Source: Gilliamella sp. ESL0405 | GTDB lineage: Bacteria > Pseudomonadota > Gammaproteobacteria > Enterobacterales > Orbaceae | Assembly: GCF_019469205.1 (NCBI RefSeq) | Contig: NZ_CP048265.1 | Span: 868,001 to 932,000, forward strand | Length of the DNA stretch: 64,000 bases | Direction: 5' to 3' | Shown: piece after piece, positions 1 through 64,000 of the stretch | How positions within the stretch are numbered: the first letter of the stretch is position 1 | Layout of the letters: each line of letters begins with the position of its first letter | Notes under the pieces: model-generated | What the model was told of the DNA's origin: nothing | Seen by the model: the letters and a program-made list of their open reading frames with translations, nothing else | Database searches by the model: none | Program-made: the position numbers and the translations under genes

Positions 1-47
1 GTTGTTTTGAAGATAAAGATATAAGAAAAAGACTAATAACAAAAGAA

Positions 48-1358
48 GACCCTATCCTAAATTTTGTGTATTTGCCATTTAGAGGTGGCGAGTCATTCTG
101 TCACCAAATTCTATAATAAATCGATTCATCGCACTCTTCCAGTTTTGAATAGGCATAGTCCATTTTTTAGATGCTTGTTGTATCGCTAAATAGATGACCT
201 TTTTAACTGAGTCATCAGCCGGGAATACCTTTCTTTTCTTGATAGCATGACGAATAACACTATTTAAAGACTCTATCGCATTGGTGGTATAAATCGCTTT
301 GCGAATATCCTGAGGATAAACAAAGAAGGTACTGAGATTTTCCCAGTGTCTGCGCCAAGATTGACCAATATACGGGTACTTATCATCCCAATTCTCCTCA
401 AAATGAGCCAGTGCCTGTAATGCCTGTTCTTCGGTTGAAGCCTGATATATCATCTTTAAATCTTTGGTGAGTTCTTTGTAATCTTTCCAACTCACAAATT
501 TCAAACTACTTCGCACCATATGGATGATACAGAGTTGAATTTTAGTATCAGGATACACTGCATTAATCGCATCCGGAAAGCCCTTTAATCCATCTATACA
601 AGCAATTAAGATATCTTCAACACCTCGATTTTTAAGTTCTGTGAGTACTGACAGCCAGAATTTGGCACCTTCATTTTCTGCCATCCATAAGCCAAGCAGT
701 TCCTTTTTATCTTCCATATTGATGGCTAGAGCAAGAAAAACGGATTTATTGATGATACTTCCATCTTGTTTCACTTTGACCACAATACAGTCCAAATAAA
801 TAATTGGATACAGATTCTCAAGTGGGCGATTTTGCCATTCGACCACTTGCTCTTTTACTGAATCTGTCACTTTAGAAATCAGAGTCGGAGAGATATCAAC
901 ATCATACATCTCTTTGAATGTGTTGGTAATTTCTTTTGTTGTCATACCTTTGGCATACAAAAAGAGAATTTGATGATTAATTTTATCGATGCGTGTTTGA
1001 TGCTTTTTGACCAGCTGAGGTTCAAAACGACTTTCACTATCTCGTGGAATGGCTAGCTCTAATTCACCATCATCACTTATAACCGTTTTTTTACTATAAC
1101 CGTTACGAGTATTGCTACCTTGTTTTTTCTGATGTTTTTCATGACCTAAATGCTGTGCCATTTCTTCATTTAACGCCGTTTCAATCACCAATTTATTCAT
1201 AAAGCCCGTTAATTTGCCTAAATCTTCCTGAGTTTTAATGCCTTTGGCGAGCTCTGCGGCCATTTCTCTTAGTTTTTTTCGTCCATTTATATCTACCCAT
1301 TTTTTACTCGTTAGAGTAGTTCAAAAATAGGCAAATACACAAATTTATTTATAGGGTC
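48..1358 (-). mobile_element. IS256-family insertion sequence
   Basis: About 1.3 kb, bounded by imperfect inverted repeats at 48-76 and 1330-1358. They match at 24 of 29 positions when one is reverse-complemented, with the outer ends GACCCTAT and the inner ends TTTGTGTATTTGCC identical. It contains one transposase gene. The 8 bp directly outside each repeat (CAAAAGAA and TTTCTCTT) are not identical, so no target-site duplication is evident; either the insertion is old or the flanks have been rearranged. It lies just beyond the decayed end of the WGR gene array. Confidence 0.88.
79..1263 (-). CDS. IS256-family transposase, probable N-terminal frameshift
   Basis: DDE-type transposase that catalyses movement of the surrounding element. 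The 394-residue frame has family landmarks: an HLGHEK segment near residue 40, catalytic Asp in the YLDCIVVKV and ACIDGLKGF segments, and Glu in TTNAIESLN. The ATG at 1263 begins at AAELAKG, but members I recall start earlier, with MDEKKLR or similar. Such a start is present at 1286, but the run of A after GACG has seven bases where eight would keep the frame, so translation from 1286 meets TAA after five codons. Either transcriptional slippage restores the frame, or the protein starts at 1263 and lacks about eight residues, or the copy is crippled. Confidence 0.9.
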   Translation of the reverse strand: MAAELAKGIKTQEDLGKLTGFMNKLVIETALNEEMAQHLGHEKHQKKQGSNTRNGYSKKTVISDDGELELAIPRDSESRFEPQLVKKHQTRIDKINHQILFLYAKGMTTKEITNTFKEMYDVDISPTLISKVTDSVKEQVVEWQNRPLENLYPIIYLDCIVVKVKQDGSIINKSVFLALAINMEDKKELLGLWMAENEGAKFWLSVLTELKNRGVEDILIACIDGLKGFPDAINAVYPDTKIQLCIIHMVRSSLKFVSWKDYKELTKDLKMIYQASTEEQALQALAHFEENWDDKYPYIGQSWRRHWENLSTFFVYPQDIRKAIYTTNAIESLNSVIRHAIKKRKVFPADDSVKKVIYLAIQQASKKWTMPIQNWKSAMNRFIIEFGDRMTRHL

Positions 1359-1644
1359 TTTCTCTTGAATTTTTTATGATTTAGAAAATAAGTCTTGTAT
1401 TTAAGTTAAAATACAAATCTACTTAAATATTTTCTGAAATATATAGAACTGAAAGTTTTAATTGTGAGTTAATTTACTGAAATTTTTTAAAATTTTAATA
1501 ATTATATTAGTTTGTATTATTTAATTGAATTTCGATAAACTTATTTTTTTATTTTGAGAGGATAGAAGCTATTTTACTGCTTATTGTTTACATGTTTATT
1601 ATGTCAAGAACAATTTTTTAGAAAGGGCTGTTCTGTTGAAACTT
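1359..1644. other. Non-coding AT-rich stretch between IS and decayed WGR copy
   Basis: No convincing gene, RNA or promoter was found. The sequence probably includes unrecognisable remains of the sixth WGR gene, whose 5' end is still readable immediately to the right. Confidence 0.5.
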
Positions 1645-1740
1645 ATTACAACCTTAAAGCGCCGTATTTAAATTATCTTATTACTTAATATACCAAAATT
1701 TATTATTTACTTCATCAATGCATTTAAAAAAATGATTCAT
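1645..1740 (-). pseudogene. Decayed 5' end of a sixth WGR-domain gene
   Basis: Reading leftwards from the ATG at 1740 gives MNHFFKCIDEVNNKFWYIK and then a stop. This matches MNQYFECIDEVNNKFWYI of the first two intact neighbours. Without any gap the same frame continues as stop, stop, DNLNTAL, stop, G, against QKDNLYTVLYG in the intact genes. Homology fades near 1645. Between this start codon and the next gene's end lies exactly the 105-bp spacer seen between intact copies, so this is the head of a lost gene and not chance similarity. At least three in-frame stops are visible. Confidence 0.82.
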
Positions 1741-1845
1741 AGTGTTATGTTTTCCTAATACTTATCTTTTTTATATTTATCAGAATAATTTGACTTTATC
1801 CTGTTTATTGGGGCATAAGCCCCAATTAGTAAGCCTTTTTATTAA
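1741..1845 (-). repeat. WGR-array spacer, copy 1
   Basis: 105 bp, nearly identical to the other array spacers. It contains an 8-bp perfect stem at 1807-1814/1819-1826 (ATTGGGGC, loop ATAA, GCCCCAAT) and a TTATATTTATCAGAATAATTTG-like AT-rich block. In the direction of transcription the hairpin is not followed by a U-tract, so it looks more like an mRNA-processing or stability element than a classical terminator. Confidence 0.8.
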
Positions 1846-4800
1846 TTATAATTTGGCTAACTTTTCCTGCCAATATTCTTGATATTGTGGCAGGCGTTTT
1901 TGTGCTGTTTGGTATACCTGTTTTAGTTCAGTAGTATCGAGCTTTCTTTGCAGTTTCTCCATGGCATAATCTTGTTTTTTCTGCATCATGTATGCCCTAA
2001 ACAGTAGTGAGGCATCATACACTTCGCCCATATCCGGCGTAATTTTTTCAAGCTGTTTGATTGCCTGATAATTATCATCCTTATAAATCCCGGCACCTAA
2101 AGCCTCATCTAAATACATTATACCGGGCTTAGAGTAATCAATGTTTGGGCTTCCTTTAGGACTATCGAAGTAATAGTGTTGTTTTCGCAGTGCAAATAAT
2201 TTTTCCGTATCGGGGGATTGTCTATTCATTGCAACAGCAATCTTAGCAAAATCCATTACACCATAAATTAGCTGAGCTTGGTTTTTACCATAAATTCCCA
2301 TACCCACTTGATAGGGGGTGCCACTGAAATCAATCACGATTTTTTTTCCAAAGCAATACGCCTGTTCTGCACCCCAAATAAGAGTAGAGTCGGGATTTAT
2401 TTTATTCTGCACTTTATAAAATTGGATTATAGCGTCGAAAATGTAGGGATTCGTTATCGTTAATGGTGCAAAAATAATTGCTCTCCATGGGGAATCATAA
2501 GTTTCCAATTCTCTAACATCAAACCCGCGCTTTTTAGCTTGCAATGGTGTAATGATACAAGGTGGATTTTCGATAAAATCTTGCTCATTAATGATTAGCG
2601 ATTCGGAATCGCTTTCTGGTTTAGGTGAAATATTATAAATAATTGGCTGACCGCTAGCTTCTCCTTCCTCCTTAAGAGCGTCTAAAACTAAATTATGAAA
2701 ATCAGCATAAATTTCTTTTGCCAATGGATCAGTCGCATCACTAAACAACTCTTTTAGTTTTTTTAAGCTATATTTTTCGTTACCAAAAAGGCTCGAAGCG
2801 AGAGTAATAATTTTACGACTTTTATGAGGGATATCATCACTTTTAAAATAATCAGTCAGCGCCGCAAGATTTTGCGGTATTTTATAAAATTGACTGGATA
2901 AATTAGGTTGTTCTTGATAGCTCAATTGCAATAATGCAATCGCAACCGCTGTTTCTGGAGTAATCCCCCAATGTCTTTGCAACATTTTGCCAAAATAACT
3001 TGCCAAAAATTCGTGTTCATCATCGGTCTCAAGTGCAAATTTTATTGCCATATCCATATGTTTCACATCCGTCATTGCCAAAGCAATGGCAGCGAATGTG
3101 CCTGCGACAGAATTATCTTCATCTTGGAGATCTAAACAATGGTGAAATTTCTCCATTGTTAATTCAACAAATTTTCGTATTTTATCATGTAAACTTTCGT
3201 ACATGGCTGCTTTGCGGAAAAAAGCATGAGAGTCACTGGCTAATGCTGGGTATTCTTCAATAATATTGTTAAATGCACTGTAGAATTGAGGTTTTGCGAC
3301 GAAATAAATTCTTAGCCAATAACCCTCAAATATTTTTGAATAGCCTTTTGCCATTAAGCTATTTAAATAATCAAGTGCCTCTGAATATGCTTGTTCACTT
3401 TCTGACTTAAAGCGTAAATAGATATTACCATCAGGCATGGCTCGAGCGATAATAGCATCCGTTTCACAAAAAATATCTTGTTCTATCAACGATTCATAAT
3501 CATACATTATTTCAGATTGATTAGCATAATTATAATTATTATATCCATCGGTGATGAATTTTTTTTCCCATGCTCTTTTTTGATAAATTGCTGGAAGGTA
3601 TCCTCGTTGAACCAGCTCATTAATTTCCATTATAGCATAATCATATCGATAATTTTCCCACAAATATTGAGCTGAAATGAGTTTGAGCTCGTTAGCAAAA
3701 TCTGTTTGAGAGTATCCATAAGTCGGTATTAAAGACCACGTATGGTGTTCTATACCTTCATCGCCTGAATAAAGATATTTTTTTAATAACGCTAGAATCC
3801 TATCGGTAAAAGATTTTTGAATAAGGCAGGAAGTATCTAAATATTTTCTCAATAATATAGACAATAGCGTCACATCATACAGATCGGATTTTTCGAGTTG
3901 TTGAAGATATTCATCTATTTTTTCTAACTGCTCTTTGAGATAACTTTCGTTAATGCGTTTTTCAATTAATGGCTCTATTTCGCCTATAAATGTAATTTTA
4001 AAATAATTTGTCGCTAATCCATCAAAAAAGCCTTCATTAAGCATAGTTTCAAGTTTATGTTTAAGTATAGGGGTTAAATATTTTATAATTAACTTCGACT
4101 CATGATTTTGTGTATCACAGCTGAATTGAGCATAGCAAGTTGGATCGTTCTTATGAACTAAATTATAAATACCACTATCCCTGAAATTTTCTATTTTTAT
4201 ACCGAAACCATAGCTTTTTTTAGAAAGTCTATAAGGGGGGATATTACCTTTTCCTCCCGAGCGGATGCAATTCACTATTTCTTTCAAAAAGTGAATTATT
4301 TGAGCGGAAATATTTTCACATAATCCTTTAAAATACTCTTCAATCAACATATTTATCATGTTCAAATCGCTTGGATTATGAGAGAAAAGATATTTCAGAA
4401 CTCCTTGCGCATTTTTTCCTTTTACCATAATATTTGCTTCTTTAAGTGGTAAAAGATAAGCTAATAGCTCTAAATGGATTGGGCAAACCCGCCAAATAGA
4501 ATCAGAAAATATCATTTCAAGAAATTCTTTAATTAAATTTTGAAATTCTTTTTCCGACGAACTTAACGCTTTAAGCCTGTCTAAAGTAGCAACGACTTCG
4601 AATTGATAACCAAAGCGATTACCTTCTTCTATATGTATTTGTACTTTATTTTTTAGATTTTTAAATTCATTAATATTTCGACTATTAGTTGAATTAGACG
4701 TATTGCTAATGTTTGTTTTACGTAACTCTTCAAAATCAAATGGATTCGGTTCACCTTCATCAGCCCATTCATCGAGGTCAAACCACGGTTTTTCTTTACC

Positions 4801-5124
4801 GTCATCAATCACATCTTTGGGTGGTGTGGGTTTGGGGTGATATTTCGGTTTTGGGGCATCGGGCATTTTGATAATTTGACTTAATCGGGCAATCGCTGGC
4901 AATAGCGTTGCTGGTATGGTTTTTTCATGATAGCCCTTTTTAATTTTTGATTTTATTATTTTTATTGCTTCTTTTTCTGCTTCCTCCTGCGAAGCAAAGG
5001 TCTTGGTATGCTTTTGTCCTTCGGTTCCAATTTCACCATAAAGCACTGTGTAAAGATTGTCTTTTTGATCGATATACCAAAATTTATTATTCACTTCATC
5101 AATGCATTCAAAATATTGATTCAT
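1846..5124 (-). CDS. WGR-domain protein, array gene 1 (last in transcription order)
   Basis: 1092 residues, function unknown. Residues 1-75 form a WGR domain (KFWYI, LYTVLYGEIGTEG, then a basic helix rich in AEKEA/KSKIKKG). WGR domains in other families (PARPs, MolR/YehI-like proteins) contact nucleic acid. Next is a Pro-rich linker (KMPDAPKPKYHPKP) and an acidic EKPWFDLDEW segment to about residue 135. The long central region is probably alpha-helical. The C-terminal 240 residues contain GQPIIYNISPKP, FAPLTITNPYIFD and a closing TPR-like helix pair. No signal peptide or membrane segment. Module types (my labels): WGR type A, body type I, C-terminal type 1. Start chosen by alignment with its paralogues; AAGGA lies about 12 nt upstream. 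Confidence 0.85.
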   Translation of the reverse strand: MNQYFECIDEVNNKFWYIDQKDNLYTVLYGEIGTEGQKHTKTFASQEEAEKEAIKIIKSKIKKGYHEKTIPATLLPAIARLSQIIKMPDAPKPKYHPKPTPPKDVIDDGKEKPWFDLDEWADEGEPNPFDFEELRKTNISNTSNSTNSRNINEFKNLKNKVQIHIEEGNRFGYQFEVVATLDRLKALSSSEKEFQNLIKEFLEMIFSDSIWRVCPIHLELLAYLLPLKEANIMVKGKNAQGVLKYLFSHNPSDLNMINMLIEEYFKGLCENISAQIIHFLKEIVNCIRSGGKGNIPPYRLSKKSYGFGIKIENFRDSGIYNLVHKNDPTCYAQFSCDTQNHESKLIIKYLTPILKHKLETMLNEGFFDGLATNYFKITFIGEIEPLIEKRINESYLKEQLEKIDEYLQQLEKSDLYDVTLLSILLRKYLDTSCLIQKSFTDRILALLKKYLYSGDEGIEHHTWSLIPTYGYSQTDFANELKLISAQYLWENYRYDYAIMEINELVQRGYLPAIYQKRAWEKKFITDGYNNYNYANQSEIMYDYESLIEQDIFCETDAIIARAMPDGNIYLRFKSESEQAYSEALDYLNSLMAKGYSKIFEGYWLRIYFVAKPQFYSAFNNIIEEYPALASDSHAFFRKAAMYESLHDKIRKFVELTMEKFHHCLDLQDEDNSVAGTFAAIALAMTDVKHMDMAIKFALETDDEHEFLASYFGKMLQRHWGITPETAVAIALLQLSYQEQPNLSSQFYKIPQNLAALTDYFKSDDIPHKSRKIITLASSLFGNEKYSLKKLKELFSDATDPLAKEIYADFHNLVLDALKEEGEASGQPIIYNISPKPESDSESLIINEQDFIENPPCIITPLQAKKRGFDVRELETYDSPWRAIIFAPLTITNPYIFDAIIQFYKVQNKINPDSTLIWGAEQAYCFGKKIVIDFSGTPYQVGMGIYGKNQAQLIYGVMDFAKIAVAMNRQSPDTEKLFALRKQHYYFDSPKGSPNIDYSKPGIMYLDEALGAGIYKDDNYQAIKQLEKITPDMGEVYDASLLFRAYMMQKKQDYAMEKLQRKLDTTELKQVYQTAQKRLPQYQEYWQEKLAKL

Positions 5125-5229
5125 TGTTTTATGTTTTCCTTATACTTATCTTTTTTATATTTATCAGAATAATTTGAATTTATCCTGTTTATTGGGGCAT
5201 AAGCCCCAATTAGTAAGCCTTTTTATTAA
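5125..5229 (-). repeat. WGR-array spacer, copy 2
   Basis: 105 bp between array genes 1 and 2, almost identical to copy 1. Hairpin ATTGGGGC-ATAA-GCCCCAAT at 5191-5210. It also carries the AAGGAAAAC ribosome-binding region of array gene 1. Confidence 0.82.
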
Positions 5230-8200
5230 TTATAATTTCGCTAACTTTTCCTGCCAATATTCTTGATATTGTGGCAGACGTTTTTGTGCTGTTTGGTACA
5301 CCTGTTTTAGTTCAGTAGTATCGAGTTTTCTTTGTAGTGTCTCCATGGCATAATCTAGTTTTTTCTGCTGCATATATGCCATAAACAGCAGTGAGGCATC
5401 ATAGACTTCGCCCATATCCGAGGTGATTTTTTCAAGCTGTTTGATTGCCCGATAATTATCATCCTTATAAATCCCGGCACCTAAAGCCTCATCTAAATAC
5501 ATTATACCGGGCTTGGAGTAATCAATGTTTGGGCTTCCTTTGGGACTGTCGAAGTAATAGTATTGTTTTCGCAGGGCGAGTAATTTTTCTTTATCAGGCG
5601 CTTGTTTGTTCATTGCAACAGCAATCTTAGCAAAATCCATTACACCATAAATTAGTTGAGCTTGGTTTTTACCATAAATTCCCATACCCACCTTATAAGG
5701 GGTGCCACTGAAATCAATCACGATTTTTTTTCCAAAGCAATACGCCTGTTCTGCACCCCAAATAATAGTAGAGTCGGGATTTATTTTATTCTGCACTTTA
5801 TAAAATTGGATAATAGCGTCGAAAATGTAGGGATTCGTTATCGTTAATGGTGCAAAAATAATTGCTTTCCATGATGAATCATAAGTATATAATTCTCTAA
5901 CATCAAACTCCCGCTTTTTAGCTTGTAATGGCGTGATGATACAAGGTGGATTTTCGATAAAATCTTGCTCATCGATGATTAACGTTTCGGAGTCGCTTTT
6001 TGGCTTAGGTGAGATGTTATAAATAATTGGTTGACCGCTAACTTCATCTTCATCCTTAAGAGCTTCTAAAACTAAATCATGAAAATCTGCATATATCAAC
6101 TTTTCTTGCGGATCCGTTGCATTATTAAATAATTTTTTTAACTTTTTAAGACTATCACCAGGTTCACCAAAAAGATATTTTACTAAATAACTCAATTTAC
6201 AATATGGATTTTTTGGCTCGTTCATACTGTAATAATCGGTCAAACTAGCTAAATTTTGCGGAATTTTATAAAATTGACTGGATAACTCATACATATGTTG
6301 GCCTTGAGTTAATTGCAATAGAGCAATCGCAACCGCAGTTTCGGGCGTAATACCCCAATATTTTTCAAGAACAATACCAAAATTACCTGCCAAATATTCA
6401 TGGTCACCATCGGTTTCAAGTGCAAATTTAATAGCCAAATCCATATGTTTCACATCCGTCATTGCCAGGGCAATAGCAGCAAATGCTCCGGCGACTGAAT
6501 TATATTCATCTTGTAAATCAAAACTATAATCAAGTTCATACATGGTTAAGTCAACAAACTCTCTTATTTTATCATGTAAACTTTCGTACATGGCTGCTTT
6601 GCGGAAAAAGACATGTGAACAACAAGCTATTCCTCCTGCCCCTAGCTCTAATTCTTCAAAGTGTACATATTTTTTAACGTATTTAGCGAATTCAGAATAG
6701 TATTCAGGCTTGGCAACAAAATAAATATGAAGCCAATGCCCCTCGAATATATTTGAATAACCTTTTGCCATTAAGTTATTTAAATAATCAAGTGCATCGG
6801 AATATGCCTGTTCACTTTCTTGTTTAAAGCGTAAGTAAATTTCACCACCCGTTGGCATGGCTCTGGCGATAATGGTTTCAGTTTCACAAAAAACATCATT
6901 TTCAGTAAAAGTATCATAAAAACGTTCGGTTTCTGATTGATTGTCTGAATCGTCTTTTTTTCCTGGCTTGCTATCTCTAATGCCCAGCTTATCCCACGTT
7001 TGTTTTTGTAGAATTGCTGGTTCATATCCTTTATCAACTAAGTATTTGATATGTACATCTGCATATTTAAATGCAAAATTTTCCCATTCAAACTGTAAAT
7101 CAACTAAACGCCATTTGTTATAATCAAGATTGCAGTATTTTGTTAACAGAGAACATCCTTTCGATTCAGCCTCTTTCTCACCTGAATAAAGATATTTTTT
7201 TATTAATGCTAAAATTCTATCGGTATCATAATTATCAATAATGCCATTATAGGCAAAATATTCATCAATCGTGTCAGTTAGCAAATCTACATCATATTCA
7301 TCTGATTGCTCCAGATATTTTAGGTCTCTTTCAAGCTCAAGTATCTTGGTTTGTCGGTAGGTTTGTTCTATTGGTGTTTCGATAAAAATATTGTCCTTAT
7401 TGCAGAAAGCAATTCTAAAATAATGATCTGTAATACCTTCAAAAAAACCACTATCCAGCATTTTCTGGAGTTTTTCGGTAAGTAGTGGGATAAAATATTG
7501 ATTATTTATCTGATCACTATACTGAAGCGCATTATACTCTAGATCATTGATAGCAAACGATCGATAACTTTTGGGATTCTCGCCTCGAATTAAAGCGAGT
7601 ATTCTTAGATATCCTTCATCGAAGGTAATATAAAAACCATAAACATGATTTGGTAATTTGTAAGCTGGAATATTATCTTCACCACCAGCTCGAATTGTGT
7701 CAACAATGTGTTGTAATGCGCTAACTATTTTATCCACCATTTGTACCGGATAATCGGTAAGATATTGTTCAGCCAGATGATGAATAGAAACAGGACAGGT
7801 TTGATAACGATTAAAAATATATTTTAATACACCTTTAGATTCTCGTTCAGCTATTTGAATATTTGGATCAAGAATTGTTGAAAAATAAGTAATGCAATCA
7901 AAATGTATCGGAGCTATTTTCTCTATAAATTTTGAAAATATAATTCCTACAGTATTTTTGACTAAGGTATTAAATACTTCTATAGACGGACTTAATGTTT
8001 TCAATTCTTTAAATGTTGCTACCACATCAAAATTCACGCCCTGTTTTATATAGTTTCGAGATAATTCTCTTAAATCCAGATATTCTTTGCTACTTTTGGG
8101 TGATTGACTCACGTGTATTGGCGGCGACTCAATCACAGATTTTGCGGATGATGGACTAACCGATGTATTGGTTGATTTTGATATGTTTTTTTTTACAGAG

Positions 8201-8610
8201 GGTTTACGTAACTCGTCAAAATCAAATGGGTTAGGTTCACCTTCATCAACCCATTCGTCGAGGTAAAACCATGGTTTTTCTTTACCGTCATCAATCACAT
8301 CTTTGGGTGTTGTGGGTTTGGGGTGGTTTTTCGGTTTTGGGGCATCGGGCATTTTGACAATTTGACTCAATCGGGATATCGCTGGCAATAGCGTTGCTGG
8401 TATGGTTTTTTCTTGATAACCCTTTTTGATTTTTGATTTTATTATTTTGCAGGCTTCTTTTTCTGCTTCCGCCTGCGAGGCAAAGGTCTTCGTGTGCTTT
8501 TGTCCTTCGGTTCCAACCGCACCGTAAAGCACCGTGTAAAGGTTATCTTTTTGCTCGATATACCAAAATTTATTATTCACTTCATCAATGCATTCAAAAT
8601 ATTGGTTCAT
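5230..8610 (-). CDS. WGR-domain protein, array gene 2
   Basis: 1126 residues, function unknown. The N-terminus (MNQYFECIDEV, KFWYIEQKDNLYTVLYG) is the same WGR type A as array gene 1. The body is type II, shared with array genes 4 and 5: CCSHVFFRKAAMYESLHDK, LTMYELDYSFDLQDEY and LTQGQHMYELSSQF are signatures. The C-terminal 240 residues return to the type 1 sequence found in genes 1 and 3. The linker after the first EELRK-like motif is unique (NISKSTNTSVSPSS), so this is a variable hinge. It is probably cytosolic; no signal or membrane segments. Downstream of gene 3 by 100 bp and upstream of gene 1 by 105 bp, probably cotranscribed. Confidence 0.85.
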   Translation of the reverse strand: MNQYFECIDEVNNKFWYIEQKDNLYTVLYGAVGTEGQKHTKTFASQAEAEKEACKIIKSKIKKGYQEKTIPATLLPAISRLSQIVKMPDAPKPKNHPKPTTPKDVIDDGKEKPWFYLDEWVDEGEPNPFDFDELRKPSVKKNISKSTNTSVSPSSAKSVIESPPIHVSQSPKSSKEYLDLRELSRNYIKQGVNFDVVATFKELKTLSPSIEVFNTLVKNTVGIIFSKFIEKIAPIHFDCITYFSTILDPNIQIAERESKGVLKYIFNRYQTCPVSIHHLAEQYLTDYPVQMVDKIVSALQHIVDTIRAGGEDNIPAYKLPNHVYGFYITFDEGYLRILALIRGENPKSYRSFAINDLEYNALQYSDQINNQYFIPLLTEKLQKMLDSGFFEGITDHYFRIAFCNKDNIFIETPIEQTYRQTKILELERDLKYLEQSDEYDVDLLTDTIDEYFAYNGIIDNYDTDRILALIKKYLYSGEKEAESKGCSLLTKYCNLDYNKWRLVDLQFEWENFAFKYADVHIKYLVDKGYEPAILQKQTWDKLGIRDSKPGKKDDSDNQSETERFYDTFTENDVFCETETIIARAMPTGGEIYLRFKQESEQAYSDALDYLNNLMAKGYSNIFEGHWLHIYFVAKPEYYSEFAKYVKKYVHFEELELGAGGIACCSHVFFRKAAMYESLHDKIREFVDLTMYELDYSFDLQDEYNSVAGAFAAIALAMTDVKHMDLAIKFALETDGDHEYLAGNFGIVLEKYWGITPETAVAIALLQLTQGQHMYELSSQFYKIPQNLASLTDYYSMNEPKNPYCKLSYLVKYLFGEPGDSLKKLKKLFNNATDPQEKLIYADFHDLVLEALKDEDEVSGQPIIYNISPKPKSDSETLIIDEQDFIENPPCIITPLQAKKREFDVRELYTYDSSWKAIIFAPLTITNPYIFDAIIQFYKVQNKINPDSTIIWGAEQAYCFGKKIVIDFSGTPYKVGMGIYGKNQAQLIYGVMDFAKIAVAMNKQAPDKEKLLALRKQYYYFDSPKGSPNIDYSKPGIMYLDEALGAGIYKDDNYRAIKQLEKITSDMGEVYDASLLFMAYMQQKKLDYAMETLQRKLDTTELKQVYQTAQKRLPQYQEYWQEKLAKL

Positions 8611-8710
8611 TGTTTTATGTTTTCCTTATGGTTAATTTTTTATATTTATCAGAATAATTTGAATTTATCCTGTTTATTGGGGCATAAGCCCCTTTTTATG
8701 ATTTTATTTT
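8611..8710 (-). repeat. WGR-array spacer, copy 3 (shortened)
   Basis: 100 bp. The AT-rich block and the GGGGC-ATAA-GCCCC core (8679-8692) are kept, but the AATTAGTAAGCC segment next to the hairpin in copies 1, 2 and 4 is missing, so the stem is 5 bp here. The sequence next to the gene end differs accordingly. Confidence 0.75.
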
Positions 8711-11700
8711 TTATAATTCCGCTAACTTTTCCTGCCAATATTCTTGATATTGTGGCAGGCGTTTTTGTGCTGTTTGGTACACCTGTTTTAGTTCAGTAGT
8801 ATCGAGTTTTCTTTGTAGTGTCTCCATGGCATAATCTAGTTTTTTCTGCTGCATATATGCCATAAACAATAGTGAGGTATCATAGACTTCGCCCATATCC
8901 GGTGTGATTTTTTCAAGCTGTTTGATTGCCCGATAATTATCATCCTTATAAATCCCGGCTCCTAAAGCCTCATCTAAATACATTATACCGGGCTTAGATT
9001 TATCAATGTTTGGGCTTCCTTTTGGACTATCAAAGTAATAGTATTGTTTTCGCAGTGCGTATAATTTTTCTTTATCGGGCGCTTGTTTGTTCATTGCAAC
9101 AGCAATCTTTGCAAAATCCATTACACCATAAATTAGCTGAGCTTGGTTTTTAGCATAAATTCCCATACCCACTTGGTAGGGGGTGCCACTGAAATCAATC
9201 ACGATTTTTTTTCCAAAGCAATACGCCTGTTCTGCACCCCAAATAAGAGTAGAGTTGGGATTTATTTTATTCTGCACTTTATAAAATTGGATAATAGCGT
9301 CGAAAATGTAGGGATTGGTTATCGTTAATGGCGCAAAAATAATTGCTCTCCATGAGGAATCATAGGTTTCCAATTCACCAACATCAAACCCGCGTTTTTT
9401 AGCTTGCAATGGTGTAATGATACAACGTGGGTTTTCGATAAAATCTTGTTCATCGATGATTAACGGTTCGGAATCGCTTTCTGGTTTAGGTGAGATGTTA
9501 AAGATAATTGGTTGGCCGGTAACTTCATCTTCATCCTCAAGAGCGTCTAAAACTAAATTATGAAAATTAGCATAAATCTCTTTTGCCAAAGGATCAGTCG
9601 CATCACTAAACAACTCTTTTAGTTTTCTTAAGCTATATTTTCCGTTACCAAAAAGGCTCGCAGCGAGAGTAATGATTTTGCGACTTTTATAGGGGATATC
9701 ACAGTCATTAAAATAATCAGTTAGCGTAGCAAGATTTTGCGGTATTATATAAAATTGACTGGATAAATTAGGTTGTTCTTGATAGCTCAATTGCAATAAT
9801 GCAATCGCAACTGCTGTTTCTGGGGTAATCCCCCAATGTCTTTGCAATATTTTGCCAAAATAACTTGCCAAAAATTCGTGTTCATCATCGGTCTCAAGTG
9901 CAAATTTTATTGCCATATCCATATGTTTTACATCCGTCATTGCCAAAGCAATGGCAGCGAATGTACCTGCGACAGAATTATCTTCATCTTGGAGATCTAA
10001 ACAATGGTGAAATTTCTCCATTGTTAATTCAATAAACTCTCGTATTTTATCATGTAAACTTTCGTATATCGCTGCTTTGCAGAAAAAAGCATGAGAATTA
10101 CTGGCTAGATCAGGATATTGTTTGATGATGCGAGCAAATTCAGGATAGTATTCAGGCTTGGTAACAAAATAAACATTAAGCCAATAACCATCAAATTTTT
10201 TAGAATAGCCTTTTGCCATTAAGCTATTTAAATAATCAAGTGCTTGTGAATATGCCTTCTCACTTTCTTCTTTGAAACGCAGATAGATTTTGCCATTTGT
10301 TGACATAGCTCTAGCAATAATAGCATCTGTTTCACAAAAAACATCATTTTCAGTAAAAGAGTTATAAGAATATGTATTTACATGTTGATTTATTGAATCT
10401 TCTATTACACGGGGTGTGTAATGAATTTCACCCAGCTGATCCCACTCTTGTTTTTGTATTATTGCTGGCTCATATCCAGCATTTATTAGAGGATTTAATC
10501 CTTTGTAAGCAACTTTAAAATCAAAATCTTTCCATTTGAATTGGAGGTTAGCCAGATGCCATTTATTAAAGTCAAAATCAGCATATTCTTCTATAAGACT
10601 TATACTTATTTTTTGGGGGTTTGCTTCACCAGAATGAAGATATTTTTTTAATAATGCTAAAATTCTATCCGTTTTAAGATGCAGAATAACGCCATCTGAA
10701 GCAAAATACGCTTTAACTGTATCAGATAAGAGTTCGATATCATATTCATCCGATTTTTCAAGTTTTTGAAGATTTGCCTCTATATTTTTTGCTAATTCAT
10801 TAAGGTGATCCTCATTCAAGCGTTTATCCGCTAATGGTTGAAATTGATTGAAAAATGCAATTTTAAAGTAATTTTCCGTAAGACCATCAAAAAAATCTTG
10901 ATCAACCATTTGTTGTAATTTAGGTTTTAAAAATTGTGTTAAATATTGGATGATAAGTATTGAATTATGATACTGCATATCACAATTGTGTTCTGTATAA
11001 TCAATATAGCGATTGTCATAGTTCAGGCTACAAATTTTAAAACATCCTTTACTGAACGTTCTGATGAAAAATCCGTAAGTAGCATTGGGAAGTTTATAGG
11101 CAGGGATATTTTCACTTCCACCAGAGCGAATTGTCTCGACTAATTTTTTAACTTGAATCACCACCTCTTCAGCTACATCTTTAAAAAAAGCGGTTAGATA
11201 TTTATCAACTAAACCATGAATACCTGTTAAATTGCTTTGATAATTGTCATAAATGTATTTCAAAACTCCCTTAGCATTCTGTTCTTTTATCAATATATTT
11301 GAATGTTTAATAGGTAAAAGATAAGCTAAGATATCTAAATGAATTGGAGAAACCAAAATAACAAAATCAGAAAAAATAGCTTCAAGTATATTTTTTATTA
11401 AAGTTTGAAATACTGTTTCTGATGCACTAAGAACTTTAAGTTTATTGAAAGTAGCTACGACATCAAATTGATCACCTTGTCTAATATGTTTTTGAACCAT
11501 ATTTTTAAGATTTTCAAATTCTAGTTCTTGTGCTGTTTTGGTTAAAGTTTCTTTTTCAACCGGGTTATTAATTTCTTTTGTTGGTTGTTGAACGGGAGGT
11601 ACCTTACGTAACTCTTCAAAATCAAATGGGTTAGGTTGACCTTCATATGACCATCCTTGAAGATTAAACCACGGTTTTTCTTTACCGTCATCCTTCACAT

Positions 11701-12019
11701 CTTTGGGTGGTGTGGGTTTGGGGTGGTATTTCGGTTTTGGGGCATCGGGCATTTTGATGATTGTTTGGCTTTGCTTTTCTATGCAGGTTGATTGTTCAAA
11801 CGCTGGTGGGATTGCTTTTTCCTCATAGCCCTTTTTGATTTTCGATCTGATCAGTTTGTTGGCTTCTTTTTCCGCATCGGCAGGCGATAAAAACGTTTTA
11901 ACTTGTGTTTGTCCTTTTGCCCCTACCTTACCAAATACGACTGTTAGTGATTCGTTTTGTTTGGTGATATACCAAAATTTGTTTGACTGTAGATCGCTAT
12001 ATTCTAGATACTTTTTCAT
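8711..12019 (-). CDS. WGR-domain protein, array gene 3
   Basis: 1102 residues, function unknown. The N-terminus is WGR type B (MKKYLEYSDLQSNKFWYI, then TKQNESLTVVFGKVGAKGQ and KGYEEKAIPPAFEQSTC), clearly different from genes 1 and 2. The later body is type I as in gene 1: HAFFCKAAIYESLHDKIRE, LTMEKFHHCLDLQDED, LLQLSYQEQPNLSSQF and the SRKIITLAASLFGN block. The middle (YADFDFNKWHLANLQFKWKD) instead resembles type II genes. The C-terminal 240 residues are type 1, almost identical to genes 1 and 2. Same Pro-rich linker (KMPDAPKPKYHPKPTPPKD) as its relatives. No signal peptide or membrane helices. Confidence 0.85.
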   Translation of the reverse strand: MKKYLEYSDLQSNKFWYITKQNESLTVVFGKVGAKGQTQVKTFLSPADAEKEANKLIRSKIKKGYEEKAIPPAFEQSTCIEKQSQTIIKMPDAPKPKYHPKPTPPKDVKDDGKEKPWFNLQGWSYEGQPNPFDFEELRKVPPVQQPTKEINNPVEKETLTKTAQELEFENLKNMVQKHIRQGDQFDVVATFNKLKVLSASETVFQTLIKNILEAIFSDFVILVSPIHLDILAYLLPIKHSNILIKEQNAKGVLKYIYDNYQSNLTGIHGLVDKYLTAFFKDVAEEVVIQVKKLVETIRSGGSENIPAYKLPNATYGFFIRTFSKGCFKICSLNYDNRYIDYTEHNCDMQYHNSILIIQYLTQFLKPKLQQMVDQDFFDGLTENYFKIAFFNQFQPLADKRLNEDHLNELAKNIEANLQKLEKSDEYDIELLSDTVKAYFASDGVILHLKTDRILALLKKYLHSGEANPQKISISLIEEYADFDFNKWHLANLQFKWKDFDFKVAYKGLNPLINAGYEPAIIQKQEWDQLGEIHYTPRVIEDSINQHVNTYSYNSFTENDVFCETDAIIARAMSTNGKIYLRFKEESEKAYSQALDYLNSLMAKGYSKKFDGYWLNVYFVTKPEYYPEFARIIKQYPDLASNSHAFFCKAAIYESLHDKIREFIELTMEKFHHCLDLQDEDNSVAGTFAAIALAMTDVKHMDMAIKFALETDDEHEFLASYFGKILQRHWGITPETAVAIALLQLSYQEQPNLSSQFYIIPQNLATLTDYFNDCDIPYKSRKIITLAASLFGNGKYSLRKLKELFSDATDPLAKEIYANFHNLVLDALEDEDEVTGQPIIFNISPKPESDSEPLIIDEQDFIENPRCIITPLQAKKRGFDVGELETYDSSWRAIIFAPLTITNPYIFDAIIQFYKVQNKINPNSTLIWGAEQAYCFGKKIVIDFSGTPYQVGMGIYAKNQAQLIYGVMDFAKIAVAMNKQAPDKEKLYALRKQYYYFDSPKGSPNIDKSKPGIMYLDEALGAGIYKDDNYRAIKQLEKITPDMGEVYDTSLLFMAYMQQKKLDYAMETLQRKLDTTELKQVYQTAQKRLPQYQEYWQEKLAEL

Positions 12020-12124
12020 TGTGTTATGTTTTCCTAATACTTATCTTTTTTATATTTATCAGAATAATTTGAATTTATTCTGTTAATTGGGGCTTAAGCC
12101 CCAATTAGTAAGCCTTTTTATTAA
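12020..12124 (-). repeat. WGR-array spacer, copy 4
   Basis: 105 bp. Here the hairpin core is a perfect 22-bp palindrome at 12085-12106, because the loop is TTAA instead of ATAA. The rest closely matches copies 1 and 2. Confidence 0.8.
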
Positions 12125-15100
12125 TTATAATTTGGCTAACTTTTCCTGCCAGTATTCTTGATATTGTGGCAGGCGTTTTTGTGCTGTTTGGTATACCTGT
12201 TTTAGTTCAGTAGTATCGATTCTTTGCAGTTTCTCCATGGCATAATCTAGTTTTTTCTGCTGTATATATGCCATAAACAATAGTGAGGTATCATACACTT
12301 CGCCCATATCCGGGGTGATTTTTTCAAGCTGCTTGATTGCCCGATAATTATCATCCTTATAAATCCCGGCGCTTAAAGCCTCATCCAAATACATTATACC
12401 GGGCTTAGAGTAATCAATGTTTGGGCTTCCTTTGGGACTATCGAAGTAATAGTATTGTTTTCGCAGTGCGTATAATTTTTCTTTATCGGGCTCTTGTTTG
12501 TTCATTGCAACAGCAATCTTGGCAAAATCCATTACTCCATAAATTAGCTGAGCTTGGTTTTTACCATAAATTCCCATACCCACTTGATAAGGGGTGCCAC
12601 TAAAATCAATCACGACCCTTTTACCAAAACAGTACGCTTGTTCAGTGCCCCAAATGATAACAGAGCGGACACCTATGTTATTTTGCACTTTATAAAATTG
12701 GATAATAGCGTCGAAAATGTAGGGATTGGTTATCGTTAATGGCGCAAAAATAATTGCTCTCCATGAGGAATCATATGTTACCAATTCACCAACATCAAAC
12801 CCGCGTTTTTTAGCTTCCAATGGCGTAATGACACAAGGTGGATTTTCGATAAAATCTTGCTCATTAATGATTAGCGATTCGGCATCGCTTTCTGGTTTAG
12901 GTGAGATGTTATAAATAATTGGTTGACCGCTACCTTCTCCTTCTTCCTCAAGAGCTTCTAAAACTAAATTATAAAAATCAGCATAAATCAATTTCTCTTG
13001 CGGATCAGTCGCATTATTAAATAATTTTTTTAACTTTTTAAGACTATCACTAGGTTTACCAAAAAGATATTTTACTAAATAAGTCAATTTACAATATGGA
13101 TTTTTTGGCTCGTTCATACTGTAATAATCGGTCAAACTAGCTAAATTTTGCGGAATTTCATAAAATTGACTGGATAATTCAGACATATGTTGACCTTGAG
13201 TTAATTGCAATAGCGCAATCGCAACCGCTGTTTCGGGCGTAATACCCCAATATTTTTCAAGAACAATACCAAAATTACCTGCCAAATATTCATGGTCACC
13301 ATCGGTTTCAAGTGCAAATTTAATAGCCAAATCCATATGTTTCACATCCGTCATTGCCAGGGCAATAGCAGCAAATGCCCCGGCGACTGAACTATATTCA
13401 TCTTGTAAATCAAAACTATAATCAAGTTCATACATAGTTAAGTCAACAAACTCTCGAATTTTATCATGTAAACTTTCGTACATCGCTGCTTTGCGGAAAA
13501 AAACATGTGAACAACAAGCTATCCCCATCCCTAGTTCATATTCTTCAAAGTGTACATATTTTTTAACGTATTTAGCGAATTCAGAATAGTATTCAGGCTT
13601 GGCAACAAAATAAATATGAAGCCAATGCCCCTCAAATATTTTTGAATAACCTTTTGCCATTAAGTTATTTAAATAATCAAGCGCATCGGAATATGCCTGT
13701 TCGCTTTCTTGTTTAAAGCGTAAATAAATTTCTCCGTCAGTTGGCATGGCTCTGGCGATAATGGTTTCAGTTTCACAAAAAACATCAGTTTCAGTAAAAG
13801 TATCATAAAAACGTTCGGTTTCTGATTGATCGTCTGGATCGTCTTTTTTTTCTGGCTTGCTATCAGGCTTGTTATCAATAATGCCCAGTTTATCCCACGC
13901 TTGTTTTTGTAGAATTGCTGGTTCATATCCTTTATCAACTAAGCATTCAACACTGTTATAAGCATATCTATAATCAAAATTAGCCCATTCAAACTGTAAA
14001 TCAACTAAATGCCATTTGTTATAATCAAAATCGTCGTATTTCCTTAACAGTGAACGTCCTTTCGATTCAGCCTCTTTCTCACCTGAATAAAGATATTTTT
14101 TTAGTAATGCTAAAATTCTATCGGTATCGTATTGCTCAATAACGCCATTAAGGGCAAAATATTCCTCAACCGTGTCAGTTAGCAAATCTGCATAATATTC
14201 ATCTGATTGCTCGAGATATTTTAGGTCGCTTTCAAGCTTAAATATCCTTGTTTGTCGGTAGGTTTGTTCTAGTGGTATTTCAATAAGAATATTATCTGTT
14301 TGGAAAAGGGCAATTCTGAAATATTTATCAGTCATACCACCAAAAAAACCATCATCCAGCATTTTCTGGAGTTTTTTGGTAAGTAATGGAACAAAGTATT
14401 GATTATTTATCTCAACGCCATAACTAGTCCCATCATATTCTAGCTCATTTAGACTTTCTGAATAATAGCGTTTGGAATTTCGTTCATTGAATAAAGCATA
14501 TATTTCCAGCGTTTTATAATCAAAGGTGATATTAAAGCCACAAACATTTTCAGGGAATTTGTTAGCTGGAGTATTTTTTTCATTTTCTTCTGTCTGGGTA
14601 GTTTCAAAAATACTCTGTAATGCGTTAACTATTTTATCCACCATTTGTATTGGATAATCGGTTAGATATTGTTCAGCCAGCTGATGGATTGATTCGGCAT
14701 GAGTCTGATAACGGTCATAAATATATTTCATCACACCTTGCGCAAAGATTTCTTGGAAAAGAATTTCTGGATCTCTGATTCTCAAAAGATAAGGAATGCA
14801 ATCAAAGTGAATCGGTGATATTTTCTTCATAAATTTTGAAAATATCATTTGAAGCATATCTTTGATGAAAATTTGAAATTCCTTATTGTTTGGACTTAAC
14901 GCTTTTAATTGTTCGAACTTAGCTTCAATATCGAACTGCTCACCTTGCTTTATATATTTTCGTAACAAAACTTTTAAGTTATCAAATTCTTGTTCTTGTG
15001 GTGTTTTGGTGACTGTTTCTTTTTTAATCGGGGTATTACTTTGTTTTGGTGGTTGTTTAACTGGAGCAACTTTTTTAGGCGGAACCTTACGTAATTCATC

Positions 15101-15493
15101 AAAATCAAATGGGTTAGGTTGACCTTCATCAGCCCATTCATCAAGATCAAACCATGGTTTTTCTTTACCGTCATCAATCACATCTTTGGGTGGTGTGAGT
15201 TTTGGGTGGTTTTTCGGTTTTGGGGCATCAGGCATTTTGACAATTTGACTCAATCGGGCTATCGCGGGCAATAGGGTTGCTGGTATGGTTTTTTCTTGAT
15301 AACCCTTTTTTATTTTTGATGTTATTATTTTGACAGCTTCTTTTTCTGCTTCCGCCTGCGAGGCAAAGGTCTTAGTGTTCTTTTGCCCTTCGGTTCCAAC
15401 CGCACCGTAAAGCACCGTGTAAAGGTTATCTTTTTGCTCGATATACCAAAATTTGTTTGATTGTAAATCGCTATATTCTAGATACTTTTTCAT
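12125..15493 (-). CDS. WGR-domain protein, array gene 4 (chimaeric WGR domain)
   Basis: 1122 residues, function unknown. The first 18 residues (MKKYLEYSDLQSNKFWYI) are identical to gene 3 (type B), but the sequence then switches to type A (EQKDNLYTVLYGAVGTEGQ) as in gene 2. The switch falls in a block of about 15 bp encoding KFWYI that all copies share. The body is type II (TMYELDYSFDLQDEY, LTQGQHMSELSSQF). The C-terminal domain begins like gene 5 (CVITPLEAKKRGFD), continues like gene 3 (VGELVTYDSSWRAIIF), then has its own patch (NNIGVRSVIIWGTEQ). One residue shorter near the end (LQRIDTTEL instead of LQRKLDTTEL). Confidence 0.85.
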   Translation of the reverse strand: MKKYLEYSDLQSNKFWYIEQKDNLYTVLYGAVGTEGQKNTKTFASQAEAEKEAVKIITSKIKKGYQEKTIPATLLPAIARLSQIVKMPDAPKPKNHPKLTPPKDVIDDGKEKPWFDLDEWADEGQPNPFDFDELRKVPPKKVAPVKQPPKQSNTPIKKETVTKTPQEQEFDNLKVLLRKYIKQGEQFDIEAKFEQLKALSPNNKEFQIFIKDMLQMIFSKFMKKISPIHFDCIPYLLRIRDPEILFQEIFAQGVMKYIYDRYQTHAESIHQLAEQYLTDYPIQMVDKIVNALQSIFETTQTEENEKNTPANKFPENVCGFNITFDYKTLEIYALFNERNSKRYYSESLNELEYDGTSYGVEINNQYFVPLLTKKLQKMLDDGFFGGMTDKYFRIALFQTDNILIEIPLEQTYRQTRIFKLESDLKYLEQSDEYYADLLTDTVEEYFALNGVIEQYDTDRILALLKKYLYSGEKEAESKGRSLLRKYDDFDYNKWHLVDLQFEWANFDYRYAYNSVECLVDKGYEPAILQKQAWDKLGIIDNKPDSKPEKKDDPDDQSETERFYDTFTETDVFCETETIIARAMPTDGEIYLRFKQESEQAYSDALDYLNNLMAKGYSKIFEGHWLHIYFVAKPEYYSEFAKYVKKYVHFEEYELGMGIACCSHVFFRKAAMYESLHDKIREFVDLTMYELDYSFDLQDEYSSVAGAFAAIALAMTDVKHMDLAIKFALETDGDHEYLAGNFGIVLEKYWGITPETAVAIALLQLTQGQHMSELSSQFYEIPQNLASLTDYYSMNEPKNPYCKLTYLVKYLFGKPSDSLKKLKKLFNNATDPQEKLIYADFYNLVLEALEEEGEGSGQPIIYNISPKPESDAESLIINEQDFIENPPCVITPLEAKKRGFDVGELVTYDSSWRAIIFAPLTITNPYIFDAIIQFYKVQNNIGVRSVIIWGTEQAYCFGKRVVIDFSGTPYQVGMGIYGKNQAQLIYGVMDFAKIAVAMNKQEPDKEKLYALRKQYYYFDSPKGSPNIDYSKPGIMYLDEALSAGIYKDDNYRAIKQLEKITPDMGEVYDTSLLFMAYIQQKKLDYAMEKLQRIDTTELKQVYQTAQKRLPQYQEYWQEKLAKL

Positions 15494-15598
15494 TGTGTTA
15501 TGTTTTCCTAATACTTATCTTTTTTATATTTATCAGAATAAATTAAATTTATCCTATTGTTTTTTTGGGGCATAAGCCCCTTTCTATAATCCTATTTT
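15494..15598 (-). repeat. WGR-array spacer, copy 5
   Basis: 105 bp, the most diverged spacer. It has the GGGGC-ATAA-GCCCC core at 15567-15580 but lacks the extended AATT stem and shows a T-rich substitution beside it. The half next to the array gene 4 start is the same as in copies 1 and 4 (GTGTTATGTTTTCCTAATAC). Confidence 0.75.
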
Positions 15599-18500
15599 TT
15601 ATAATTTCGCTAACTTTTCCTGCCAGTATTCTTGATATTGTGGCAGGCGTTTTTGCGCTGTTTGGTACACCTGTTTTAGTTCAGTAGTATCGAGTTTTCT
15701 TTGCAGTTTCTCCATGGCATAATCTAGTTTTTTTTGCTGCATATATGCCCTAAACAGTAGTGAGGCATCATAGACTTCGTCCATATCTGGGGTGATTTTT
15801 TCAAGCTGTTTGATTGCCCGATAATTATCATCCTTCAAAACCCCAGCGCCTAAAGCCTCATCCAAATACATCATACCGGGCTTAGAGTAATCAATGTTTG
15901 GGCTTCCTTTGGGACTATCGAAGTAATAGTATTGTTTTCGCAGTGCGTATAATTTTTCTTTATCGGGCTCTTTTTTGTTCATTGCATCTGCAATCTTAGC
16001 AAAATCCATTACTCCATAAATTAGCTGAGCTTGGTTTTTACCATAAATTCCCATACCCACTTGATAGGGGGTGCCACTGAAATCAATCACAACCTTTTTA
16101 CCAAAACGGTACGCTTGTCCAGCGCCCCAGATGATAGATGAGTTAGCGGTTATTTTTTTCCTAGATTTAATAAATTCAATCAGATGGTCAAATAGATAAG
16201 GATTAGTTATCGTTAATGGGGCAAAAACAAACGCTTCACACGATGAACCATCAGAATCTAATTCATCGAGATCAAACCCGCGTTTTTTAGCTTCCAATGG
16301 CGTAATGACACAAGGTGGATTTTCGATAAAATCTTGCTCATTAATGATTAGCGGTTCGGAATCGCTTTCTGGTTTAGGTGAGATATTATAAATAATTGGT
16401 TGACCGCTACCTTCTCCTTCTTCCTTAAGAGCTTCTAAAGCTAAATCATGAAAATCTGCATATATCAACTTTTCTTGCGGATCCGTCGCATTATTAAATA
16501 ATTTTTTTAACTTTTTAAGACTATAACGAGGTTCACCAAAAAGATATTTTACTAAATAAGTCAATTTACAATATGGATTTTTTGGCTCGTTCATACTGTA
16601 ATAATCCGTCAAACTAGCTAAATTTTGCGGAATTTTATAAAATTGACTGGATAATTCAGACATATGTTGACCTTGAGTTAATTGCAATAAAGCAATCGCA
16701 ACCGCAGTTTCGGGCGTAATACCCCAATATTTTTCAAGAACAATACCAAAATTACCTGCCAAATATTCATGGTCACCATCGGTTTCAAGTGCAAATTTAA
16801 TAGCCAAATCCATATGTTTCACATCCGTCATTGCCAGGGCAATAGCAGCAAATGCCCCGGCGACTGAATTATATTCATCTTGTAAATCAAAACTATAATC
16901 AAATTCATACATGGTTAAGTCAACAAACTCTCGAATTTTATCATGTAAACTTTCGTACATCGCTGCTTTGCGGAAAAAAACATGTGAACAACAAGCTATT
17001 CCTCCTGCCCCTAGCTCTAATTCTTCAAAGTCTTCATATTCTTCAACGTATTTAGCGAATTCAGAATAGTATTCAGGCTTGGCAATAAAATAAATATGAA
17101 GCCAATGCCCCTCAAATATATTTGAATAACCTTTTGCCATTAGACCATTTAAATAATCAAGCGCGTCCGAATAGGCCTGTTCACTTTCTTGTTTGAAGCG
17201 TAAGTAAATTTCACCACCCGTTGGCATGGCTCTGGCGATAATGGTGTCAGTTTCACAAAATACATCAGTTTCAATAAAAGTATCATAAAAACGTTCGGTT
17301 TCTGATTGATTGTCTGAATCGTCTTTTTTTTCTGGCTTGCTATCTCTAATGCCCAACTTATCCCACGCTTGTTTTTGTAGCATTGCTGGTTCATATCCTT
17401 TATCAACTAAGTCTTGAATATGTATATCAGCATATTTAAATCCAAAATTTTCCCATTCAAACTGTAAATAAACTAACCACCATTTTTTAAAATCAACATG
17501 GGTGTGTTTCCATAACAGAGAACGTCCTTTAGATTCAGCCTCTTTTTCACCTGAATAAAGATATTTTTTTAATAATGCTAAAATTCTATCGGTATCATAA
17601 TGATCAATAATGCCATTGAAGGCAAAATATTCCTCAACCGTGTTAGTTAGCAAATCTGCATGATATTCTTCTGATTGCTCCAGATATTTTAGGTCTCTTT
17701 CAAGCTCAAGTATCTTGGTTTGTCGGTAGGTTTGTTCTATTGGTGTTTCAATGAAAATATTGTCCTCATCGCAAAAAGCAATTCTAAAATAATGATCTGT
17801 AATACCTTCAAAAAAACCATTATCCAGCATTTTCTGGAGTTTTTCGGTAAGTAGTGGCACAAAATATTGATTATTTATCTGATCACTATACTGAGGCTCA
17901 TTATACTCAATATCACTAATAGCAAATGATTGATAACTTTTTGGGTTTCTATCTCGATTTAAAGCGTATATTTTCAGATATTTTTCATCGAAGGTGATAT
18001 AAAAACCATAGGTATGATTCGGTAATTTGAAAGCTGGAATATTATCTTCACCACCAGCTCGAATAGAGTCAACAATGTGTTGTAACGTACTGGCTATTTT
18101 ATCTGCCATTTGTACTGGATAATCGTTAAGATATTCTTCAGCCAGGCGATGAATTGAATCGGGACGGGTTTGATAATTGTCATAAATATATTTTAATACC
18201 CCTTGAGCATAAAAATCTTTCACTACAATGTTGGTATCTTTGATTGTTAAAAGATAGGTTATACAATCAAAATGCATTGAGGATATTTTATTGATGAATT
18301 TTGAAAAAATAACTTCTAAAGTATCTTTAACTAACGTTTGAAATACCTTAGTACTTGGACTCAACACTTTTAATTGTTCAAACGTCGCTTCGATATCGAA
18401 CTGCTCACCGTCTTTAATATATTTTCGTAACAAAACTTTTAAGTTATCAAATTCTTGTTCTTGTGGTGTTTTAGTGACTGTCTCTTTTTTGATCGGCGCA

Positions 18501-18958
18501 TCACTTTGTTTTGGTGGTTGTTTAACTGGAGCAACTTTTTTAGGCGGAATTTTACGTAACTCGTCAAAATCAAATGGGTTAGGTTGACCTTCACCAACCC
18601 ATTCGTCGAGGTAAAACCATGGTTTTTCTTTACCGTCATCAATCACATCTTTGGGAGGAATCGGTTTTGGGTGATATTTCGGTTTTGGGGCATCGGGCAT
18701 TTTGATGATTGTTTTTTCTGTGCAGGTTGATTGTTCAAGCGTTGGTGGGATCGCTTTTTCCTCATAGCCCTTTTTGATTTTCGATTTGATCAGTTTGTTG
18801 GCTTCTTTTTCCGCATCGTAAGGCGAAGAAAACATTTTAACTTGTGTTTGTCCTTTTGTACCTATCTTACCAAATACGATTGTTAGGGATTCGTCTTGTT
18901 GGGTGATATACCAAAATTTATTCGACAAGGTATCTTTAAACTCTAAATAATGCTTCAT
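15599..18958 (-). CDS. WGR-domain protein, array gene 5 (first in transcription order)
   Basis: 1119 residues, function unknown. WGR type B (MKHYLEFKDTLSNKFWYI, SLTIVFGKIGTKGQ), linker with KKVAPVKQPPKQSDAP, body type II (CCSHVFFRKAAMYESLHDK, TMYEFDYSFDLQDEY). The C-terminal domain is the most diverged (FDLDELDSDGSSCEAFVF, DHLIEFIKSRKKITANSS, GAGQAYRFGKKVVIDF) before rejoining the shared tail. AAGGA lies 9 nt before the ATG and differs from the RBS region of the other four. As the 5'-most gene it probably carries the main promoter upstream (a weak candidate pair TTGTAT/CTATAA reading leftwards near 19024-18997). Confidence 0.85.
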   Translation of the reverse strand: MKHYLEFKDTLSNKFWYITQQDESLTIVFGKIGTKGQTQVKMFSSPYDAEKEANKLIKSKIKKGYEEKAIPPTLEQSTCTEKTIIKMPDAPKPKYHPKPIPPKDVIDDGKEKPWFYLDEWVGEGQPNPFDFDELRKIPPKKVAPVKQPPKQSDAPIKKETVTKTPQEQEFDNLKVLLRKYIKDGEQFDIEATFEQLKVLSPSTKVFQTLVKDTLEVIFSKFINKISSMHFDCITYLLTIKDTNIVVKDFYAQGVLKYIYDNYQTRPDSIHRLAEEYLNDYPVQMADKIASTLQHIVDSIRAGGEDNIPAFKLPNHTYGFYITFDEKYLKIYALNRDRNPKSYQSFAISDIEYNEPQYSDQINNQYFVPLLTEKLQKMLDNGFFEGITDHYFRIAFCDEDNIFIETPIEQTYRQTKILELERDLKYLEQSEEYHADLLTNTVEEYFAFNGIIDHYDTDRILALLKKYLYSGEKEAESKGRSLLWKHTHVDFKKWWLVYLQFEWENFGFKYADIHIQDLVDKGYEPAMLQKQAWDKLGIRDSKPEKKDDSDNQSETERFYDTFIETDVFCETDTIIARAMPTGGEIYLRFKQESEQAYSDALDYLNGLMAKGYSNIFEGHWLHIYFIAKPEYYSEFAKYVEEYEDFEELELGAGGIACCSHVFFRKAAMYESLHDKIREFVDLTMYEFDYSFDLQDEYNSVAGAFAAIALAMTDVKHMDLAIKFALETDGDHEYLAGNFGIVLEKYWGITPETAVAIALLQLTQGQHMSELSSQFYKIPQNLASLTDYYSMNEPKNPYCKLTYLVKYLFGEPRYSLKKLKKLFNNATDPQEKLIYADFHDLALEALKEEGEGSGQPIIYNISPKPESDSEPLIINEQDFIENPPCVITPLEAKKRGFDLDELDSDGSSCEAFVFAPLTITNPYLFDHLIEFIKSRKKITANSSIIWGAGQAYRFGKKVVIDFSGTPYQVGMGIYGKNQAQLIYGVMDFAKIADAMNKKEPDKEKLYALRKQYYYFDSPKGSPNIDYSKPGMMYLDEALGAGVLKDDNYRAIKQLEKITPDMDEVYDASLLFRAYMQQKKLDYAMEKLQRKLDTTELKQVYQTAQKRLPQYQEYWQEKLAKL

Positions 18959-19492
18959 TTCCCATATTCCTTAATTATAATTTTTGTTTAGTTCTTATAG
19001 ATATATAAATAGTCATTAATACAACTTTTTGAGTGTATAAAATTTTGATTATAAAAACGACCATTATTTTCGAGGTCTCCTGGAAACACTTAGATGAAAT
19101 GAGATGAGTTTTTGCATTAATTTTACATCATGTCTCTTTCTAGTATTTTAGGTGTGTGTGTAAGCCTTTCTAAATATTGATTATAAAAATGATAGTTGAA
19201 TTAATTTTGTCTATTAATTTTCAATATATGAACATTCGAAACTGGTTTTTTTGAGGGAAGTTTCTATAATAACTTTTCGGATGAGTAAAGTTATAAAAAA
19301 TTACTTTGCACTTTCTACAAGCAATATTGCACCAAAATTTAAATAATGATATTTATTGCCGCTTTTCAGGGCTACAATTAAACTGTTTTGTAGGCTTTCA
19401 TTGAGTGTTTGGAATGTTTTTTAGCTAATAAATGCTGTTAATTCCTTCAATGTGGTTAATAATTTATATCAATACTCATTGTTAACCATTTT
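18959..19492. other. Non-coding divergent intergenic region
   Basis: About 530 bp between the minus-strand WGR array and the plus-strand permease operon. AT-rich with no ORF, tRNA or terminator that I can support. It must hold the promoters for both directions. Confidence 0.6.
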
Positions 19493-19515
19493 CATAGTTA
19501 TTGGCGATAACTATG
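19493..19515. promoter_or_regulatory. 23-bp perfect inverted repeat, candidate operator
   Basis: CATAGTTAT and ATAACTATG are perfect 9-bp arms around TGGCG. It lies 58 bp before the permease start codon and immediately upstream of a possible extended -10 (TGGTATGGT, 19514-19522). The placement suits a dimeric regulator controlling the 5-oxoprolinase-type operon. No regulator gene lies next to it. Confidence 0.55.
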
Positions 19516-19572
19516 GTATGGTAATTGCAATTATTTGTTAACAAGCAAAGCAACTATAGAAGGAACAGGCAT

Positions 19573-20811
19573 ATGGAAAATCAAAATAGCCATAGTGCAG
19601 CCGCTTTTGTAAAAAATCGTCGGGCTTCTTTAATCAGTGCTATTTTTTTAATGGCAACCTCGGCTATAGGCCCTGGTTTTATCACGCAAACCGCCACTTT
19701 TACCGTAACATTAGGTAGTGCTTTTGGATTCGGAATTTTGGCATCAATTATTATTGATTTTGTTGTGCAACAAAATATTTGGCGAGTGGTATCGTTAACT
19801 AAAATGTACTCTTCAGATATTGCTAACGCGACAATTCCCGGTAGTGGTTACCTATTGGCTGTGTTGGTGATATTTGGTGGCTTGGTTTTTAATATTGGTA
19901 ACATCGCTGGAGCAGGTCTTGGCTTAAATGCACTGGTTGGTCTTGATCCTAAATGGGGTGGGGCAATAAGTGCTTTATTGGCTGTTTATATCTTTTCATC
20001 AAGTAAGGCCAGTCATTTTATTGATCGATTAATGATAGGTTTAGGATTATTAATGATTGGCTTAACATTATTTGTGCTCTTTGCAGCGCATCCGCCAATC
20101 GGGCAAGCTTTAACGCAAACAGTCTTTCCTAGTAATATTGATTTTGCATCGATTACAACCATTGTAGGTGGTACTGTCGGGGGTTATATTTCTTATGCCG
20201 GCGCACATCGTTTGTTGGATAAAAATATGGGTGGTGTGCATAATATTAAGCCAGTATCGACGGCGGCAACCCGAGGTATAATTGTTGTTGGCATTATGCG
20301 TTACATTTTGTTTTTAGCAATTTTAGGCGTTGTGGCAAGTGGGGTGACAATCGATATTTCAAGTTACGCTGCCAATCCTGCATCGCAGGCTTTTCAAGCT
20401 GCTTTAGGTGAGCTTGGTTTGCGTATTTTTGGTTTAATACTATGGGCTGCGGCATTAACCAGTATTATTGGAGCAGCTTATACTTCAATGACATTTATCA
20501 CACCGTTTAAACGTAACATTACGAAAAAACAACGTCAAATGGCTACCATTGTATTTATTATCAGCTCTTTGGCTGTTTATTTAATAATGGGCACTGCACC
20601 TGTTGCACTATTGGTTTTTGCCGGTGGTTTTAATGGTTTAGTCTTACCACTAGGCTTAACAATATTTATTTATATTGGTTGGAAGCGATCCGATCTTATG
20701 TCTGGCTATCATTATCCTAGATGGTTATTATGGTCTGGTTTAATTGTTTGTATTATGACTTGGTATATGGGCGCAATGTCAGTTGTAACTATCTTTAATT
20801 ATTTAAAATAA
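19573..20811 (+). CDS. NRAMP-family permease of the 5-oxoprolinase cluster
   Basis: 412-residue inner-membrane protein with about 11 hydrophobic helices. The segment ATSAIGPGFITQTATFT sits where NRAMP metal transporters have their metal-binding DPGN motif, but it lacks that Asp and Asn. With the adjacent oxoprolinase genes, this suggests import of 5-oxoproline or a related organic acid rather than Mn/Fe; this is inference. The start at ATG 19573 is preferred over a TTG at 19525 because AGAAGGA lies about 9 nt upstream. It is the first gene of a four-gene operon and ends 9 bp before the next gene. Confidence 0.8.
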   Translation: MENQNSHSAAAFVKNRRASLISAIFLMATSAIGPGFITQTATFTVTLGSAFGFGILASIIIDFVVQQNIWRVVSLTKMYSSDIANATIPGSGYLLAVLVIFGGLVFNIGNIAGAGLGLNALVGLDPKWGGAISALLAVYIFSSSKASHFIDRLMIGLGLLMIGLTLFVLFAAHPPIGQALTQTVFPSNIDFASITTIVGGTVGGYISYAGAHRLLDKNMGGVHNIKPVSTAATRGIIVVGIMRYILFLAILGVVASGVTIDISSYAANPASQAFQAALGELGLRIFGLILWAAALTSIIGAAYTSMTFITPFKRNITKKQRQMATIVFIISSLAVYLIMGTAPVALLVFAGGFNGLVLPLGLTIFIYIGWKRSDLMSGYHYPRWLLWSGLIVCIMTWYMGAMSVVTIFNYLK

Positions 20812-20820
20812 AGGATCAGC

Positions 20821-21588
20821 ATGCCAGTTAATAAATTGATAGATTTAAATAGTGATCTTGGTGAGAGTTTTGGTCAATGGAAAATGGGTAATGATGAAGC
20901 GATACTCAAAATTGTCAGTAGTGCCAATGTAGCATGTGGTTTTCATGCAGGATCCCCGGAAGGAATTTTAAAGACGCTTAAAGCTGCTAAAGCCAATAAT
21001 GTTAAGATCGGTGCACATGTCGCTTATCCTGATTTAGTCGGGTTTGGTCGGCGTAATATGGATATCGCATCAGACGAATTAACCGCTGATGTGATTTATC
21101 AAATTGGTGCGCTCAAAGGATTAGCAACTTCAATTGGTACCAGCGTTGACTATGTAAAACCCCATGGGGCATTGTATAATACTATGGCGCATGATAAGCG
21201 TCAGGCAATGGCTGTCATTGATGCTATTTGTTCACTTGATGCTAATCTTGTTCTGGTGGCTCTGGCTGGATCTCCACTTATTAATTGGGCAAAGGAAAAA
21301 GGTTTAAATGTTGTAGCCGAAGCGTTTGCTGATCGTGCATATCATGCTAATGGAACTTTAGTTTCTCGCCATGAAGAAAATGCAGTATTGCATGACCCTC
21401 AATTAGTAGCCGAACGTATGTTACAATTGGTGAACGAAGGTGGTCTGATGTCAATTGAGGGAAAATTTGTTTCGATTGATGCCAGTTCAATTTGTGTTCA
21501 TGGCGATAGTCCTGCTGCGTTAGCGATAGCGCAAAGTGTTCGTGATAAATTTCAACAAAATGGTATAACTGTTTCTTCGTTTGTTTAG
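20821..21588 (+). CDS. pxpA: 5-oxoprolinase subunit A (LamB/YcsF family)
   Basis: 255 residues, the usual family length. With subunits B and C, PxpA carries out ATP-dependent opening of 5-oxoproline to glutamate in the cytosol. Family motifs visible: [13 protein letters not shown] at the N-terminus, [34 protein letters not shown] and the C-terminal [17 protein letters not shown] lies just before the ATG. The gene follows the permease by 9 bp and precedes the B-C fusion by 99 bp. Confidence 0.93.
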
Positions 21589-21599
21589 ATTATTTATGG

Positions 21600-21621
21600 T
21601 TAGATTCCTTAAGGTATCTAA
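21600..21621. repeat. 22-bp near-palindrome between pxpA and pxpBC
   Basis: TTAGAT-T-CCTTAAGG-T-ATCTAA: every base pairs except the T/T positions flanking the central CCTTAAGG. It lies in the only sizeable gap of the operon, without a following T-run. It could be an RNA hairpin or a protein site. Confidence 0.4.
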
Positions 21622-21687
21622 ACTGCGACCTTATATATTTTGGCTTTTAATTATTGATGGATTTTCAGTTTTAGGCACTAGGAGTGT

Positions 21688-23289
21688 ATGATGCGTTTTT
21701 TACCGGTTAATTTAGATGCACTAATGGTAGAACTAAATAGCCTTGAACAAACAATGGCGTTAACTGATCTGTTGCATAATATGTTCAAACAATGGCATAT
21801 CGAAGAAATTGTGCCAGCAGCGAGAACGATATTGATTCGTTTCAATCCTGTTCTTACTAATGCCTCTACAATTGCCAAACATGTTGCAAAACTTGATATT
21901 TCAGCGGGAGTCATGCCTTCAGGTGAGTTAATTACTATACCTGTACAGTATCAAGGCGAGGATTTAGCGGACGTTGCTAATTATTTAGGTATCACGATTA
22001 GTGACGTTATTGAGCGACACACTGAGCACGAATATCAAGTCGCTTTTTGTGGCTTTGCGCCTGGTTTTGCTTATATGGTATCAAAAGGTGCTAATCTTAA
22101 TGTGCCACGTCGCCAATCGCCACGTATCCGCATTCCGGCTGGTTCGGTAGCCTTAGCGGGAGAATTTAGCAGTATTTATCCAAAGACTAGTCCTGGTGGG
22201 TGGCAATTAATTGGAATTACTCATGTTGCGGTATGGGATCTACATCGAAAAGAACCTGCATTACTAAAGCCCGGTAGTCGAGTTAATTTTATTGATGCCA
22301 GTAAATCTGGGAAAATATACTCATTACCGATATCTAAAAAAGTCGAAGAAACCGATCATCTACAACACGATATTAAAATTCTACAGACTGGCTTACAAAC
22401 ATTATGGCAAGATGATGGTCGAATTGGTCAAGCAGCATTAGGCATTTCCGAGTCCGGAGCTATGGATAAAAGTGCGCTACATAGCGTGAATCGAGTAGTC
22501 GGTAATCCAATCAACACTCCGGCTTTAGAAATCACTCAAGGTGGATTTAAGGCACAGATAAACAGCGCCATGCTAGTTGCTGTAACAGGTGCTACATGTG
22601 ACATTACGATTACTACTGCTAAGCAAGAAAAATATCACTCAAGAATGTATGAGCCGATTCAATTAGAAAAAGGGGATATTATTGAGCTAGGAAATTGTCA
22701 ATGTGGCGTCCGTAGTTATTTTGCTGTACGTGGTGGATTTGAAATAGCCCCTCTTCTAACCAGTTGTTCATATGACACGTTGGCACAAGTGGGACCTTCA
22801 CCACTGAAAAATAATCAATATTTAGCACTTAGACACAAAAAACGATTAAATGCTGTATCATTAACTCAATTACCTTTAGTTAATTATCCTACTTCAGATG
22901 ATGTGGTTGAATTAGATATTGTATTAGGCCCTCGTACTGACTGGTTTACTCAACAGGCGATAACAAAGCTTTGTTCACAGCTATGGCATGTTACGCCGGC
23001 ATCTAATCGTATTGGGCTACGATTATTAGGTGAAGAGCCATTGAGTCGTAAAATCCAGCAAGAATTACCAAGCGAAGGGACTTGTATTGGCGCAATTCAG
23101 ATTCCAGCTAATGGCCAGCCAGTTCTATTTTTGAATGATCATCCATTGACAGGAGGTTATCCCGTCATTGGTGCAGTTTGTAATTATCATTTAGACTTAG
23201 CAGGTCAAATTCCTGTTAATGCTAAAATAAAATTTAATCCTATTGGAATGTTTAAAGAATTTATTGGGAGTTGTTCTGATCATGTCTGA
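21688..23289 (+). CDS. Fused 5-oxoprolinase subunits B and C (KipI-KipA, AHS1-AHS2)
   Basis: 533 residues combining two proteins that are usually separate. Residues 1 to about 220 are the PxpB/KipI (AHS1) part, with YQVAFCGFAPGFAYM, PRRQSPRIRIPAGSVALAG and TSPGGWQLIG. Residues about 230-525 are the PxpC/KipA (AHS2) part, with GRIGQAALGISESGAMDK, EITQGGF, VRGGFE and ASNRIGLRLLGEE. An AHS1-AHS2 fusion is also the carboxyltransferase half of urea carboxylase, so this could act with the adjacent biotin enzyme instead of, or as well as, PxpA. AGGAG precedes the ATG. It overlaps the next gene by 8 bp, indicating translational coupling. Confidence 0.9.
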   Translation: MMRFLPVNLDALMVELNSLEQTMALTDLLHNMFKQWHIEEIVPAARTILIRFNPVLTNASTIAKHVAKLDISAGVMPSGELITIPVQYQGEDLADVANYLGITISDVIERHTEHEYQVAFCGFAPGFAYMVSKGANLNVPRRQSPRIRIPAGSVALAGEFSSIYPKTSPGGWQLIGITHVAVWDLHRKEPALLKPGSRVNFIDASKSGKIYSLPISKKVEETDHLQHDIKILQTGLQTLWQDDGRIGQAALGISESGAMDKSALHSVNRVVGNPINTPALEITQGGFKAQINSAMLVAVTGATCDITITTAKQEKYHSRMYEPIQLEKGDIIELGNCQCGVRSYFAVRGGFEIAPLLTSCSYDTLAQVGPSPLKNNQYLALRHKKRLNAVSLTQLPLVNYPTSDDVVELDIVLGPRTDWFTQQAITKLCSQLWHVTPASNRIGLRLLGEEPLSRKIQQELPSEGTCIGAIQIPANGQPVLFLNDHPLTGGYPVIGAVCNYHLDLAGQIPVNAKIKFNPIGMFKEFIGSCSDHV

Positions 23290-25027
23290 TTACAAAAAAA
23301 TCACACATAAAGTGTTAATTGCTAATCGTGGTGAAATCGCGACTCGTATTATTCGTGCGTGTCGAGATTTGGGCTTTAAGTCGATTGCTATTTATGCTGA
23401 TAATGATATAGATTCATTACATGTCCAAATGGCAGATGAAGCTTATGGTTTATCCGGGACTTTACCCAGTGAAAGTTATTTAAACATTGAAAAAATAATT
23501 ACTATCGCTAAAAAATCCGGTGCAACTATGGTGCATCCCGGATATGGTTTTTTATCCGAACGAGCCGAATTTGCCAAAGCGGTACAAGCAGCTGGATTAA
23601 TATGGATTGGGCCAAATCCTGAAACAATTGAAATGCTCGGTGATAAAGTTCAGGCAAGGCAGATAGCCCTATCTGTTGGTGCTCCGTTAGTTTCTGGCAC
23701 CAAGCAACCAGTTAAAGATGTAAAAGAAGTATTGGCGTTTGCTCAAGAGTATGGATTACCTATTGCGATCAAAGCTGCTTTTGGCGGTGGTGGTCGCGGG
23801 TTAAAAGTTGCATGGCAAATTGAAGAAGTTGAAGAGCTTTATCACTCAGCGGTACGTGAAGCGACAGCTGCATTTGGCCGAGGAGAGTGCTTTTTAGAAC
23901 AATTTCTATATCACCCTCGACATATCGAAGCTCAGATACTTGCTGATACATTGGGTAATGTTGTTGTCGTTGGTACACGAGATTGTTCATTGCAAAGACG
24001 TAATCAAAAACTTATTGAAGAGTCTCCTGCACCTTTTATTTCTGAACAACTTGAGCAACAAATTATTAAAGCTTCGAAAGACATTTGTGTCAAAGCTAAT
24101 TATTTCGGAGCGGGTACTGTCGAATTTTTATTAAGCCAGTCAGGTAAATTATCATTTTTAGAAGTAAATACGCGCTTACAAGTTGAACACCCTGTAACTG
24201 AAGAAACGACAGGTGTTGATCTCGTTGTTGAGCAACTACGCATCGCACAAGGTTTACCGCTGAGTATAGATCAAACACCGAAGCCCCGGTCACACGCAAT
24301 TGAATTCCGAATAAATGCTGAAGATGCGGGTAACGGTTTTTTACCTACTTCAGGTATGATAAGCCTATTTGAACCGCCATCTGGTCCTGGAGTACGTTTA
24401 GATAGTGGTGTTAAAACAGGTTCAACGATTCCTGCTACTTTCGACTCTTTAATGGCTAAACTTATTATTACTGGGAATGATCGTAAGCAAGCAATTGCAC
24501 GAGCACGTCGAGCTTTGACTGAGTTTAACATAGAAGGAGTGGCTTCAGTGTTACCTTTTCATCAAGCGGTCATTGAACATCCAGATTTTTGCCAACAATT
24601 TAATGTACACACTCGTTGGATTGAAACTGAGTTTAATAATGAAATTCAACCGGCTAAAAGACAAATCCCGCAAAATGAAGAAAGTATAACGCATACCTTT
24701 ATAGAAATTGATGGCAAACGCTGTAAACTGGGGGTACCATCAAAATTGCTAACAGGCTTATCATTTCAAACTAATTCAACTATTGCCAGTTCTGAGCATT
24801 TAGATGTAAAGTATAACGGTATTATTGTGGTATCACCTGTTTCAGGAAACTTATTTAAATGGGTCGTTGAGGATGGGCAAATTGTTAATGAAGGCGAAGT
24901 TATTGCTATAATGGAAGCAATGAAAATGGAAGTAACCGTTATTGCTCATCGTTCAGGAACTTTAAAACAAGCAATCAAAGAAGGTGAGTATATTAACGCT
25001 GACTGCAAGATTGCTCAGATTGATTAA
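23282..25027 (+). CDS. Biotin carboxylase fused to biotin carboxyl carrier domain
   Basis: 581 residues. The biotin carboxylase domain (about 8-450) has KVLIANRGEIATRI, MVHPGYGFLSE, FGGGGRGLK and EVNTRLQVEHPVTE. A C-terminal biotinyl domain (about 510-581) has EAMKMEV with Lys548 as the biotin site. It carboxylates biotin using ATP and bicarbonate. No acetyl-CoA carboxyltransferase genes are nearby. The adjacent KipI-KipA fusion is homologous to the carboxyltransferase of urea carboxylase and is the obvious partner. The start at 23282 (inside the end of the previous gene) is preferred to 23243 because homology to the family begins there. Cytosolic, last gene of the operon. Confidence 0.9.
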   Translation: MSDYKKITHKVLIANRGEIATRIIRACRDLGFKSIAIYADNDIDSLHVQMADEAYGLSGTLPSESYLNIEKIITIAKKSGATMVHPGYGFLSERAEFAKAVQAAGLIWIGPNPETIEMLGDKVQARQIALSVGAPLVSGTKQPVKDVKEVLAFAQEYGLPIAIKAAFGGGGRGLKVAWQIEEVEELYHSAVREATAAFGRGECFLEQFLYHPRHIEAQILADTLGNVVVVGTRDCSLQRRNQKLIEESPAPFISEQLEQQIIKASKDICVKANYFGAGTVEFLLSQSGKLSFLEVNTRLQVEHPVTEETTGVDLVVEQLRIAQGLPLSIDQTPKPRSHAIEFRINAEDAGNGFLPTSGMISLFEPPSGPGVRLDSGVKTGSTIPATFDSLMAKLIITGNDRKQAIARARRALTEFNIEGVASVLPFHQAVIEHPDFCQQFNVHTRWIETEFNNEIQPAKRQIPQNEESITHTFIEIDGKRCKLGVPSKLLTGLSFQTNSTIASSEHLDVKYNGIIVVSPVSGNLFKWVVEDGQIVNEGEVIAIMEAMKMEVTVIAHRSGTLKQAIKEGEYINADCKIAQID

Positions 25028-25091
25028 TTTTTATTAATAGTTTGTTTAGCGACGACAATAATAATTATAATAATTTCTTGTTTTAATTATC

Positions 25092-25121
25092 GGCATGAAA
25101 GTTCATTTCATGCCAATTTTT
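25092..25121 (+). terminator. Rho-independent terminator after the oxoprolinase operon
   Basis: GGCATGAAA, loop GTTCA, TTTCATGCC: a perfect 9-bp stem followed by AATTTTT. Confidence 0.8.
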
Positions 25122-25643
25122 CTCCCTTTTATTCTTAATAAAAAGTCACTAATTGTCTGTTTTAGCCTTGGTATAGTGAAACATACAGGTTAGCTTATTT
25201 CAGCTCAACGATAAGTTAAATCAATCTTTATTTAATATTCTAGTTTAATTAAATATAGGATCTTTCACGTTTATTAAAACGAAATTTACACAATCATATG
25301 TAAATTTTTATAATTCTATTGCGGTTTTTATCGGTATATGGTACAAATATTAACCGATAGTTCATCTTTTAAAATGTTTAGTTCCCCCGTTATTTGCTGG
25401 ACTGTCATTAGCTTTTCTTTTTTCCATCTTTAATGTTTATAAATGATTTTGAGCTTTGTTTATCAATAAAGTAATGATTGTTTTATCTATATACGTGTTA
25501 TCCAAGTGACTTAAAAAATAAATCCAGTATTTATTTTGAAATTAAAGGGATCACATTATTCAAAAAATTCAATTAATTCAGTTTTTCATGTTTTTAAATT
25601 AAAAATTGGATCATAACCAATATAAGATTCAGTGAGAGGGAAT
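25122..25643. other. Non-coding region upstream of the autotransporter
   Basis: About 520 bp, AT-rich. No ORF or RNA gene is supportable. It presumably carries the autotransporter promoter, but no clear -35/-10 pair stands out. GAGAGGG at 25634-25640 is the ribosome-binding site of the next gene. Confidence 0.5.
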
Positions 25644-28600
25644 ATGAATAAAATAAATAAGTTAATTTGGAGCGCACGTTGTCAATGTGCTGTTGACAAT
25701 TCAGGGAAGGCAAAATCTAAAAGCAAAGCTTTTTTACTTAATTTCATTACTACAACAAGCATTACATTAGCGATGACCAACCCAAGTTTTGCTCAATGTA
25801 TAACTAATGATCCAAATAATCAGGCATGTACAGGTGATGTAAATAATACCAACGGCAATGGATATGAAAATACAGTCCCTTCTAATGTCACAAATTTTAC
25901 TTTTATTCAATCTAATGGCTCTATTACAGGTAGTCAAAATGGAGTCGAGATTATTCACCAAGGCAATGGTATTTTGACTATCAATACGCTGGGGAAAATA
26001 TTTGGTAACGGAGGGGATGGGATTAATGCCCAAAATAGTAGTAATTCACAAGATATCAAAATAACTCAATTAGTTAATGGTGAATCGAGAGGAAGTAAAT
26101 CCGGTATAGCGGCAACTAATAACGGTAGAGGTTCAACAATCATTAATACTTCAGGTACAGTTGTGGGTAATCAAGATAATGGTATATCTGTACTCAATGG
26201 CAATCAAGCATCTGATGTGACGGTTAATCAGTCAAATGGGAATATTGAAGGTCATAATCGTGGGATAAGTGTTGAAAATCACAGCCAAGGTATATCCGAA
26301 ATTATTGTTTCGGGTAAAGTAAATGGTTTAAGTAATGAAGGTATATTTGTAAAAAATAACACAGGCAGTAAAAATATTACAATCAATCAATATGACGATA
26401 GTAATGTAAGTGGTCAAAGTTATGGTTTAGCAACGTATAATAATGGTAATCAACAAACCGATATCACTATTGCCGGTAATGTTGAAGGACGTAATATGGA
26501 TGCTATTTATTCAGAGTCGACTAGTACAGCCTCAGATGTTTTTCTAACACAAATGGTTGATTCTGTAATTAAAGGTCATAATAACGGTATAAATATTATG
26601 AATAATGGCCTGGGAGCTAGCGATATAACAATTTCTGGTTCGGTAACAGGCGAGCAAATAGATGGTATTGTAGCGAAAAATCAGGCTAATACTACAACGG
26701 CTATGTCTTTAAAACAATTGAGTGGTAGTATTTTCGGTCATGTAAACGGACTTAATTTATTGAATAATGGTAATGGCGATATTGGCATTTTAACGAAAAA
26801 TAGTATCCAAGGCGAGCAGCAAGACGGTATTATTGCTCAAAATGCGGCAAATTCCGGTAATATAAGATTAAATCAAACATCAGGCTCGATCAAAGGTCAT
26901 AATAATGGCATAAATATCCTTAATAATGGAACAAAATCAACTTTTATCTCAACTTCAGGAACTGTTGAGGGAGAGCAAAACGACGGAATTAAAGTTATCA
27001 ACAGTAGTCAAACCTTGAATGGTGTATCTATTATTCAGTCGAATGGTAAAATTCATGGTAACCTAAATGGTATAAATCTAGTCAATAATGGTCAAGGTAG
27101 TATCACTTCACTTGAGATTTCTAAGGATGTTATTGGCGCTTCAAACGATGGTATCGTGGCAGTAAACGCTGACAAAACAGGAGATTTAAATTTTATTCAA
27201 CCTTCCGGTAATATTACTGGTAGATTAAGAGGTGTTAACCTTCATAATAGTGGGACAGGTAATACTAATATTAACTTATTTGGTAATATCACTGGTCAAG
27301 TAAATGAAGGTTTAATAGTCCAAAATGGCATAGAAGCTAATAAATTAATCTTTATACAAGCGTCTGGTATTGTCACCGGTATGTTAAATGGTGTTTCACT
27401 TATAAATGGAGGTACTGGCTCAACCCAGATATCAACATCGGGTGTCATTGAAAGTATTCAGCAACATGGTATGTCTGTTGTAAATGCAGCCAACAGTCTT
27501 AATCTATCTTATGAGCAACAGTCTGGTACGATTTCTGGTTATTATAATGGACTAAATTTTACTAACAAGGGTATTTCTACTACTTCTCTGTCTCTGGCCG
27601 GTAATATTATAGGTAAAAATGCTGATGCGATTGTTGTTGAGAATGATATAACTACGGGTCAATTACATCTGGAGACCTTAAGTAATAGTTATATAAAAGG
27701 TCATAGCAAAGGTATTAATCTGATTAATAAAGGATCGGCTCAAACCGTAGTTGCCATTGCGAATAGAGTTGAAGGCGAGCTAGATGATGCAATTTATGTT
27801 TCAAATCAGAATAATACAACTGACTTGCTAGTTTCTCAAACAGGAACTGAGTTAATCAAAGGAAAAAAAAATGGTATAGAACTTGAAAACTCAGGATTAG
27901 GTCAAACTAAATTTATTGCACATAGCGGAGTCGTCATCGGTCAAGATGAGTCAGGTATCGTTATAACTCACAGTAACTTGAGTCATGATATCGAGGTTGA
28001 TCAAAAAGCAGGTGTAATTTATGGTAAAAACAATGGCATTAAAATTAATAACAATGGGTTAGGTTCAACAAATATTAATATTAATGGTAATGTATATGCA
28101 AATGGGACAGATGCTGCCAATAATCTCGATGCGGGTATCTATACAACAGGTAAATCGGATACAACAACCAATATTAACCTTAACAATGGCGCTAATGTTT
28201 ATTCAGTTCTTGGGACAGCGATAAAAAATGAAGTTACCAATTCTATAATTAATCTTAATAATGGTTCTAGAGTTAGCGGTAAAATTTTGCTAGGAACCGG
28301 TAATGATACGCTTAATATCAATGAAGGCTCCGATATCTCAGAATTAACCAAGATTGATGGTGGGCATCAATATATTCGAGCTGGTTCATCAAATGAAATA
28401 GATATACTTAACTTTAGCACTCATCTGACAGGATCTTCTGATTCAGTAGGTAGCCGTGGCGATATAGCGATTCTTGATTGGGAAAATATTAATGTTGGTA
28501 CAAACGGCAGATTATCATTAACTGGTAATTTAAATACTGATAAACTTACACTAAGTTCGAACTCTATTTTAGATTTTGTCCCAACGTTACATCAAGCTAC

Positions 28601-30185
28601 AGTAAGTGGCGATGTTTATAATAGTGGTACTATCGCGCTGAATAATAACTATACTGGCGATAATCTTACTATAACAGGTAATTATATTGGTGATAATGGA
28701 CAGCTTTTGCTTGATACAGTGGTGCAAGATAGTAATAGCTTAACCGATAAGTTAATAATTGGTGGAAATGCTTCAGGAAACACATTAGTTAAAATAACCA
28801 ATATTGGTGGATTAGGTGCAGATACAGGCACAACTAATGGTATTGAAATTGTCAATGTAAATGGAGTGAGTTCGAACGATGCTTTTAATTTAGATGGGAC
28901 ACATTTAGATGTCGGCGCTTATGAATACTATTTACATAAAGGTGATATTAATCAAGAAAATAACAATTGGTATTTACGTTCTTACAAACCAACTAATCCA
29001 ACCAATCCAACCAATCCAACCAATCCAACTAATCCAGTAAATCCAGTAAATCCAGTAAATCCAGTTAACCCGGTAAATCCAGTTGACCCGGTGAATCCAG
29101 TTAACCCAGTAAATCCAGTTAACCCAGTAAATCCAGATAAACCAAACCCACCAGTAAATCCAGATAAACCAGAACCACCGGTTAATCCGGATAAACCAGA
29201 ACCACCGATTAACCCGGTTTCACCGAGCAAGGTTGCTTATCGTAAGGAAGTGCCAATGTTTGCAGCTGTTGCTGCACAATTACGTCAAGCTGATTTGATT
29301 ATGCAAGCGAACATGCATCAACGTATAGGTAATACCTTATTAGGGGATTCTCGTATTAGTTGGGGGCGAATTATCACTGAGAGAACTGATATAAAACAAA
29401 ACGGCATTGCAAATTCCCATAGTAAAGGCAATTACGCCGGATTACAAGTTGGTAGTGATATTTGGAAAGATGAAAATAGTTATTGGCGAGCTGGGGGATA
29501 TTTCGGATTTTTACATGGTAGTTTAGATATAAATGGTTTTGCTAGTACTATTAACGGTCATGCAGGCAAGAATAAATTAAATTCCTATTTCTTAGGTGCG
29601 TATGGTAACTACATGGATGATGACGGAACATATTTAGATTTGGTCTTACAAGGCAGTCGTCATAAAGTTGACATCAAACCAAATAGCAACAAGAACAGCT
29701 CTGAAAAAGGTTACGGTATAAGTGTTTCTGCTGAAGCAGGTAAACCATTTAATTTGAATTATTATGATTGGCGAATTGAACCTCAATTACAAATTATTCA
29801 TCAATGGCTAGATATTAATAATAGTCATATCAGTGGTAACACTACCGTTAAACAAAGTCATAACAATTCTTGGCTTTTTCGAGTGGGCGCGCGACTTGAA
29901 AATCATTTTCAGACAGAATCTGGAACGTTGCGTCCTTATGCTCGTATAAATTTATACTATTCACCCGATGGGGCTGATCGTGTAACGTTTGAAAGTCCAA
30001 GTGTTGCTACTAAGTTTAATAGTGGTGCCGGTTACACCAGTACGGAACTTGCTATAGGTGGAAGTTATGAGTTTAATCGTGATGTCAGTGCCTATACGGA
30101 AATTGGTCATATTTGGTCTAATAGTGGTGATGCAAATGTGAAAGCGCCAATTAATGGTTCAATAGGTATTAGAGCTAACTGGTAA
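25644..30185 (+). CDS. Type Va autotransporter with repeat passenger
   Basis: 1513 residues from ATG 25644 (preceded by GAGAGGG). The N-terminus [17 protein letters not shown] is an extended signal peptide region, followed by a hydrophobic segment and probable cleavage after NPSFA (residue 50). Residues about 85-820 contain about 14 degenerate repeats of roughly 50-60 residues built on patterns such as [12 protein letters not shown] and G-xxDGI, expected to form a beta-helix rich in Asn, Gly, Ser and Thr. A Pro/Asn-rich linker (about 1115-1195) of NPT/NPV units follows. The beta-barrel (about 1250-1513) has SWGRIITER and a terminal aromatic (GIRANW). Probably a surface adhesin or aggregation factor; ligand unknown. 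Confidence 0.92.
28986..29224 (+). repeat. Nine-base tandem repeats encoding the Pro-Asn linker
   Basis: In-frame nonamers of the type AATCCAACC and AATCCAGTA/AACCCAGTA, followed by longer CCAGATAAACCA-containing units. Gain or loss of a nonamer would change linker length by three residues without shifting frame, so it could modulate how far the passenger stands from the cell. Confidence 0.85.
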
Positions 30186-30218
30186 CATAACTAGCAAGCT
30201 AAGTTTTTAATCTAACTG

Positions 30219-30255
30219 ACCGATACTTTATATAATTAAGGTATCGGTTTTTTTA
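30219..30255 (+). terminator. Terminator after the autotransporter
   Basis: ACCGATAC and GTATCGGT arms around an AT-rich loop, followed by a run of T. Confidence 0.8.
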
Positions 30256-30398
30256 TTGATCCATATTTAAGGTAATTAATCTTAATAATTAACCAAAGTT
30301 ATATATAAAAAAAGATTATGATAAATTTTTTTTTCTACAAGTTTATATCTTATTTGTGTTAAGGTTTGAGCTTCATGTTAGAAAAATAGGGAAATACC

Positions 30399-31640
30399 AT
30401 GACTCACTCAACCAATCCTTTGATACGTTTTTACTTTAAAGTAGGGTTGATTCCTCAAATCTTATTGGGCCTGATTTTAGGTATAACACTGGCTTTTTTT
30501 TCCAAAGATACTGCCTTAAACATGTCGTTACTCGGTGGGCTTTTCATTAATGCGTTAAAATCAGTTGCGCCAATATTGGTATTGATTTTAGTTATCGCTT
30601 CAATATCAAACCATCAACATGGCAAAAAAGCGAATATGGGGACACTTTTATCACTCTATTTCGCTGGAATGATATATGCTGCGCTATTAGCCACCTTAGC
30701 AAGTTTTTTATTTCCATCTCAAATTACATTAGGTAATGACATTGAGCAAATTAAATTAAAGCCTCCTAGTGGCATCAAAGATGTTTTAATAACTTTGTTA
30801 GATAAAATGATAGATAATCCGGTTAATGCGCTTGTTAATGCAAATTATATTGGTTTAATCATTTGGGGCGTCGGTATTGGACTTGCATTAAGACATGCAA
30901 GCGAATCAACAAAAATCATGATGAATGATCTCTCATATGCCATTTCATTTATTGTTAGAATTATTATTCGTTTTGCACCTTTAGGTGTGTTTGGATTAGT
31001 CTCATCCACATTGGCAGAAACCGGTTTTGATGAGTTATATAAATATGCGCATTTATTAATTGTGCTTGTATCATGTATGTTTATTGTTGCGTTGGTGATT
31101 AATCCACTTTTAGCATTCTTAGTCATGCGTAAAAACCCTTACCCATTGGTCTTTACATCATTAAAAGAAAGTGCCATACCTGCATTTTTTACCCGTAGCT
31201 CTGCGGCAAATATTCCGGTTAATATTGAAATTTGTAAACGATTAAAAATGGATGAAGATACCTATTCAGTAGCCGTGCCTTTGGGAGCTGCAATCAATAT
31301 GTCAGGCGCTGCAATAACCATTACTGTTTTGACTTTAGCAACTGTTAATTCAATGCCTAACATTCATGTTGATATCTATTCTGCGGTATTGCTGTGTATT
31401 ATTACTGCAATTTGTGCTTGTGGCGCATCTGGTATAGCGGGCGGGTCATTATTGTTGATTCCGGTCGCTTGTAGTATGTTCGGTATACCAAATGAAATAT
31501 CTGCCAAAGTTATCGGTATCGGTATTGCAATTGGTGTTATTCAAGACTCGGTTGAAACCGCACTGAATTCTTCAAGCGATGTAGTTTTTATTGGTGCAGT
31601 ATCCGAAGCATCAAAAAATAAAAAAGTCGCCGAAAAATAG
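30399..31640 (+). CDS. sstT: Sodium/serine-threonine symporter
   Basis: 413 residues, matching the length of SstT, a DAACS-family inner-membrane protein that imports L-serine and L-threonine with Na+. The N-terminus LIRFYFKVGLIPQILLGLILG is typical, as are the re-entrant loop TRSSAANIPVNIE, the GAAINMSGAAITITV helix and the late SGIAGGSLLLIPVACSMFGI region. AGGGAAATACC precedes the ATG. It is monocistronic, lying between two terminator-like hairpins. Confidence 0.94.
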   Translation: MTHSTNPLIRFYFKVGLIPQILLGLILGITLAFFSKDTALNMSLLGGLFINALKSVAPILVLILVIASISNHQHGKKANMGTLLSLYFAGMIYAALLATLASFLFPSQITLGNDIEQIKLKPPSGIKDVLITLLDKMIDNPVNALVNANYIGLIIWGVGIGLALRHASESTKIMMNDLSYAISFIVRIIIRFAPLGVFGLVSSTLAETGFDELYKYAHLLIVLVSCMFIVALVINPLLAFLVMRKNPYPLVFTSLKESAIPAFFTRSSAANIPVNIEICKRLKMDEDTYSVAVPLGAAINMSGAAITITVLTLATVNSMPNIHVDIYSAVLLCIITAICACGASGIAGGSLLLIPVACSMFGIPNEISAKVIGIGIAIGVIQDSVETALNSSSDVVFIGAVSEASKNKKVAEK

Positions 31641-31654
31641 TATCACAATTAATA

Positions 31655-31703
31655 AGATTGAATGATTTTGAAATACATTTTTAATATCGTTCAATCTTTA
31701 ATT
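31655..31703 (+). terminator. Probable terminator after sstT
   Basis: AGATTGAATGAT pairs with ATCGTTCAATCT (11 of 12 positions) around a 19-nt loop; the following bases are moderately T-rich. Confidence 0.5.
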
Positions 31704-31847
31704 TAAGAGCTTATCAACATTATCATTGTAATAACTTTACTCAAAATTCTTCTTCATTTTATGGTAATAAATAAACTCATTGCTTTTGCTAAAGTGACTA
31801 TTTATTATTGAGCGCAAGATTATTATTGATAGTGGATCTTATTTGTC

Positions 31848-32453
31848 ATGTCATTTCAATCAACCACAAAAAAAGAAAATGGAACAAAAGCGGCATTGAT
31901 TCGAAGCGGTGTCGAGATGATGACAACTTACGGTTATGTTTCATCGAATATTGAAAGTATCTTAAAACAAGTCGGTGTTCCCAAAGGATCTTTCTATTAT
32001 TACTTCAAAAGTAAAGAAGAATTTGGACGGACGATAATAGCCAGTTATGATAGCTTTTTTGCTCATAAATTAGATAAACATTTAACAAATATGTCAATTA
32101 ACTCCCCATTAGCAAGAATTCATGCCTTTTATGAAGATGCTAAAAAGGGAATGGAAAAATATGATTTTAATCGAGGCTGTTTGATTGGTGAACTGATTCA
32201 AGAAGAATCATTACTTCCCAGTGGTTATGCTTTGCTGTTGGAGCAAATCTTACAAAGCTGGCAAACTAAGATTGAAAATTGTTTATTACTTGCGCAGCAA
32301 TCAGGAGAAATTAATACTCATACTGATTGTAAAGCACTGGCCGCTTTTTTTTGGATTGGTTGGGAAGGGGCAGTAACGCGTAGTAAATTGGTCAAAAACT
32401 CAACACCACTCGATCTTTTTATAGAGCTTTTTCTAAATAAAATAATTTCTTAA
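31848..32453 (+). CDS. TetR/AcrR-family transcriptional repressor
   Basis: 201 residues. The N-terminal helix-turn-helix is clear (GYVSSNIESILKQVGVPKGSFYYYFKSKEEF, residues about 26-56). The C-terminal ligand-binding domain (about 70-200) has GCLIGELIQEES and ALAAFFWIGWEGAVTRSK, resembling regulators of reactive electrophile or acrylate responses (AcuR/NemR-like). The gene lies upstream of an AcuI-type reductase in the same direction, and the gap contains two copies of a TetR-type palindrome, the likely target. Ligand unknown. Confidence 0.88.
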   Translation: MSFQSTTKKENGTKAALIRSGVEMMTTYGYVSSNIESILKQVGVPKGSFYYYFKSKEEFGRTIIASYDSFFAHKLDKHLTNMSINSPLARIHAFYEDAKKGMEKYDFNRGCLIGELIQEESLLPSGYALLLEQILQSWQTKIENCLLLAQQSGEINTHTDCKALAAFFWIGWEGAVTRSKLVKNSTPLDLFIELFLNKIIS

Positions 32454-32514
32454 TACATCTTTTGAATGTTATGTTTATTCCTATCGCTATGTGAAATAAA
32501 TTGTTTTTACTGTA

Positions 32515-32544
32515 TTGTCTTTTACTAGACGATCGGTCTATAAT
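32515..32544 (+). promoter_or_regulatory. Promoter of the AcuI-type reductase gene
   Basis: TTGTCT (32515-32520), an 18-bp spacer, and a consensus TATAAT (32539-32544). The -10 box lies between two operator half-sites, so repressor binding would block RNA polymerase. Confidence 0.65.
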
Positions 32545-32562
32545 TCCTAGACCGATCGTCTA
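32526..32562. promoter_or_regulatory. Double TetR-type operator
   Basis: TAGACGATCGGTCTA (32526-32540) and its exact reverse complement TAGACCGATCGTCTA (32548-32562) around a 7-bp spacer. Each 15-mer is itself nearly palindromic (TAGAC...GTCTA), so this is two dimer sites in mirror arrangement. Confidence 0.8.
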
Positions 32563-32653
32563 TAAGGAAAATCATCAGGTTAGTTCAATATTTAACTTGA
32601 TGAATTAAGCAAATGAACCAACTTTACATTTAGATATGTAATAAGGAGTAAGC

Positions 32654-33649
32654 ATGTCATTTAAAGCTATTTTGTTAGATAAAAATGATACTACCGGTTT
32701 TTCGGCCTCTATAAAAACAATTGATAAACAACACCTTGTTACTCAACAAGGCGATACCTTGATTAAGGTGCTATATTCAAGTATTAACTATAAAGATGCT
32801 TTGGCGTTAACCAATAAAAGTCCTGTTGTTAGGCAATGGCCTATGGTGCCGGGTATTGATGGTGTCGGTACAATTATTGAATCTAGCAATGATCGTTATC
32901 ATGCTAGTGATGCTGTTATTTTAAATGGTTGGGGATGTGGTGAAACCCATTGGGGGTGTCTGGCGCAATATGCTTACTTAAAATCAGATTGGTTAATTCC
33001 ATTACCCCAAAATATCACACCCTACCAATCGATGATTATTGGCACCGCCGGATATACTGCTGCATTATGTGTAAAACGTATTGTTGATTTTGGGATAAAA
33101 CCGCAGAGCGGAACGGTACTTGTGACAGGGGCGAGTGGCGGAGTTGGCTCAGTTGCGGTAGCTTTATTAAGCAAATTGGGTTATCGAGTTACTGCATCAA
33201 CAGGTAAATTAACTGACAAAGAATATTTACACAAACTTGGTGCCAGCAATATTATTGATAGTAAACAGTTGAAAGAGGCGGGTAAACCTCTACAAAAAGA
33301 ACAGTGGTCAGCTGTTGTCGATGTGGTTGGTTCTCATACCTTAGCTAATGTATGTGCCCAAACTCAATATGGTGGTATTGTAGCCTGTTGTGGGCTAGCA
33401 CAAGGAATGGATTTCCCGGCAACTGTCGCACCTTTTATTTTGCGCGGGGTAACATTGGCAGGTATCGACAGCGTAATGGCAAGTTATGATAATCGTATTG
33501 CCGCATGGAACTTATTAGCTCAGTATTTAGATGATAAAACTTTGGCTCATATAGGCAATACTATTCGTTTAGACGAGTGTGTTGATACTGCGCAGAACAT
33601 GATAGCAGGCCAAACAAAAGGTCGTTTTGTGGTAGATGTGAACAAATAA
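32654..33649 (+). CDS. acuI: AcuI/YhdH-type acrylyl-CoA reductase (MDR family)
   Basis: 331 residues, zinc-independent medium-chain dehydrogenase/reductase that uses NADPH to reduce acryloyl-CoA or related reactive alkenes. Family marks: YSSINYKDALALTNKSP, PGIDGVGTI, LNGWGCGETHWGCLAQYA, IGTAGYTAALCV and the nucleotide-binding loop VTGASGGVGSVAVALLSKLGY. AAGGAG lies 7 nt before the ATG. It follows the TetR gene and is probably repressed by it, giving detoxification on demand. The exact substrate is inferred from the family. Confidence 0.88.
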   Translation: MSFKAILLDKNDTTGFSASIKTIDKQHLVTQQGDTLIKVLYSSINYKDALALTNKSPVVRQWPMVPGIDGVGTIIESSNDRYHASDAVILNGWGCGETHWGCLAQYAYLKSDWLIPLPQNITPYQSMIIGTAGYTAALCVKRIVDFGIKPQSGTVLVTGASGGVGSVAVALLSKLGYRVTASTGKLTDKEYLHKLGASNIIDSKQLKEAGKPLQKEQWSAVVDVVGSHTLANVCAQTQYGGIVACCGLAQGMDFPATVAPFILRGVTLAGIDSVMASYDNRIAAWNLLAQYLDDKTLAHIGNTIRLDECVDTAQNMIAGQTKGRFVVDVNK

Positions 33650-34076
33650 AATAACTTTATATTGAATTTCACACAGATTTTTGCTGTTTTATTGAACGTA
33701 ATTCATTTTTTATTTAGATTTGTTGGTTTTCTATGATTAGCAAAATCGTCACCTATGCAAAACATGGTAGCTAAATTATTTACTGTCAAGTATTTAGCTA
33801 CTTTGCATGTGTTGGTCATTTTCAACTATTCAATTGGCTAGTTTTGTTAATTACACTAAAGGTTAGCTATTTGGATCTTATTTTTGGCCAAAATATCGCA
33901 ATGGTGAGCTAGCTGATAAAAGAAAAAGATAGGGTGATTAATCAAAGCAAATTAAAACTTGTATTCTCGCCAAAAAGAGACTAAATTTTAAACGTATTTT
34001 GATTTAGTAGCAGTTTTAACTTTTACCGTTTTTAAATTTTCATTCATGTATGACTAATTTATAGAGGAAATGTTAT
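33650..34076. other. Non-coding region with a long stem-loop
   Basis: About 430 bp with no supportable gene. It contains a strong stem: GTAGCTAAAT (33767-33776) with ATTTAGCTAC (33792-33801), extended by ATGCAAA (33755-33761) with TTTGCAT (33802-33808) across a 5-nt bulge. No T-run follows, so it is not a standard terminator. AGAGGAAA at 34062-34070 is the chaB ribosome-binding site. Confidence 0.55.
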
Positions 34077-34304
34077 ATGCCATATCAAACACGAGATGAT
34101 TTACCCGAATCTGTACGCCATGTTTTACCCGAACATGCTCAAGATATTTTTAAAGAAGCTTTTAACAATGCCATAAAAGAGTACCAAGATCCCAAGAAAA
34201 GACGAGATAAAAGTTCGCCAGAGCAAATCGCATTTAGAGTGGCGTGGTCAGCTGTAGAAAAGGTTTACCGCAAAAATGAAAATGGTCAATGGGAACGCAA
34301 GTAA
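34077..34304 (+). CDS. chaB: ChaB-family protein
   Basis: 75 residues, the family's usual length, beginning MPYQTRDDLPESVRHVLPEHAQ, with AFRVAWSAVEKVY in the second half. ChaB was named as a regulator of the ChaA cation antiporter in E. coli, but its biochemical role is poorly settled. No chaA is visible here. Small, charged, cytosolic. AGAGGAAA precedes the start, and a terminator-like hairpin follows. Confidence 0.9.
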   Translation: MPYQTRDDLPESVRHVLPEHAQDIFKEAFNNAIKEYQDPKKRRDKSSPEQIAFRVAWSAVEKVYRKNENGQWERK

Positions 34305-34384
34305 AAACTCAATACTATAAATGCTTTCAAGTCCACAACTAAGTTATTATAGATATGGGTTTATTATCAATATGAATAGTCAAT

Positions 34385-34411
34385 AAAAACTAGCTATTAA
34401 GCTGGTTTTTT
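34385..34411 (+). terminator. Terminator between chaB and the YciI-like gene
   Basis: AACTAGC and GCTGGTT arms (one G-T pair), loop TATTAA, followed directly by a T-run. Confidence 0.7.
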
Positions 34412-34426
34412 ATATGGAGAATTATT

Positions 34427-34711
34427 ATGTTTATATTCACCCTCACTTATATTAAACCCATTAATGAAGTTGAAAAATTTTTACAGCAGCATATCGATTA
34501 CCTTGAAGAGAATTATCGATTGGGACATTTTATTGCTTCAGGCCGAAAAGTGCCACGTACTGGTGGTGTGATACTTTGTCCTGCTGAGAATAAAGAACAA
34601 GCGTTAACTATAATGCAAAAAGATCCGTTTTATATTCAGCAAATTGCCCAGTACGATATTATCGAATTTGTACCGTCCAAATATACCACTGGTTTTGAAC
34701 AATTTATTTAG
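34427..34711 (+). CDS. YciI-family protein
   Basis: 94 residues with a YCII-related ferredoxin-like fold: FIFTLTYIKPINEVEKFLQQHIDYLEENY at the start, then GHFIASGRKVPRTGGVILC and a C-terminal DIIEFVPSKY. Members carry conserved His and Asp (here H47-type positions near the start, QHIDYL), and some are catalytic, but no substrate is established. TATGGAGA lies ahead of the ATG. Standalone gene after the chaB terminator. Confidence 0.85.
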   Translation: MFIFTLTYIKPINEVEKFLQQHIDYLEENYRLGHFIASGRKVPRTGGVILCPAENKEQALTIMQKDPFYIQQIAQYDIIEFVPSKYTTGFEQFI

Positions 34712-34860
34712 TTAATAATTACGGTAAGCGCAATTTAATTTTTTTAAGCATCACGCTTTTATATCTATTTTCTTTGCTTATATTTTCCTGATCAATACGG
34801 AAAAAGTTGGTTAGTAATTCAAATTTTTTCCTTTTATACTGAATTTAATCTCTCATTTAA

Positions 34861-36306
<1,446 letters not shown>

Positions 36307-36330
36307 TGGATCACTCTTTTAGGAGAAACT

Positions 36331-36648
36331 ATGAAAAAAGCGTTAATTATTTGTGCCGCAGGCATGTCTTCCTCATTAATGGCTAAAAAAGTAACAGAAT
36401 ATTTTGCCAGTCAAGGCAAAGAAATCGTATTGGACGCAGTATCTGCCACGGAAGGTGGAAATATGATTAAAGACAGTGATTTTTCGCTCTTTTTAATTAG
36501 CCCCCAAACGATGATGATGCTCGATAAATTTAAAAAAATGGGAGATGAAGCAGGTAAGCCGGTGGTAAGCATTCCTTTCCAAGCTTATATACCAATTCAA
36601 TCAGGTATTGAGCAACTGGCTAAATTAACAGAGGAAAATCTTAAATAA
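36331..36648 (+). CDS. PTS lactose/cellobiose-type EIIB
   Basis: 105 residues, cytosolic phosphocarrier. The phosphorylated Cys8 sits in IICAAGMSSSLMAKK. It passes phosphate from EIIA to the sugar bound by EIIC (both encoded downstream). AGGAGA lies 8 nt before the ATG. It follows the glucosidase by 24 bp. Confidence 0.93.
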   Translation: MKKALIICAAGMSSSLMAKKVTEYFASQGKEIVLDAVSATEGGNMIKDSDFSLFLISPQTMMMLDKFKKMGDEAGKPVVSIPFQAYIPIQSGIEQLAKLTEENLK

Positions 36649-36660
36649 TTCTTTGTCACT

Positions 36661-36722
36661 ATCCTATCAGTTTAACGATAGGATTTGGGCACTGTCTATT
36701 GATGATGCTTCATAGCAGTGCC
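36661..36722 (+). other. Two adjacent hairpins between EIIB and regulator genes
   Basis: ATCCTATC/GATAGGAT (36661-36668 with 36677-36684) and GGCACTG/CAGTGCC (36688-36694 with 36716-36722, extended by CTAT/ATAG). Neither is followed by a T-run. They could stabilise the upstream mRNA, giving more enzyme and EIIB than regulator, or be an antitermination site. Confidence 0.5.
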
Positions 36723-36812
36723 TGATTATCTTACTGGATGTGAGAACTTATCTTAACGATAAGAGTAATTGCAATATTATTGATAATATCGTTTTAGTGA
36801 CTATAGGTATGG

Positions 36813-38828
36813 ATGATAATGATCAAAAATAAACAACGTGATCTTATAAGTTTATTAGTTCGTTCTAAAAACCTTTTTAAGAGCAGTGCTACATTGGCAA
36901 GTGAATTATCATTATCCGATCGGACTGTACGTACTTATCTCAATGATCTTAAATCACTCATTGAAAAAAATGGTGGATTGATAATCAGTAAGCAAGGTTA
37001 TGGTTACCAGCTGCAAATTAAAGATAGAACTGCATTTAATCAATTTTTAATTGAACACCATTTGTTAGATCGCAGTGAGGAACAATCAAATTACCGTGAA
37101 TTGAGTCAAAGAAGACACTATATTCTTAATCTGCTTTTATTAGAATGCCAAAAAATTGATATCGAGACTTTATCCGAACAATTATTTATTAGTTCATCGC
37201 AGTTAAATAAAGATATCCAAGAAATTAAAAATCAACTCCAATCTTTTGAGCTTACCATAAAAAAGAGTAAATCTTTGCTTTCTGTTGAAGGCGACGAAAA
37301 AGCAAAAAGACACTTTATTATGAGCTATTTTTTTCATGAAGAGTCGATTAACTTTTTGCAACGCTTAACGTATTTCAATAAGTTTGGTGATGCAATTTGC
37401 TTTGATACCTTAACCATTATCATCTTAGATGAATGTCGTGAAGCGAATATCAAATTATCTGATGTTATGATGCAAAACATTGTACTTCATCTGTCACTGA
37501 GTATTAAACGTTTACAATCAGGACTTTCAATACAAAATCTTGATCTGCCAGATAAAGCTAAAGAGAGCTTAGAATATCAAGTTGCTAAAAAAATTATTGA
37601 TAGGGTTGAAACGGTTATCGGTTTTCATTTTCCAAAAGAAGAGCAGATGTATTTGACTTTACATTTAATGAGTAAGTCAAATTTAATTCAGCAAGATTTA
37701 GATTCAGAACTCTATTTATCGCTTAGCAATTTACTTATTAAGATTCAACAAGAGACCGGTTATCTGTTTTATAAAGATGAACAGTTAAAAAAAGGGCTAA
37801 TTCAACATTTAAAGCCAATGTTAGTCCGATTAGAGCAGAAAATTAAGTTAGAAAATCCATTGCTAAATGAAATTAAAGCCAGTTCGCCGGAGCTCTTTGA
37901 ACTGGTAAAACACTACCTTAGCCAATTGAGTAATTTAGCTCGCTATACCATTCATGATGATGAATGGGGGTATTTAACACTGCACTTTTTAGCTTCCATT
38001 GAAAAACTCAAAAATGAACAAAAAGCAAAAGTATTGATTATTTGCGCTACCGGTTTAGGCAGTGCGCAATTACTCAAAAATCGGATTGAGAACGAGTTTG
38101 ATGAACGTATTAAAATTGTTGCTACCCGTGGTTACTATGAAATAGAGCCAGAAATGCTTGATGAAATTGACTTTATTATTTCATCGGTTGATCTCTCATC
38201 AAAAGTTTTTAAAGTTCCGGTATTTCACGTTTCAGTCTTTTTAACCGAACAAGATGTACAACAAATTCGCCGCTATCTTGCATCACGCAGAGTGCAAATA
38301 TCGGCACGTAAAGATCTAATTGCAACATCTAATCCAACCAGCACACCGGAACATTTAGTACATATAGAACAAATTGTCGATGATTTATTGGCAGATTACT
38401 TTATATGTTGTCATCAAGCTAAAAATAAAGAGCAGATACTTAATCGATTACTTGATCGGTTGGCGGTAAATGAAGCATGTGGCTACAGGCAAGAAATGAT
38501 AAAGCAAATTGAAAATCGTATGACATTAGGTGATATATTTTTTAGTCCAACTATTGTCGTTCCGCATCCGGCAATTGCTGTAGGCCGGTTATCTAAAATT
38601 GGCATCGCCGTCTTACCAAATGGTCTAAGTTGGGATGAACATCATCCTAATATTCATTTCATATTTATGATTTCGCCATCAATTTATCAAAATACCAATC
38701 TAGCTATGATGACTAAAGCCATCGTTAACTTGATTGATGATCAACAAATGCAAGAAAAATTATTAAAGACACAAAATTTTGACCAATTTAAACAACTTTT
38801 TATTCAACTCATTGAAAAAGGGGCATAG
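36813..38828 (+). CDS. PRD-containing transcriptional regulator with EIIB and EIIA domains
   Basis: 671 residues, built like LicR/MtlR activators. It has an N-terminal helix-turn-helix (about 10-60, LSLSDRTVRTYLNDLK), a second winged-helix part (about 100-165), two PTS regulation domains (about 180-400, with histidines in MQNIVLHLSLSIKR and MYLTLHLMSK), an EIIB-like domain (about 405-495, VLIICATGLGSAQLLKNR) and an EIIA-like domain (about 520-670, VVPHPAIAVG). Phosphorylation by PTS proteins should tune its activity. It lies inside the operon it presumably activates. The ATG at 36813 has AGGT upstream; 36819 is an alternative. Confidence 0.9.
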   Translation: MIMIKNKQRDLISLLVRSKNLFKSSATLASELSLSDRTVRTYLNDLKSLIEKNGGLIISKQGYGYQLQIKDRTAFNQFLIEHHLLDRSEEQSNYRELSQRRHYILNLLLLECQKIDIETLSEQLFISSSQLNKDIQEIKNQLQSFELTIKKSKSLLSVEGDEKAKRHFIMSYFFHEESINFLQRLTYFNKFGDAICFDTLTIIILDECREANIKLSDVMMQNIVLHLSLSIKRLQSGLSIQNLDLPDKAKESLEYQVAKKIIDRVETVIGFHFPKEEQMYLTLHLMSKSNLIQQDLDSELYLSLSNLLIKIQQETGYLFYKDEQLKKGLIQHLKPMLVRLEQKIKLENPLLNEIKASSPELFELVKHYLSQLSNLARYTIHDDEWGYLTLHFLASIEKLKNEQKAKVLIICATGLGSAQLLKNRIENEFDERIKIVATRGYYEIEPEMLDEIDFIISSVDLSSKVFKVPVFHVSVFLTEQDVQQIRRYLASRRVQISARKDLIATSNPTSTPEHLVHIEQIVDDLLADYFICCHQAKNKEQILNRLLDRLAVNEACGYRQEMIKQIENRMTLGDIFFSPTIVVPHPAIAVGRLSKIGIAVLPNGLSWDEHHPNIHFIFMISPSIYQNTNLAMMTKAIVNLIDDQQMQEKLLKTQNFDQFKQLFIQLIEKGA

Positions 38829-38830
38829 TT

Positions 38831-39181
38831 ATGAACGAGGAAATGAGCACCGAGGAAATTCAACTTATCGCATTTAATATTATTTTGCACAGTGGTAATG
38901 CCAAAACAAAGATCCATGAAGCGTTTAAGGCGATGAGAAAAGCTGATTTCACAACCGCAAACCAATTACTTGAGCAAGCTAATGAGGAAATTTTGGAGGC
39001 ACATAAATCGCAGACAGGATTGCTGCAAAATTATGCCAATGGCATGCAGATCAATATGGAAATTATCATGGTTCATGCTCAAGATCATTTAATGACAACA
39101 ATGACAATGCGAGAAATCGCTATTGAGATGGCTAATCTATACCAGCAAAACTACGAGCTTGCAGAAAAACTAGCGAGGTGA
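38831..39181 (+). CDS. PTS lactose/cellobiose-type EIIA
   Basis: 116 residues, forms a helical trimer in the known family. The phosphorylated histidine is in MVHAQDHLMTTMTMREIA near residue 78. It starts 2 bp after the regulator stop and overlaps the GTG alternative start of the next gene, indicating tight coupling. Confidence 0.92.
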   Translation: MNEEMSTEEIQLIAFNIILHSGNAKTKIHEAFKAMRKADFTTANQLLEQANEEILEAHKSQTGLLQNYANGMQINMEIIMVHAQDHLMTTMTMREIAIEMANLYQQNYELAEKLAR

Positions 39182-39186
39182 ACGCA

Positions 39187-39675
39187 ATGACGTCGAAACA
39201 ATTGAAAATGCAACAAAAAGTTAGTTTAACCAACCTTTACTATAATCGGTTTTTAGCTATTCGTTATAGTACTGCCTTTTTCTTATTTCTTAATCTGTAT
39301 TGGTCTGTTTTTCTACTTGGTTCATTCTCAATTGCAGGTATTTTGCCGGTGGCGTTGTTTTTGCTGGGTGCTTTAACAGCTTTTGAACAAGTTAAGCTGT
39401 ACCGTAATCATGATAATCGTCTTCCCTATGCAAACGTCTTTTTCTCTGCGGTTTTTATTGCCAGTGTTTTTTTGATGATTGTGGTTAATACCTCATTATT
39501 TCATTTCTTTTTTCCATTTTTCAAAAATACTCAACAGGTTTTAAACACAATTATGTTAGTTCTATCGGCTTGCTTATTAATTAGCTTTTTGATTATCAGA
39601 AAGATTAAAAAAATTCAGCGTAATGAGGACCGACTTTATCAGAAAATTCAGGCTTACCAACAGGTTATTAATTAA
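39187..39675 (+). CDS. Small four-helix membrane protein of the PTS operon
   Basis: 162 residues, unknown function. About four hydrophobic helices (STAFFLFLNLYWSVFLLGSF, ILPVALFLLGALTAFE, ANVFFSAVFIASVFLMIVV, TIMLVLSACLLISFLII) with basic, Gln-rich ends. It is placed between EIIA and EIIC, so it may assist EIIC assembly or sugar uptake; this is inference from position alone. ATG 39187 has GCGAGGTG at a good distance and is preferred over GTG 39178, which overlaps the preceding stop codon. Confidence 0.75.
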   Translation: MTSKQLKMQQKVSLTNLYYNRFLAIRYSTAFFLFLNLYWSVFLLGSFSIAGILPVALFLLGALTAFEQVKLYRNHDNRLPYANVFFSAVFIASVFLMIVVNTSLFHFFFPFFKNTQQVLNTIMLVLSACLLISFLIIRKIKKIQRNEDRLYQKIQAYQQVIN

Positions 39676-39689
39676 ATGAGGATAACAAA

Positions 39690-41039
39690 ATGAATACAGG
39701 ATTTGTAATATTGCAGAAATTTTTAATGGCGCCAATGGCAAAAATTTCGCAATTTAAAATTGTAAGAGCTGTCATGGCGGCAGGTATGGCTTCAGTTCCT
39801 TTTTCAATCGTCGGATCAATGTTTCTCGTATTCAATACATTACCATTAACATTTACCGGGTTAGAAGGCTTTTTTGAAAATACCTTTTTTAGAGTTAGTG
39901 ACCTGTACATGATTGCGAATACTGCGACAATTGGTATTTTGGCGCTGTATTTTAATTTTGTTGTCGGTTATGAACTGACTAAAATTGAAGCTGAAGAGAC
40001 CGGGCTTAAAGTCAATGCGCTTAATGGTGCTATGCTATCTGTTTTTGCTTTTTTTATGACAATACCCGAATTAGTCATGCAAAATGGCATTATTTCGCTA
40101 CTCACAGATGAACCTAATACAGTTTACAATGGTCTTCGCTTACAACCTTTTGTTTTTCGTTTAGGCACTTCTGGCATATTTATTGCGATTGTCATGGCGA
40201 TTTTAGCGACTCATCTCTACTTTTTATGTGTTCGACGCAATTGGGTGGTTAAAATGCCTGAAACTGTGCCACTAGGCGTTTCGCGATCGTTTACCGCACT
40301 AATACCAACTTTTGTTATCGCTTTTACGGTAATCATTCTCAATGGTATTTTAATCTTTTTAGGTACGGATATTTTTAATATTGTTGGAGTTCCATTTACT
40401 TTTGTTACTAATTTAACCAAAAGCTGGTTGGGTGTAATGGTAATACTGTTTTTGATTCACGCTTTATGGGTTGTTGGGATCCATGGTGCAAGTATTATTG
40501 GTGCGTTTATTACCCCAATTATGTTAACCAATATGGATGAAAACGTATTAGGGGCACATATTCCGTTTGCCGGTGAGTTTAATAATTCACTGGTTATTTT
40601 AGGGGGATCGGGATCAACACTATTAATGACGTTCTTTATTGCCTTTTTTGCCAAATCCAGTCAACTAAAAATACTCGGCCGTGCTTCAGCTGTACCGGCA
40701 ATCTTTAACATCAATGAGCCTATCATTTTTGGTATGCCAATTGTTTATAATCCTTATTTAGCAATCCCTTTCTTTTTAGCGCCTATGGCATGTGGTACTT
40801 TAGGTTATTTTGCCATTAATTCGGGGCTGATTAACCCAATTATCGCATTAGTTCCTTGGCCATCACCAATGGGACTTGGTGCCTTCATCGGAACTGGTGG
40901 GGATATTAAAGCGGCTTTTGTTGCAATTCTTTCGGCTATTTTAGCGCTATTAATTTATTTACCTTTTATTAAGTTATATGACAATAAACTTTATAAAGAT
41001 GAACAGGGTAAACCGATAGTAGAAGAACAAACCGCTTAA
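39690..41039 (+). CDS. PTS lactose/cellobiose-type EIIC permease
   Basis: 449-residue inner-membrane sugar channel that takes up and presents a beta-glucoside for phosphorylation. Typical CelB features: N-terminal QKFLMAPMAKISQFKIVRAVMAAGM, HALWVVGIHGASIIGAFITP, and the substrate-site segment FNINEPIIFGMPIVYNPYLAIPF. About ten membrane segments. AGGATAAC precedes the ATG. It is the last gene of the operon, followed by a terminator. Confidence 0.93.
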   Translation: MNTGFVILQKFLMAPMAKISQFKIVRAVMAAGMASVPFSIVGSMFLVFNTLPLTFTGLEGFFENTFFRVSDLYMIANTATIGILALYFNFVVGYELTKIEAEETGLKVNALNGAMLSVFAFFMTIPELVMQNGIISLLTDEPNTVYNGLRLQPFVFRLGTSGIFIAIVMAILATHLYFLCVRRNWVVKMPETVPLGVSRSFTALIPTFVIAFTVIILNGILIFLGTDIFNIVGVPFTFVTNLTKSWLGVMVILFLIHALWVVGIHGASIIGAFITPIMLTNMDENVLGAHIPFAGEFNNSLVILGGSGSTLLMTFFIAFFAKSSQLKILGRASAVPAIFNINEPIIFGMPIVYNPYLAIPFFLAPMACGTLGYFAINSGLINPIIALVPWPSPMGLGAFIGTGGDIKAAFVAILSAILALLIYLPFIKLYDNKLYKDEQGKPIVEEQTA

Positions 41040-41058
41040 CAATATCATTTATAACAGG

Positions 41059-41097
41059 AGTGTAGATCTTTGATTTAAAAGATTTACACTCTTTTTT
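41059..41097 (+). terminator. Terminator of the beta-glucoside PTS operon
   Basis: AGTGTAGATCTT pairs with AAGATTTACACT (one G-T pair), followed by C and a T-run. Confidence 0.82.
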
Positions 41098-41273
41098 ATA
41101 ATCATTGAATTTGCATCAAATTTAGCAATTTCCACCTGAGTGTTTATTATTTATCCACCTCCGCATTTCTATGCTATATTGAGATTTCCTTCACGCTTTA
41201 CATAATTTTTTTGCTCAAGTATTTAATTAGTTTTTATATCGTGAAGGCGACGAGCAATTTAAGGAGGTGTAAC

Positions 41274-42971
41274 ATGTTTTATCTTAAATCATTAAAACAT
41301 TGTTGGTTTTTATTGTTTTTAATCATAAGCCAGCATGTTAGTGCGACTTTACAAAAACCACCGTTATTTGAAGCTGGCGCAGTTGCCTCTCCCGATTATT
41401 ACGGCGCTATAGCGGCTCAAGAGATGTTAGCTAAAGGCGGAAATGCGGTGGATGCAGCTGTTGCGACTGCATTTGCACTCGCCGTCACCTATCCTGAAGC
41501 AGGTAATATTGGTGGTGGAGGATTTATGACGCTGTGGATGGACGGCAAACCTTATTTTATTGATTACCGGGAAGTAGCACCTGGCAAAGCGACTAAGGAT
41601 ATGTATCTTGATGCAGATAAAAATGTGATCCCTAATTTAAGCTTATATTCTCATCAAGCTTCCGGTGTTCCCGGCACTGTTGCCGGGATGTGGGCTGTAC
41701 ACCAACGTTTTGGTAAATTGGATTGGAAAGCGGTTATGGCACCGGCGATACGTTTTGCTCAAGAGGGTTTCACGGTAGACAAACAATTGGTCAAGCGCTA
41801 TCAAGAAGCCGAAGCTTTGGCGCCTGCTAATGGTTATTTCAAACATTACTTTGGAACGATGCGAACAGGCGAAACTTTTAAGCAGCCTGAACTAGCGAAA
41901 GTATTAGCTCGTATTGCAGATAAAGGAAGCGACGGTTTTTATAAAGGTGAAACAGCTCAATTAATTGCCAAACAGATGACAAAAAATGCCGGCTTAATTA
42001 CCGAAGATGATTTAGCCAATTATCAAGCTAAATGGCGAACTCCGCTAATTGCAAATTGGCAAAATATGCAAATCATTACCGCACCACCGCCGAGCTCTGG
42101 AGGCGTGGGTTTAATTCAATTGTTGTTAATGAAGCAAGATTTAGCAAATGAATTTAAAGGTGTAACGGTTAATTCTGCTCCATATATACATCTAATTGCT
42201 GAGATTGAAAAACGTGTATTTGCTGATCGGGCAGAATATATGGGCGATCCTGACTTTGTGACAGTGCCGGTTGAACGCTTAATGGATGCCAATTATCTCT
42301 CGCAACGAGCGAAACAAATTAATGCCAAAGCGATTACAGCAACAGACCAAGTTAGACCAGGGTTAGATAATGAGAATGAAAAGCTACAAACTACTCATTT
42401 TTCAATTGTTGATAAATGGGGAAATGCTGTTTCAAATACTTATACGCTAAATGGCTGGTTTGGATCGGCTGTGGTCATAGAAGGCACAGGGATTGTAATG
42501 AATAACGAAATGGATGATTTTAGTAGTAAGCAAGGCGTTGCGAATCAGTTTGGTGTCGTTGGAAAGGATGCGAATGCAATCGAGCCGAATAAGCGTCCAT
42601 TATCATCGATGTCACCAAGCATTTTTACTCAAAATAATCAGGTTGTAATGGTCATTGGTACGCCCGGTGGTTCAAGAATATTTACTTCAATATTTCAAGT
42701 GGTTACTAATGTTTTTGATAATCACATGCCATTAAAAGAGGCTGTGGATGCACCACGTTATCATCATCAATTGCTGCCAAGCAATGTCATTTTTATCGAA
42801 CCTTTTCAAAGTAAAGTTCCACAGCCAATAAAGAGTAAACTTGAACAAATGGGATATCAATTTGAACAACAAGATTTTAATGGTGATATTCAAGTAATAA
42901 AAATTACTGATAATAAACCTCAAGCTGTGTCAGATGTACGGGGTAGAGGTAAAGCAATGATAGTAAAATAG
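41274..42971 (+). CDS. ggt: Periplasmic gamma-glutamyltransferase
   Basis: 565 residues. It cleaves gamma-glutamyl bonds in glutathione and glutamine-type compounds in the periplasm. A signal peptide (MFYLKSLKHCWFLLFLIISQHVSA) starts right after AAGGAGGTG, which decides for ATG 41274 over an upstream TTG. The precursor should self-cleave before Thr373 in LQTTHFSIVD to give large and small subunits. Other marks: GGNAVDAAVATAFALAVTYPEAGNIGGGGFM, RPLSSMSPS and GTPGGSRIF. Products can cyclise to 5-oxoproline, the substrate of the pxp cluster 20 kb away. An extended -10 (TGCTATATT, 41172-41180) lies upstream. Confidence 0.94.
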   Translation: MFYLKSLKHCWFLLFLIISQHVSATLQKPPLFEAGAVASPDYYGAIAAQEMLAKGGNAVDAAVATAFALAVTYPEAGNIGGGGFMTLWMDGKPYFIDYREVAPGKATKDMYLDADKNVIPNLSLYSHQASGVPGTVAGMWAVHQRFGKLDWKAVMAPAIRFAQEGFTVDKQLVKRYQEAEALAPANGYFKHYFGTMRTGETFKQPELAKVLARIADKGSDGFYKGETAQLIAKQMTKNAGLITEDDLANYQAKWRTPLIANWQNMQIITAPPPSSGGVGLIQLLLMKQDLANEFKGVTVNSAPYIHLIAEIEKRVFADRAEYMGDPDFVTVPVERLMDANYLSQRAKQINAKAITATDQVRPGLDNENEKLQTTHFSIVDKWGNAVSNTYTLNGWFGSAVVIEGTGIVMNNEMDDFSSKQGVANQFGVVGKDANAIEPNKRPLSSMSPSIFTQNNQVVMVIGTPGGSRIFTSIFQVVTNVFDNHMPLKEAVDAPRYHHQLLPSNVIFIEPFQSKVPQPIKSKLEQMGYQFEQQDFNGDIQVIKITDNKPQAVSDVRGRGKAMIVK

Positions 42972-43038
42972 ATAATTAACTTATATCGCATTTTACACCC
43001 TAAATCCTATCTGACTGAAAAGGTTAAATGATAAGTAT

Positions 43039-43067
43039 AAAAAAACCCGCCATGTGGACGGGTTTTT
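43039..43067. terminator. Bidirectional terminator between ggt and rplI
   Basis: AAAAACCCG and CGGGTTTTT arms with a short loop; A-run on one side and T-run on the other serve the converging genes in both directions. Confidence 0.85.
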
Positions 43068-43085
43068 AAAATTATTAATTGATAA

Positions 43086-43535
43086 TTATTCTGGGATAAT
43101 ATCAACAATAAGTTTAGCAAAAGCTTCGCTGTGTACTTGGAAGAACACTTCGTGCTCACCAGTGGTACGCAATACACCATTTGGTAGGCGAACTTCGCTT
43201 TTTGATACTTGAACGCCACGAGCTTTAACTGCATCAGCGATATCACGAGTACCAATTGAACCAAATAATCTGCCTTCGTCACCTGCTTTAGAAGCAATAG
43301 TCACTTTAGCTAGAGCATTGATTTCAGCTACACGTTGTTCAGCTGCTTTTAATGTTTCAGCAAGTTTTGCTTCTAATTCAGCACGACGAGCTTCAAAGAA
43401 TTCGATATTCTTTTTAGTTGCCGGTACTGCTTTACCTTGTGGAATTAAGAAGTTACGTGCGTAACCCGCTTTAACATTAACTTGATCACCTAAGCTGCCT
43501 AAATTAGCAACTTTATCGAGTAGAATAATTTGCAT
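43086..43535 (-). CDS. rplI: 50S ribosomal protein L9
   Basis: 149 residues, full length: N-terminal [40 protein letters not shown], the long connecting helix, and the C-terminal domain with [15 protein letters not shown] and [15 protein letters not shown]. Last gene of the rpsF operon, 22 bp after rpsR. Confidence 0.98.
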
Positions 43536-43557
43536 TATATGTTCCCTCTGTTGCTAA

Positions 43558-43785
43558 TTACTGATGGTTGTCAGTGTATGGTAATAATGCCAAGTAACGA
43601 GCGCGTTTTATAGCGCGAGCTAATTGACGTTGATATTTTGCGCTAGTACCAGTGATACGGCTTGGTACAATTTTACCACTTTCTGTGATATAGCTTTTTA
43701 ATAAAGAAACATCTTTATAATCAATTTCTTTAACGCCTTCTGCTGTAAAACGGCAGAATTTGCGACGACGGAAATAACGTGCCAT
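43558..43785 (-). CDS. rpsR: 30S ribosomal protein S18
   Basis: 75 residues: [54 protein letters not shown]. It partners with S6 in the 30S platform, and the S6:S18 pair can repress the operon. It starts 4 bp after priB ends. Confidence 0.98.
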
Positions 43786-43789
43786 TTGG

Positions 43790-44098
43790 CTATTCTCCTA
43801 ATAGTTTAATTTGGTCAGCATGTAAAACAAGTTGGCTTGTTTTATTACGTTTAGTATGAGTGCTTATAAAACCACTAACTAAAACTTTGCTGCCTTTTTT
43901 TATGTAACTTAACTCTTGTTGTCCACTGGCAATGACGGGCATTATGCACCATGCTTGCCTTGTGAGTTCTGCTTCAATTTGCTCAGAAACGTGTTCTAAA
44001 TAAAATTGGCAATGTGAAATCCCACTTGGACTCATTTTTCTTATCGGGGTTTTGGTAACAACGCCCGATAACACCAAACGATTATTCTTCCGAATCAT
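43790..44098 (-). CDS. priB: Primosomal replication protein N (PriB)
   Basis: 102 residues, single-strand DNA-binding OB fold that helps PriA restart stalled forks. [31 protein letters not shown] and [10 protein letters not shown] match the family. The start overlaps the end of rpsF by 17 bp, so it is translated by coupling. Its place between rpsF and rpsR is a conserved gammaproteobacterial/betaproteobacterial arrangement. Confidence 0.95.
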
Positions 44099-44465
44099 CG
44101 TCCATGTTTACTTCACTAAAATCATCTTCAGCGTTACGACGCTCATCTTTAGCTTTTAACATTGGTGAAGTTTCAGTTACAGCATGTTTAGTACGCATAA
44201 TTAAACTGCGAATGACTGCATCATTAAAACGGAAGTTATCTTCAAGTTCATTAACAGCTTCTTGAGTTGCTTCAACATTCATTAACACATAGTGTGCTTT
44301 GTGCAGTTTTTCGATAGGATAGGCTAATTGACGACGACCCCAATCTTCTAAACGATGGATTTTTCCACCATCAGTGGTTAATGTACCAGTATAACGTTCA
44401 ATCATACCCGGTACTTGTTCACTTTGATCTGGGTGAACCATAAATACAATTTCGTAATGACGCAT
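44082..44465 (-). CDS. rpsF: 30S ribosomal protein S6
   Basis: 127 residues: [54 protein letters not shown] and an acidic C-terminal tail (NMDDDSEE) of the type extended by RimK in relatives. First gene of the operon; GGGAG lies just before the start. Confidence 0.98.
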
Positions 44466-44488
44466 TATCGCTCCCTACGGATTAATCA

Positions 44489-44523
44489 GCTTTCTGTCGG
44501 GGCAACCGCAACCCATTGAAAGC
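44489..44523 (-). promoter_or_regulatory. Candidate S6:S18 autoregulatory leader
   Basis: In the rpsF leader RNA, GCTTTC and GAAAGC (44523-44518 with 44494-44489) close a stem holding GGG/CCC and a bulge with CCGACA. A stem with a CCG-containing bulge before rpsF is the known S6:S18 binding motif. Assignment from pattern only. Confidence 0.5.
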
Positions 44524-44561
44524 AAGGAACATGAAAATTAGGCGGTTGAAATCGACGGGGC

Positions 44562-44590
44562 ATTATATATCAACTTATTCTGATTGACAA
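44562..44590 (-). promoter_or_regulatory. Promoter of the rpsF operon
   Basis: Reading leftwards: TTGTCA (44590-44585), a 17-bp spacer, TATAAT (44567-44562). Transcription would begin near 44555, leaving a leader of about 90 nt. Confidence 0.75.
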
Positions 44591-44801
44591 ATGAATATGA
44601 CAAGTTTAATTAGATAATGTAAATAATCGCTTTTTATACTGAAACGTATACATTTTCTGAAACTTCTTGTCAAAAAATCATTCGCTAACTGTAAAATGTA
44701 ACGATATCTATACATTATTGTTGTTAAAATATGGTATGCTTGCTCAATAATAATTGTCAGTTTGTAAATATTAGCCTTATAAAAAAGAAAGGAGAACTTT
44801 A
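44591..44801. other. Divergent intergenic region upstream of hinT
   Basis: AT-rich and without genes. An extended -10 (TGGTATGCT, 44732-44740) reading rightwards is a weak candidate for the hinT promoter. AAAGGAG at 44788-44794 is the hinT ribosome-binding site. Confidence 0.4.
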
Positions 44802-45149
44802 ATGACACAGGAAACTATATTTAGTAAGATCATCCGACGAGAAATCCCTGCTGATATCGTTTTTCAAGATGATAAAGTAACGGCATTTCGTGATATCTCT
44901 CCTCAAGCTCCCACACATATATTAATTATTCCTAATAAACTTATTCCAACCATTAACCATATAAAAGAAGAAGATGAAGCAACCCTAGGGCATATGATGC
45001 TTGTCGCTGCTAAAATTGCCAAACAAGAAGGCATTGACGAAACGGGCTATCGTTTAATCATGAATTGTAATAAAGATGCGGGGCAAGAAGTTTTCCATAT
45101 TCATATGCATTTGTTAGGCGGAAAAAATTTAGGTCGATTAATAGGTTAA
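44802..45149 (+). CDS. hinT: HIT-family purine nucleoside phosphoramidase
   Basis: 115 residues. It hydrolyses nucleoside phosphoramidates such as adenylated amines in the cytosol. N-terminal [20 protein letters not shown] and the catalytic histidine triad HIHMHLLGG near residue 100. AGGAGAAC precedes the ATG. It leads a closely spaced five-gene run ending with rfbB; hinT beside lpoB and nagZ is an enterobacterial-type order. Confidence 0.96.
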
Positions 45150-45153
45150 TAAT

Positions 45154-45834
45154 ATGAATAAAATCAAACAGGTTTTCATTATTGGTCCAATAATTCTTTT
45201 ATTAGCAGGTTGCCACCTTTTGGGGCAAAAAGATAACGTCAGAGTTAGCCCGCCAATTATTAATAGAACGCCAGATGGTACTGGTGTGGTTGATACACCA
45301 CCGAAGATTGTTAAAGAGACAAACTGGAATCAGATTTTATCTCCGTTTGTGGATAAGATATTACACTCATCAGAAGCCGGAAGCGCTAATAACTTGATCT
45401 TAATTAGTGATATCCAAAATCGTAGTGGTGATTATCTTGCTACTAATCAAATCGATAATGCTTTATATCAATTGATGAGCAAACAAAATACTTATACCGT
45501 TGTAGATAAAAAGGCTGTTAATCAAGCTAAACAAACATTGGGTATTTCAGCCGATGATAAACTTGTTTCACGTAGTAAAATGATTGGTTTGGCTAAATCA
45601 TTAAGTGCTGGTTATGTCCTATTTACCACCATTTATAAATTACCGACTGATACCGATAATGCCAATGTTGCTATGGAACTTCTTTCAACCCAAAGTGGCG
45701 AGATTTTAACTCGTGCCACATCAAAAGATTTTCCTTCTCAGCCAAAAACTCAACCTGAAACGAATACAACAATTTCTGCCCCAACTACGTCCGATGCAAC
45801 TACAACCAATACAACTACAGGGGTAAATCAATAA
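45154..45834 (+). CDS. lpoB: Penicillin-binding-protein activator LpoB
   Basis: 226 residues. Outer-membrane lipoprotein that stimulates PBP1b. The signal ends in a lipobox LLLAGC (Cys19). A Pro/Thr-rich stalk follows, then the TolB-N-like domain (about 75-190, LILISDIQNRSGDYLATNQI, YTVVDKKAV, AGYVLFTTIY). The extra C-terminal tail of about 35 residues, almost all Thr, Pro, Ser and Asn, is longer than in E. coli. It begins 4 bp after hinT and its stop overlaps the nagZ start (TAATG). Confidence 0.88.
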   Translation: MNKIKQVFIIGPIILLLAGCHLLGQKDNVRVSPPIINRTPDGTGVVDTPPKIVKETNWNQILSPFVDKILHSSEAGSANNLILISDIQNRSGDYLATNQIDNALYQLMSKQNTYTVVDKKAVNQAKQTLGISADDKLVSRSKMIGLAKSLSAGYVLFTTIYKLPTDTDNANVAMELLSTQSGEILTRATSKDFPSQPKTQPETNTTISAPTTSDATTTNTTTGVNQ

Positions 45835-46877
45835 TGGGACCGCTGTTGATCGATGTTGAAGGCACATCGTTAACCCAAGAGGAAAAAGAACTTTTGCAAA
45901 ATCCGTTGCTTGCTGGAGTGATTTTATTTAGTCGCAATTATCAAGAACCTAATCAGTTAAAAGAATTGATAAAACAGATTCGTGATAATTCTTCGCAACG
46001 CCTTTTAATTTCTGTCGATCATGAAGGTGGTCGTGTTCAGCGTTTTAAACAGGGATTTACGCTGATTCCTCCGGCACAATCTTTTGCCGCTTTAAATGAT
46101 TTACCACAAGCCAAATCACAGGCATTTGATGCGGGTTGGGTACTGGCAATGGAGCTAATCGCTTTTGATATCGATCTTAGCTTTGCGCCTGTGCTAGATC
46201 TCGGGCACGAGTGTTTAGCCATTGGGACTCGCTCATTTCATCAAGATGCTGATATTGCCTATCAAGTTGCTTCTGCCATGATTGATGGTATGCATGCAGC
46301 GGGCATGAAAACAACCGGTAAGCATTTTCCCGGACATGGGCATGTAATTGCTGACTCACATAAAGAAACACCAATAGATAATCGTGATAAATCGCTTATT
46401 GAGCAAGATATGCAAATTTTTGCCAAACTCATTGCCGATGACAAACTCGACGCTATTATGCCAGCTCACGTTATCTACAGCGCCTTTGATAATAAACCTG
46501 CAAGTGGGTCATCTTACTGGCTTAAAACGGTATTACGGCAGCAATTGCAGTTTAAAGGGATCATCTTTTCCGATGATTTATCAATGGAAGGCGCCTCTAT
46601 TATGGGGAATCATGCTGAGCGAGCAAAGGCAGCATTAGAGGCCGGCTGTGATCTGCTGTTAGCTTGTAATAACAGGCAAGGTACTTTAGCTATTTTACAG
46701 CAGCTAGCTGAATTAAATAAAAAGCATAATTTGCAGTCAGAAAAAGCTAAACGCTTACTGACCGATACCAAAGTAACTTACGATGAATTAATCCATAATC
46801 GTGATTGGCAACTTCGTCACAATAATTTAATGAAACTAAACGAAAAGTGGGCAGATCATGCAAGCGGCAATCATTGA
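45834..46877 (+). CDS. nagZ: Beta-N-acetylglucosaminidase of murein recycling
   Basis: 347 residues, GH3 family. It removes GlcNAc from anhydromuropeptides in the cytosol. Motifs: GVILFSRNYQ, ISVDHEGGRVQRF, FAPVLDL, KHFPGHGHVIADSHKETP (contains the catalytic Asp-His dyad), MPAHVIY and FSDDLSMEGA with the nucleophile Asp. One base of overlap with lpoB at its start and 20 bases with the regulator gene at its end. Confidence 0.96.
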   Translation: MGPLLIDVEGTSLTQEEKELLQNPLLAGVILFSRNYQEPNQLKELIKQIRDNSSQRLLISVDHEGGRVQRFKQGFTLIPPAQSFAALNDLPQAKSQAFDAGWVLAMELIAFDIDLSFAPVLDLGHECLAIGTRSFHQDADIAYQVASAMIDGMHAAGMKTTGKHFPGHGHVIADSHKETPIDNRDKSLIEQDMQIFAKLIADDKLDAIMPAHVIYSAFDNKPASGSSYWLKTVLRQQLQFKGIIFSDDLSMEGASIMGNHAERAKAALEAGCDLLLACNNRQGTLAILQQLAELNKKHNLQSEKAKRLLTDTKVTYDELIHNRDWQLRHNNLMKLNEKWADHASGNH

Positions 46878-48099
46878 AATTAATAATAACCAACTTTTAG
46901 TTGCCTATAATAGTGCAGCAAAAGCTTTATTTACGCACAATACGTTAGTATTGAATCAACCATTTAATTATAAAAAAGTATTCAATTTAGATGAATCGTC
47001 AAATTTAGATATCCATGATGACACGATAATTGTTTTAAATTCTCAATACTTCCTGTTACAAAAAGTCGATGAACAATCTAAAACGATCTTTATTTTACAA
47101 TCTATTGAATATTTGAAAAAAAGGTTATCTAAAATACAAGTTGTTGGGCGGCATGCATTTGATATTTTCGCAACAGAAAGTTTGGTAATGAAAAAACTCA
47201 TTGCACAAGCTAAAGCTTTTTCAATGCAACGTGAACCACTTTTAATATCGGGCGAAACAGGGACGGGCAAAGATTTACTTGCTCATGCTTGTCATCAATA
47301 TAGTCCACGAGGAGATCAAACCTTCTTAGCGCTAAATTGTGCAGCCATGCCCGATGATGTCGTTGAAAGTGAATTATATGGACACGCAGCCGGTGCTTAT
47401 CCGGGGGTAACTGAAAGTAAAAAAGGCTTTTTTGAGCAGGCGAATGGTGGATCGGTATTACTTGATGGCATTGATGAAATGTCATTTCAAATGCAAACAA
47501 AATTATTACGATTCATCAATGACGGTTATTTTCGCCGAGTTGGGGATGATAACGAAGTTTATGTCGATGTAAGAATTATTTGTGCCACTAAAGTGGATTT
47601 GGCCGGTTTAGTTGAACAGGGCAAATTTAGAAAAGATCTTTATTATCGGCTTAATGTCTTATCGCTGAATCTACCTTCATTACAAGAACGCCAAGATGAT
47701 ATCGCACCTTTAACGAAAATCTTTGTCGATGAATTTGCCAACAAACAAGGGATCACCCCACCAACGATCGATGACAATGTGATAGAGTTTTTAACTCGTT
47801 ACTCTTGGCCGGGTAATGTACGTCAGCTTAAAAATGTTCTTTATTCAGCATTAGCTCAACTTACTTCATCTGTTTTAACAACAAAAGATATTGTGCTACC
47901 GATTCCAACTACGTCACAATTATCTTGGATCAATAATATTGAAAATAAAACACTTGATGAAATGACTAAGCAGTTTGAAAAAGAGATTTTATTAAGGCTG
48001 TATGATAAGTACCCTAGCTCAAGAAAACTGGCCAAAAGGTTAGGGGTATCACATACAGCGATTGCCAATAAGTTAAGAGATTATGGAATAGGGCGATAA
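46858..48099 (+). CDS. tyrR: TyrR-type transcriptional regulator without ACT domain
   Basis: 413 residues. A short PAS-like N-terminus (about 1-85), an AAA+ domain (about 110-335: Walker [47 protein letters not shown]) and a Fis-type C-terminal helix-turn-helix ([24 protein letters not shown]). The GAYPG segment replaces the sigma-54-contacting GAFTGA, as in TyrR, so it should act on sigma-70 promoters for aromatic amino acid genes. E. coli TyrR is about 100 residues longer with an N-terminal ACT domain that is absent here. Translation is coupled to nagZ by a 20-bp overlap. Confidence 0.85.
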
Positions 48100-48101
48100 T
48101 T

Positions 48102-49130
48102 TTGTCTGACAGCAAAAAAATTTTGATAACGGGTGGTGCAGGATTCATTGGCTCAGCGGTTATTCGATATATTATCGAGCAGACAGCGCATCAAGTTATT
48201 AATCTTGATAAACTGACTTATGCGGCCAATTTGCAAGCATTGCAATCAGTATCCACCAACAACAGATATTTTTTTGAAAAAGTGGATATTTGTCATCGAC
48301 ACGCACTCGACCATATTTTTGAGCAGTATCAACCAAATGCAATCATACATTTGGCGGCTGAAAGTCATGTAGATCGCTCAATTAATCATCCGGCTAAATT
48401 TATTGAAACCAATGTTATTGGAACCTTCACACTGCTAGAATCGTCTTATCATTATTGGCAAAACTTAGCTAAAGACTTGAAAGAAACTTTTCGCTTTATT
48501 CATGTTTCAACCGATGAAGTATATGGCGAACTGCAACAAAACGAGAGTAAATTTACTGAATCAACCCCTTATGCACCAAATAGCCCGTATTCAGCATCAA
48601 AGGCATCAAGCGATCATCTAGTCAGATCTTGGTATAAAACCTATGGTCTGCCAACAATCATCACGCACAGTACAAATAATTACGGTCCATTCCAACATCC
48701 TGAAAAGTTAATTCCATCAGTCATTGCAAATGCACTTGCCGGTAGACCGATACTTATCTATGGTGAAGGCTTGCAAATGCGTGATTGGATTTATGTGGAA
48801 GATAATGCTAAAGCTTTATATTCCGTTTTAATCAATGGTAAAATAGGCGAAACATACAATATTGGTGCTAATAACGAATCAACCAATATAGCATTAGCTG
48901 AAAAACTTTGTAAAATACTTGATGAACTCGCTCCCCAATATAAAAGTTCAATAATAAAATATCGGGATTTAATTCAATTTGTATCTGACAGACCGGGCCA
49001 TGATTATCGATATGCTATCGATTCATCTAAAATAACGAAAGAAATAGGTTGGCAACCTCAAGAGGACTTCGAAAGTGGGTTGAGGAAGACGGTTATAGCA
49101 TATTTAAATAGCAAACAAATAATAGGATGA
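48102..49130 (+). CDS. rfbB: dTDP-glucose 4,6-dehydratase
   Basis: 342 residues, extended short-chain dehydrogenase that makes dTDP-4-keto-6-deoxyglucose. Motifs: [40 protein letters not shown] with catalytic Thr-Asp-Glu, and [15 protein letters not shown] with Tyr/Lys. It starts at TTG 48102, 2 bp after tyrR, with AGGGCG upstream; no ATG fits better. No rfbA, C or D genes are in the window, so the sugar product is unknown. It borders the glycan locus to the right. Confidence 0.92.
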
Positions 49131-49576
49131 ATTTTAGATTACCTAATGTTTCAATTTCAATATGTGTGTATAATGTTAAAATTTATTCACGACACTGTTA
49201 AAAGTGAAGCTCTATTTTCTTAATAATAGTGTGAGATAGGTTTGAAAAAATTTATCGTTTTTAAGTGAATTTGTAAGAGTATGATGAAAATAGTTTCAGC
49301 TCAAATTCTTACTTCATGCCTTTTTAAATAAATTGCCGTTTTTTAGAAACATTATTCTGTTAATTATAATTTATAGAAATTAGTTTAAGCATTACTTTGT
49401 GTATTATTGTTTTTGAGTAATGTATTTTCTTAAGATGACAGAGTAATTTTAAAAAGATATACTTACCAAAATCATATAAATTATTTACATTAAATATACA
49501 AATATATATTGCTTATTGTCATAAACAGAATATGTATGCATATCATTTTTATACATTTAAAAGGTTTTAAATACTT
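49131..49576. other. Non-coding AT-rich gap before the glycan locus
   Basis: About 445 bp with no ORF or RNA I can support and no JUMPstart-like element. Base composition becomes visibly more A+T-rich here, marking the left edge of the glycan locus. AAAAGGT at 49559 is a possible ribosome-binding site for the next gene. Confidence 0.5.
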
Positions 49577-51529
49577 ATGCTAGATAAAGTAAAAAAATTA
49601 ATTGACACTCATGAAATAATTTCGTTTGATATTTTTGACACTCTATTATTAAGAATATATGCAAAACCTACAGATTTATTTTTGCATATGGAAAAGCTTT
49701 ATAATATTCCTGGTTTTTTTAAAGCTCGAATAGCGGCTGAAACTAATGCTAGAGCCCACACTTCAGCAGAAGAAATAACATTAGATGAGATATATCAACA
49801 ATTACCAGATTATTTCCGAACCTTTAAATGTAAAGAAATAGAGCATGAAATAGCGGCTTTAAAAGTCAATAAAGATATTTATCAAGTTTACAAATATGCC
49901 TTGAAGAAAAAAAAGAAAATAATTATCACTTCAGACATGTACTTGCCAAAAGATATATTAATAAATGTTTTACATAAAAATGGTTATAACAAATATGATC
50001 ATTTTTATTTATCTTCTGAAACTTTAGTTACAAAACACAATGGCACACTTTATACACTTATTTTAAATGATTTAAATATAACTGCTCCTAATACACTATT
50101 ACATATTGGGGATAATTATTATTCAGATTATGAAAGAGCGATAGAGAAAGGAATTGATGCTTATCATTACAAAAAAGCAATAGATCAGTTATTTGAAAGC
50201 AATATACGTACTAAAATGTACTATGATCAAAATCCTAATGATGTTGGTGCCTCAATATTGCTTGGATTACTTGCTTATAATCATCTAAAATTTGATAAAA
50301 ATTATTGGAAAAACTTTGGTTATAATTACGCCGGACCGACCGTATTTTCATATGTTTATTGGTTAAAAAAGTCATTCGAAAAAGATAATATAAATAATGC
50401 ACTTTTCGTTGCTAGAGATGGATATTCATTAAAAAAAGTGTTTGATCTAATGAATGATGATGAAGTTAAATCGAGTTATATTTATGCACCGAGGGTATTG
50501 AGTACTCTGTTTTATCTAGATTTTAATCAAAATAAGTATATTGATCCCAATGAAAAATTTTCAGCAGTCAAAAATATATTATCTCACTATAAAGAACGAA
50601 ATGATATTTTAAAAGAAAAAACACCTAATATCACTTCAACTGAAGAAGGTGTCGCTTTTATTGAGCAACATATTGATATATACAAGAAACTTGCTGAAGA
50701 GGAAACTAAATCTTATAAAGATTATATAGAAAATTTATCTTTAAAAGAAAATCTCGCTATTATCGATACCTGTTCAATTAATTTATCATCGCAAAGATTG
50801 ATTGAAAAAATAATAGGGAAGCAACTTTATGGATACTACTTTTTGTTACAAGCTAATGAAAATACAAATATTAATCTAGATGATTATATATTAAGAGCTT
50901 ATCGAGAAGATAAATTTTCATGGATAAAAGATTGGGATGTCATGGAATTTTTTATGACATCACCTGAACCGCCAATCAAAGATTTTAGAAATGGAAACCC
51001 AATCTATAAAAAGCCAGATAATAATGACAAAATTCGTAGTGAAATTTATCCTGTTCTGTCTGAAGGTATAGTAGAATTTGCGAAGGATTTATTGTCTTCA
51101 TTTCCAAATTGGAATCCATTCATTACGTGGAAAAATATTTTCGATTGGGTAAATATTTTTTGCTCTGTTTCCACTCCAAAAGATAAAAAGATGCTTGCTA
51201 ATGTCAATCATGCTTTTGATTTTAATCATGAAAAATATGTTCCAATCTGTAAAGAATGGTATAATTTTGAATATGAGAATAAAATTCAGATCAAAAATAA
51301 ATTCAAAATAGCTAATTTAGTCGTTTTAAAAAAATTATCTAAGAAGAATGTATCATCATATTTTTTCTTTAATCTGCCAATCTTAACAATTAATAAGGAA
51401 AATAAGCGTATCAATTATCATTTGTTCAAATATATTCCGGTTTATAAAAGGAAAGAAAAGAAGAACAAAATGAAATATTATGCTTTCAACCTACCTATTT
51501 TAACAATTACTAAGAAATATTATCGATAA
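49577..51529 (+). CDS. HAD-like protein of the surface-glycan locus
   Basis: 650 residues. The N-terminal 200 residues form a HAD-type domain: ISFDIFDTLLLR (motif I, nucleophile Asp18), ITSDMYLPKD and HIGDNYYSDYERA. The +2 acid/base position of motif I is Phe20 instead of Asp, so ordinary phosphatase chemistry is uncertain. The middle (about 235-560) has LFVARDGYSLKKVFDLM and FFMTSPEPPIKDF, known to me only as part of proteins in polysaccharide clusters. The last 60 residues repeat an aromatic/basic motif (YFFFNLPILTINKE, YYAFNLPILTITKK). Specific function unknown; probably glycan synthesis or transfer. Confidence 0.75.
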   Translation: MLDKVKKLIDTHEIISFDIFDTLLLRIYAKPTDLFLHMEKLYNIPGFFKARIAAETNARAHTSAEEITLDEIYQQLPDYFRTFKCKEIEHEIAALKVNKDIYQVYKYALKKKKKIIITSDMYLPKDILINVLHKNGYNKYDHFYLSSETLVTKHNGTLYTLILNDLNITAPNTLLHIGDNYYSDYERAIEKGIDAYHYKKAIDQLFESNIRTKMYYDQNPNDVGASILLGLLAYNHLKFDKNYWKNFGYNYAGPTVFSYVYWLKKSFEKDNINNALFVARDGYSLKKVFDLMNDDEVKSSYIYAPRVLSTLFYLDFNQNKYIDPNEKFSAVKNILSHYKERNDILKEKTPNITSTEEGVAFIEQHIDIYKKLAEEETKSYKDYIENLSLKENLAIIDTCSINLSSQRLIEKIIGKQLYGYYFLLQANENTNINLDDYILRAYREDKFSWIKDWDVMEFFMTSPEPPIKDFRNGNPIYKKPDNNDKIRSEIYPVLSEGIVEFAKDLLSSFPNWNPFITWKNIFDWVNIFCSVSTPKDKKMLANVNHAFDFNHEKYVPICKEWYNFEYENKIQIKNKFKIANLVVLKKLSKKNVSSYFFFNLPILTINKENKRINYHLFKYIPVYKRKEKKNKMKYYAFNLPILTITKKYYR

Positions 51530-51558
51530 AAATATCAATTTTTAGGAAAACATTAACG

Positions 51559-53826
51559 ATGAAAAGTAGTTATATAAATTTTGTTTTAACTGGTGATAAT
51601 AATTATGTAGCTCCATTAGGTGTTTGTATGACTTCTATTCTGCTTAACCTAGCTGAGAATAGACGAGCACGTTTTTTTGTATTTGTTCAAGGTTTTACTA
51701 AAGATGATAAGAAGCGGCTTGAAGATGTAAAAAAAGTGAGGCCGTGCGAAATCATTTTTGTCGAGATGGAAGATTACATTCATCTTTTTGACTGTATCGA
51801 TACTAGTAAATTTGTTTTGCAATATGTTAATCTTGTTGTTTATTATAGATTATTAATGCTAGATATATTACCAGATGATGTTGATAAATGTTTTTATATT
51901 GATGGTGATATGATTATTGATTCTGATCTTTCTTATTTATATGATAAGTTTGATGAAGAAAACGTTATGGGTGCTGTTGTTGAAATACTTGCTATGCAAT
52001 ATAGAGATAGTATTTTAAAACATTTTATGGAATGGAAAGATCTAAAAAATTTTCAGAATAATCCATTAAAATATCCTTATTTCAATGCTGGTTTCTTTTT
52101 ATTAAATGTTAAAAAAGCAAAAGAATTAGAATTATTCAAAAAAGCTTTTGAATTTTTAGATAATCACCCAAATCCTCCGTACGCAGATCAAGATACACTT
52201 AATTATATTGTTGGTCAGACTCATCCACACTTATTAGAACATTTTCCTCCTTCATATAATGTGTTTTGTGATATGCATCACGACATTGATTTATACTATG
52301 ATGCTTTTTACGATAAGAAAGATATCCAAGAAGCCTTCAATCATCCTAGGATCTATCACTATGGTGGAGCTAACAAGCCTTGGATAAATCGAAAAGTTAG
52401 ATTTTTTTATTCAGTATGGTGGCGATATTGTCATTTATCTCCATGGTCAGATTTGCCAGAGCCTGAACCGGAAGAAATCTATCATGAGGAATTAATAAAT
52501 ACAACGCCAAATACAAATAATTCTGATGAGCATAAAAACCTTAATAATCCAAATAACTCATGTTCAACTTTTAAATTATTTAATTTTATTCCGCTGTTTA
52601 AGAAAAAGATTAAATATAATGAGAAAAAATATTACTTTTTAGGTATACGCTTGTATTCTAAGAAACAAGTAAATTCTTATTTCAAATGCTACCGAATTTT
52701 AGGACTGAAATTTAAAAAAATCAATTTGCAGAAAATGTTTGAATTCAAAATTGAAGATGTGAAAAACGTCATGAATTGGCATTTTCAAGACTCAAAAAAT
52801 AGAGCTGATTGGTTATATGATAAATTGATGCATCATGTTGATTGTCAATTACAAGGATTGCGAGATGATATTCATTTAGCGATTAATAATTCTGATAATC
52901 CAACAAATACAATGAATGACGAATATAACCAATTATTAAATTCTAAATTTGAAAATATTAAAAATGAAATCAATGATATAAATGACAAATTTATTGACAT
53001 TAAAAATGAGTTCGATTTGATATCAAAAAATAGTTTAGAAAATTTTGCTTCATTGAATAAAAACCTTGAAACTGAAGTTAATAAACTTGTAGCTGATAAT
53101 TTAGATACAAAACAAAGTCTAACTGTTCGAATGCAGGGTTTAGATAAAAAAATAAGTATTAATAATTCTGTGTTTATCACTCATCAAAAAACTTTCTTAC
53201 CATATAAAAATATGTTTAATGGTAAAGAAATTGCAATACTTGCTACAGGTCCATCTTTGAATCATTATGTACCTATCCCTAATGTGATCCACATTGGAGT
53301 AAATAGAGCGTACAAATTTGATAAAGTAGATTTTGATTTTTTATTTATCCAGGATATTTCCGGATTAAAAGATGAAATTGCAAACATAAATCAGTATGGC
53401 CAAGGTAAATGTCAGAAATTTTATGGCGATGTACTAACAATGGAAACTTGTGCAATACCTGAAAGCTATTTAATTAAATATGGTGCAAAGCGTTATTATA
53501 CGGGTGGAATGCATACACCATTTGTGAGGGATATTTCTTCTTGCTTGTTACCGGATTTCGGTTCGGTGGTTTTTGCTGCTCTAGCATTTGCCCTATATAC
53601 CAATCCTAAGAAAATTTATTTAGTTGGATGTGATTGTAGTGAAGATGGTTACTTTGATGATAATAAAAAATCAATATCACCTTCTTTAAAAGGTGATTTG
53701 CCAAATATTTTACAAGGTTGGCAAAATTTCAAAACCTTTGCTAATCATGTTTATCCAGATACTGAAATAGTTTCTGTTAACCCTGTAGGTTTGAAAGGAT
53801 TATTTCAGGAAATTGAGGTAAAATAA
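51559..53826 (+). CDS. GT8 glycosyltransferase fused to a DUF115-like domain
   Basis: 755 residues. Residues 1-310 are a retaining GT8 domain like LPS galactosyl/glucosyltransferases: FVLTGDNNYVAPLGVCM, metal-binding DGD in FYIDGDMIID, YFNAGFFLLN, ADQDTLNYI, HYGGANKPW and SPW. Then come aromatic/basic tail motifs (KLFNFIPLFKKK, YFLGIRLYSKK), a polar, probably coiled-coil stretch (about 440-530), and a C-terminal domain (about 553-750) with ILATGPSLNHY, GVNRAY and VYLVGCDCSEDG-like KIYLVGCDCSEDG, resembling DUF115/MAF-type or sialyltransferase-like proteins. Two transfer steps may be joined in one polypeptide. Cytosolic, 29 bp after the HAD gene. Confidence 0.8.
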   Translation: MKSSYINFVLTGDNNYVAPLGVCMTSILLNLAENRRARFFVFVQGFTKDDKKRLEDVKKVRPCEIIFVEMEDYIHLFDCIDTSKFVLQYVNLVVYYRLLMLDILPDDVDKCFYIDGDMIIDSDLSYLYDKFDEENVMGAVVEILAMQYRDSILKHFMEWKDLKNFQNNPLKYPYFNAGFFLLNVKKAKELELFKKAFEFLDNHPNPPYADQDTLNYIVGQTHPHLLEHFPPSYNVFCDMHHDIDLYYDAFYDKKDIQEAFNHPRIYHYGGANKPWINRKVRFFYSVWWRYCHLSPWSDLPEPEPEEIYHEELINTTPNTNNSDEHKNLNNPNNSCSTFKLFNFIPLFKKKIKYNEKKYYFLGIRLYSKKQVNSYFKCYRILGLKFKKINLQKMFEFKIEDVKNVMNWHFQDSKNRADWLYDKLMHHVDCQLQGLRDDIHLAINNSDNPTNTMNDEYNQLLNSKFENIKNEINDINDKFIDIKNEFDLISKNSLENFASLNKNLETEVNKLVADNLDTKQSLTVRMQGLDKKISINNSVFITHQKTFLPYKNMFNGKEIAILATGPSLNHYVPIPNVIHIGVNRAYKFDKVDFDFLFIQDISGLKDEIANINQYGQGKCQKFYGDVLTMETCAIPESYLIKYGAKRYYTGGMHTPFVRDISSCLLPDFGSVVFAALAFALYTNPKKIYLVGCDCSEDGYFDDNKKSISPSLKGDLPNILQGWQNFKTFANHVYPDTEIVSVNPVGLKGLFQEIEVK

Positions 53827-53865
53827 TGTTTAATCTAATTAGCTCAGATAAATTTTGATAAATTT

Positions 53866-54957
53866 ATGGATGTGTTTCCAATACTTACTGTGATTATACC
53901 TGTATATAATACAGCTAATTATTTAAAAAGATGTTTAGATAGCGTCATTAATCAAACAATAAATGATATTGAAATAATATGTATTAATGACGGATCTACC
54001 GATGATTCTTTATCTATTTTAGAAAAATATCAAGAAATAGATCATAGAATCAAAATCATTTCGAAACAAAATGAAGGTTTATCTGTAGCTAGAAATGTTG
54101 GTATATCAAATGCTTCAGGAAAATTTATTACATTTGTTGATTCTGACGATTATATCGAAATAAATACTTATGAATTAGCTCTCCAACACTTCAACTCAGA
54201 TGATATAGATGCAGTTTATTTTTCAACTAATTTAGTATTTGAATCTCAATGTACTGATGCGAATCAGGAAAAATATTATATCCATAAATATCATGGGATT
54301 ATTAGTTTAACTCCCGAGATTTTAAAAAATATGGATGTGTGTGCATGGAATAAAATTTACAAGCAAGAGCTTATAAAAGAATATAAAATCAGCTTTCCTA
54401 ATGGTTTGTTATACGAAGACAATCCTTTTTTTTGGTCATACATGTTAGTTTCTCATAAAGTGTATTTTATGAATGAAAAGCTATATAACTACACGATACG
54501 AGATAATTCAATTATGGGATTAACCTCAAAAAGAAAAATTGAAAAATTAGGAAAATATAATAATGGATTAGACAAATTATTATGTTTTGAATATCTTTTA
54601 AAATTCATTTTCAAATGGAATTTATTTTCAAAAATTGAACCAATATTATGTGATTTATTTGAAAAAAATCTTTGGGATGGCCTTTATTATGCAAAAAAGA
54701 ATGGCAGAAAAAAAGTATTATCCAAAGCAACGGATTTAGTAAATAAATTTCAATTACTTGATTTTTATCCTACAAATCCTTTTATTATTTCATTGTATAA
54801 AAAAAATTATTCCCGCATTGAAAATGTCAACTCTCTTTTTCTAAATCTTTGGCAAAGAATGATTGGGGTTTGGAAAACAGATAAATGCTACATAATTTGT
54901 TTTTTAGGAATAAAAATAAAAGTCAAAACTAAGCCTAACAAAATCAAAAATAACTAA
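53866..54957 (+). CDS. GT2-family glycosyltransferase
   Basis: 363 residues. GT-A domain with LTVIIPVYNTANYLKRCLDSV, INDGSTDDSL, SVARNVGISNASG and the metal site FVDSDDYIE. AWNKIYKQELI and LLYEDNPFFW follow, as in bacterial LOS/capsule GT2 enzymes. The C-terminal tail CFLGIKIKVKTK matches the tail type of its neighbours. It transfers a sugar from a nucleotide donor to the growing glycan; sugar and linkage cannot be told. Confidence 0.88.
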   Translation: MDVFPILTVIIPVYNTANYLKRCLDSVINQTINDIEIICINDGSTDDSLSILEKYQEIDHRIKIISKQNEGLSVARNVGISNASGKFITFVDSDDYIEINTYELALQHFNSDDIDAVYFSTNLVFESQCTDANQEKYYIHKYHGIISLTPEILKNMDVCAWNKIYKQELIKEYKISFPNGLLYEDNPFFWSYMLVSHKVYFMNEKLYNYTIRDNSIMGLTSKRKIEKLGKYNNGLDKLLCFEYLLKFIFKWNLFSKIEPILCDLFEKNLWDGLYYAKKNGRKKVLSKATDLVNKFQLLDFYPTNPFIISLYKKNYSRIENVNSLFLNLWQRMIGVWKTDKCYIICFLGIKIKVKTKPNKIKNN

Positions 54958-55049
54958 TGTTAGTTTTATAATCGCATAATTTATCTAATTATATAATTAG
55001 GAAAAATTTAATTCCAAATAATAACGTGATAAATATAAAGAAATCTAAA

Positions 55050-56108
55050 ATGAAAGTAAAAACAAGAATTGAAGCGCTAGATGGACTTAGATTTCTAGCT
55101 TGCATGATGGTTATTTTTTATCATTATTTCTTTGCTAGCCCATTATCCGGTTTTATTCCTGAAAGTTATGCTATTAATGCCTTATATTTCGGGGATTTTG
55201 GGGTAGATATTTTTTTTCTAATTAGTGGATTTGTCATTTCATTATCATCAGAAGGAAAAAGTTCATTTGGTTTTATAAAATCCAGAATAAATAGAATTGT
55301 CCCTACTTTTGTCATTTTTGGTTTGATAATTTATGTCTTTTCTATTTCTGTTCCTATGATTGATCCTTTGGAAAGAATAGTATCACTGCTTTATAGTCTT
55401 ACATTTTTTCCACAAGCTTTTGGCCATGCTTTTTTCAGTAGTATTTATTGGACGATACAAATTGAAGTTACTTTTTATATTTTAGTTTTTATTATGATGC
55501 AATTGGATTTATGGAAAAGATACAAAAATCAAATATGCTTCATTTGGATTATCATTTCTTTTATTAATCAGTTTGTTTTAAATTCAACTATAATTAATTA
55601 TGTTCTGCTTACACAATATGCAGGTCATTTTGTTGCTGGTATTGTTATCTTTAACATGAGAAAAAATAAATGTGAGCCATCAGATATCATATTGATTCTT
55701 TTCAGCACGATATTAATTTATAATCGAATGGTATATTTTAATAATACTGATGCTATTAATTTATTCCACTATCAAGTATCACATGTCGCTTTATTACTTT
55801 CTGCTGTTTGTGTAGTCTCGTTAGTTTGGTATGCTTCTAACTTAAATGGCGTAGGCAAATATTATAATTTGATCAAGTTTTTAGGTGCAATGACTTATCC
55901 TTTATATTTAATTCATTCTGATATCGGTTTTTGGTCTCATGCGATATTTGAGCGTTTATTATGGGATAAATATCCGTTCACCCGCGAAATAATTGGTTAT
56001 GGTATGACAATTTTTATTGCTTTATTTGTATCTTTCCTTATATCTGCTATTTATATTAAATATCTTGATAAACCGATTAATAAACTCTTTAATAAAATTT
56101 GGCATTAG
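55050..56108 (+). CDS. Acyltransferase 3 family membrane protein (OafA/YrhL-like)
   Basis: About 352 residues (360 if the GTG at 55026 is used; no clear ribosome site decides, ATG 55050 aligns better with the family start EALDGLRFLACMMVIFYHY). About ten membrane helices. Catalytic His is in FYHYFF, with Arg in SRINRIVPTF. Such enzymes add acetyl or similar groups to surface glycans. It probably decorates the product of the neighbouring transferases. Confidence 0.88.
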   Translation: MKVKTRIEALDGLRFLACMMVIFYHYFFASPLSGFIPESYAINALYFGDFGVDIFFLISGFVISLSSEGKSSFGFIKSRINRIVPTFVIFGLIIYVFSISVPMIDPLERIVSLLYSLTFFPQAFGHAFFSSIYWTIQIEVTFYILVFIMMQLDLWKRYKNQICFIWIIISFINQFVLNSTIINYVLLTQYAGHFVAGIVIFNMRKNKCEPSDIILILFSTILIYNRMVYFNNTDAINLFHYQVSHVALLLSAVCVVSLVWYASNLNGVGKYYNLIKFLGAMTYPLYLIHSDIGFWSHAIFERLLWDKYPFTREIIGYGMTIFIALFVSFLISAIYIKYLDKPINKLFNKIWH

Positions 56109-56359
56109 ATAATCACTAACTCATTTATTAATAGTTCTAACTTCTAACCTTAACTTGTTAATTATAATATATTGCTATATAGAAATTTATATTTACACTC
56201 TATAGCTTTTTTTGTTGTTAAATATAAATAATGCGAAGATATAAACTTTATTTAATATTCTTTATCTAATTATAAATACGAAATTTTTAATAAAACTAAC
56301 TTCAATAGTTACATTTATAGTATAATAAGTACAATTGTTATTACGTCATAGTGTTCGCA

Positions 56360-58096
56360 ATGTCTCAAAAATATAACTCTTACACGACTCTTAAAAAGCT
56401 TTGGCCATTCATTAAACCTTATAGAAAAGCATTGTTTGTAGCTATTTTCGGGTTGTTACTAAATGCTGCAACCGATGCTACTTTAATATCATTAACTAAA
56501 CCATTATTAGACAACGGGCTAATGGGGAAAAATTATCCACTATTGATAACTATTGCTTTTGGTATTATTGGCTTGATCGGATTAAGAGGAATTTCTAATT
56601 ACGCTTCTACTTATTGCCTTTCGTGGTTATCAGGTAAAGTAATAACAAATTTTAGACAGATGATATTTGATCATTTAGTAAAAAGCCCGGTTAGTTTTCA
56701 TGATCAACAATCTGTTGGCGGGCTTGTTTCTGTTATCACATATAATACACAAATGTTATCAAAGGCTTCTTCAGATGCATTAATAATACTTATCCGTGAG
56801 ATAGCTTATGCAGTTGGATTATGTATCGTTATGCTTTATGGTAGTTGGAAGTTAGCATCAGTACTTATTATTCTTGTGCCTTTAATTATCTTTATTGCTC
56901 AATTCATTGCTAAACGATTCAGAAAAACTATTGCATCTATGCAACAAGGTATGGGGCAAATCTCGATTGCAAGTGATGAAATGTTGAAAGGACACAAAGA
57001 AATTTTAATATTCAATGCAAAAAAATACGAAAAAAATAATTTTTATAAACTTAATGACGGTTTTCGTAGAGGAATGTTAAAAATTGAAGTTATATCCAGA
57101 TTATCGACACCTCTTATACAATTGATTGCCACATTAGGGTTAGGTTTTGTATTATATTTAGTTGCTAATCAAAGCTTAGATATTACACCAGGATCTTTTA
57201 CTGTTGTTTTCTCTGCTATGGTGGCTGTTATGCGCCCATTACGAGAATTAACCAGTTTACATGTGGAGTTACAAAAAGGTTCGATGGCCTGCGAGTCATT
57301 ATTTGGGCTTTTGAATTCTCCATTAGAAGATGATAAGGGAACTATTGTAGCTAATAATATAAAAGGCAATATTGAATTTAAACATGTAACTTTTACATAT
57401 CCGACTCGAAATACTCCTGCACTAAATGATATTTCTCTAAATATACAAGCTGGGCAAACAATTGCTTTAGTTGGGCGTTCAGGTGCAGGTAAATCTACTA
57501 TCGCAAACCTAATTCCACGATTTTATGATGTATCACAAGGTGAAATTCTTTTAGATTCAATTGATATTAAAGAATATACGTTAAAGTCACTGCGTCATCA
57601 AATTGGTTATGTCTCCCAACGGGTACATTTGTTTAATGGGACTATTGCAGAAAATATTAGCTATGGCGAAAAAGATAAATATAGTCGTGAAGATATTATT
57701 CAAGCAGCTAAATTAGCCAATGCAATGGAGTTTATCGATAAATTAGAATCAGGTATAGATACAGAAGTTGGTGATAATGGGATTCTTTTATCAGGTGGGC
57801 AAAGACAAAGAATAGCTATTGCTCGAGTACTTTTACGAAATAATCCTATATTAATTCTTGATGAAGCAACTTCAGCTTTAGATAATGAATCCGAGAAGTT
57901 AGTTCAAGATGCGATTGAAATCCTTCAAAAAAATCGTACGTCAATTATAATCGCCCATCGTTTATCAACAATTGAAAAGGCAGATAGAATTCTAGTGATT
58001 GATGATGGAAAAGTTGTTGAAGATGGCAATCATATATCATTGATCGATTTAGATGGAATTTATGCACAAATGCATAAAATGCAATTTAACTCATAA
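56360..58096 (+). CDS. MsbA-type ABC exporter, divergent copy
   Basis: 578 residues from ATG 56360 (a GTG at 56351 is possible). Half-transporter: six membrane helices (about 20-310) and an ABC domain with Walker A GRSGAGKST, Q-loop YVSQRVHLFN, signature LSGGQRQR, Walker B ILILDEATSALD and H-loop IAHRLS. All ATPase residues are intact. It differs from E. coli MsbA more than the next gene does (for example NGTIAENISYG for NDTVANNIAY). It may export a variant lipid-linked glycan or heterodimerise with its neighbour. Confidence 0.85.
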   Translation: MSQKYNSYTTLKKLWPFIKPYRKALFVAIFGLLLNAATDATLISLTKPLLDNGLMGKNYPLLITIAFGIIGLIGLRGISNYASTYCLSWLSGKVITNFRQMIFDHLVKSPVSFHDQQSVGGLVSVITYNTQMLSKASSDALIILIREIAYAVGLCIVMLYGSWKLASVLIILVPLIIFIAQFIAKRFRKTIASMQQGMGQISIASDEMLKGHKEILIFNAKKYEKNNFYKLNDGFRRGMLKIEVISRLSTPLIQLIATLGLGFVLYLVANQSLDITPGSFTVVFSAMVAVMRPLRELTSLHVELQKGSMACESLFGLLNSPLEDDKGTIVANNIKGNIEFKHVTFTYPTRNTPALNDISLNIQAGQTIALVGRSGAGKSTIANLIPRFYDVSQGEILLDSIDIKEYTLKSLRHQIGYVSQRVHLFNGTIAENISYGEKDKYSREDIIQAAKLANAMEFIDKLESGIDTEVGDNGILLSGGQRQRIAIARVLLRNNPILILDEATSALDNESEKLVQDAIEILQKNRTSIIIAHRLSTIEKADRILVIDDGKVVEDGNHISLIDLDGIYAQMHKMQFNS

Positions 58097-58112
58097 TTTG
58101 AAAAAATGACTA

Positions 58113-59906
58113 ATGAAACAGAATACAAATCAAAATAATCATGACAAGTATAGCGATATTGATAAAGACTCATCAACTTGGAAAACTTTTTTAAAACTTT
58201 TTCCTTATATCTTAAGATATAAATTTGTTTTATTTTTATCAGTTATTTTATTAATTGTTAGTGCATTCGCTGATACTTCATTAATTGCTTTATTACGTCC
58301 TTTACTTGATAAAGGTTTCACCATGAATGATAAAGATTTTTTATTTATGGCACCTATTTATATCTTGGGTTTGGTATTTTTACGAGGCGTTGCAAATTAT
58401 GGTTATTCTGTTTTTCTCGCTTTTGTTTCTGGAAAAATCGTAATGAAAATCCGCCAAAAGTTATTTAACCATTTCGTTGATGCTCCAGTCAGTTATTATG
58501 ATAAAAATTCAACAGGACGATTATTATCCCGAATTATTTATGATACAGATCAGGTGGCTGCTTCATCGTCAGATGCATTAATTACAATTATTCGTGAATC
58601 AGCTTTTATTTGCGGCCTATTTTATACTATGTTTTATAACAGTTGGCAGTTATCCTTGTCTTTGATCATTATTACGCCTGTCGTAATTGGATTAATTACT
58701 TTTATATCGGTGAAATTTAGGAAGCTAGCAAAAAATATGCAAAACTCAATGGGCAATGTAACTATGTCTGTTGAGCAAATGTTAAAAGGGCACCGAGAAA
58801 TTATAGTCTTTGGCGCTCAAGAAGAAGAATCAAAAAACTTTAATAAAGTGAATAACAAATTCCGTAGGGATGGAATGAAATTAACTTCCATATCTGCTTT
58901 ATCCACTCCTATTGTTCAATTAGTTATTTCTTTTGCTATTGCTTTTGTTCTTGTAACAGCAAGTAATCCTGATTTAAATATTACTCCTGGTGAGTTTACT
59001 GTAGTGTTTTCTTCTCTAGTTGCACTAATGCAACCAATTAAAAATCTAACTAGTGTTAATGCCGGCTTCCAAAAAGGAATGGCAGCTTGTCAGACATTAT
59101 TTGCTATTTTAGAACAGCCTATAGAAGATGATAAAGGTACAATTGATATTGAAAGAGTTAAAGGTGAAATCATTTTTAATAATGTCTCATTTGGTTATGA
59201 AACTAGACAAGACTTAGCTCTACGTAACATTAATTTTAATATAAAAGCGGGCGACACTGTTGCGTTGGTTGGTCGTTCCGGATCAGGTAAAACAACTATA
59301 GCTAGCTTATTAACCCGATTCTATGATATTACTGAAGGGGAAATTTTAATTGATGGCTATAATATACAAGATTTAACATTATATTGTTTACGAAATCAAA
59401 TAGGACTAGTATCCCAAAATGTACACTTATTTAATGATACGATAACCAATAATATTGCTTATGGCAAAATTGGTGAATATACTCAAGAAGAAATTGAAGA
59501 AGCAGCAAAGAAAGCCTACGCATATGATTTTATTATGGAATTTAAAGATGGATTTAATACTAAAGTCGGGGAAGGCGGTATATTATTGTCAGGCGGTCAA
59601 AGACAGAGAATTTCAATAGCTAGAGCACTTTTAAGAAATAGTCCTATATTGATTTTAGATGAAGCTACATCAGCATTGGATACAGAATCAGAGCAGGTTA
59701 TACAAAAAGCTTTAGATGCCTTACAAATTGGGAGAACCGCAATAGTTATTGCGCATAGACTATCTACAATTGAAAATGCTGATATTATCTTAGTCATTGA
59801 TAATGGTCAAATTGTAGAGCAAGGTAACCATAATGAACTCATTAATAAAAATGGGGTCTACAAAAATCTATACAATTTGAAAAATAGGTCTGAATTAATA
59901 AATTAA
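58113..59906 (+). CDS. msbA: MsbA-type lipid exporter
   Basis: 597 residues. Flips lipid A-core across the inner membrane in the MsbA family. Membrane domain about 30-320; ABC domain with GRSGSGKTT, LVSQNVHLFNDTITNNIAYG, LSGGQRQR, ILILDEATSALD and VIAHRLS, very close to E. coli MsbA in the Q-loop region. It has about 20 extra polar residues at the N-terminus (NTNQNNHDKYSDIDKDSS). It begins 16 bp after its paralogue and overlaps the opposing GT2 gene by 4 bp at its stop. No lpxK follows, unlike the classical msbA-lpxK order. Confidence 0.85.
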   Translation: MKQNTNQNNHDKYSDIDKDSSTWKTFLKLFPYILRYKFVLFLSVILLIVSAFADTSLIALLRPLLDKGFTMNDKDFLFMAPIYILGLVFLRGVANYGYSVFLAFVSGKIVMKIRQKLFNHFVDAPVSYYDKNSTGRLLSRIIYDTDQVAASSSDALITIIRESAFICGLFYTMFYNSWQLSLSLIIITPVVIGLITFISVKFRKLAKNMQNSMGNVTMSVEQMLKGHREIIVFGAQEEESKNFNKVNNKFRRDGMKLTSISALSTPIVQLVISFAIAFVLVTASNPDLNITPGEFTVVFSSLVALMQPIKNLTSVNAGFQKGMAACQTLFAILEQPIEDDKGTIDIERVKGEIIFNNVSFGYETRQDLALRNINFNIKAGDTVALVGRSGSGKTTIASLLTRFYDITEGEILIDGYNIQDLTLYCLRNQIGLVSQNVHLFNDTITNNIAYGKIGEYTQEEIEEAAKKAYAYDFIMEFKDGFNTKVGEGGILLSGGQRQRISIARALLRNSPILILDEATSALDTESEQVIQKALDALQIGRTAIVIAHRLSTIENADIILVIDNGQIVEQGNHNELINKNGVYKNLYNLKNRSELIN

Positions 59907-60979
59907 TATTGGCTTAATGTTGAATAATAAAAATTTTCATTATCAATATTAGTATATGGGTGTTTTTTAGTTACGGCATATTTTAATAATATTAATTTCG
60001 TATTTATTGAGCACCTATTTTTTTTGGAAAATTTGATTGCATAGCAAATGTTTTGAATTATTTTTCTTTTATTATTTCTATGCATTCTAATAGTAATTTT
60101 TAATAAACCTAAATCTTTTTTTATACTCTCTCTTTCTTGAAGAGAATAATTGTAACTCGATTTGAGTAATAATTCTAAATAAGTAACATTCATCCGAAAA
60201 AAGTAGTTATTTTTAGCATTAGATGATATAGGAAGGTTTTTAATCGTATCAAAACAATCAACCAATACATCCCTTAAAATACAAGTATTTTTATAATCTA
60301 CATGTTGATTAGATGACAGCGAACAAAGGCGACTTCTATGCAAATAGGCTAATTTGCTCATAAAATAACATGAAATATGAGCGTTTTTAAGAATCGCTAA
60401 AGAAACTTTGTGATCTTCGTGTATTCTCCCGGTGAATTTTTCTTTAAATAAATAACGTTTAAAAATATATTGCCAGGTCACCCCTGAGTAATTTTCTTTT
60501 TCTAGCAAAAAATCTAATAACTCTATACCACTATCAAAATATTTTTTAGGGGTTTCAATTAGTGACAGATCAGTAAGCAAAGGCAAAGATTTCTCATCTT
60601 TGAAAGATGTATAGTTAAAGTAAAATAATTCTAATTCAGGATTATTTTTTAGTGATGTTTTAAATTCATTAAATAAGTTCGTATTAACTATATCATCTGA
60701 ATCAACAAACATTACATAATCTTTAGAAGCTGCTTCAATACCTGTGTTTCGAGCAGCACTTACACCTAAATTAGGTTGAGAAATTATTTTTATTTGCTTA
60801 TGCTTAGCAGCATATCTAACTAGTATTTCTTCAGTTTTGTCTGTTGAACCATCATCTACGCAAATTATTTCTTCTGGTAAACAAGTCTGATTAACTAAAG
60901 AATCTAAACAATTAGCAATATATGACTCAACATTGTAACAGGGTATAATAACTGTTAAATTAGTGTTCTTCACAATCAT
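59903..60979 (-). CDS. GT2-family glycosyltransferase, convergent with msbA
   Basis: 358 residues: LTVIIPCYNVESYIANCLDSLVNQ, CVDDGSTDKTEEIL, SAARNTGIEAAS and the metal-binding FVDSDDIVN. A later VTWQYIFKRYLF and RIHEDHKVSLAIL region contains likely acceptor-side residues. Its C-terminus is basic but lacks the FLGI-type tail. It is the last of a three-gene minus-strand group (GT32-like, GT8, GT2), 16 bp after the GT8 gene, and overlaps msbA tail-to-tail by 4 bp. Confidence 0.88.
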   Translation of the reverse strand: MIVKNTNLTVIIPCYNVESYIANCLDSLVNQTCLPEEIICVDDGSTDKTEEILVRYAAKHKQIKIISQPNLGVSAARNTGIEAASKDYVMFVDSDDIVNTNLFNEFKTSLKNNPELELFYFNYTSFKDEKSLPLLTDLSLIETPKKYFDSGIELLDFLLEKENYSGVTWQYIFKRYLFKEKFTGRIHEDHKVSLAILKNAHISCYFMSKLAYLHRSRLCSLSSNQHVDYKNTCILRDVLVDCFDTIKNLPISSNAKNNYFFRMNVTYLELLLKSSYNYSLQERESIKKDLGLLKITIRMHRNNKRKIIQNICYAIKFSKKNRCSINTKLILLKYAVTKKHPYTNIDNENFYYSTLSQY

Positions 60980-60995
60980 TGCTAAATTATCCCTT

Positions 60996-61973
60996 TTATT
61001 TATTATTATAAAATTTGTATATCAAATATATGATATAGTAATAAAAAGCTGATGTATACTTACCTAGATTCATCAAATACTTCGCATAATTTCTTACAGA
61101 AGAACTATTACCACTTAAAGGCAATTCTACATCTTTCCATGGCGATTGCTGTAAATAGTGCTGGAAAATTTCCGACTGGTAAACTTTATACCAAGGCTTG
61201 TTTTGCGAGATATAATGTAATACCACCGTATAAGGTTTTATATTTTTTTCTTGATGCGCGTCAATAGAAATCTTTATTTTAGTATTAAACTTAATAGGTA
61301 ATAATAAAGTTTTCTTTTCCAACAAAATATTTAGGACATCTTGATCAGCAAATTTATAAACATTACCGTCATTAATCAAATTTAGCGCTTTTTCGGTAAT
61401 GCCCGCTTCACACCAATTTTTAGTATTAATTAATAATACACCCGCATTAAAATATTTGCTTGAATCTAAACTATACATTTTGCTGATTGCTTCTTGCATA
61501 TCTTTGCTATCACTTATTACGCCGGCTATATAATCATCAATATTATAATTAGCAAGGGGTACTAATGATTTTAAGCAAATCGTGTCGCTATCAAGGTAAA
61601 TGACTTTATCTGTTACTGAATTTAACAATTCCGGTATGATAAAACGAATACATGTTGAAGCATTCGAAATATGAAGAACTAAAGTTTTAGGATTTATGAC
61701 AAAATTATTATTAATCCTATAAATTGTAATTGTAATTCGATCTCCGGCTAGCTGTTTAAATTTTTCAATATTTGATTCACTTACTTGATCAATAAATAAA
61801 TGAAAGTGCAAATTAACATCTAAAGTATTATTAATTACTGAAGTGATCGTTATGCCAGCTGGCATAGCATAATTATCATCGAATCCTAACGCAATGTGTA
61901 AAGTTGAAAAATTTGGGTTTGAGGCTTTAGCAATAGTCTCAGTTGATGCAATGAAGCTTTGTATATTATACAT
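60996..61973 (-). CDS. GT8-family glycosyltransferase (LPS type)
   Basis: 325 residues resembling WaaJ/RfaJ-type LPS alpha-glycosyltransferases. Motifs: HIALGFDDNYAMPAGITITSVINN, DxD in VIYLDSDTICLK, FNAGVLLINTKNW, ADQDVLNILL, VLHYISQNKPW and SPWKDVEL. It ends with a hydrophobic/aromatic tail (YYYIIYLIYKFYNN) that may contact the membrane. A clear paralogue of the gene that starts at 63131 (shared FDDNYAMPAG and HFADQDVLNILL-like segments). Confidence 0.9.
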   Translation of the reverse strand: MYNIQSFIASTETIAKASNPNFSTLHIALGFDDNYAMPAGITITSVINNTLDVNLHFHLFIDQVSESNIEKFKQLAGDRITITIYRINNNFVINPKTLVLHISNASTCIRFIIPELLNSVTDKVIYLDSDTICLKSLVPLANYNIDDYIAGVISDSKDMQEAISKMYSLDSSKYFNAGVLLINTKNWCEAGITEKALNLINDGNVYKFADQDVLNILLEKKTLLLPIKFNTKIKISIDAHQEKNIKPYTVVLHYISQNKPWYKVYQSEIFQHYLQQSPWKDVELPLSGNSSSVRNYAKYLMNLGKYTSAFYYYIIYLIYKFYNNK

Positions 61974-62055
61974 ATCAATAAATTATTAATAGTTATTTAT
62001 CGTTATTATATCCTAAAATCAATAGCTAAAAAATAAGATTAGGAGCAAGAAAGAT

Positions 62056-62991
62056 TTAATAAAACAGATCTTTTTCTTTAAAAAACCTATCTAAAAATGA
62101 GCCATTAACTTTATCTTTATAACGATAGGTTAATTTATGTATAGAAGATTTATTTTTTATTTCTTCTAATTTTTCTAAGCAAAAGTCTTCATTAAAAGAT
62201 AATTGCATTAGGTGAGTCGGTTCTTCAATTAAATTAATTGAGGCATTCCATTCATCTGCTAAACATTTGTGCTCATCAATGAGGCATCTAAAAATAAAAT
62301 ATATTAGAAAGTAATCAATAATTTTATCTTCATTTTTCCAATAATCAAAAAGGGCGTTTCTCACACTACACATTAAGTTATTATTAGGTTGAGAATGCAT
62401 AAACCAACTAGCAAATGCCAGATATGTGTGGCAATCAAACCAAGCACTGTCTTTAGTAATGCGAAAAGCAAAAAAATTGGATTGAAGAATTTGGGATGGT
62501 ATCTTATGAGTTAATAAAACTGTCGCATCAATCCAAGTACCGCCATATTTTGCCAATAAGCAAACTCGAATAATATCTGATAAATGTACTGGCGTGATAA
62601 TGCCTTTTTTATATTTTTCAATGATATATTCTGGTAACTCAATATAATCAAGATAATTTTCTTCTGTTAGCCGAATAATTTTACGGTCGCCAGCATACTT
62701 TTCCACGCTTTCGAAACACAATTTAACAATATTTGGTGCGCTAGCTTCACCTTGAAACCAAATTTGCCAAATCGGTAATTGCTCCGGAGGGGTAAAGGCT
62801 GCTTCGCAATTGACTTGAGCCGTATGACTACAATATTTAACAATATGATCATAAAATTCTTTCTGCTTACGATACGGCAGATTAAAAACTTCGTTTTTTA
62901 GGTAATTTTTAACTTTTTTTCTAACCGGAGATAGAAAAATAGGAAAAGTTATGATTTTTATTATTTCTTTTGTAACTTTGTATGATAGCAT
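62056..62991 (-). CDS. GT32/capsule-type glycosyltransferase
   Basis: 311 residues of the capsular polysaccharide synthesis (Caps_synth, OCH1-like) family: LPIWQIWFQGEASAPNIVKLCFESV, the conserved HLSDIIRVCLLAKYGGTWIDATVLLT, where the Asp after GGTWI is the donor/metal site, and DSAWFDCHTYLAFASWFMHSQPNN. The N-terminus is basic with a short hydrophobic stretch (KIITFPIFLSP), perhaps for membrane contact. It heads the minus-strand group; the divergent GT8 gene starts 139 bp away. Confidence 0.85.
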   Translation of the reverse strand: MLSYKVTKEIIKIITFPIFLSPVRKKVKNYLKNEVFNLPYRKQKEFYDHIVKYCSHTAQVNCEAAFTPPEQLPIWQIWFQGEASAPNIVKLCFESVEKYAGDRKIIRLTEENYLDYIELPEYIIEKYKKGIITPVHLSDIIRVCLLAKYGGTWIDATVLLTHKIPSQILQSNFFAFRITKDSAWFDCHTYLAFASWFMHSQPNNNLMCSVRNALFDYWKNEDKIIDYFLIYFIFRCLIDEHKCLADEWNASINLIEEPTHLMQLSFNEDFCLEKLEEIKNKSSIHKLTYRYKDKVNGSFLDRFFKEKDLFY

Positions 62992-63130
62992 GGTTTCAAA
63001 TGTTCACTTTATATTCTAAAATATTAGCACAATGTAAAAATCCTTTCTATAAATTATCAATTTATTTTAAACGATTATTTATAAGTGGTAAGAACTTTAT
63101 TCAGATAGAAAAATTAATTGAGAATGATGT

Positions 63131-64000
63131 ATGTTTGATTGGAAGAAATTTGTAAATAAAATGGAGACTTTTTCAGAAAGTAATGAACCAAATTCAAATA
63201 TGTTGCACATAGCATTAGCCTTTGATGATAATTATGCAATGCCTGCTGGGGTAACAATAACTTCTGTGATAAAAAACAATAGCTCTTCATGTTTTTGTTT
63301 TCATCTTTTAGTCGATAATGTTTCATTAGAAAATATAGCTAAGTTTAAAGAATTAGTTAATCAACAAGTCACTATTAAAATCTATTATTTAAATGATAAT
63401 TTTGAAATTAATCCCAATACATTAGTACTTGGTTATTTATCAGCTGTATCCTGTGTTCGTTTTATTTTACCAGCTTTATTGTATTCACAAACTAAGAAAT
63501 TTCTCTATATCGATAGTGATATTCTTTGTTTGAAGCCTATTTCAGAATTATATAATACTGATATTTCAAATTATGTTGCTGCGGTGATATCCGATGATAA
63601 GCCGATGCAAAACAAAATAAAGCAATTTTATAATATTGATTCTGAAAGATACTTTAATTCAGGAGTTTTATTGATAAATTCTGAAAAATGGATGCAAGAT
63701 GATCTTACTAATAAATGTATTGAGAAGGTCAACGACGGAAATATTTATCACTTTGCCGATCAGGATGTTTTAAATATTTTGCTAGAGAATAAAACATTAT
63801 TATTACCTATCAAATATAATACTAAAATTCATATTACTTTCCCTTGTAATGAAGAAAAAGCGATAGCACCTTACACCGTGTTATTACACTATGTTACTGG
63901 ATACAAGCCATGGTATCAGACATTTAACTCTCAGTTATTTCAAAGCTATCATGCTCTATCGCCTTGGAACAATACTCCTCGACCGCTTGCATTAAAGAAA
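63131..64000 (+). CDS. GT8-family glycosyltransferase, truncated by window end
   Basis: An open frame of 290 codons from ATG 63131 runs off the right edge. It begins MFDWKKFVNKMETFSE and carries HIALAFDDNYAMPAGVTITSV, the metal-binding DSD in FLYIDSDILCL, FNSGVLLINSEKW, HFADQDVLNILLEN and HYVTGYKPWY, so it has essentially the whole GT8 catalytic domain and SPWNN after it. It is a paralogue of the minus-strand GT8 at 60996-61973. Divergently transcribed from the GT32-like gene. Only the C-terminal tail is missing. Confidence 0.88.
   Translation, partial: MFDWKKFVNKMETFSESNEPNSNMLHIALAFDDNYAMPAGVTITSVIKNNSSSCFCFHLLVDNVSLENIAKFKELVNQQVTIKIYYLNDNFEINPNTLVLGYLSAVSCVRFILPALLYSQTKKFLYIDSDILCLKPISELYNTDISNYVAAVISDDKPMQNKIKQFYNIDSERYFNSGVLLINSEKWMQDDLTNKCIEKVNDGNIYHFADQDVLNILLENKTLLLPIKYNTKIHITFPCNEEKAIAPYTVLLHYVTGYKPWYQTFNSQLFQSYHALSPWNNTPRPLALKK

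Follow-up and report, generated by a model that had tools for sequence, protein, structure and literature searches.

Bacterial proteins with a WGR domain (PF05406) include a solved chain from Bacteroides fragilis (2ra8), and the MolR-like WGR proteins also carry DUF4132. Among gene arrays, the polyimmunity clusters of polymorphic-toxin systems consist of related genes in series, which are gained, lost and exchanged, and recombining tandem families diversified by gene conversion have constant ends, a variable centre and mosaic copies. Here we describe a tandem array whose proteins join a WGR domain to DUF6138 (PF19635). It lies in positions 868001-932000 of the single-contig 2.81 Mb genome of Gilliamella sp. 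ESL0405, a member of the bee-gut Orbaceae; this stretch of 64,000 nucleotides, analysed as a whole, is referred to below as the window.

The array proteins resemble each of the known protein families over part of their length. Residues 1-68 match the WGR family and the solved chain (E 1.5e-14), although this match covers only the first 68 of the 362 residues of 2ra8. None of the five proteins matches DUF4132 at E values up to 1, and they are therefore unlike the MolR-like WGR-DUF4132 proteins. In a profile comparison with five stand-alone DUF6138 members, residues 581-784 align with an E value of 6e-16. However, the stand-alone open reading frames, one each in four genomes of the order, are only 469-593 aa long (five read), whereas the array proteins have 1,092-1,126 aa.

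As in polyimmunity clusters, the array genes have been gained, lost and exchanged, and a DUF6138 gene of genome G692 stands among DUF1963, ankyrin, DUF4253 and DUF4261 genes. Unlike the products of such clusters, the array proteins are large (about 1,100 aa) and combine WGR with a constant C-terminal domain, and no toxin gene was recognised nearby. The array shares constant ends, a variable centre and mosaic copies with the gene-conversion families, together with conflicting phylogenies between parts (PHI and AU tests). It differs from them in that its copies are complete genes, with no silent donors, and in that its module pool is common to two genera.

Organization of the array

The array comprises five complete WGR-DUF6138 genes, head to tail, with the broken beginning of a sixth behind them. 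A sequence-only reading of the window had reported five open reading frames, and their positions, minus-strand orientation and lengths (1092, 1126, 1102, 1122 and 1119 aa for genes 1-5) proved correct. At E 0.001, these five proteins are the only WGR matches in the genome. The features of the array, in window coordinates, are as follows.

18959-19078, minus strand: array leader; a similar leader precedes the G026 and Frischella japonica arrays, not the G029 array
15599-18958, minus strand: WGR-DUF6138 gene 5, 1119 aa, first in transcription order; WGR type B, C-terminal type 2
15567-15580, minus strand: spacer hairpin GGGGC-4-GCCCC between genes 5 and 4
12125-15493, minus strand: WGR-DUF6138 gene 4, 1122 aa; first 18 codons type B, then WGR type A
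12089-12102, minus strand: spacer hairpin between genes 4 and 3
8711-12019, minus strand: WGR-DUF6138 gene 3, 1102 aa; WGR type B, body type I
8679-8692, minus strand: spacer hairpin between genes 3 and 2
5230-8610, minus strand: WGR-DUF6138 gene 2, 1126 aa; WGR type A, body type II
5194-5207, minus strand: spacer hairpin between genes 2 and 1
1846-5124, minus strand: WGR-DUF6138 gene 1, 1092 aa; WGR type A, body type I
1810-1823, minus strand: the same hairpin after gene 1, ahead of the broken sixth gene
1651-1740, minus strand: broken start of the sixth array gene, its first 30 residues with 3 stops, just downstream of gene 1
79-1263, minus strand: Mutator-family transposase at the truncated array end (Pfam)

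The start of the sixth gene had been overlooked in the sequence-only reading, as had a C-terminal scrap of an array gene (25 residues, genome positions 827427-827501) that lies 42 kb away from it. Between the two are a TniQ-like gene, the Mutator-family transposase and a siderophore-like cluster, the last recognised by Pfam on part of its proteins and by eye for the largest open reading frames. The sixth gene appears to have been broken by an island.

Each spacer of the window's array (100-105 bp) holds a GGGGC-4-GCCCC hairpin, and another one follows gene 1. Five such hairpins were observed, against a mean of 0.0 in 200 mononucleotide shuffles, and the exact hairpin recurs in 15 of the 17 spacers when all carriers are pooled. 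Terminator-like sites numbered 31, compared with 11.9 in shuffles, and many of them recur between copies. Two TTGGCA-17-TATAAT sites, at the 3' ends of genes 1 and 2, were considered as promoters and dropped because the scan gave fewer sites (54) than the shuffles did (80.8).

Modules of the array proteins

All five proteins begin with a WGR domain at the N terminus, which is followed by a proline-rich linker, a variable middle and a DUF6138 core; in the remaining C-terminal part no Pfam family scores above its cut-off. Every protein passes the Pfam cut-offs for WGR (52.3-62.0 bits; cut-off 22) and for DUF6138 (41.1-63.8 bits; cut-off 25). The latter match involves only the C-terminal part of the profile, the best stretches beginning at position 311 of 551 or later. 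In gene 5 the modules lie as follows.

18755-18958, minus strand: WGR domain, residues 1-68, one of two WGR types
17279-18550, minus strand: most variable middle, residues 137-560
16472-16987, minus strand: DUF6138 core, best Pfam stretch, residues 658-829
15602-16423, minus strand: C-terminal domain, residues 846-1119, of which 991-1119 are nearly constant across copies

An earlier scheme had divided these proteins into three modules, each in at least two versions. The modules are real and have been swapped, but there are more than three of them, and the variable middle is itself a patchwork. WGR type A does occur in genes 1, 2 and 4 and type B in genes 3 and 5, except that the first 18 codons of gene 4 are type B. 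The two body types (I in genes 1 and 3, II in genes 2, 4 and 5) hold in residues 656-845, where 111 two-state sites group genes 1 and 3 against 13 in the other five groupings listed. They do not describe residues 137-560, which are subdivided further, because genes 1 and 3 are merely 54-61% identical in DNA there. The reported gradient of C-terminal divergence is found at residues 901-960, where the best partner is 96-97% identical for genes 1-3, 86% for gene 4 and 72% for gene 5; residues 991-1119 are 91-95% alike across all five copies.

A structure model suggests a helical repeat at residues of about 160-540, although the full-length model is weak (mean pLDDT 47.8) and that of the C-terminal domain is unusable (36.3). 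Mosaic arrays with constant ends are a usual layout of antigenic-variation systems, and antigenic or surface variation against the host is accordingly a reading to be weighed. We consider it very improbable: the proteins open directly with WGR, and their maximum hydrophobicity over 19 residues is 1.2-1.5 in four of the copies and 2.0 in gene 3 (residue 219). Furthermore, the copies are complete and similarly spaced, rather than one expressed copy with silent donors.

Recombination among the copies

Recombination among the copies is certain, and has swapped the WGR domain, parts of the variable middle, the DUF6138 core and the C-terminal domain. In the PHI test, none of 1,000 permutations reached the value observed for the five copies of the window (567 informative sites). 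The same was true of 300 permutations for 18 complete copies, namely these five, eight from G029, two from G026 and three from F. japonica. This alignment excludes six incomplete pieces from F. japonica, of which five lie on contigs C36 and C15 and one on C2.

The two-state sites of the window's copies show where the groupings change. Genes 3 and 5 go together in the WGR domain (33 sites) and the linker (20). Genes 1 and 3 do so through the middle and DUF6138, with 26, 30, 46, 15 and 111 sites in successive stretches and at most nine for other groupings. In residues 906-990 genes 4 and 5 are grouped (11 sites), and residues 991-1119 have no leading grouping. Within the WGR domain of gene 4, the first 18 codons side with gene 3 (four sites) and the rest does not.

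AU tests on quick trees also gave conflicting phylogenies; their p-values are not those of a blind test, because identity tables computed on these data had guided the choice of groups. The clade of WGR type B was rejected in all three of the remaining modules tested (p 3e-4, 3e-48 and 6e-6), that of body type I in the WGR (1e-26) and C-terminal (8e-4) modules, and the C-terminal clade in WGR (0.015), the middle (6e-7) and DUF6138 (1e-4). Copy G026-b pairs with gene 2 of the window in residues 281-560 (support 99), a pair that is rejected in the DUF6138 part (p 4e-53), where G026-b instead pairs with G029-h (support 100); this second pair is rejected in residues 281-560 (p 2e-9). Three tests gave no rejection: G026-b with G029-h in WGR (0.17) and in the C-terminal module (0.37), and G026-b with gene 2 in WGR (0.065). 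The DNA of gene 2 at residues 102-547 is 99.6% identical to that of a G026 copy, which then continues with another type.

Across the 18 complete copies, six coarse module types form at least 11 distinct combinations, with four-gamete patterns in 5 of 15 module pairs. These combination counts are lower bounds, since single-linkage typing at 85% merges versions. Thus, the proposal that repeated recombination has kept variety in the array is borne out: the trees of the modules contradict one another (AU p-values as low as 4e-53), and related genomes differ in the arrays that they carry. Neither a common topology of the modules nor identical arrays in related genomes, as plain old duplication would predict, was found.

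These 18 copies constitute a natural set of chimeras for asking which module sets specificity.

Exchange between species and genera

The shuffling that had been proposed within the array was upheld, but it is not confined to the array: near-identical modules cross the borders of species and genus. When array genes were compared in windows of 60 codons, 233 of 342 were matched at 97% or more by another carrier (median best match 98.9%). For the control core genes this number was 0 of 48 for rlmKL (maximum 85.0%) and, in a comparison excluding F. japonica, 0 of 42 for mrcA (maximum 82.2%). In DNA, rlmKL is 77.7-78.1% identical among the three carriers in Gilliamella and 70.7-72.6% identical between these and F. 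japonica; the RlmKL protein is 74-75% identical between the two genera. Within the genus, the synonymous distance is about 2.2 for rlmKL, whereas it is 0-0.07 for the most alike modules of matched array copies and 0.2-0.5 for other modules of the same copies.

Some copies match over their full length. Gene 4 is 99% identical in amino acids to G029-e and 97% to F. japonica k1, and genes 5 and 1 are 97% and 96% identical to G029-d and G029-a, respectively. As k1 sits on a contig holding array genes only, contamination of the F. japonica assembly had to be considered. It is no explanation, because J_1 and J_2, which are on the rlmKL contig, also have close matches in other carriers (at least 97% in 18 of 38 windows). 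Chimeric assembly of repeats is a further explanation, and F. japonica contigs do end inside array genes. However, each of the other three carriers has a genome assembled as one contig, and full-length combinations are found again in genomes independent of one another (the matches to genes 4, 5 and 1, at 96-99% in amino acids). We therefore regard an assembly artefact as extremely improbable.

Identities of 97% or more in modules, compared with 71-78% in DNA for the tested core genes, suggest that these genes in particular were exchanged recently, perhaps under selection. Module versions are shared among three species and two genera of one family. Taken together with varying array content and an empty site (see below), the shared near-identical modules make the array a horizontally exchanged, reshuffled repertoire and not a product of plain duplication; we hold recombination plus horizontal exchange of the array genes to be almost certain. 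The genes may have spread by DNA uptake and homologous recombination.

It is also necessary to ask whether the array is a set of ordinary tandem duplicates under patchy gene conversion. The ends would then be homogenised and the middle would drift, giving a mosaic with no function beyond dosage, and exchange between species would be a by-product of the uptake of neighbours' DNA. The median synonymous distance between the window's copies fits this, being 0.20 in residues 991-1119 and 0.64-1.25 in 137-560 (in residues 281-420, five of the ten pairs are saturated). So does the frequency of nearest-relative switches, which is 21.1 per 100 aa in the linker and 21.7 in the tail, compared with 9.2-9.7 in residues 137-400; these values are descriptive, with no null model.

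The median dN/dS per module, for pairs with synonymous distances of 0.05-1.0, is 0.23-0.56. Values above 1 occur in 14 of 86 pairs in residues 421-560, in 1 of 131 in residues 561-655 and in no other module. Ratios mostly below 1 are compatible with plain gene conversion and also fit versions that have been kept functional; with these medians and so few pairs above 1, dN/dS lends no support to diversifying (positive) selection. Against gene conversion alone, the same versions recur in three species and two genera rather than having been homogenised away, and copies are near-identical over their whole length between genera. Furthermore, the three closed genomes have 15 array genes, every one of them open, and the three complete F. 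japonica genes used are open as well; the broken ones are one F. japonica copy and the window's own sixth gene. Ordinary duplication with gene conversion is, on balance, an unlikely account, albeit one to be taken seriously.

Distribution and genomic context

With one genome sampled per species, arrays were found in 4 of 44 Orbaceae genomes, including 3 of 35 in Gilliamella; a second genome of the F. japonica genus has none. A C-terminal query of 270 residues from gene 5 matched the same four carriers and no others among 394 genomes sampled from the order, at E 0.001. Copy number ranges from two genes in G026 and five in the window to about six in F. japonica and eight in G029. The F. japonica pieces lie on three contigs of a draft assembly and would make about six genes if they form one array, which ends before an endonuclease V gene; one of these copies is broken by stops.

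The arrays of G029 and G026 are flanked by a large autotransporter-like open reading frame (judged by reading) on one side and a three-gene DUF6384 operon on the other. In G012, a genome close to G029 (96.3% identity in rlmKL), the same two neighbours are present with no array between them. At this empty site, 536 bases match the left flank of G029 at 99%, about 190 are unmatched, and 276 match the right flank at 92%. The F. japonica array begins after rlmKL, and so has a different chromosomal neighbour.

Since in G026 and G029 the array is directly upstream of, and on the same strand as, the genes of the operon (encoding proteins of 383-412 aa, 456 aa with DUF6384, and 451-485 aa), it could be the variable part of a larger system, for example one related to the membrane or to stress. 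However, the window's own genome yielded no relative of the first protein or of the DUF6384 protein, yet keeps five open array genes. The first protein occurs in 11 of 35 Gilliamella genomes, nine of which lack the array, and the F. japonica operon is on a different contig from the array with other genes on both sides. A joint system of this kind is thus improbable. Differing sites, an empty site and an operon that mostly occurs without the array make the array look like an independent passenger. In PADLOC, the operon's first protein faintly resembles HamA (E 0.0028 over 62 residues).

No integrase was recognised among the flanking open reading frames read. Flanking repeats, as a sign of a transposon, were limited to matches of 10-13 bases in AT-rich flanks, those of F. 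japonica being on two contigs. There are no tRNA genes in the window; in the stretches scanned, the nearest are 5.8 kb (G029) and about 13 kb (G026) from the array.

Possible role of the array

Our preferred explanation, which we put forward tentatively, is that the paralogous proteins of the tandem array, which appear to be cytoplasmic, draw on a limited pool of module versions that the array retains and recombines, as a shared recognition repertoire serving conflict or defence. Homology for crossing-over would come from the constant parts (tail, linker and spacers), and the variable middle, probably a helical repeat, may bind targets that differ between neighbours, such as rival toxins or phage components. 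The constant ends could couple recognition to one common output, and the WGR domain might contact nucleic acid or a partner. The array as a whole would then act as a shared and shuffled repertoire.

A role in conflict or defence, taken by itself, is a possibility that we voice with more reserve. It is suggested by the pattern of diversity and exchange, by the lack of an obvious export signal and by the stand-alone DUF6138 gene of G692, whose DUF1963, ankyrin, DUF4253 and DUF4261 neighbours are genes that occur in immunity clusters. A DUF4253 gene is also found about 2 kb from a stand-alone DUF6138 gene in G665. In G590, G523 and a Fusobacterium record, by contrast, stand-alone DUF6138 genes have ordinary neighbours (e.g. 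dehydrogenase genes), which counts against such a role. PADLOC-DB 2023 gave no matches at E up to 0.01 for the three of five array proteins scanned. Next to the arrays, where part of the flanking open reading frames was scanned with Pfam (13 proteins flanking the array in the window, eight beside the G029 and G026 arrays, six in the window genome's island and one in F. japonica) and the rest judged by eye, neither a toxin gene nor a known defence gene was recognised. A link to type VI secretion was not found either, VipB being present in 24 of 35 Gilliamella genomes and two of the three array carriers among them.

More speculatively, and in our view rather doubtfully, the WGR-DUF6138 specificities could form one community-wide Orbaceae pool, remixed in each lineage and traded between genera in an immune-like way with no dedicated mutator. 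We know of no such conflict or defence system in the Orbaceae. If the conflict role is true, it would shed light on mutual exclusion and tolerance among closely related symbionts, and both DUF6138 and the WGR proteins of bacteria would gain a function.

Occurrence of the domains elsewhere

At E 0.001, and counting the window's own genome, DUF6138 was detected in 9 of 394 genomes sampled from the order, 1 of 369 from the class and 4 of 398 from the phylum. Twelve plasmid records match over the WGR or DUF6138 part and none over 80% of the query; four records are longer than 1.4 Mb. Two viral contigs match in the WGR region only (34% identity over residues 5-97 and 38% over residues 5-67) and carry no array. 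The WGR region alone also resembles the NCBIfam family LIC_11051, far under its cut-off. The WGR region of each of the three array proteins scanned is matched by three PHROGs families of unknown function (best E 3.6e-14), and WGR is therefore present in phage proteins as well. A PHROGs polymerase family matches the array proteins weakly.

Related loci in other genomes

A three-gene operon, whose products are a protein of 383-412 residues, a DUF6384 protein and a protein of 451-485 residues, was found in 11 of the 35 genus genomes and in Frischella japonica. In G026 and G029, two other array carriers of the genus, the tail of the 451-485-residue protein is rich in serine and glycine.

L045 2823-6790; L047 1774-5746; L094 8595-12508 (locus coordinates): three-gene operon

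One array copy of F. japonica contains stops, which could reflect either decay or assembly error, and this genome encodes one further WGR protein, whose similarity to the array proteins is restricted to WGR.

L024 4710-8017: array copy with stops, draft assembly
G500:C10:91941-92162: further WGR protein, in a frame of 1092 residues

At the empty site of G012, a member of the genus, approximately 190 bases stand where the array would be, and these had no match in the loci compared.

L060 8736-8926: stretch at the array's position

Surroundings of the array

The sixth array gene is broken, with its ends at G000:C1:827427-827501 (L049, on the window's contig) and window 1651-1740, and the intervening 42 kb holds a mobile-looking island. 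The siderophore-like cluster encodes an AMP-binding and chorismate-binding protein, ABC and MMPL exporters, and very large ORFs of 2806 and 1525 residues, both putatively assigned by eye. Large ORFs that look similar to the window's autotransporter adjoin the array in G029 and G026.

G000:C1:836047-863803 (L120, L048): siderophore-like cluster, near a TniQ-like gene
Window 25632-30185: autotransporter, 1517 residues
Window 44463-44543, minus strand: RpsF leader RNA (Rfam RF02893)
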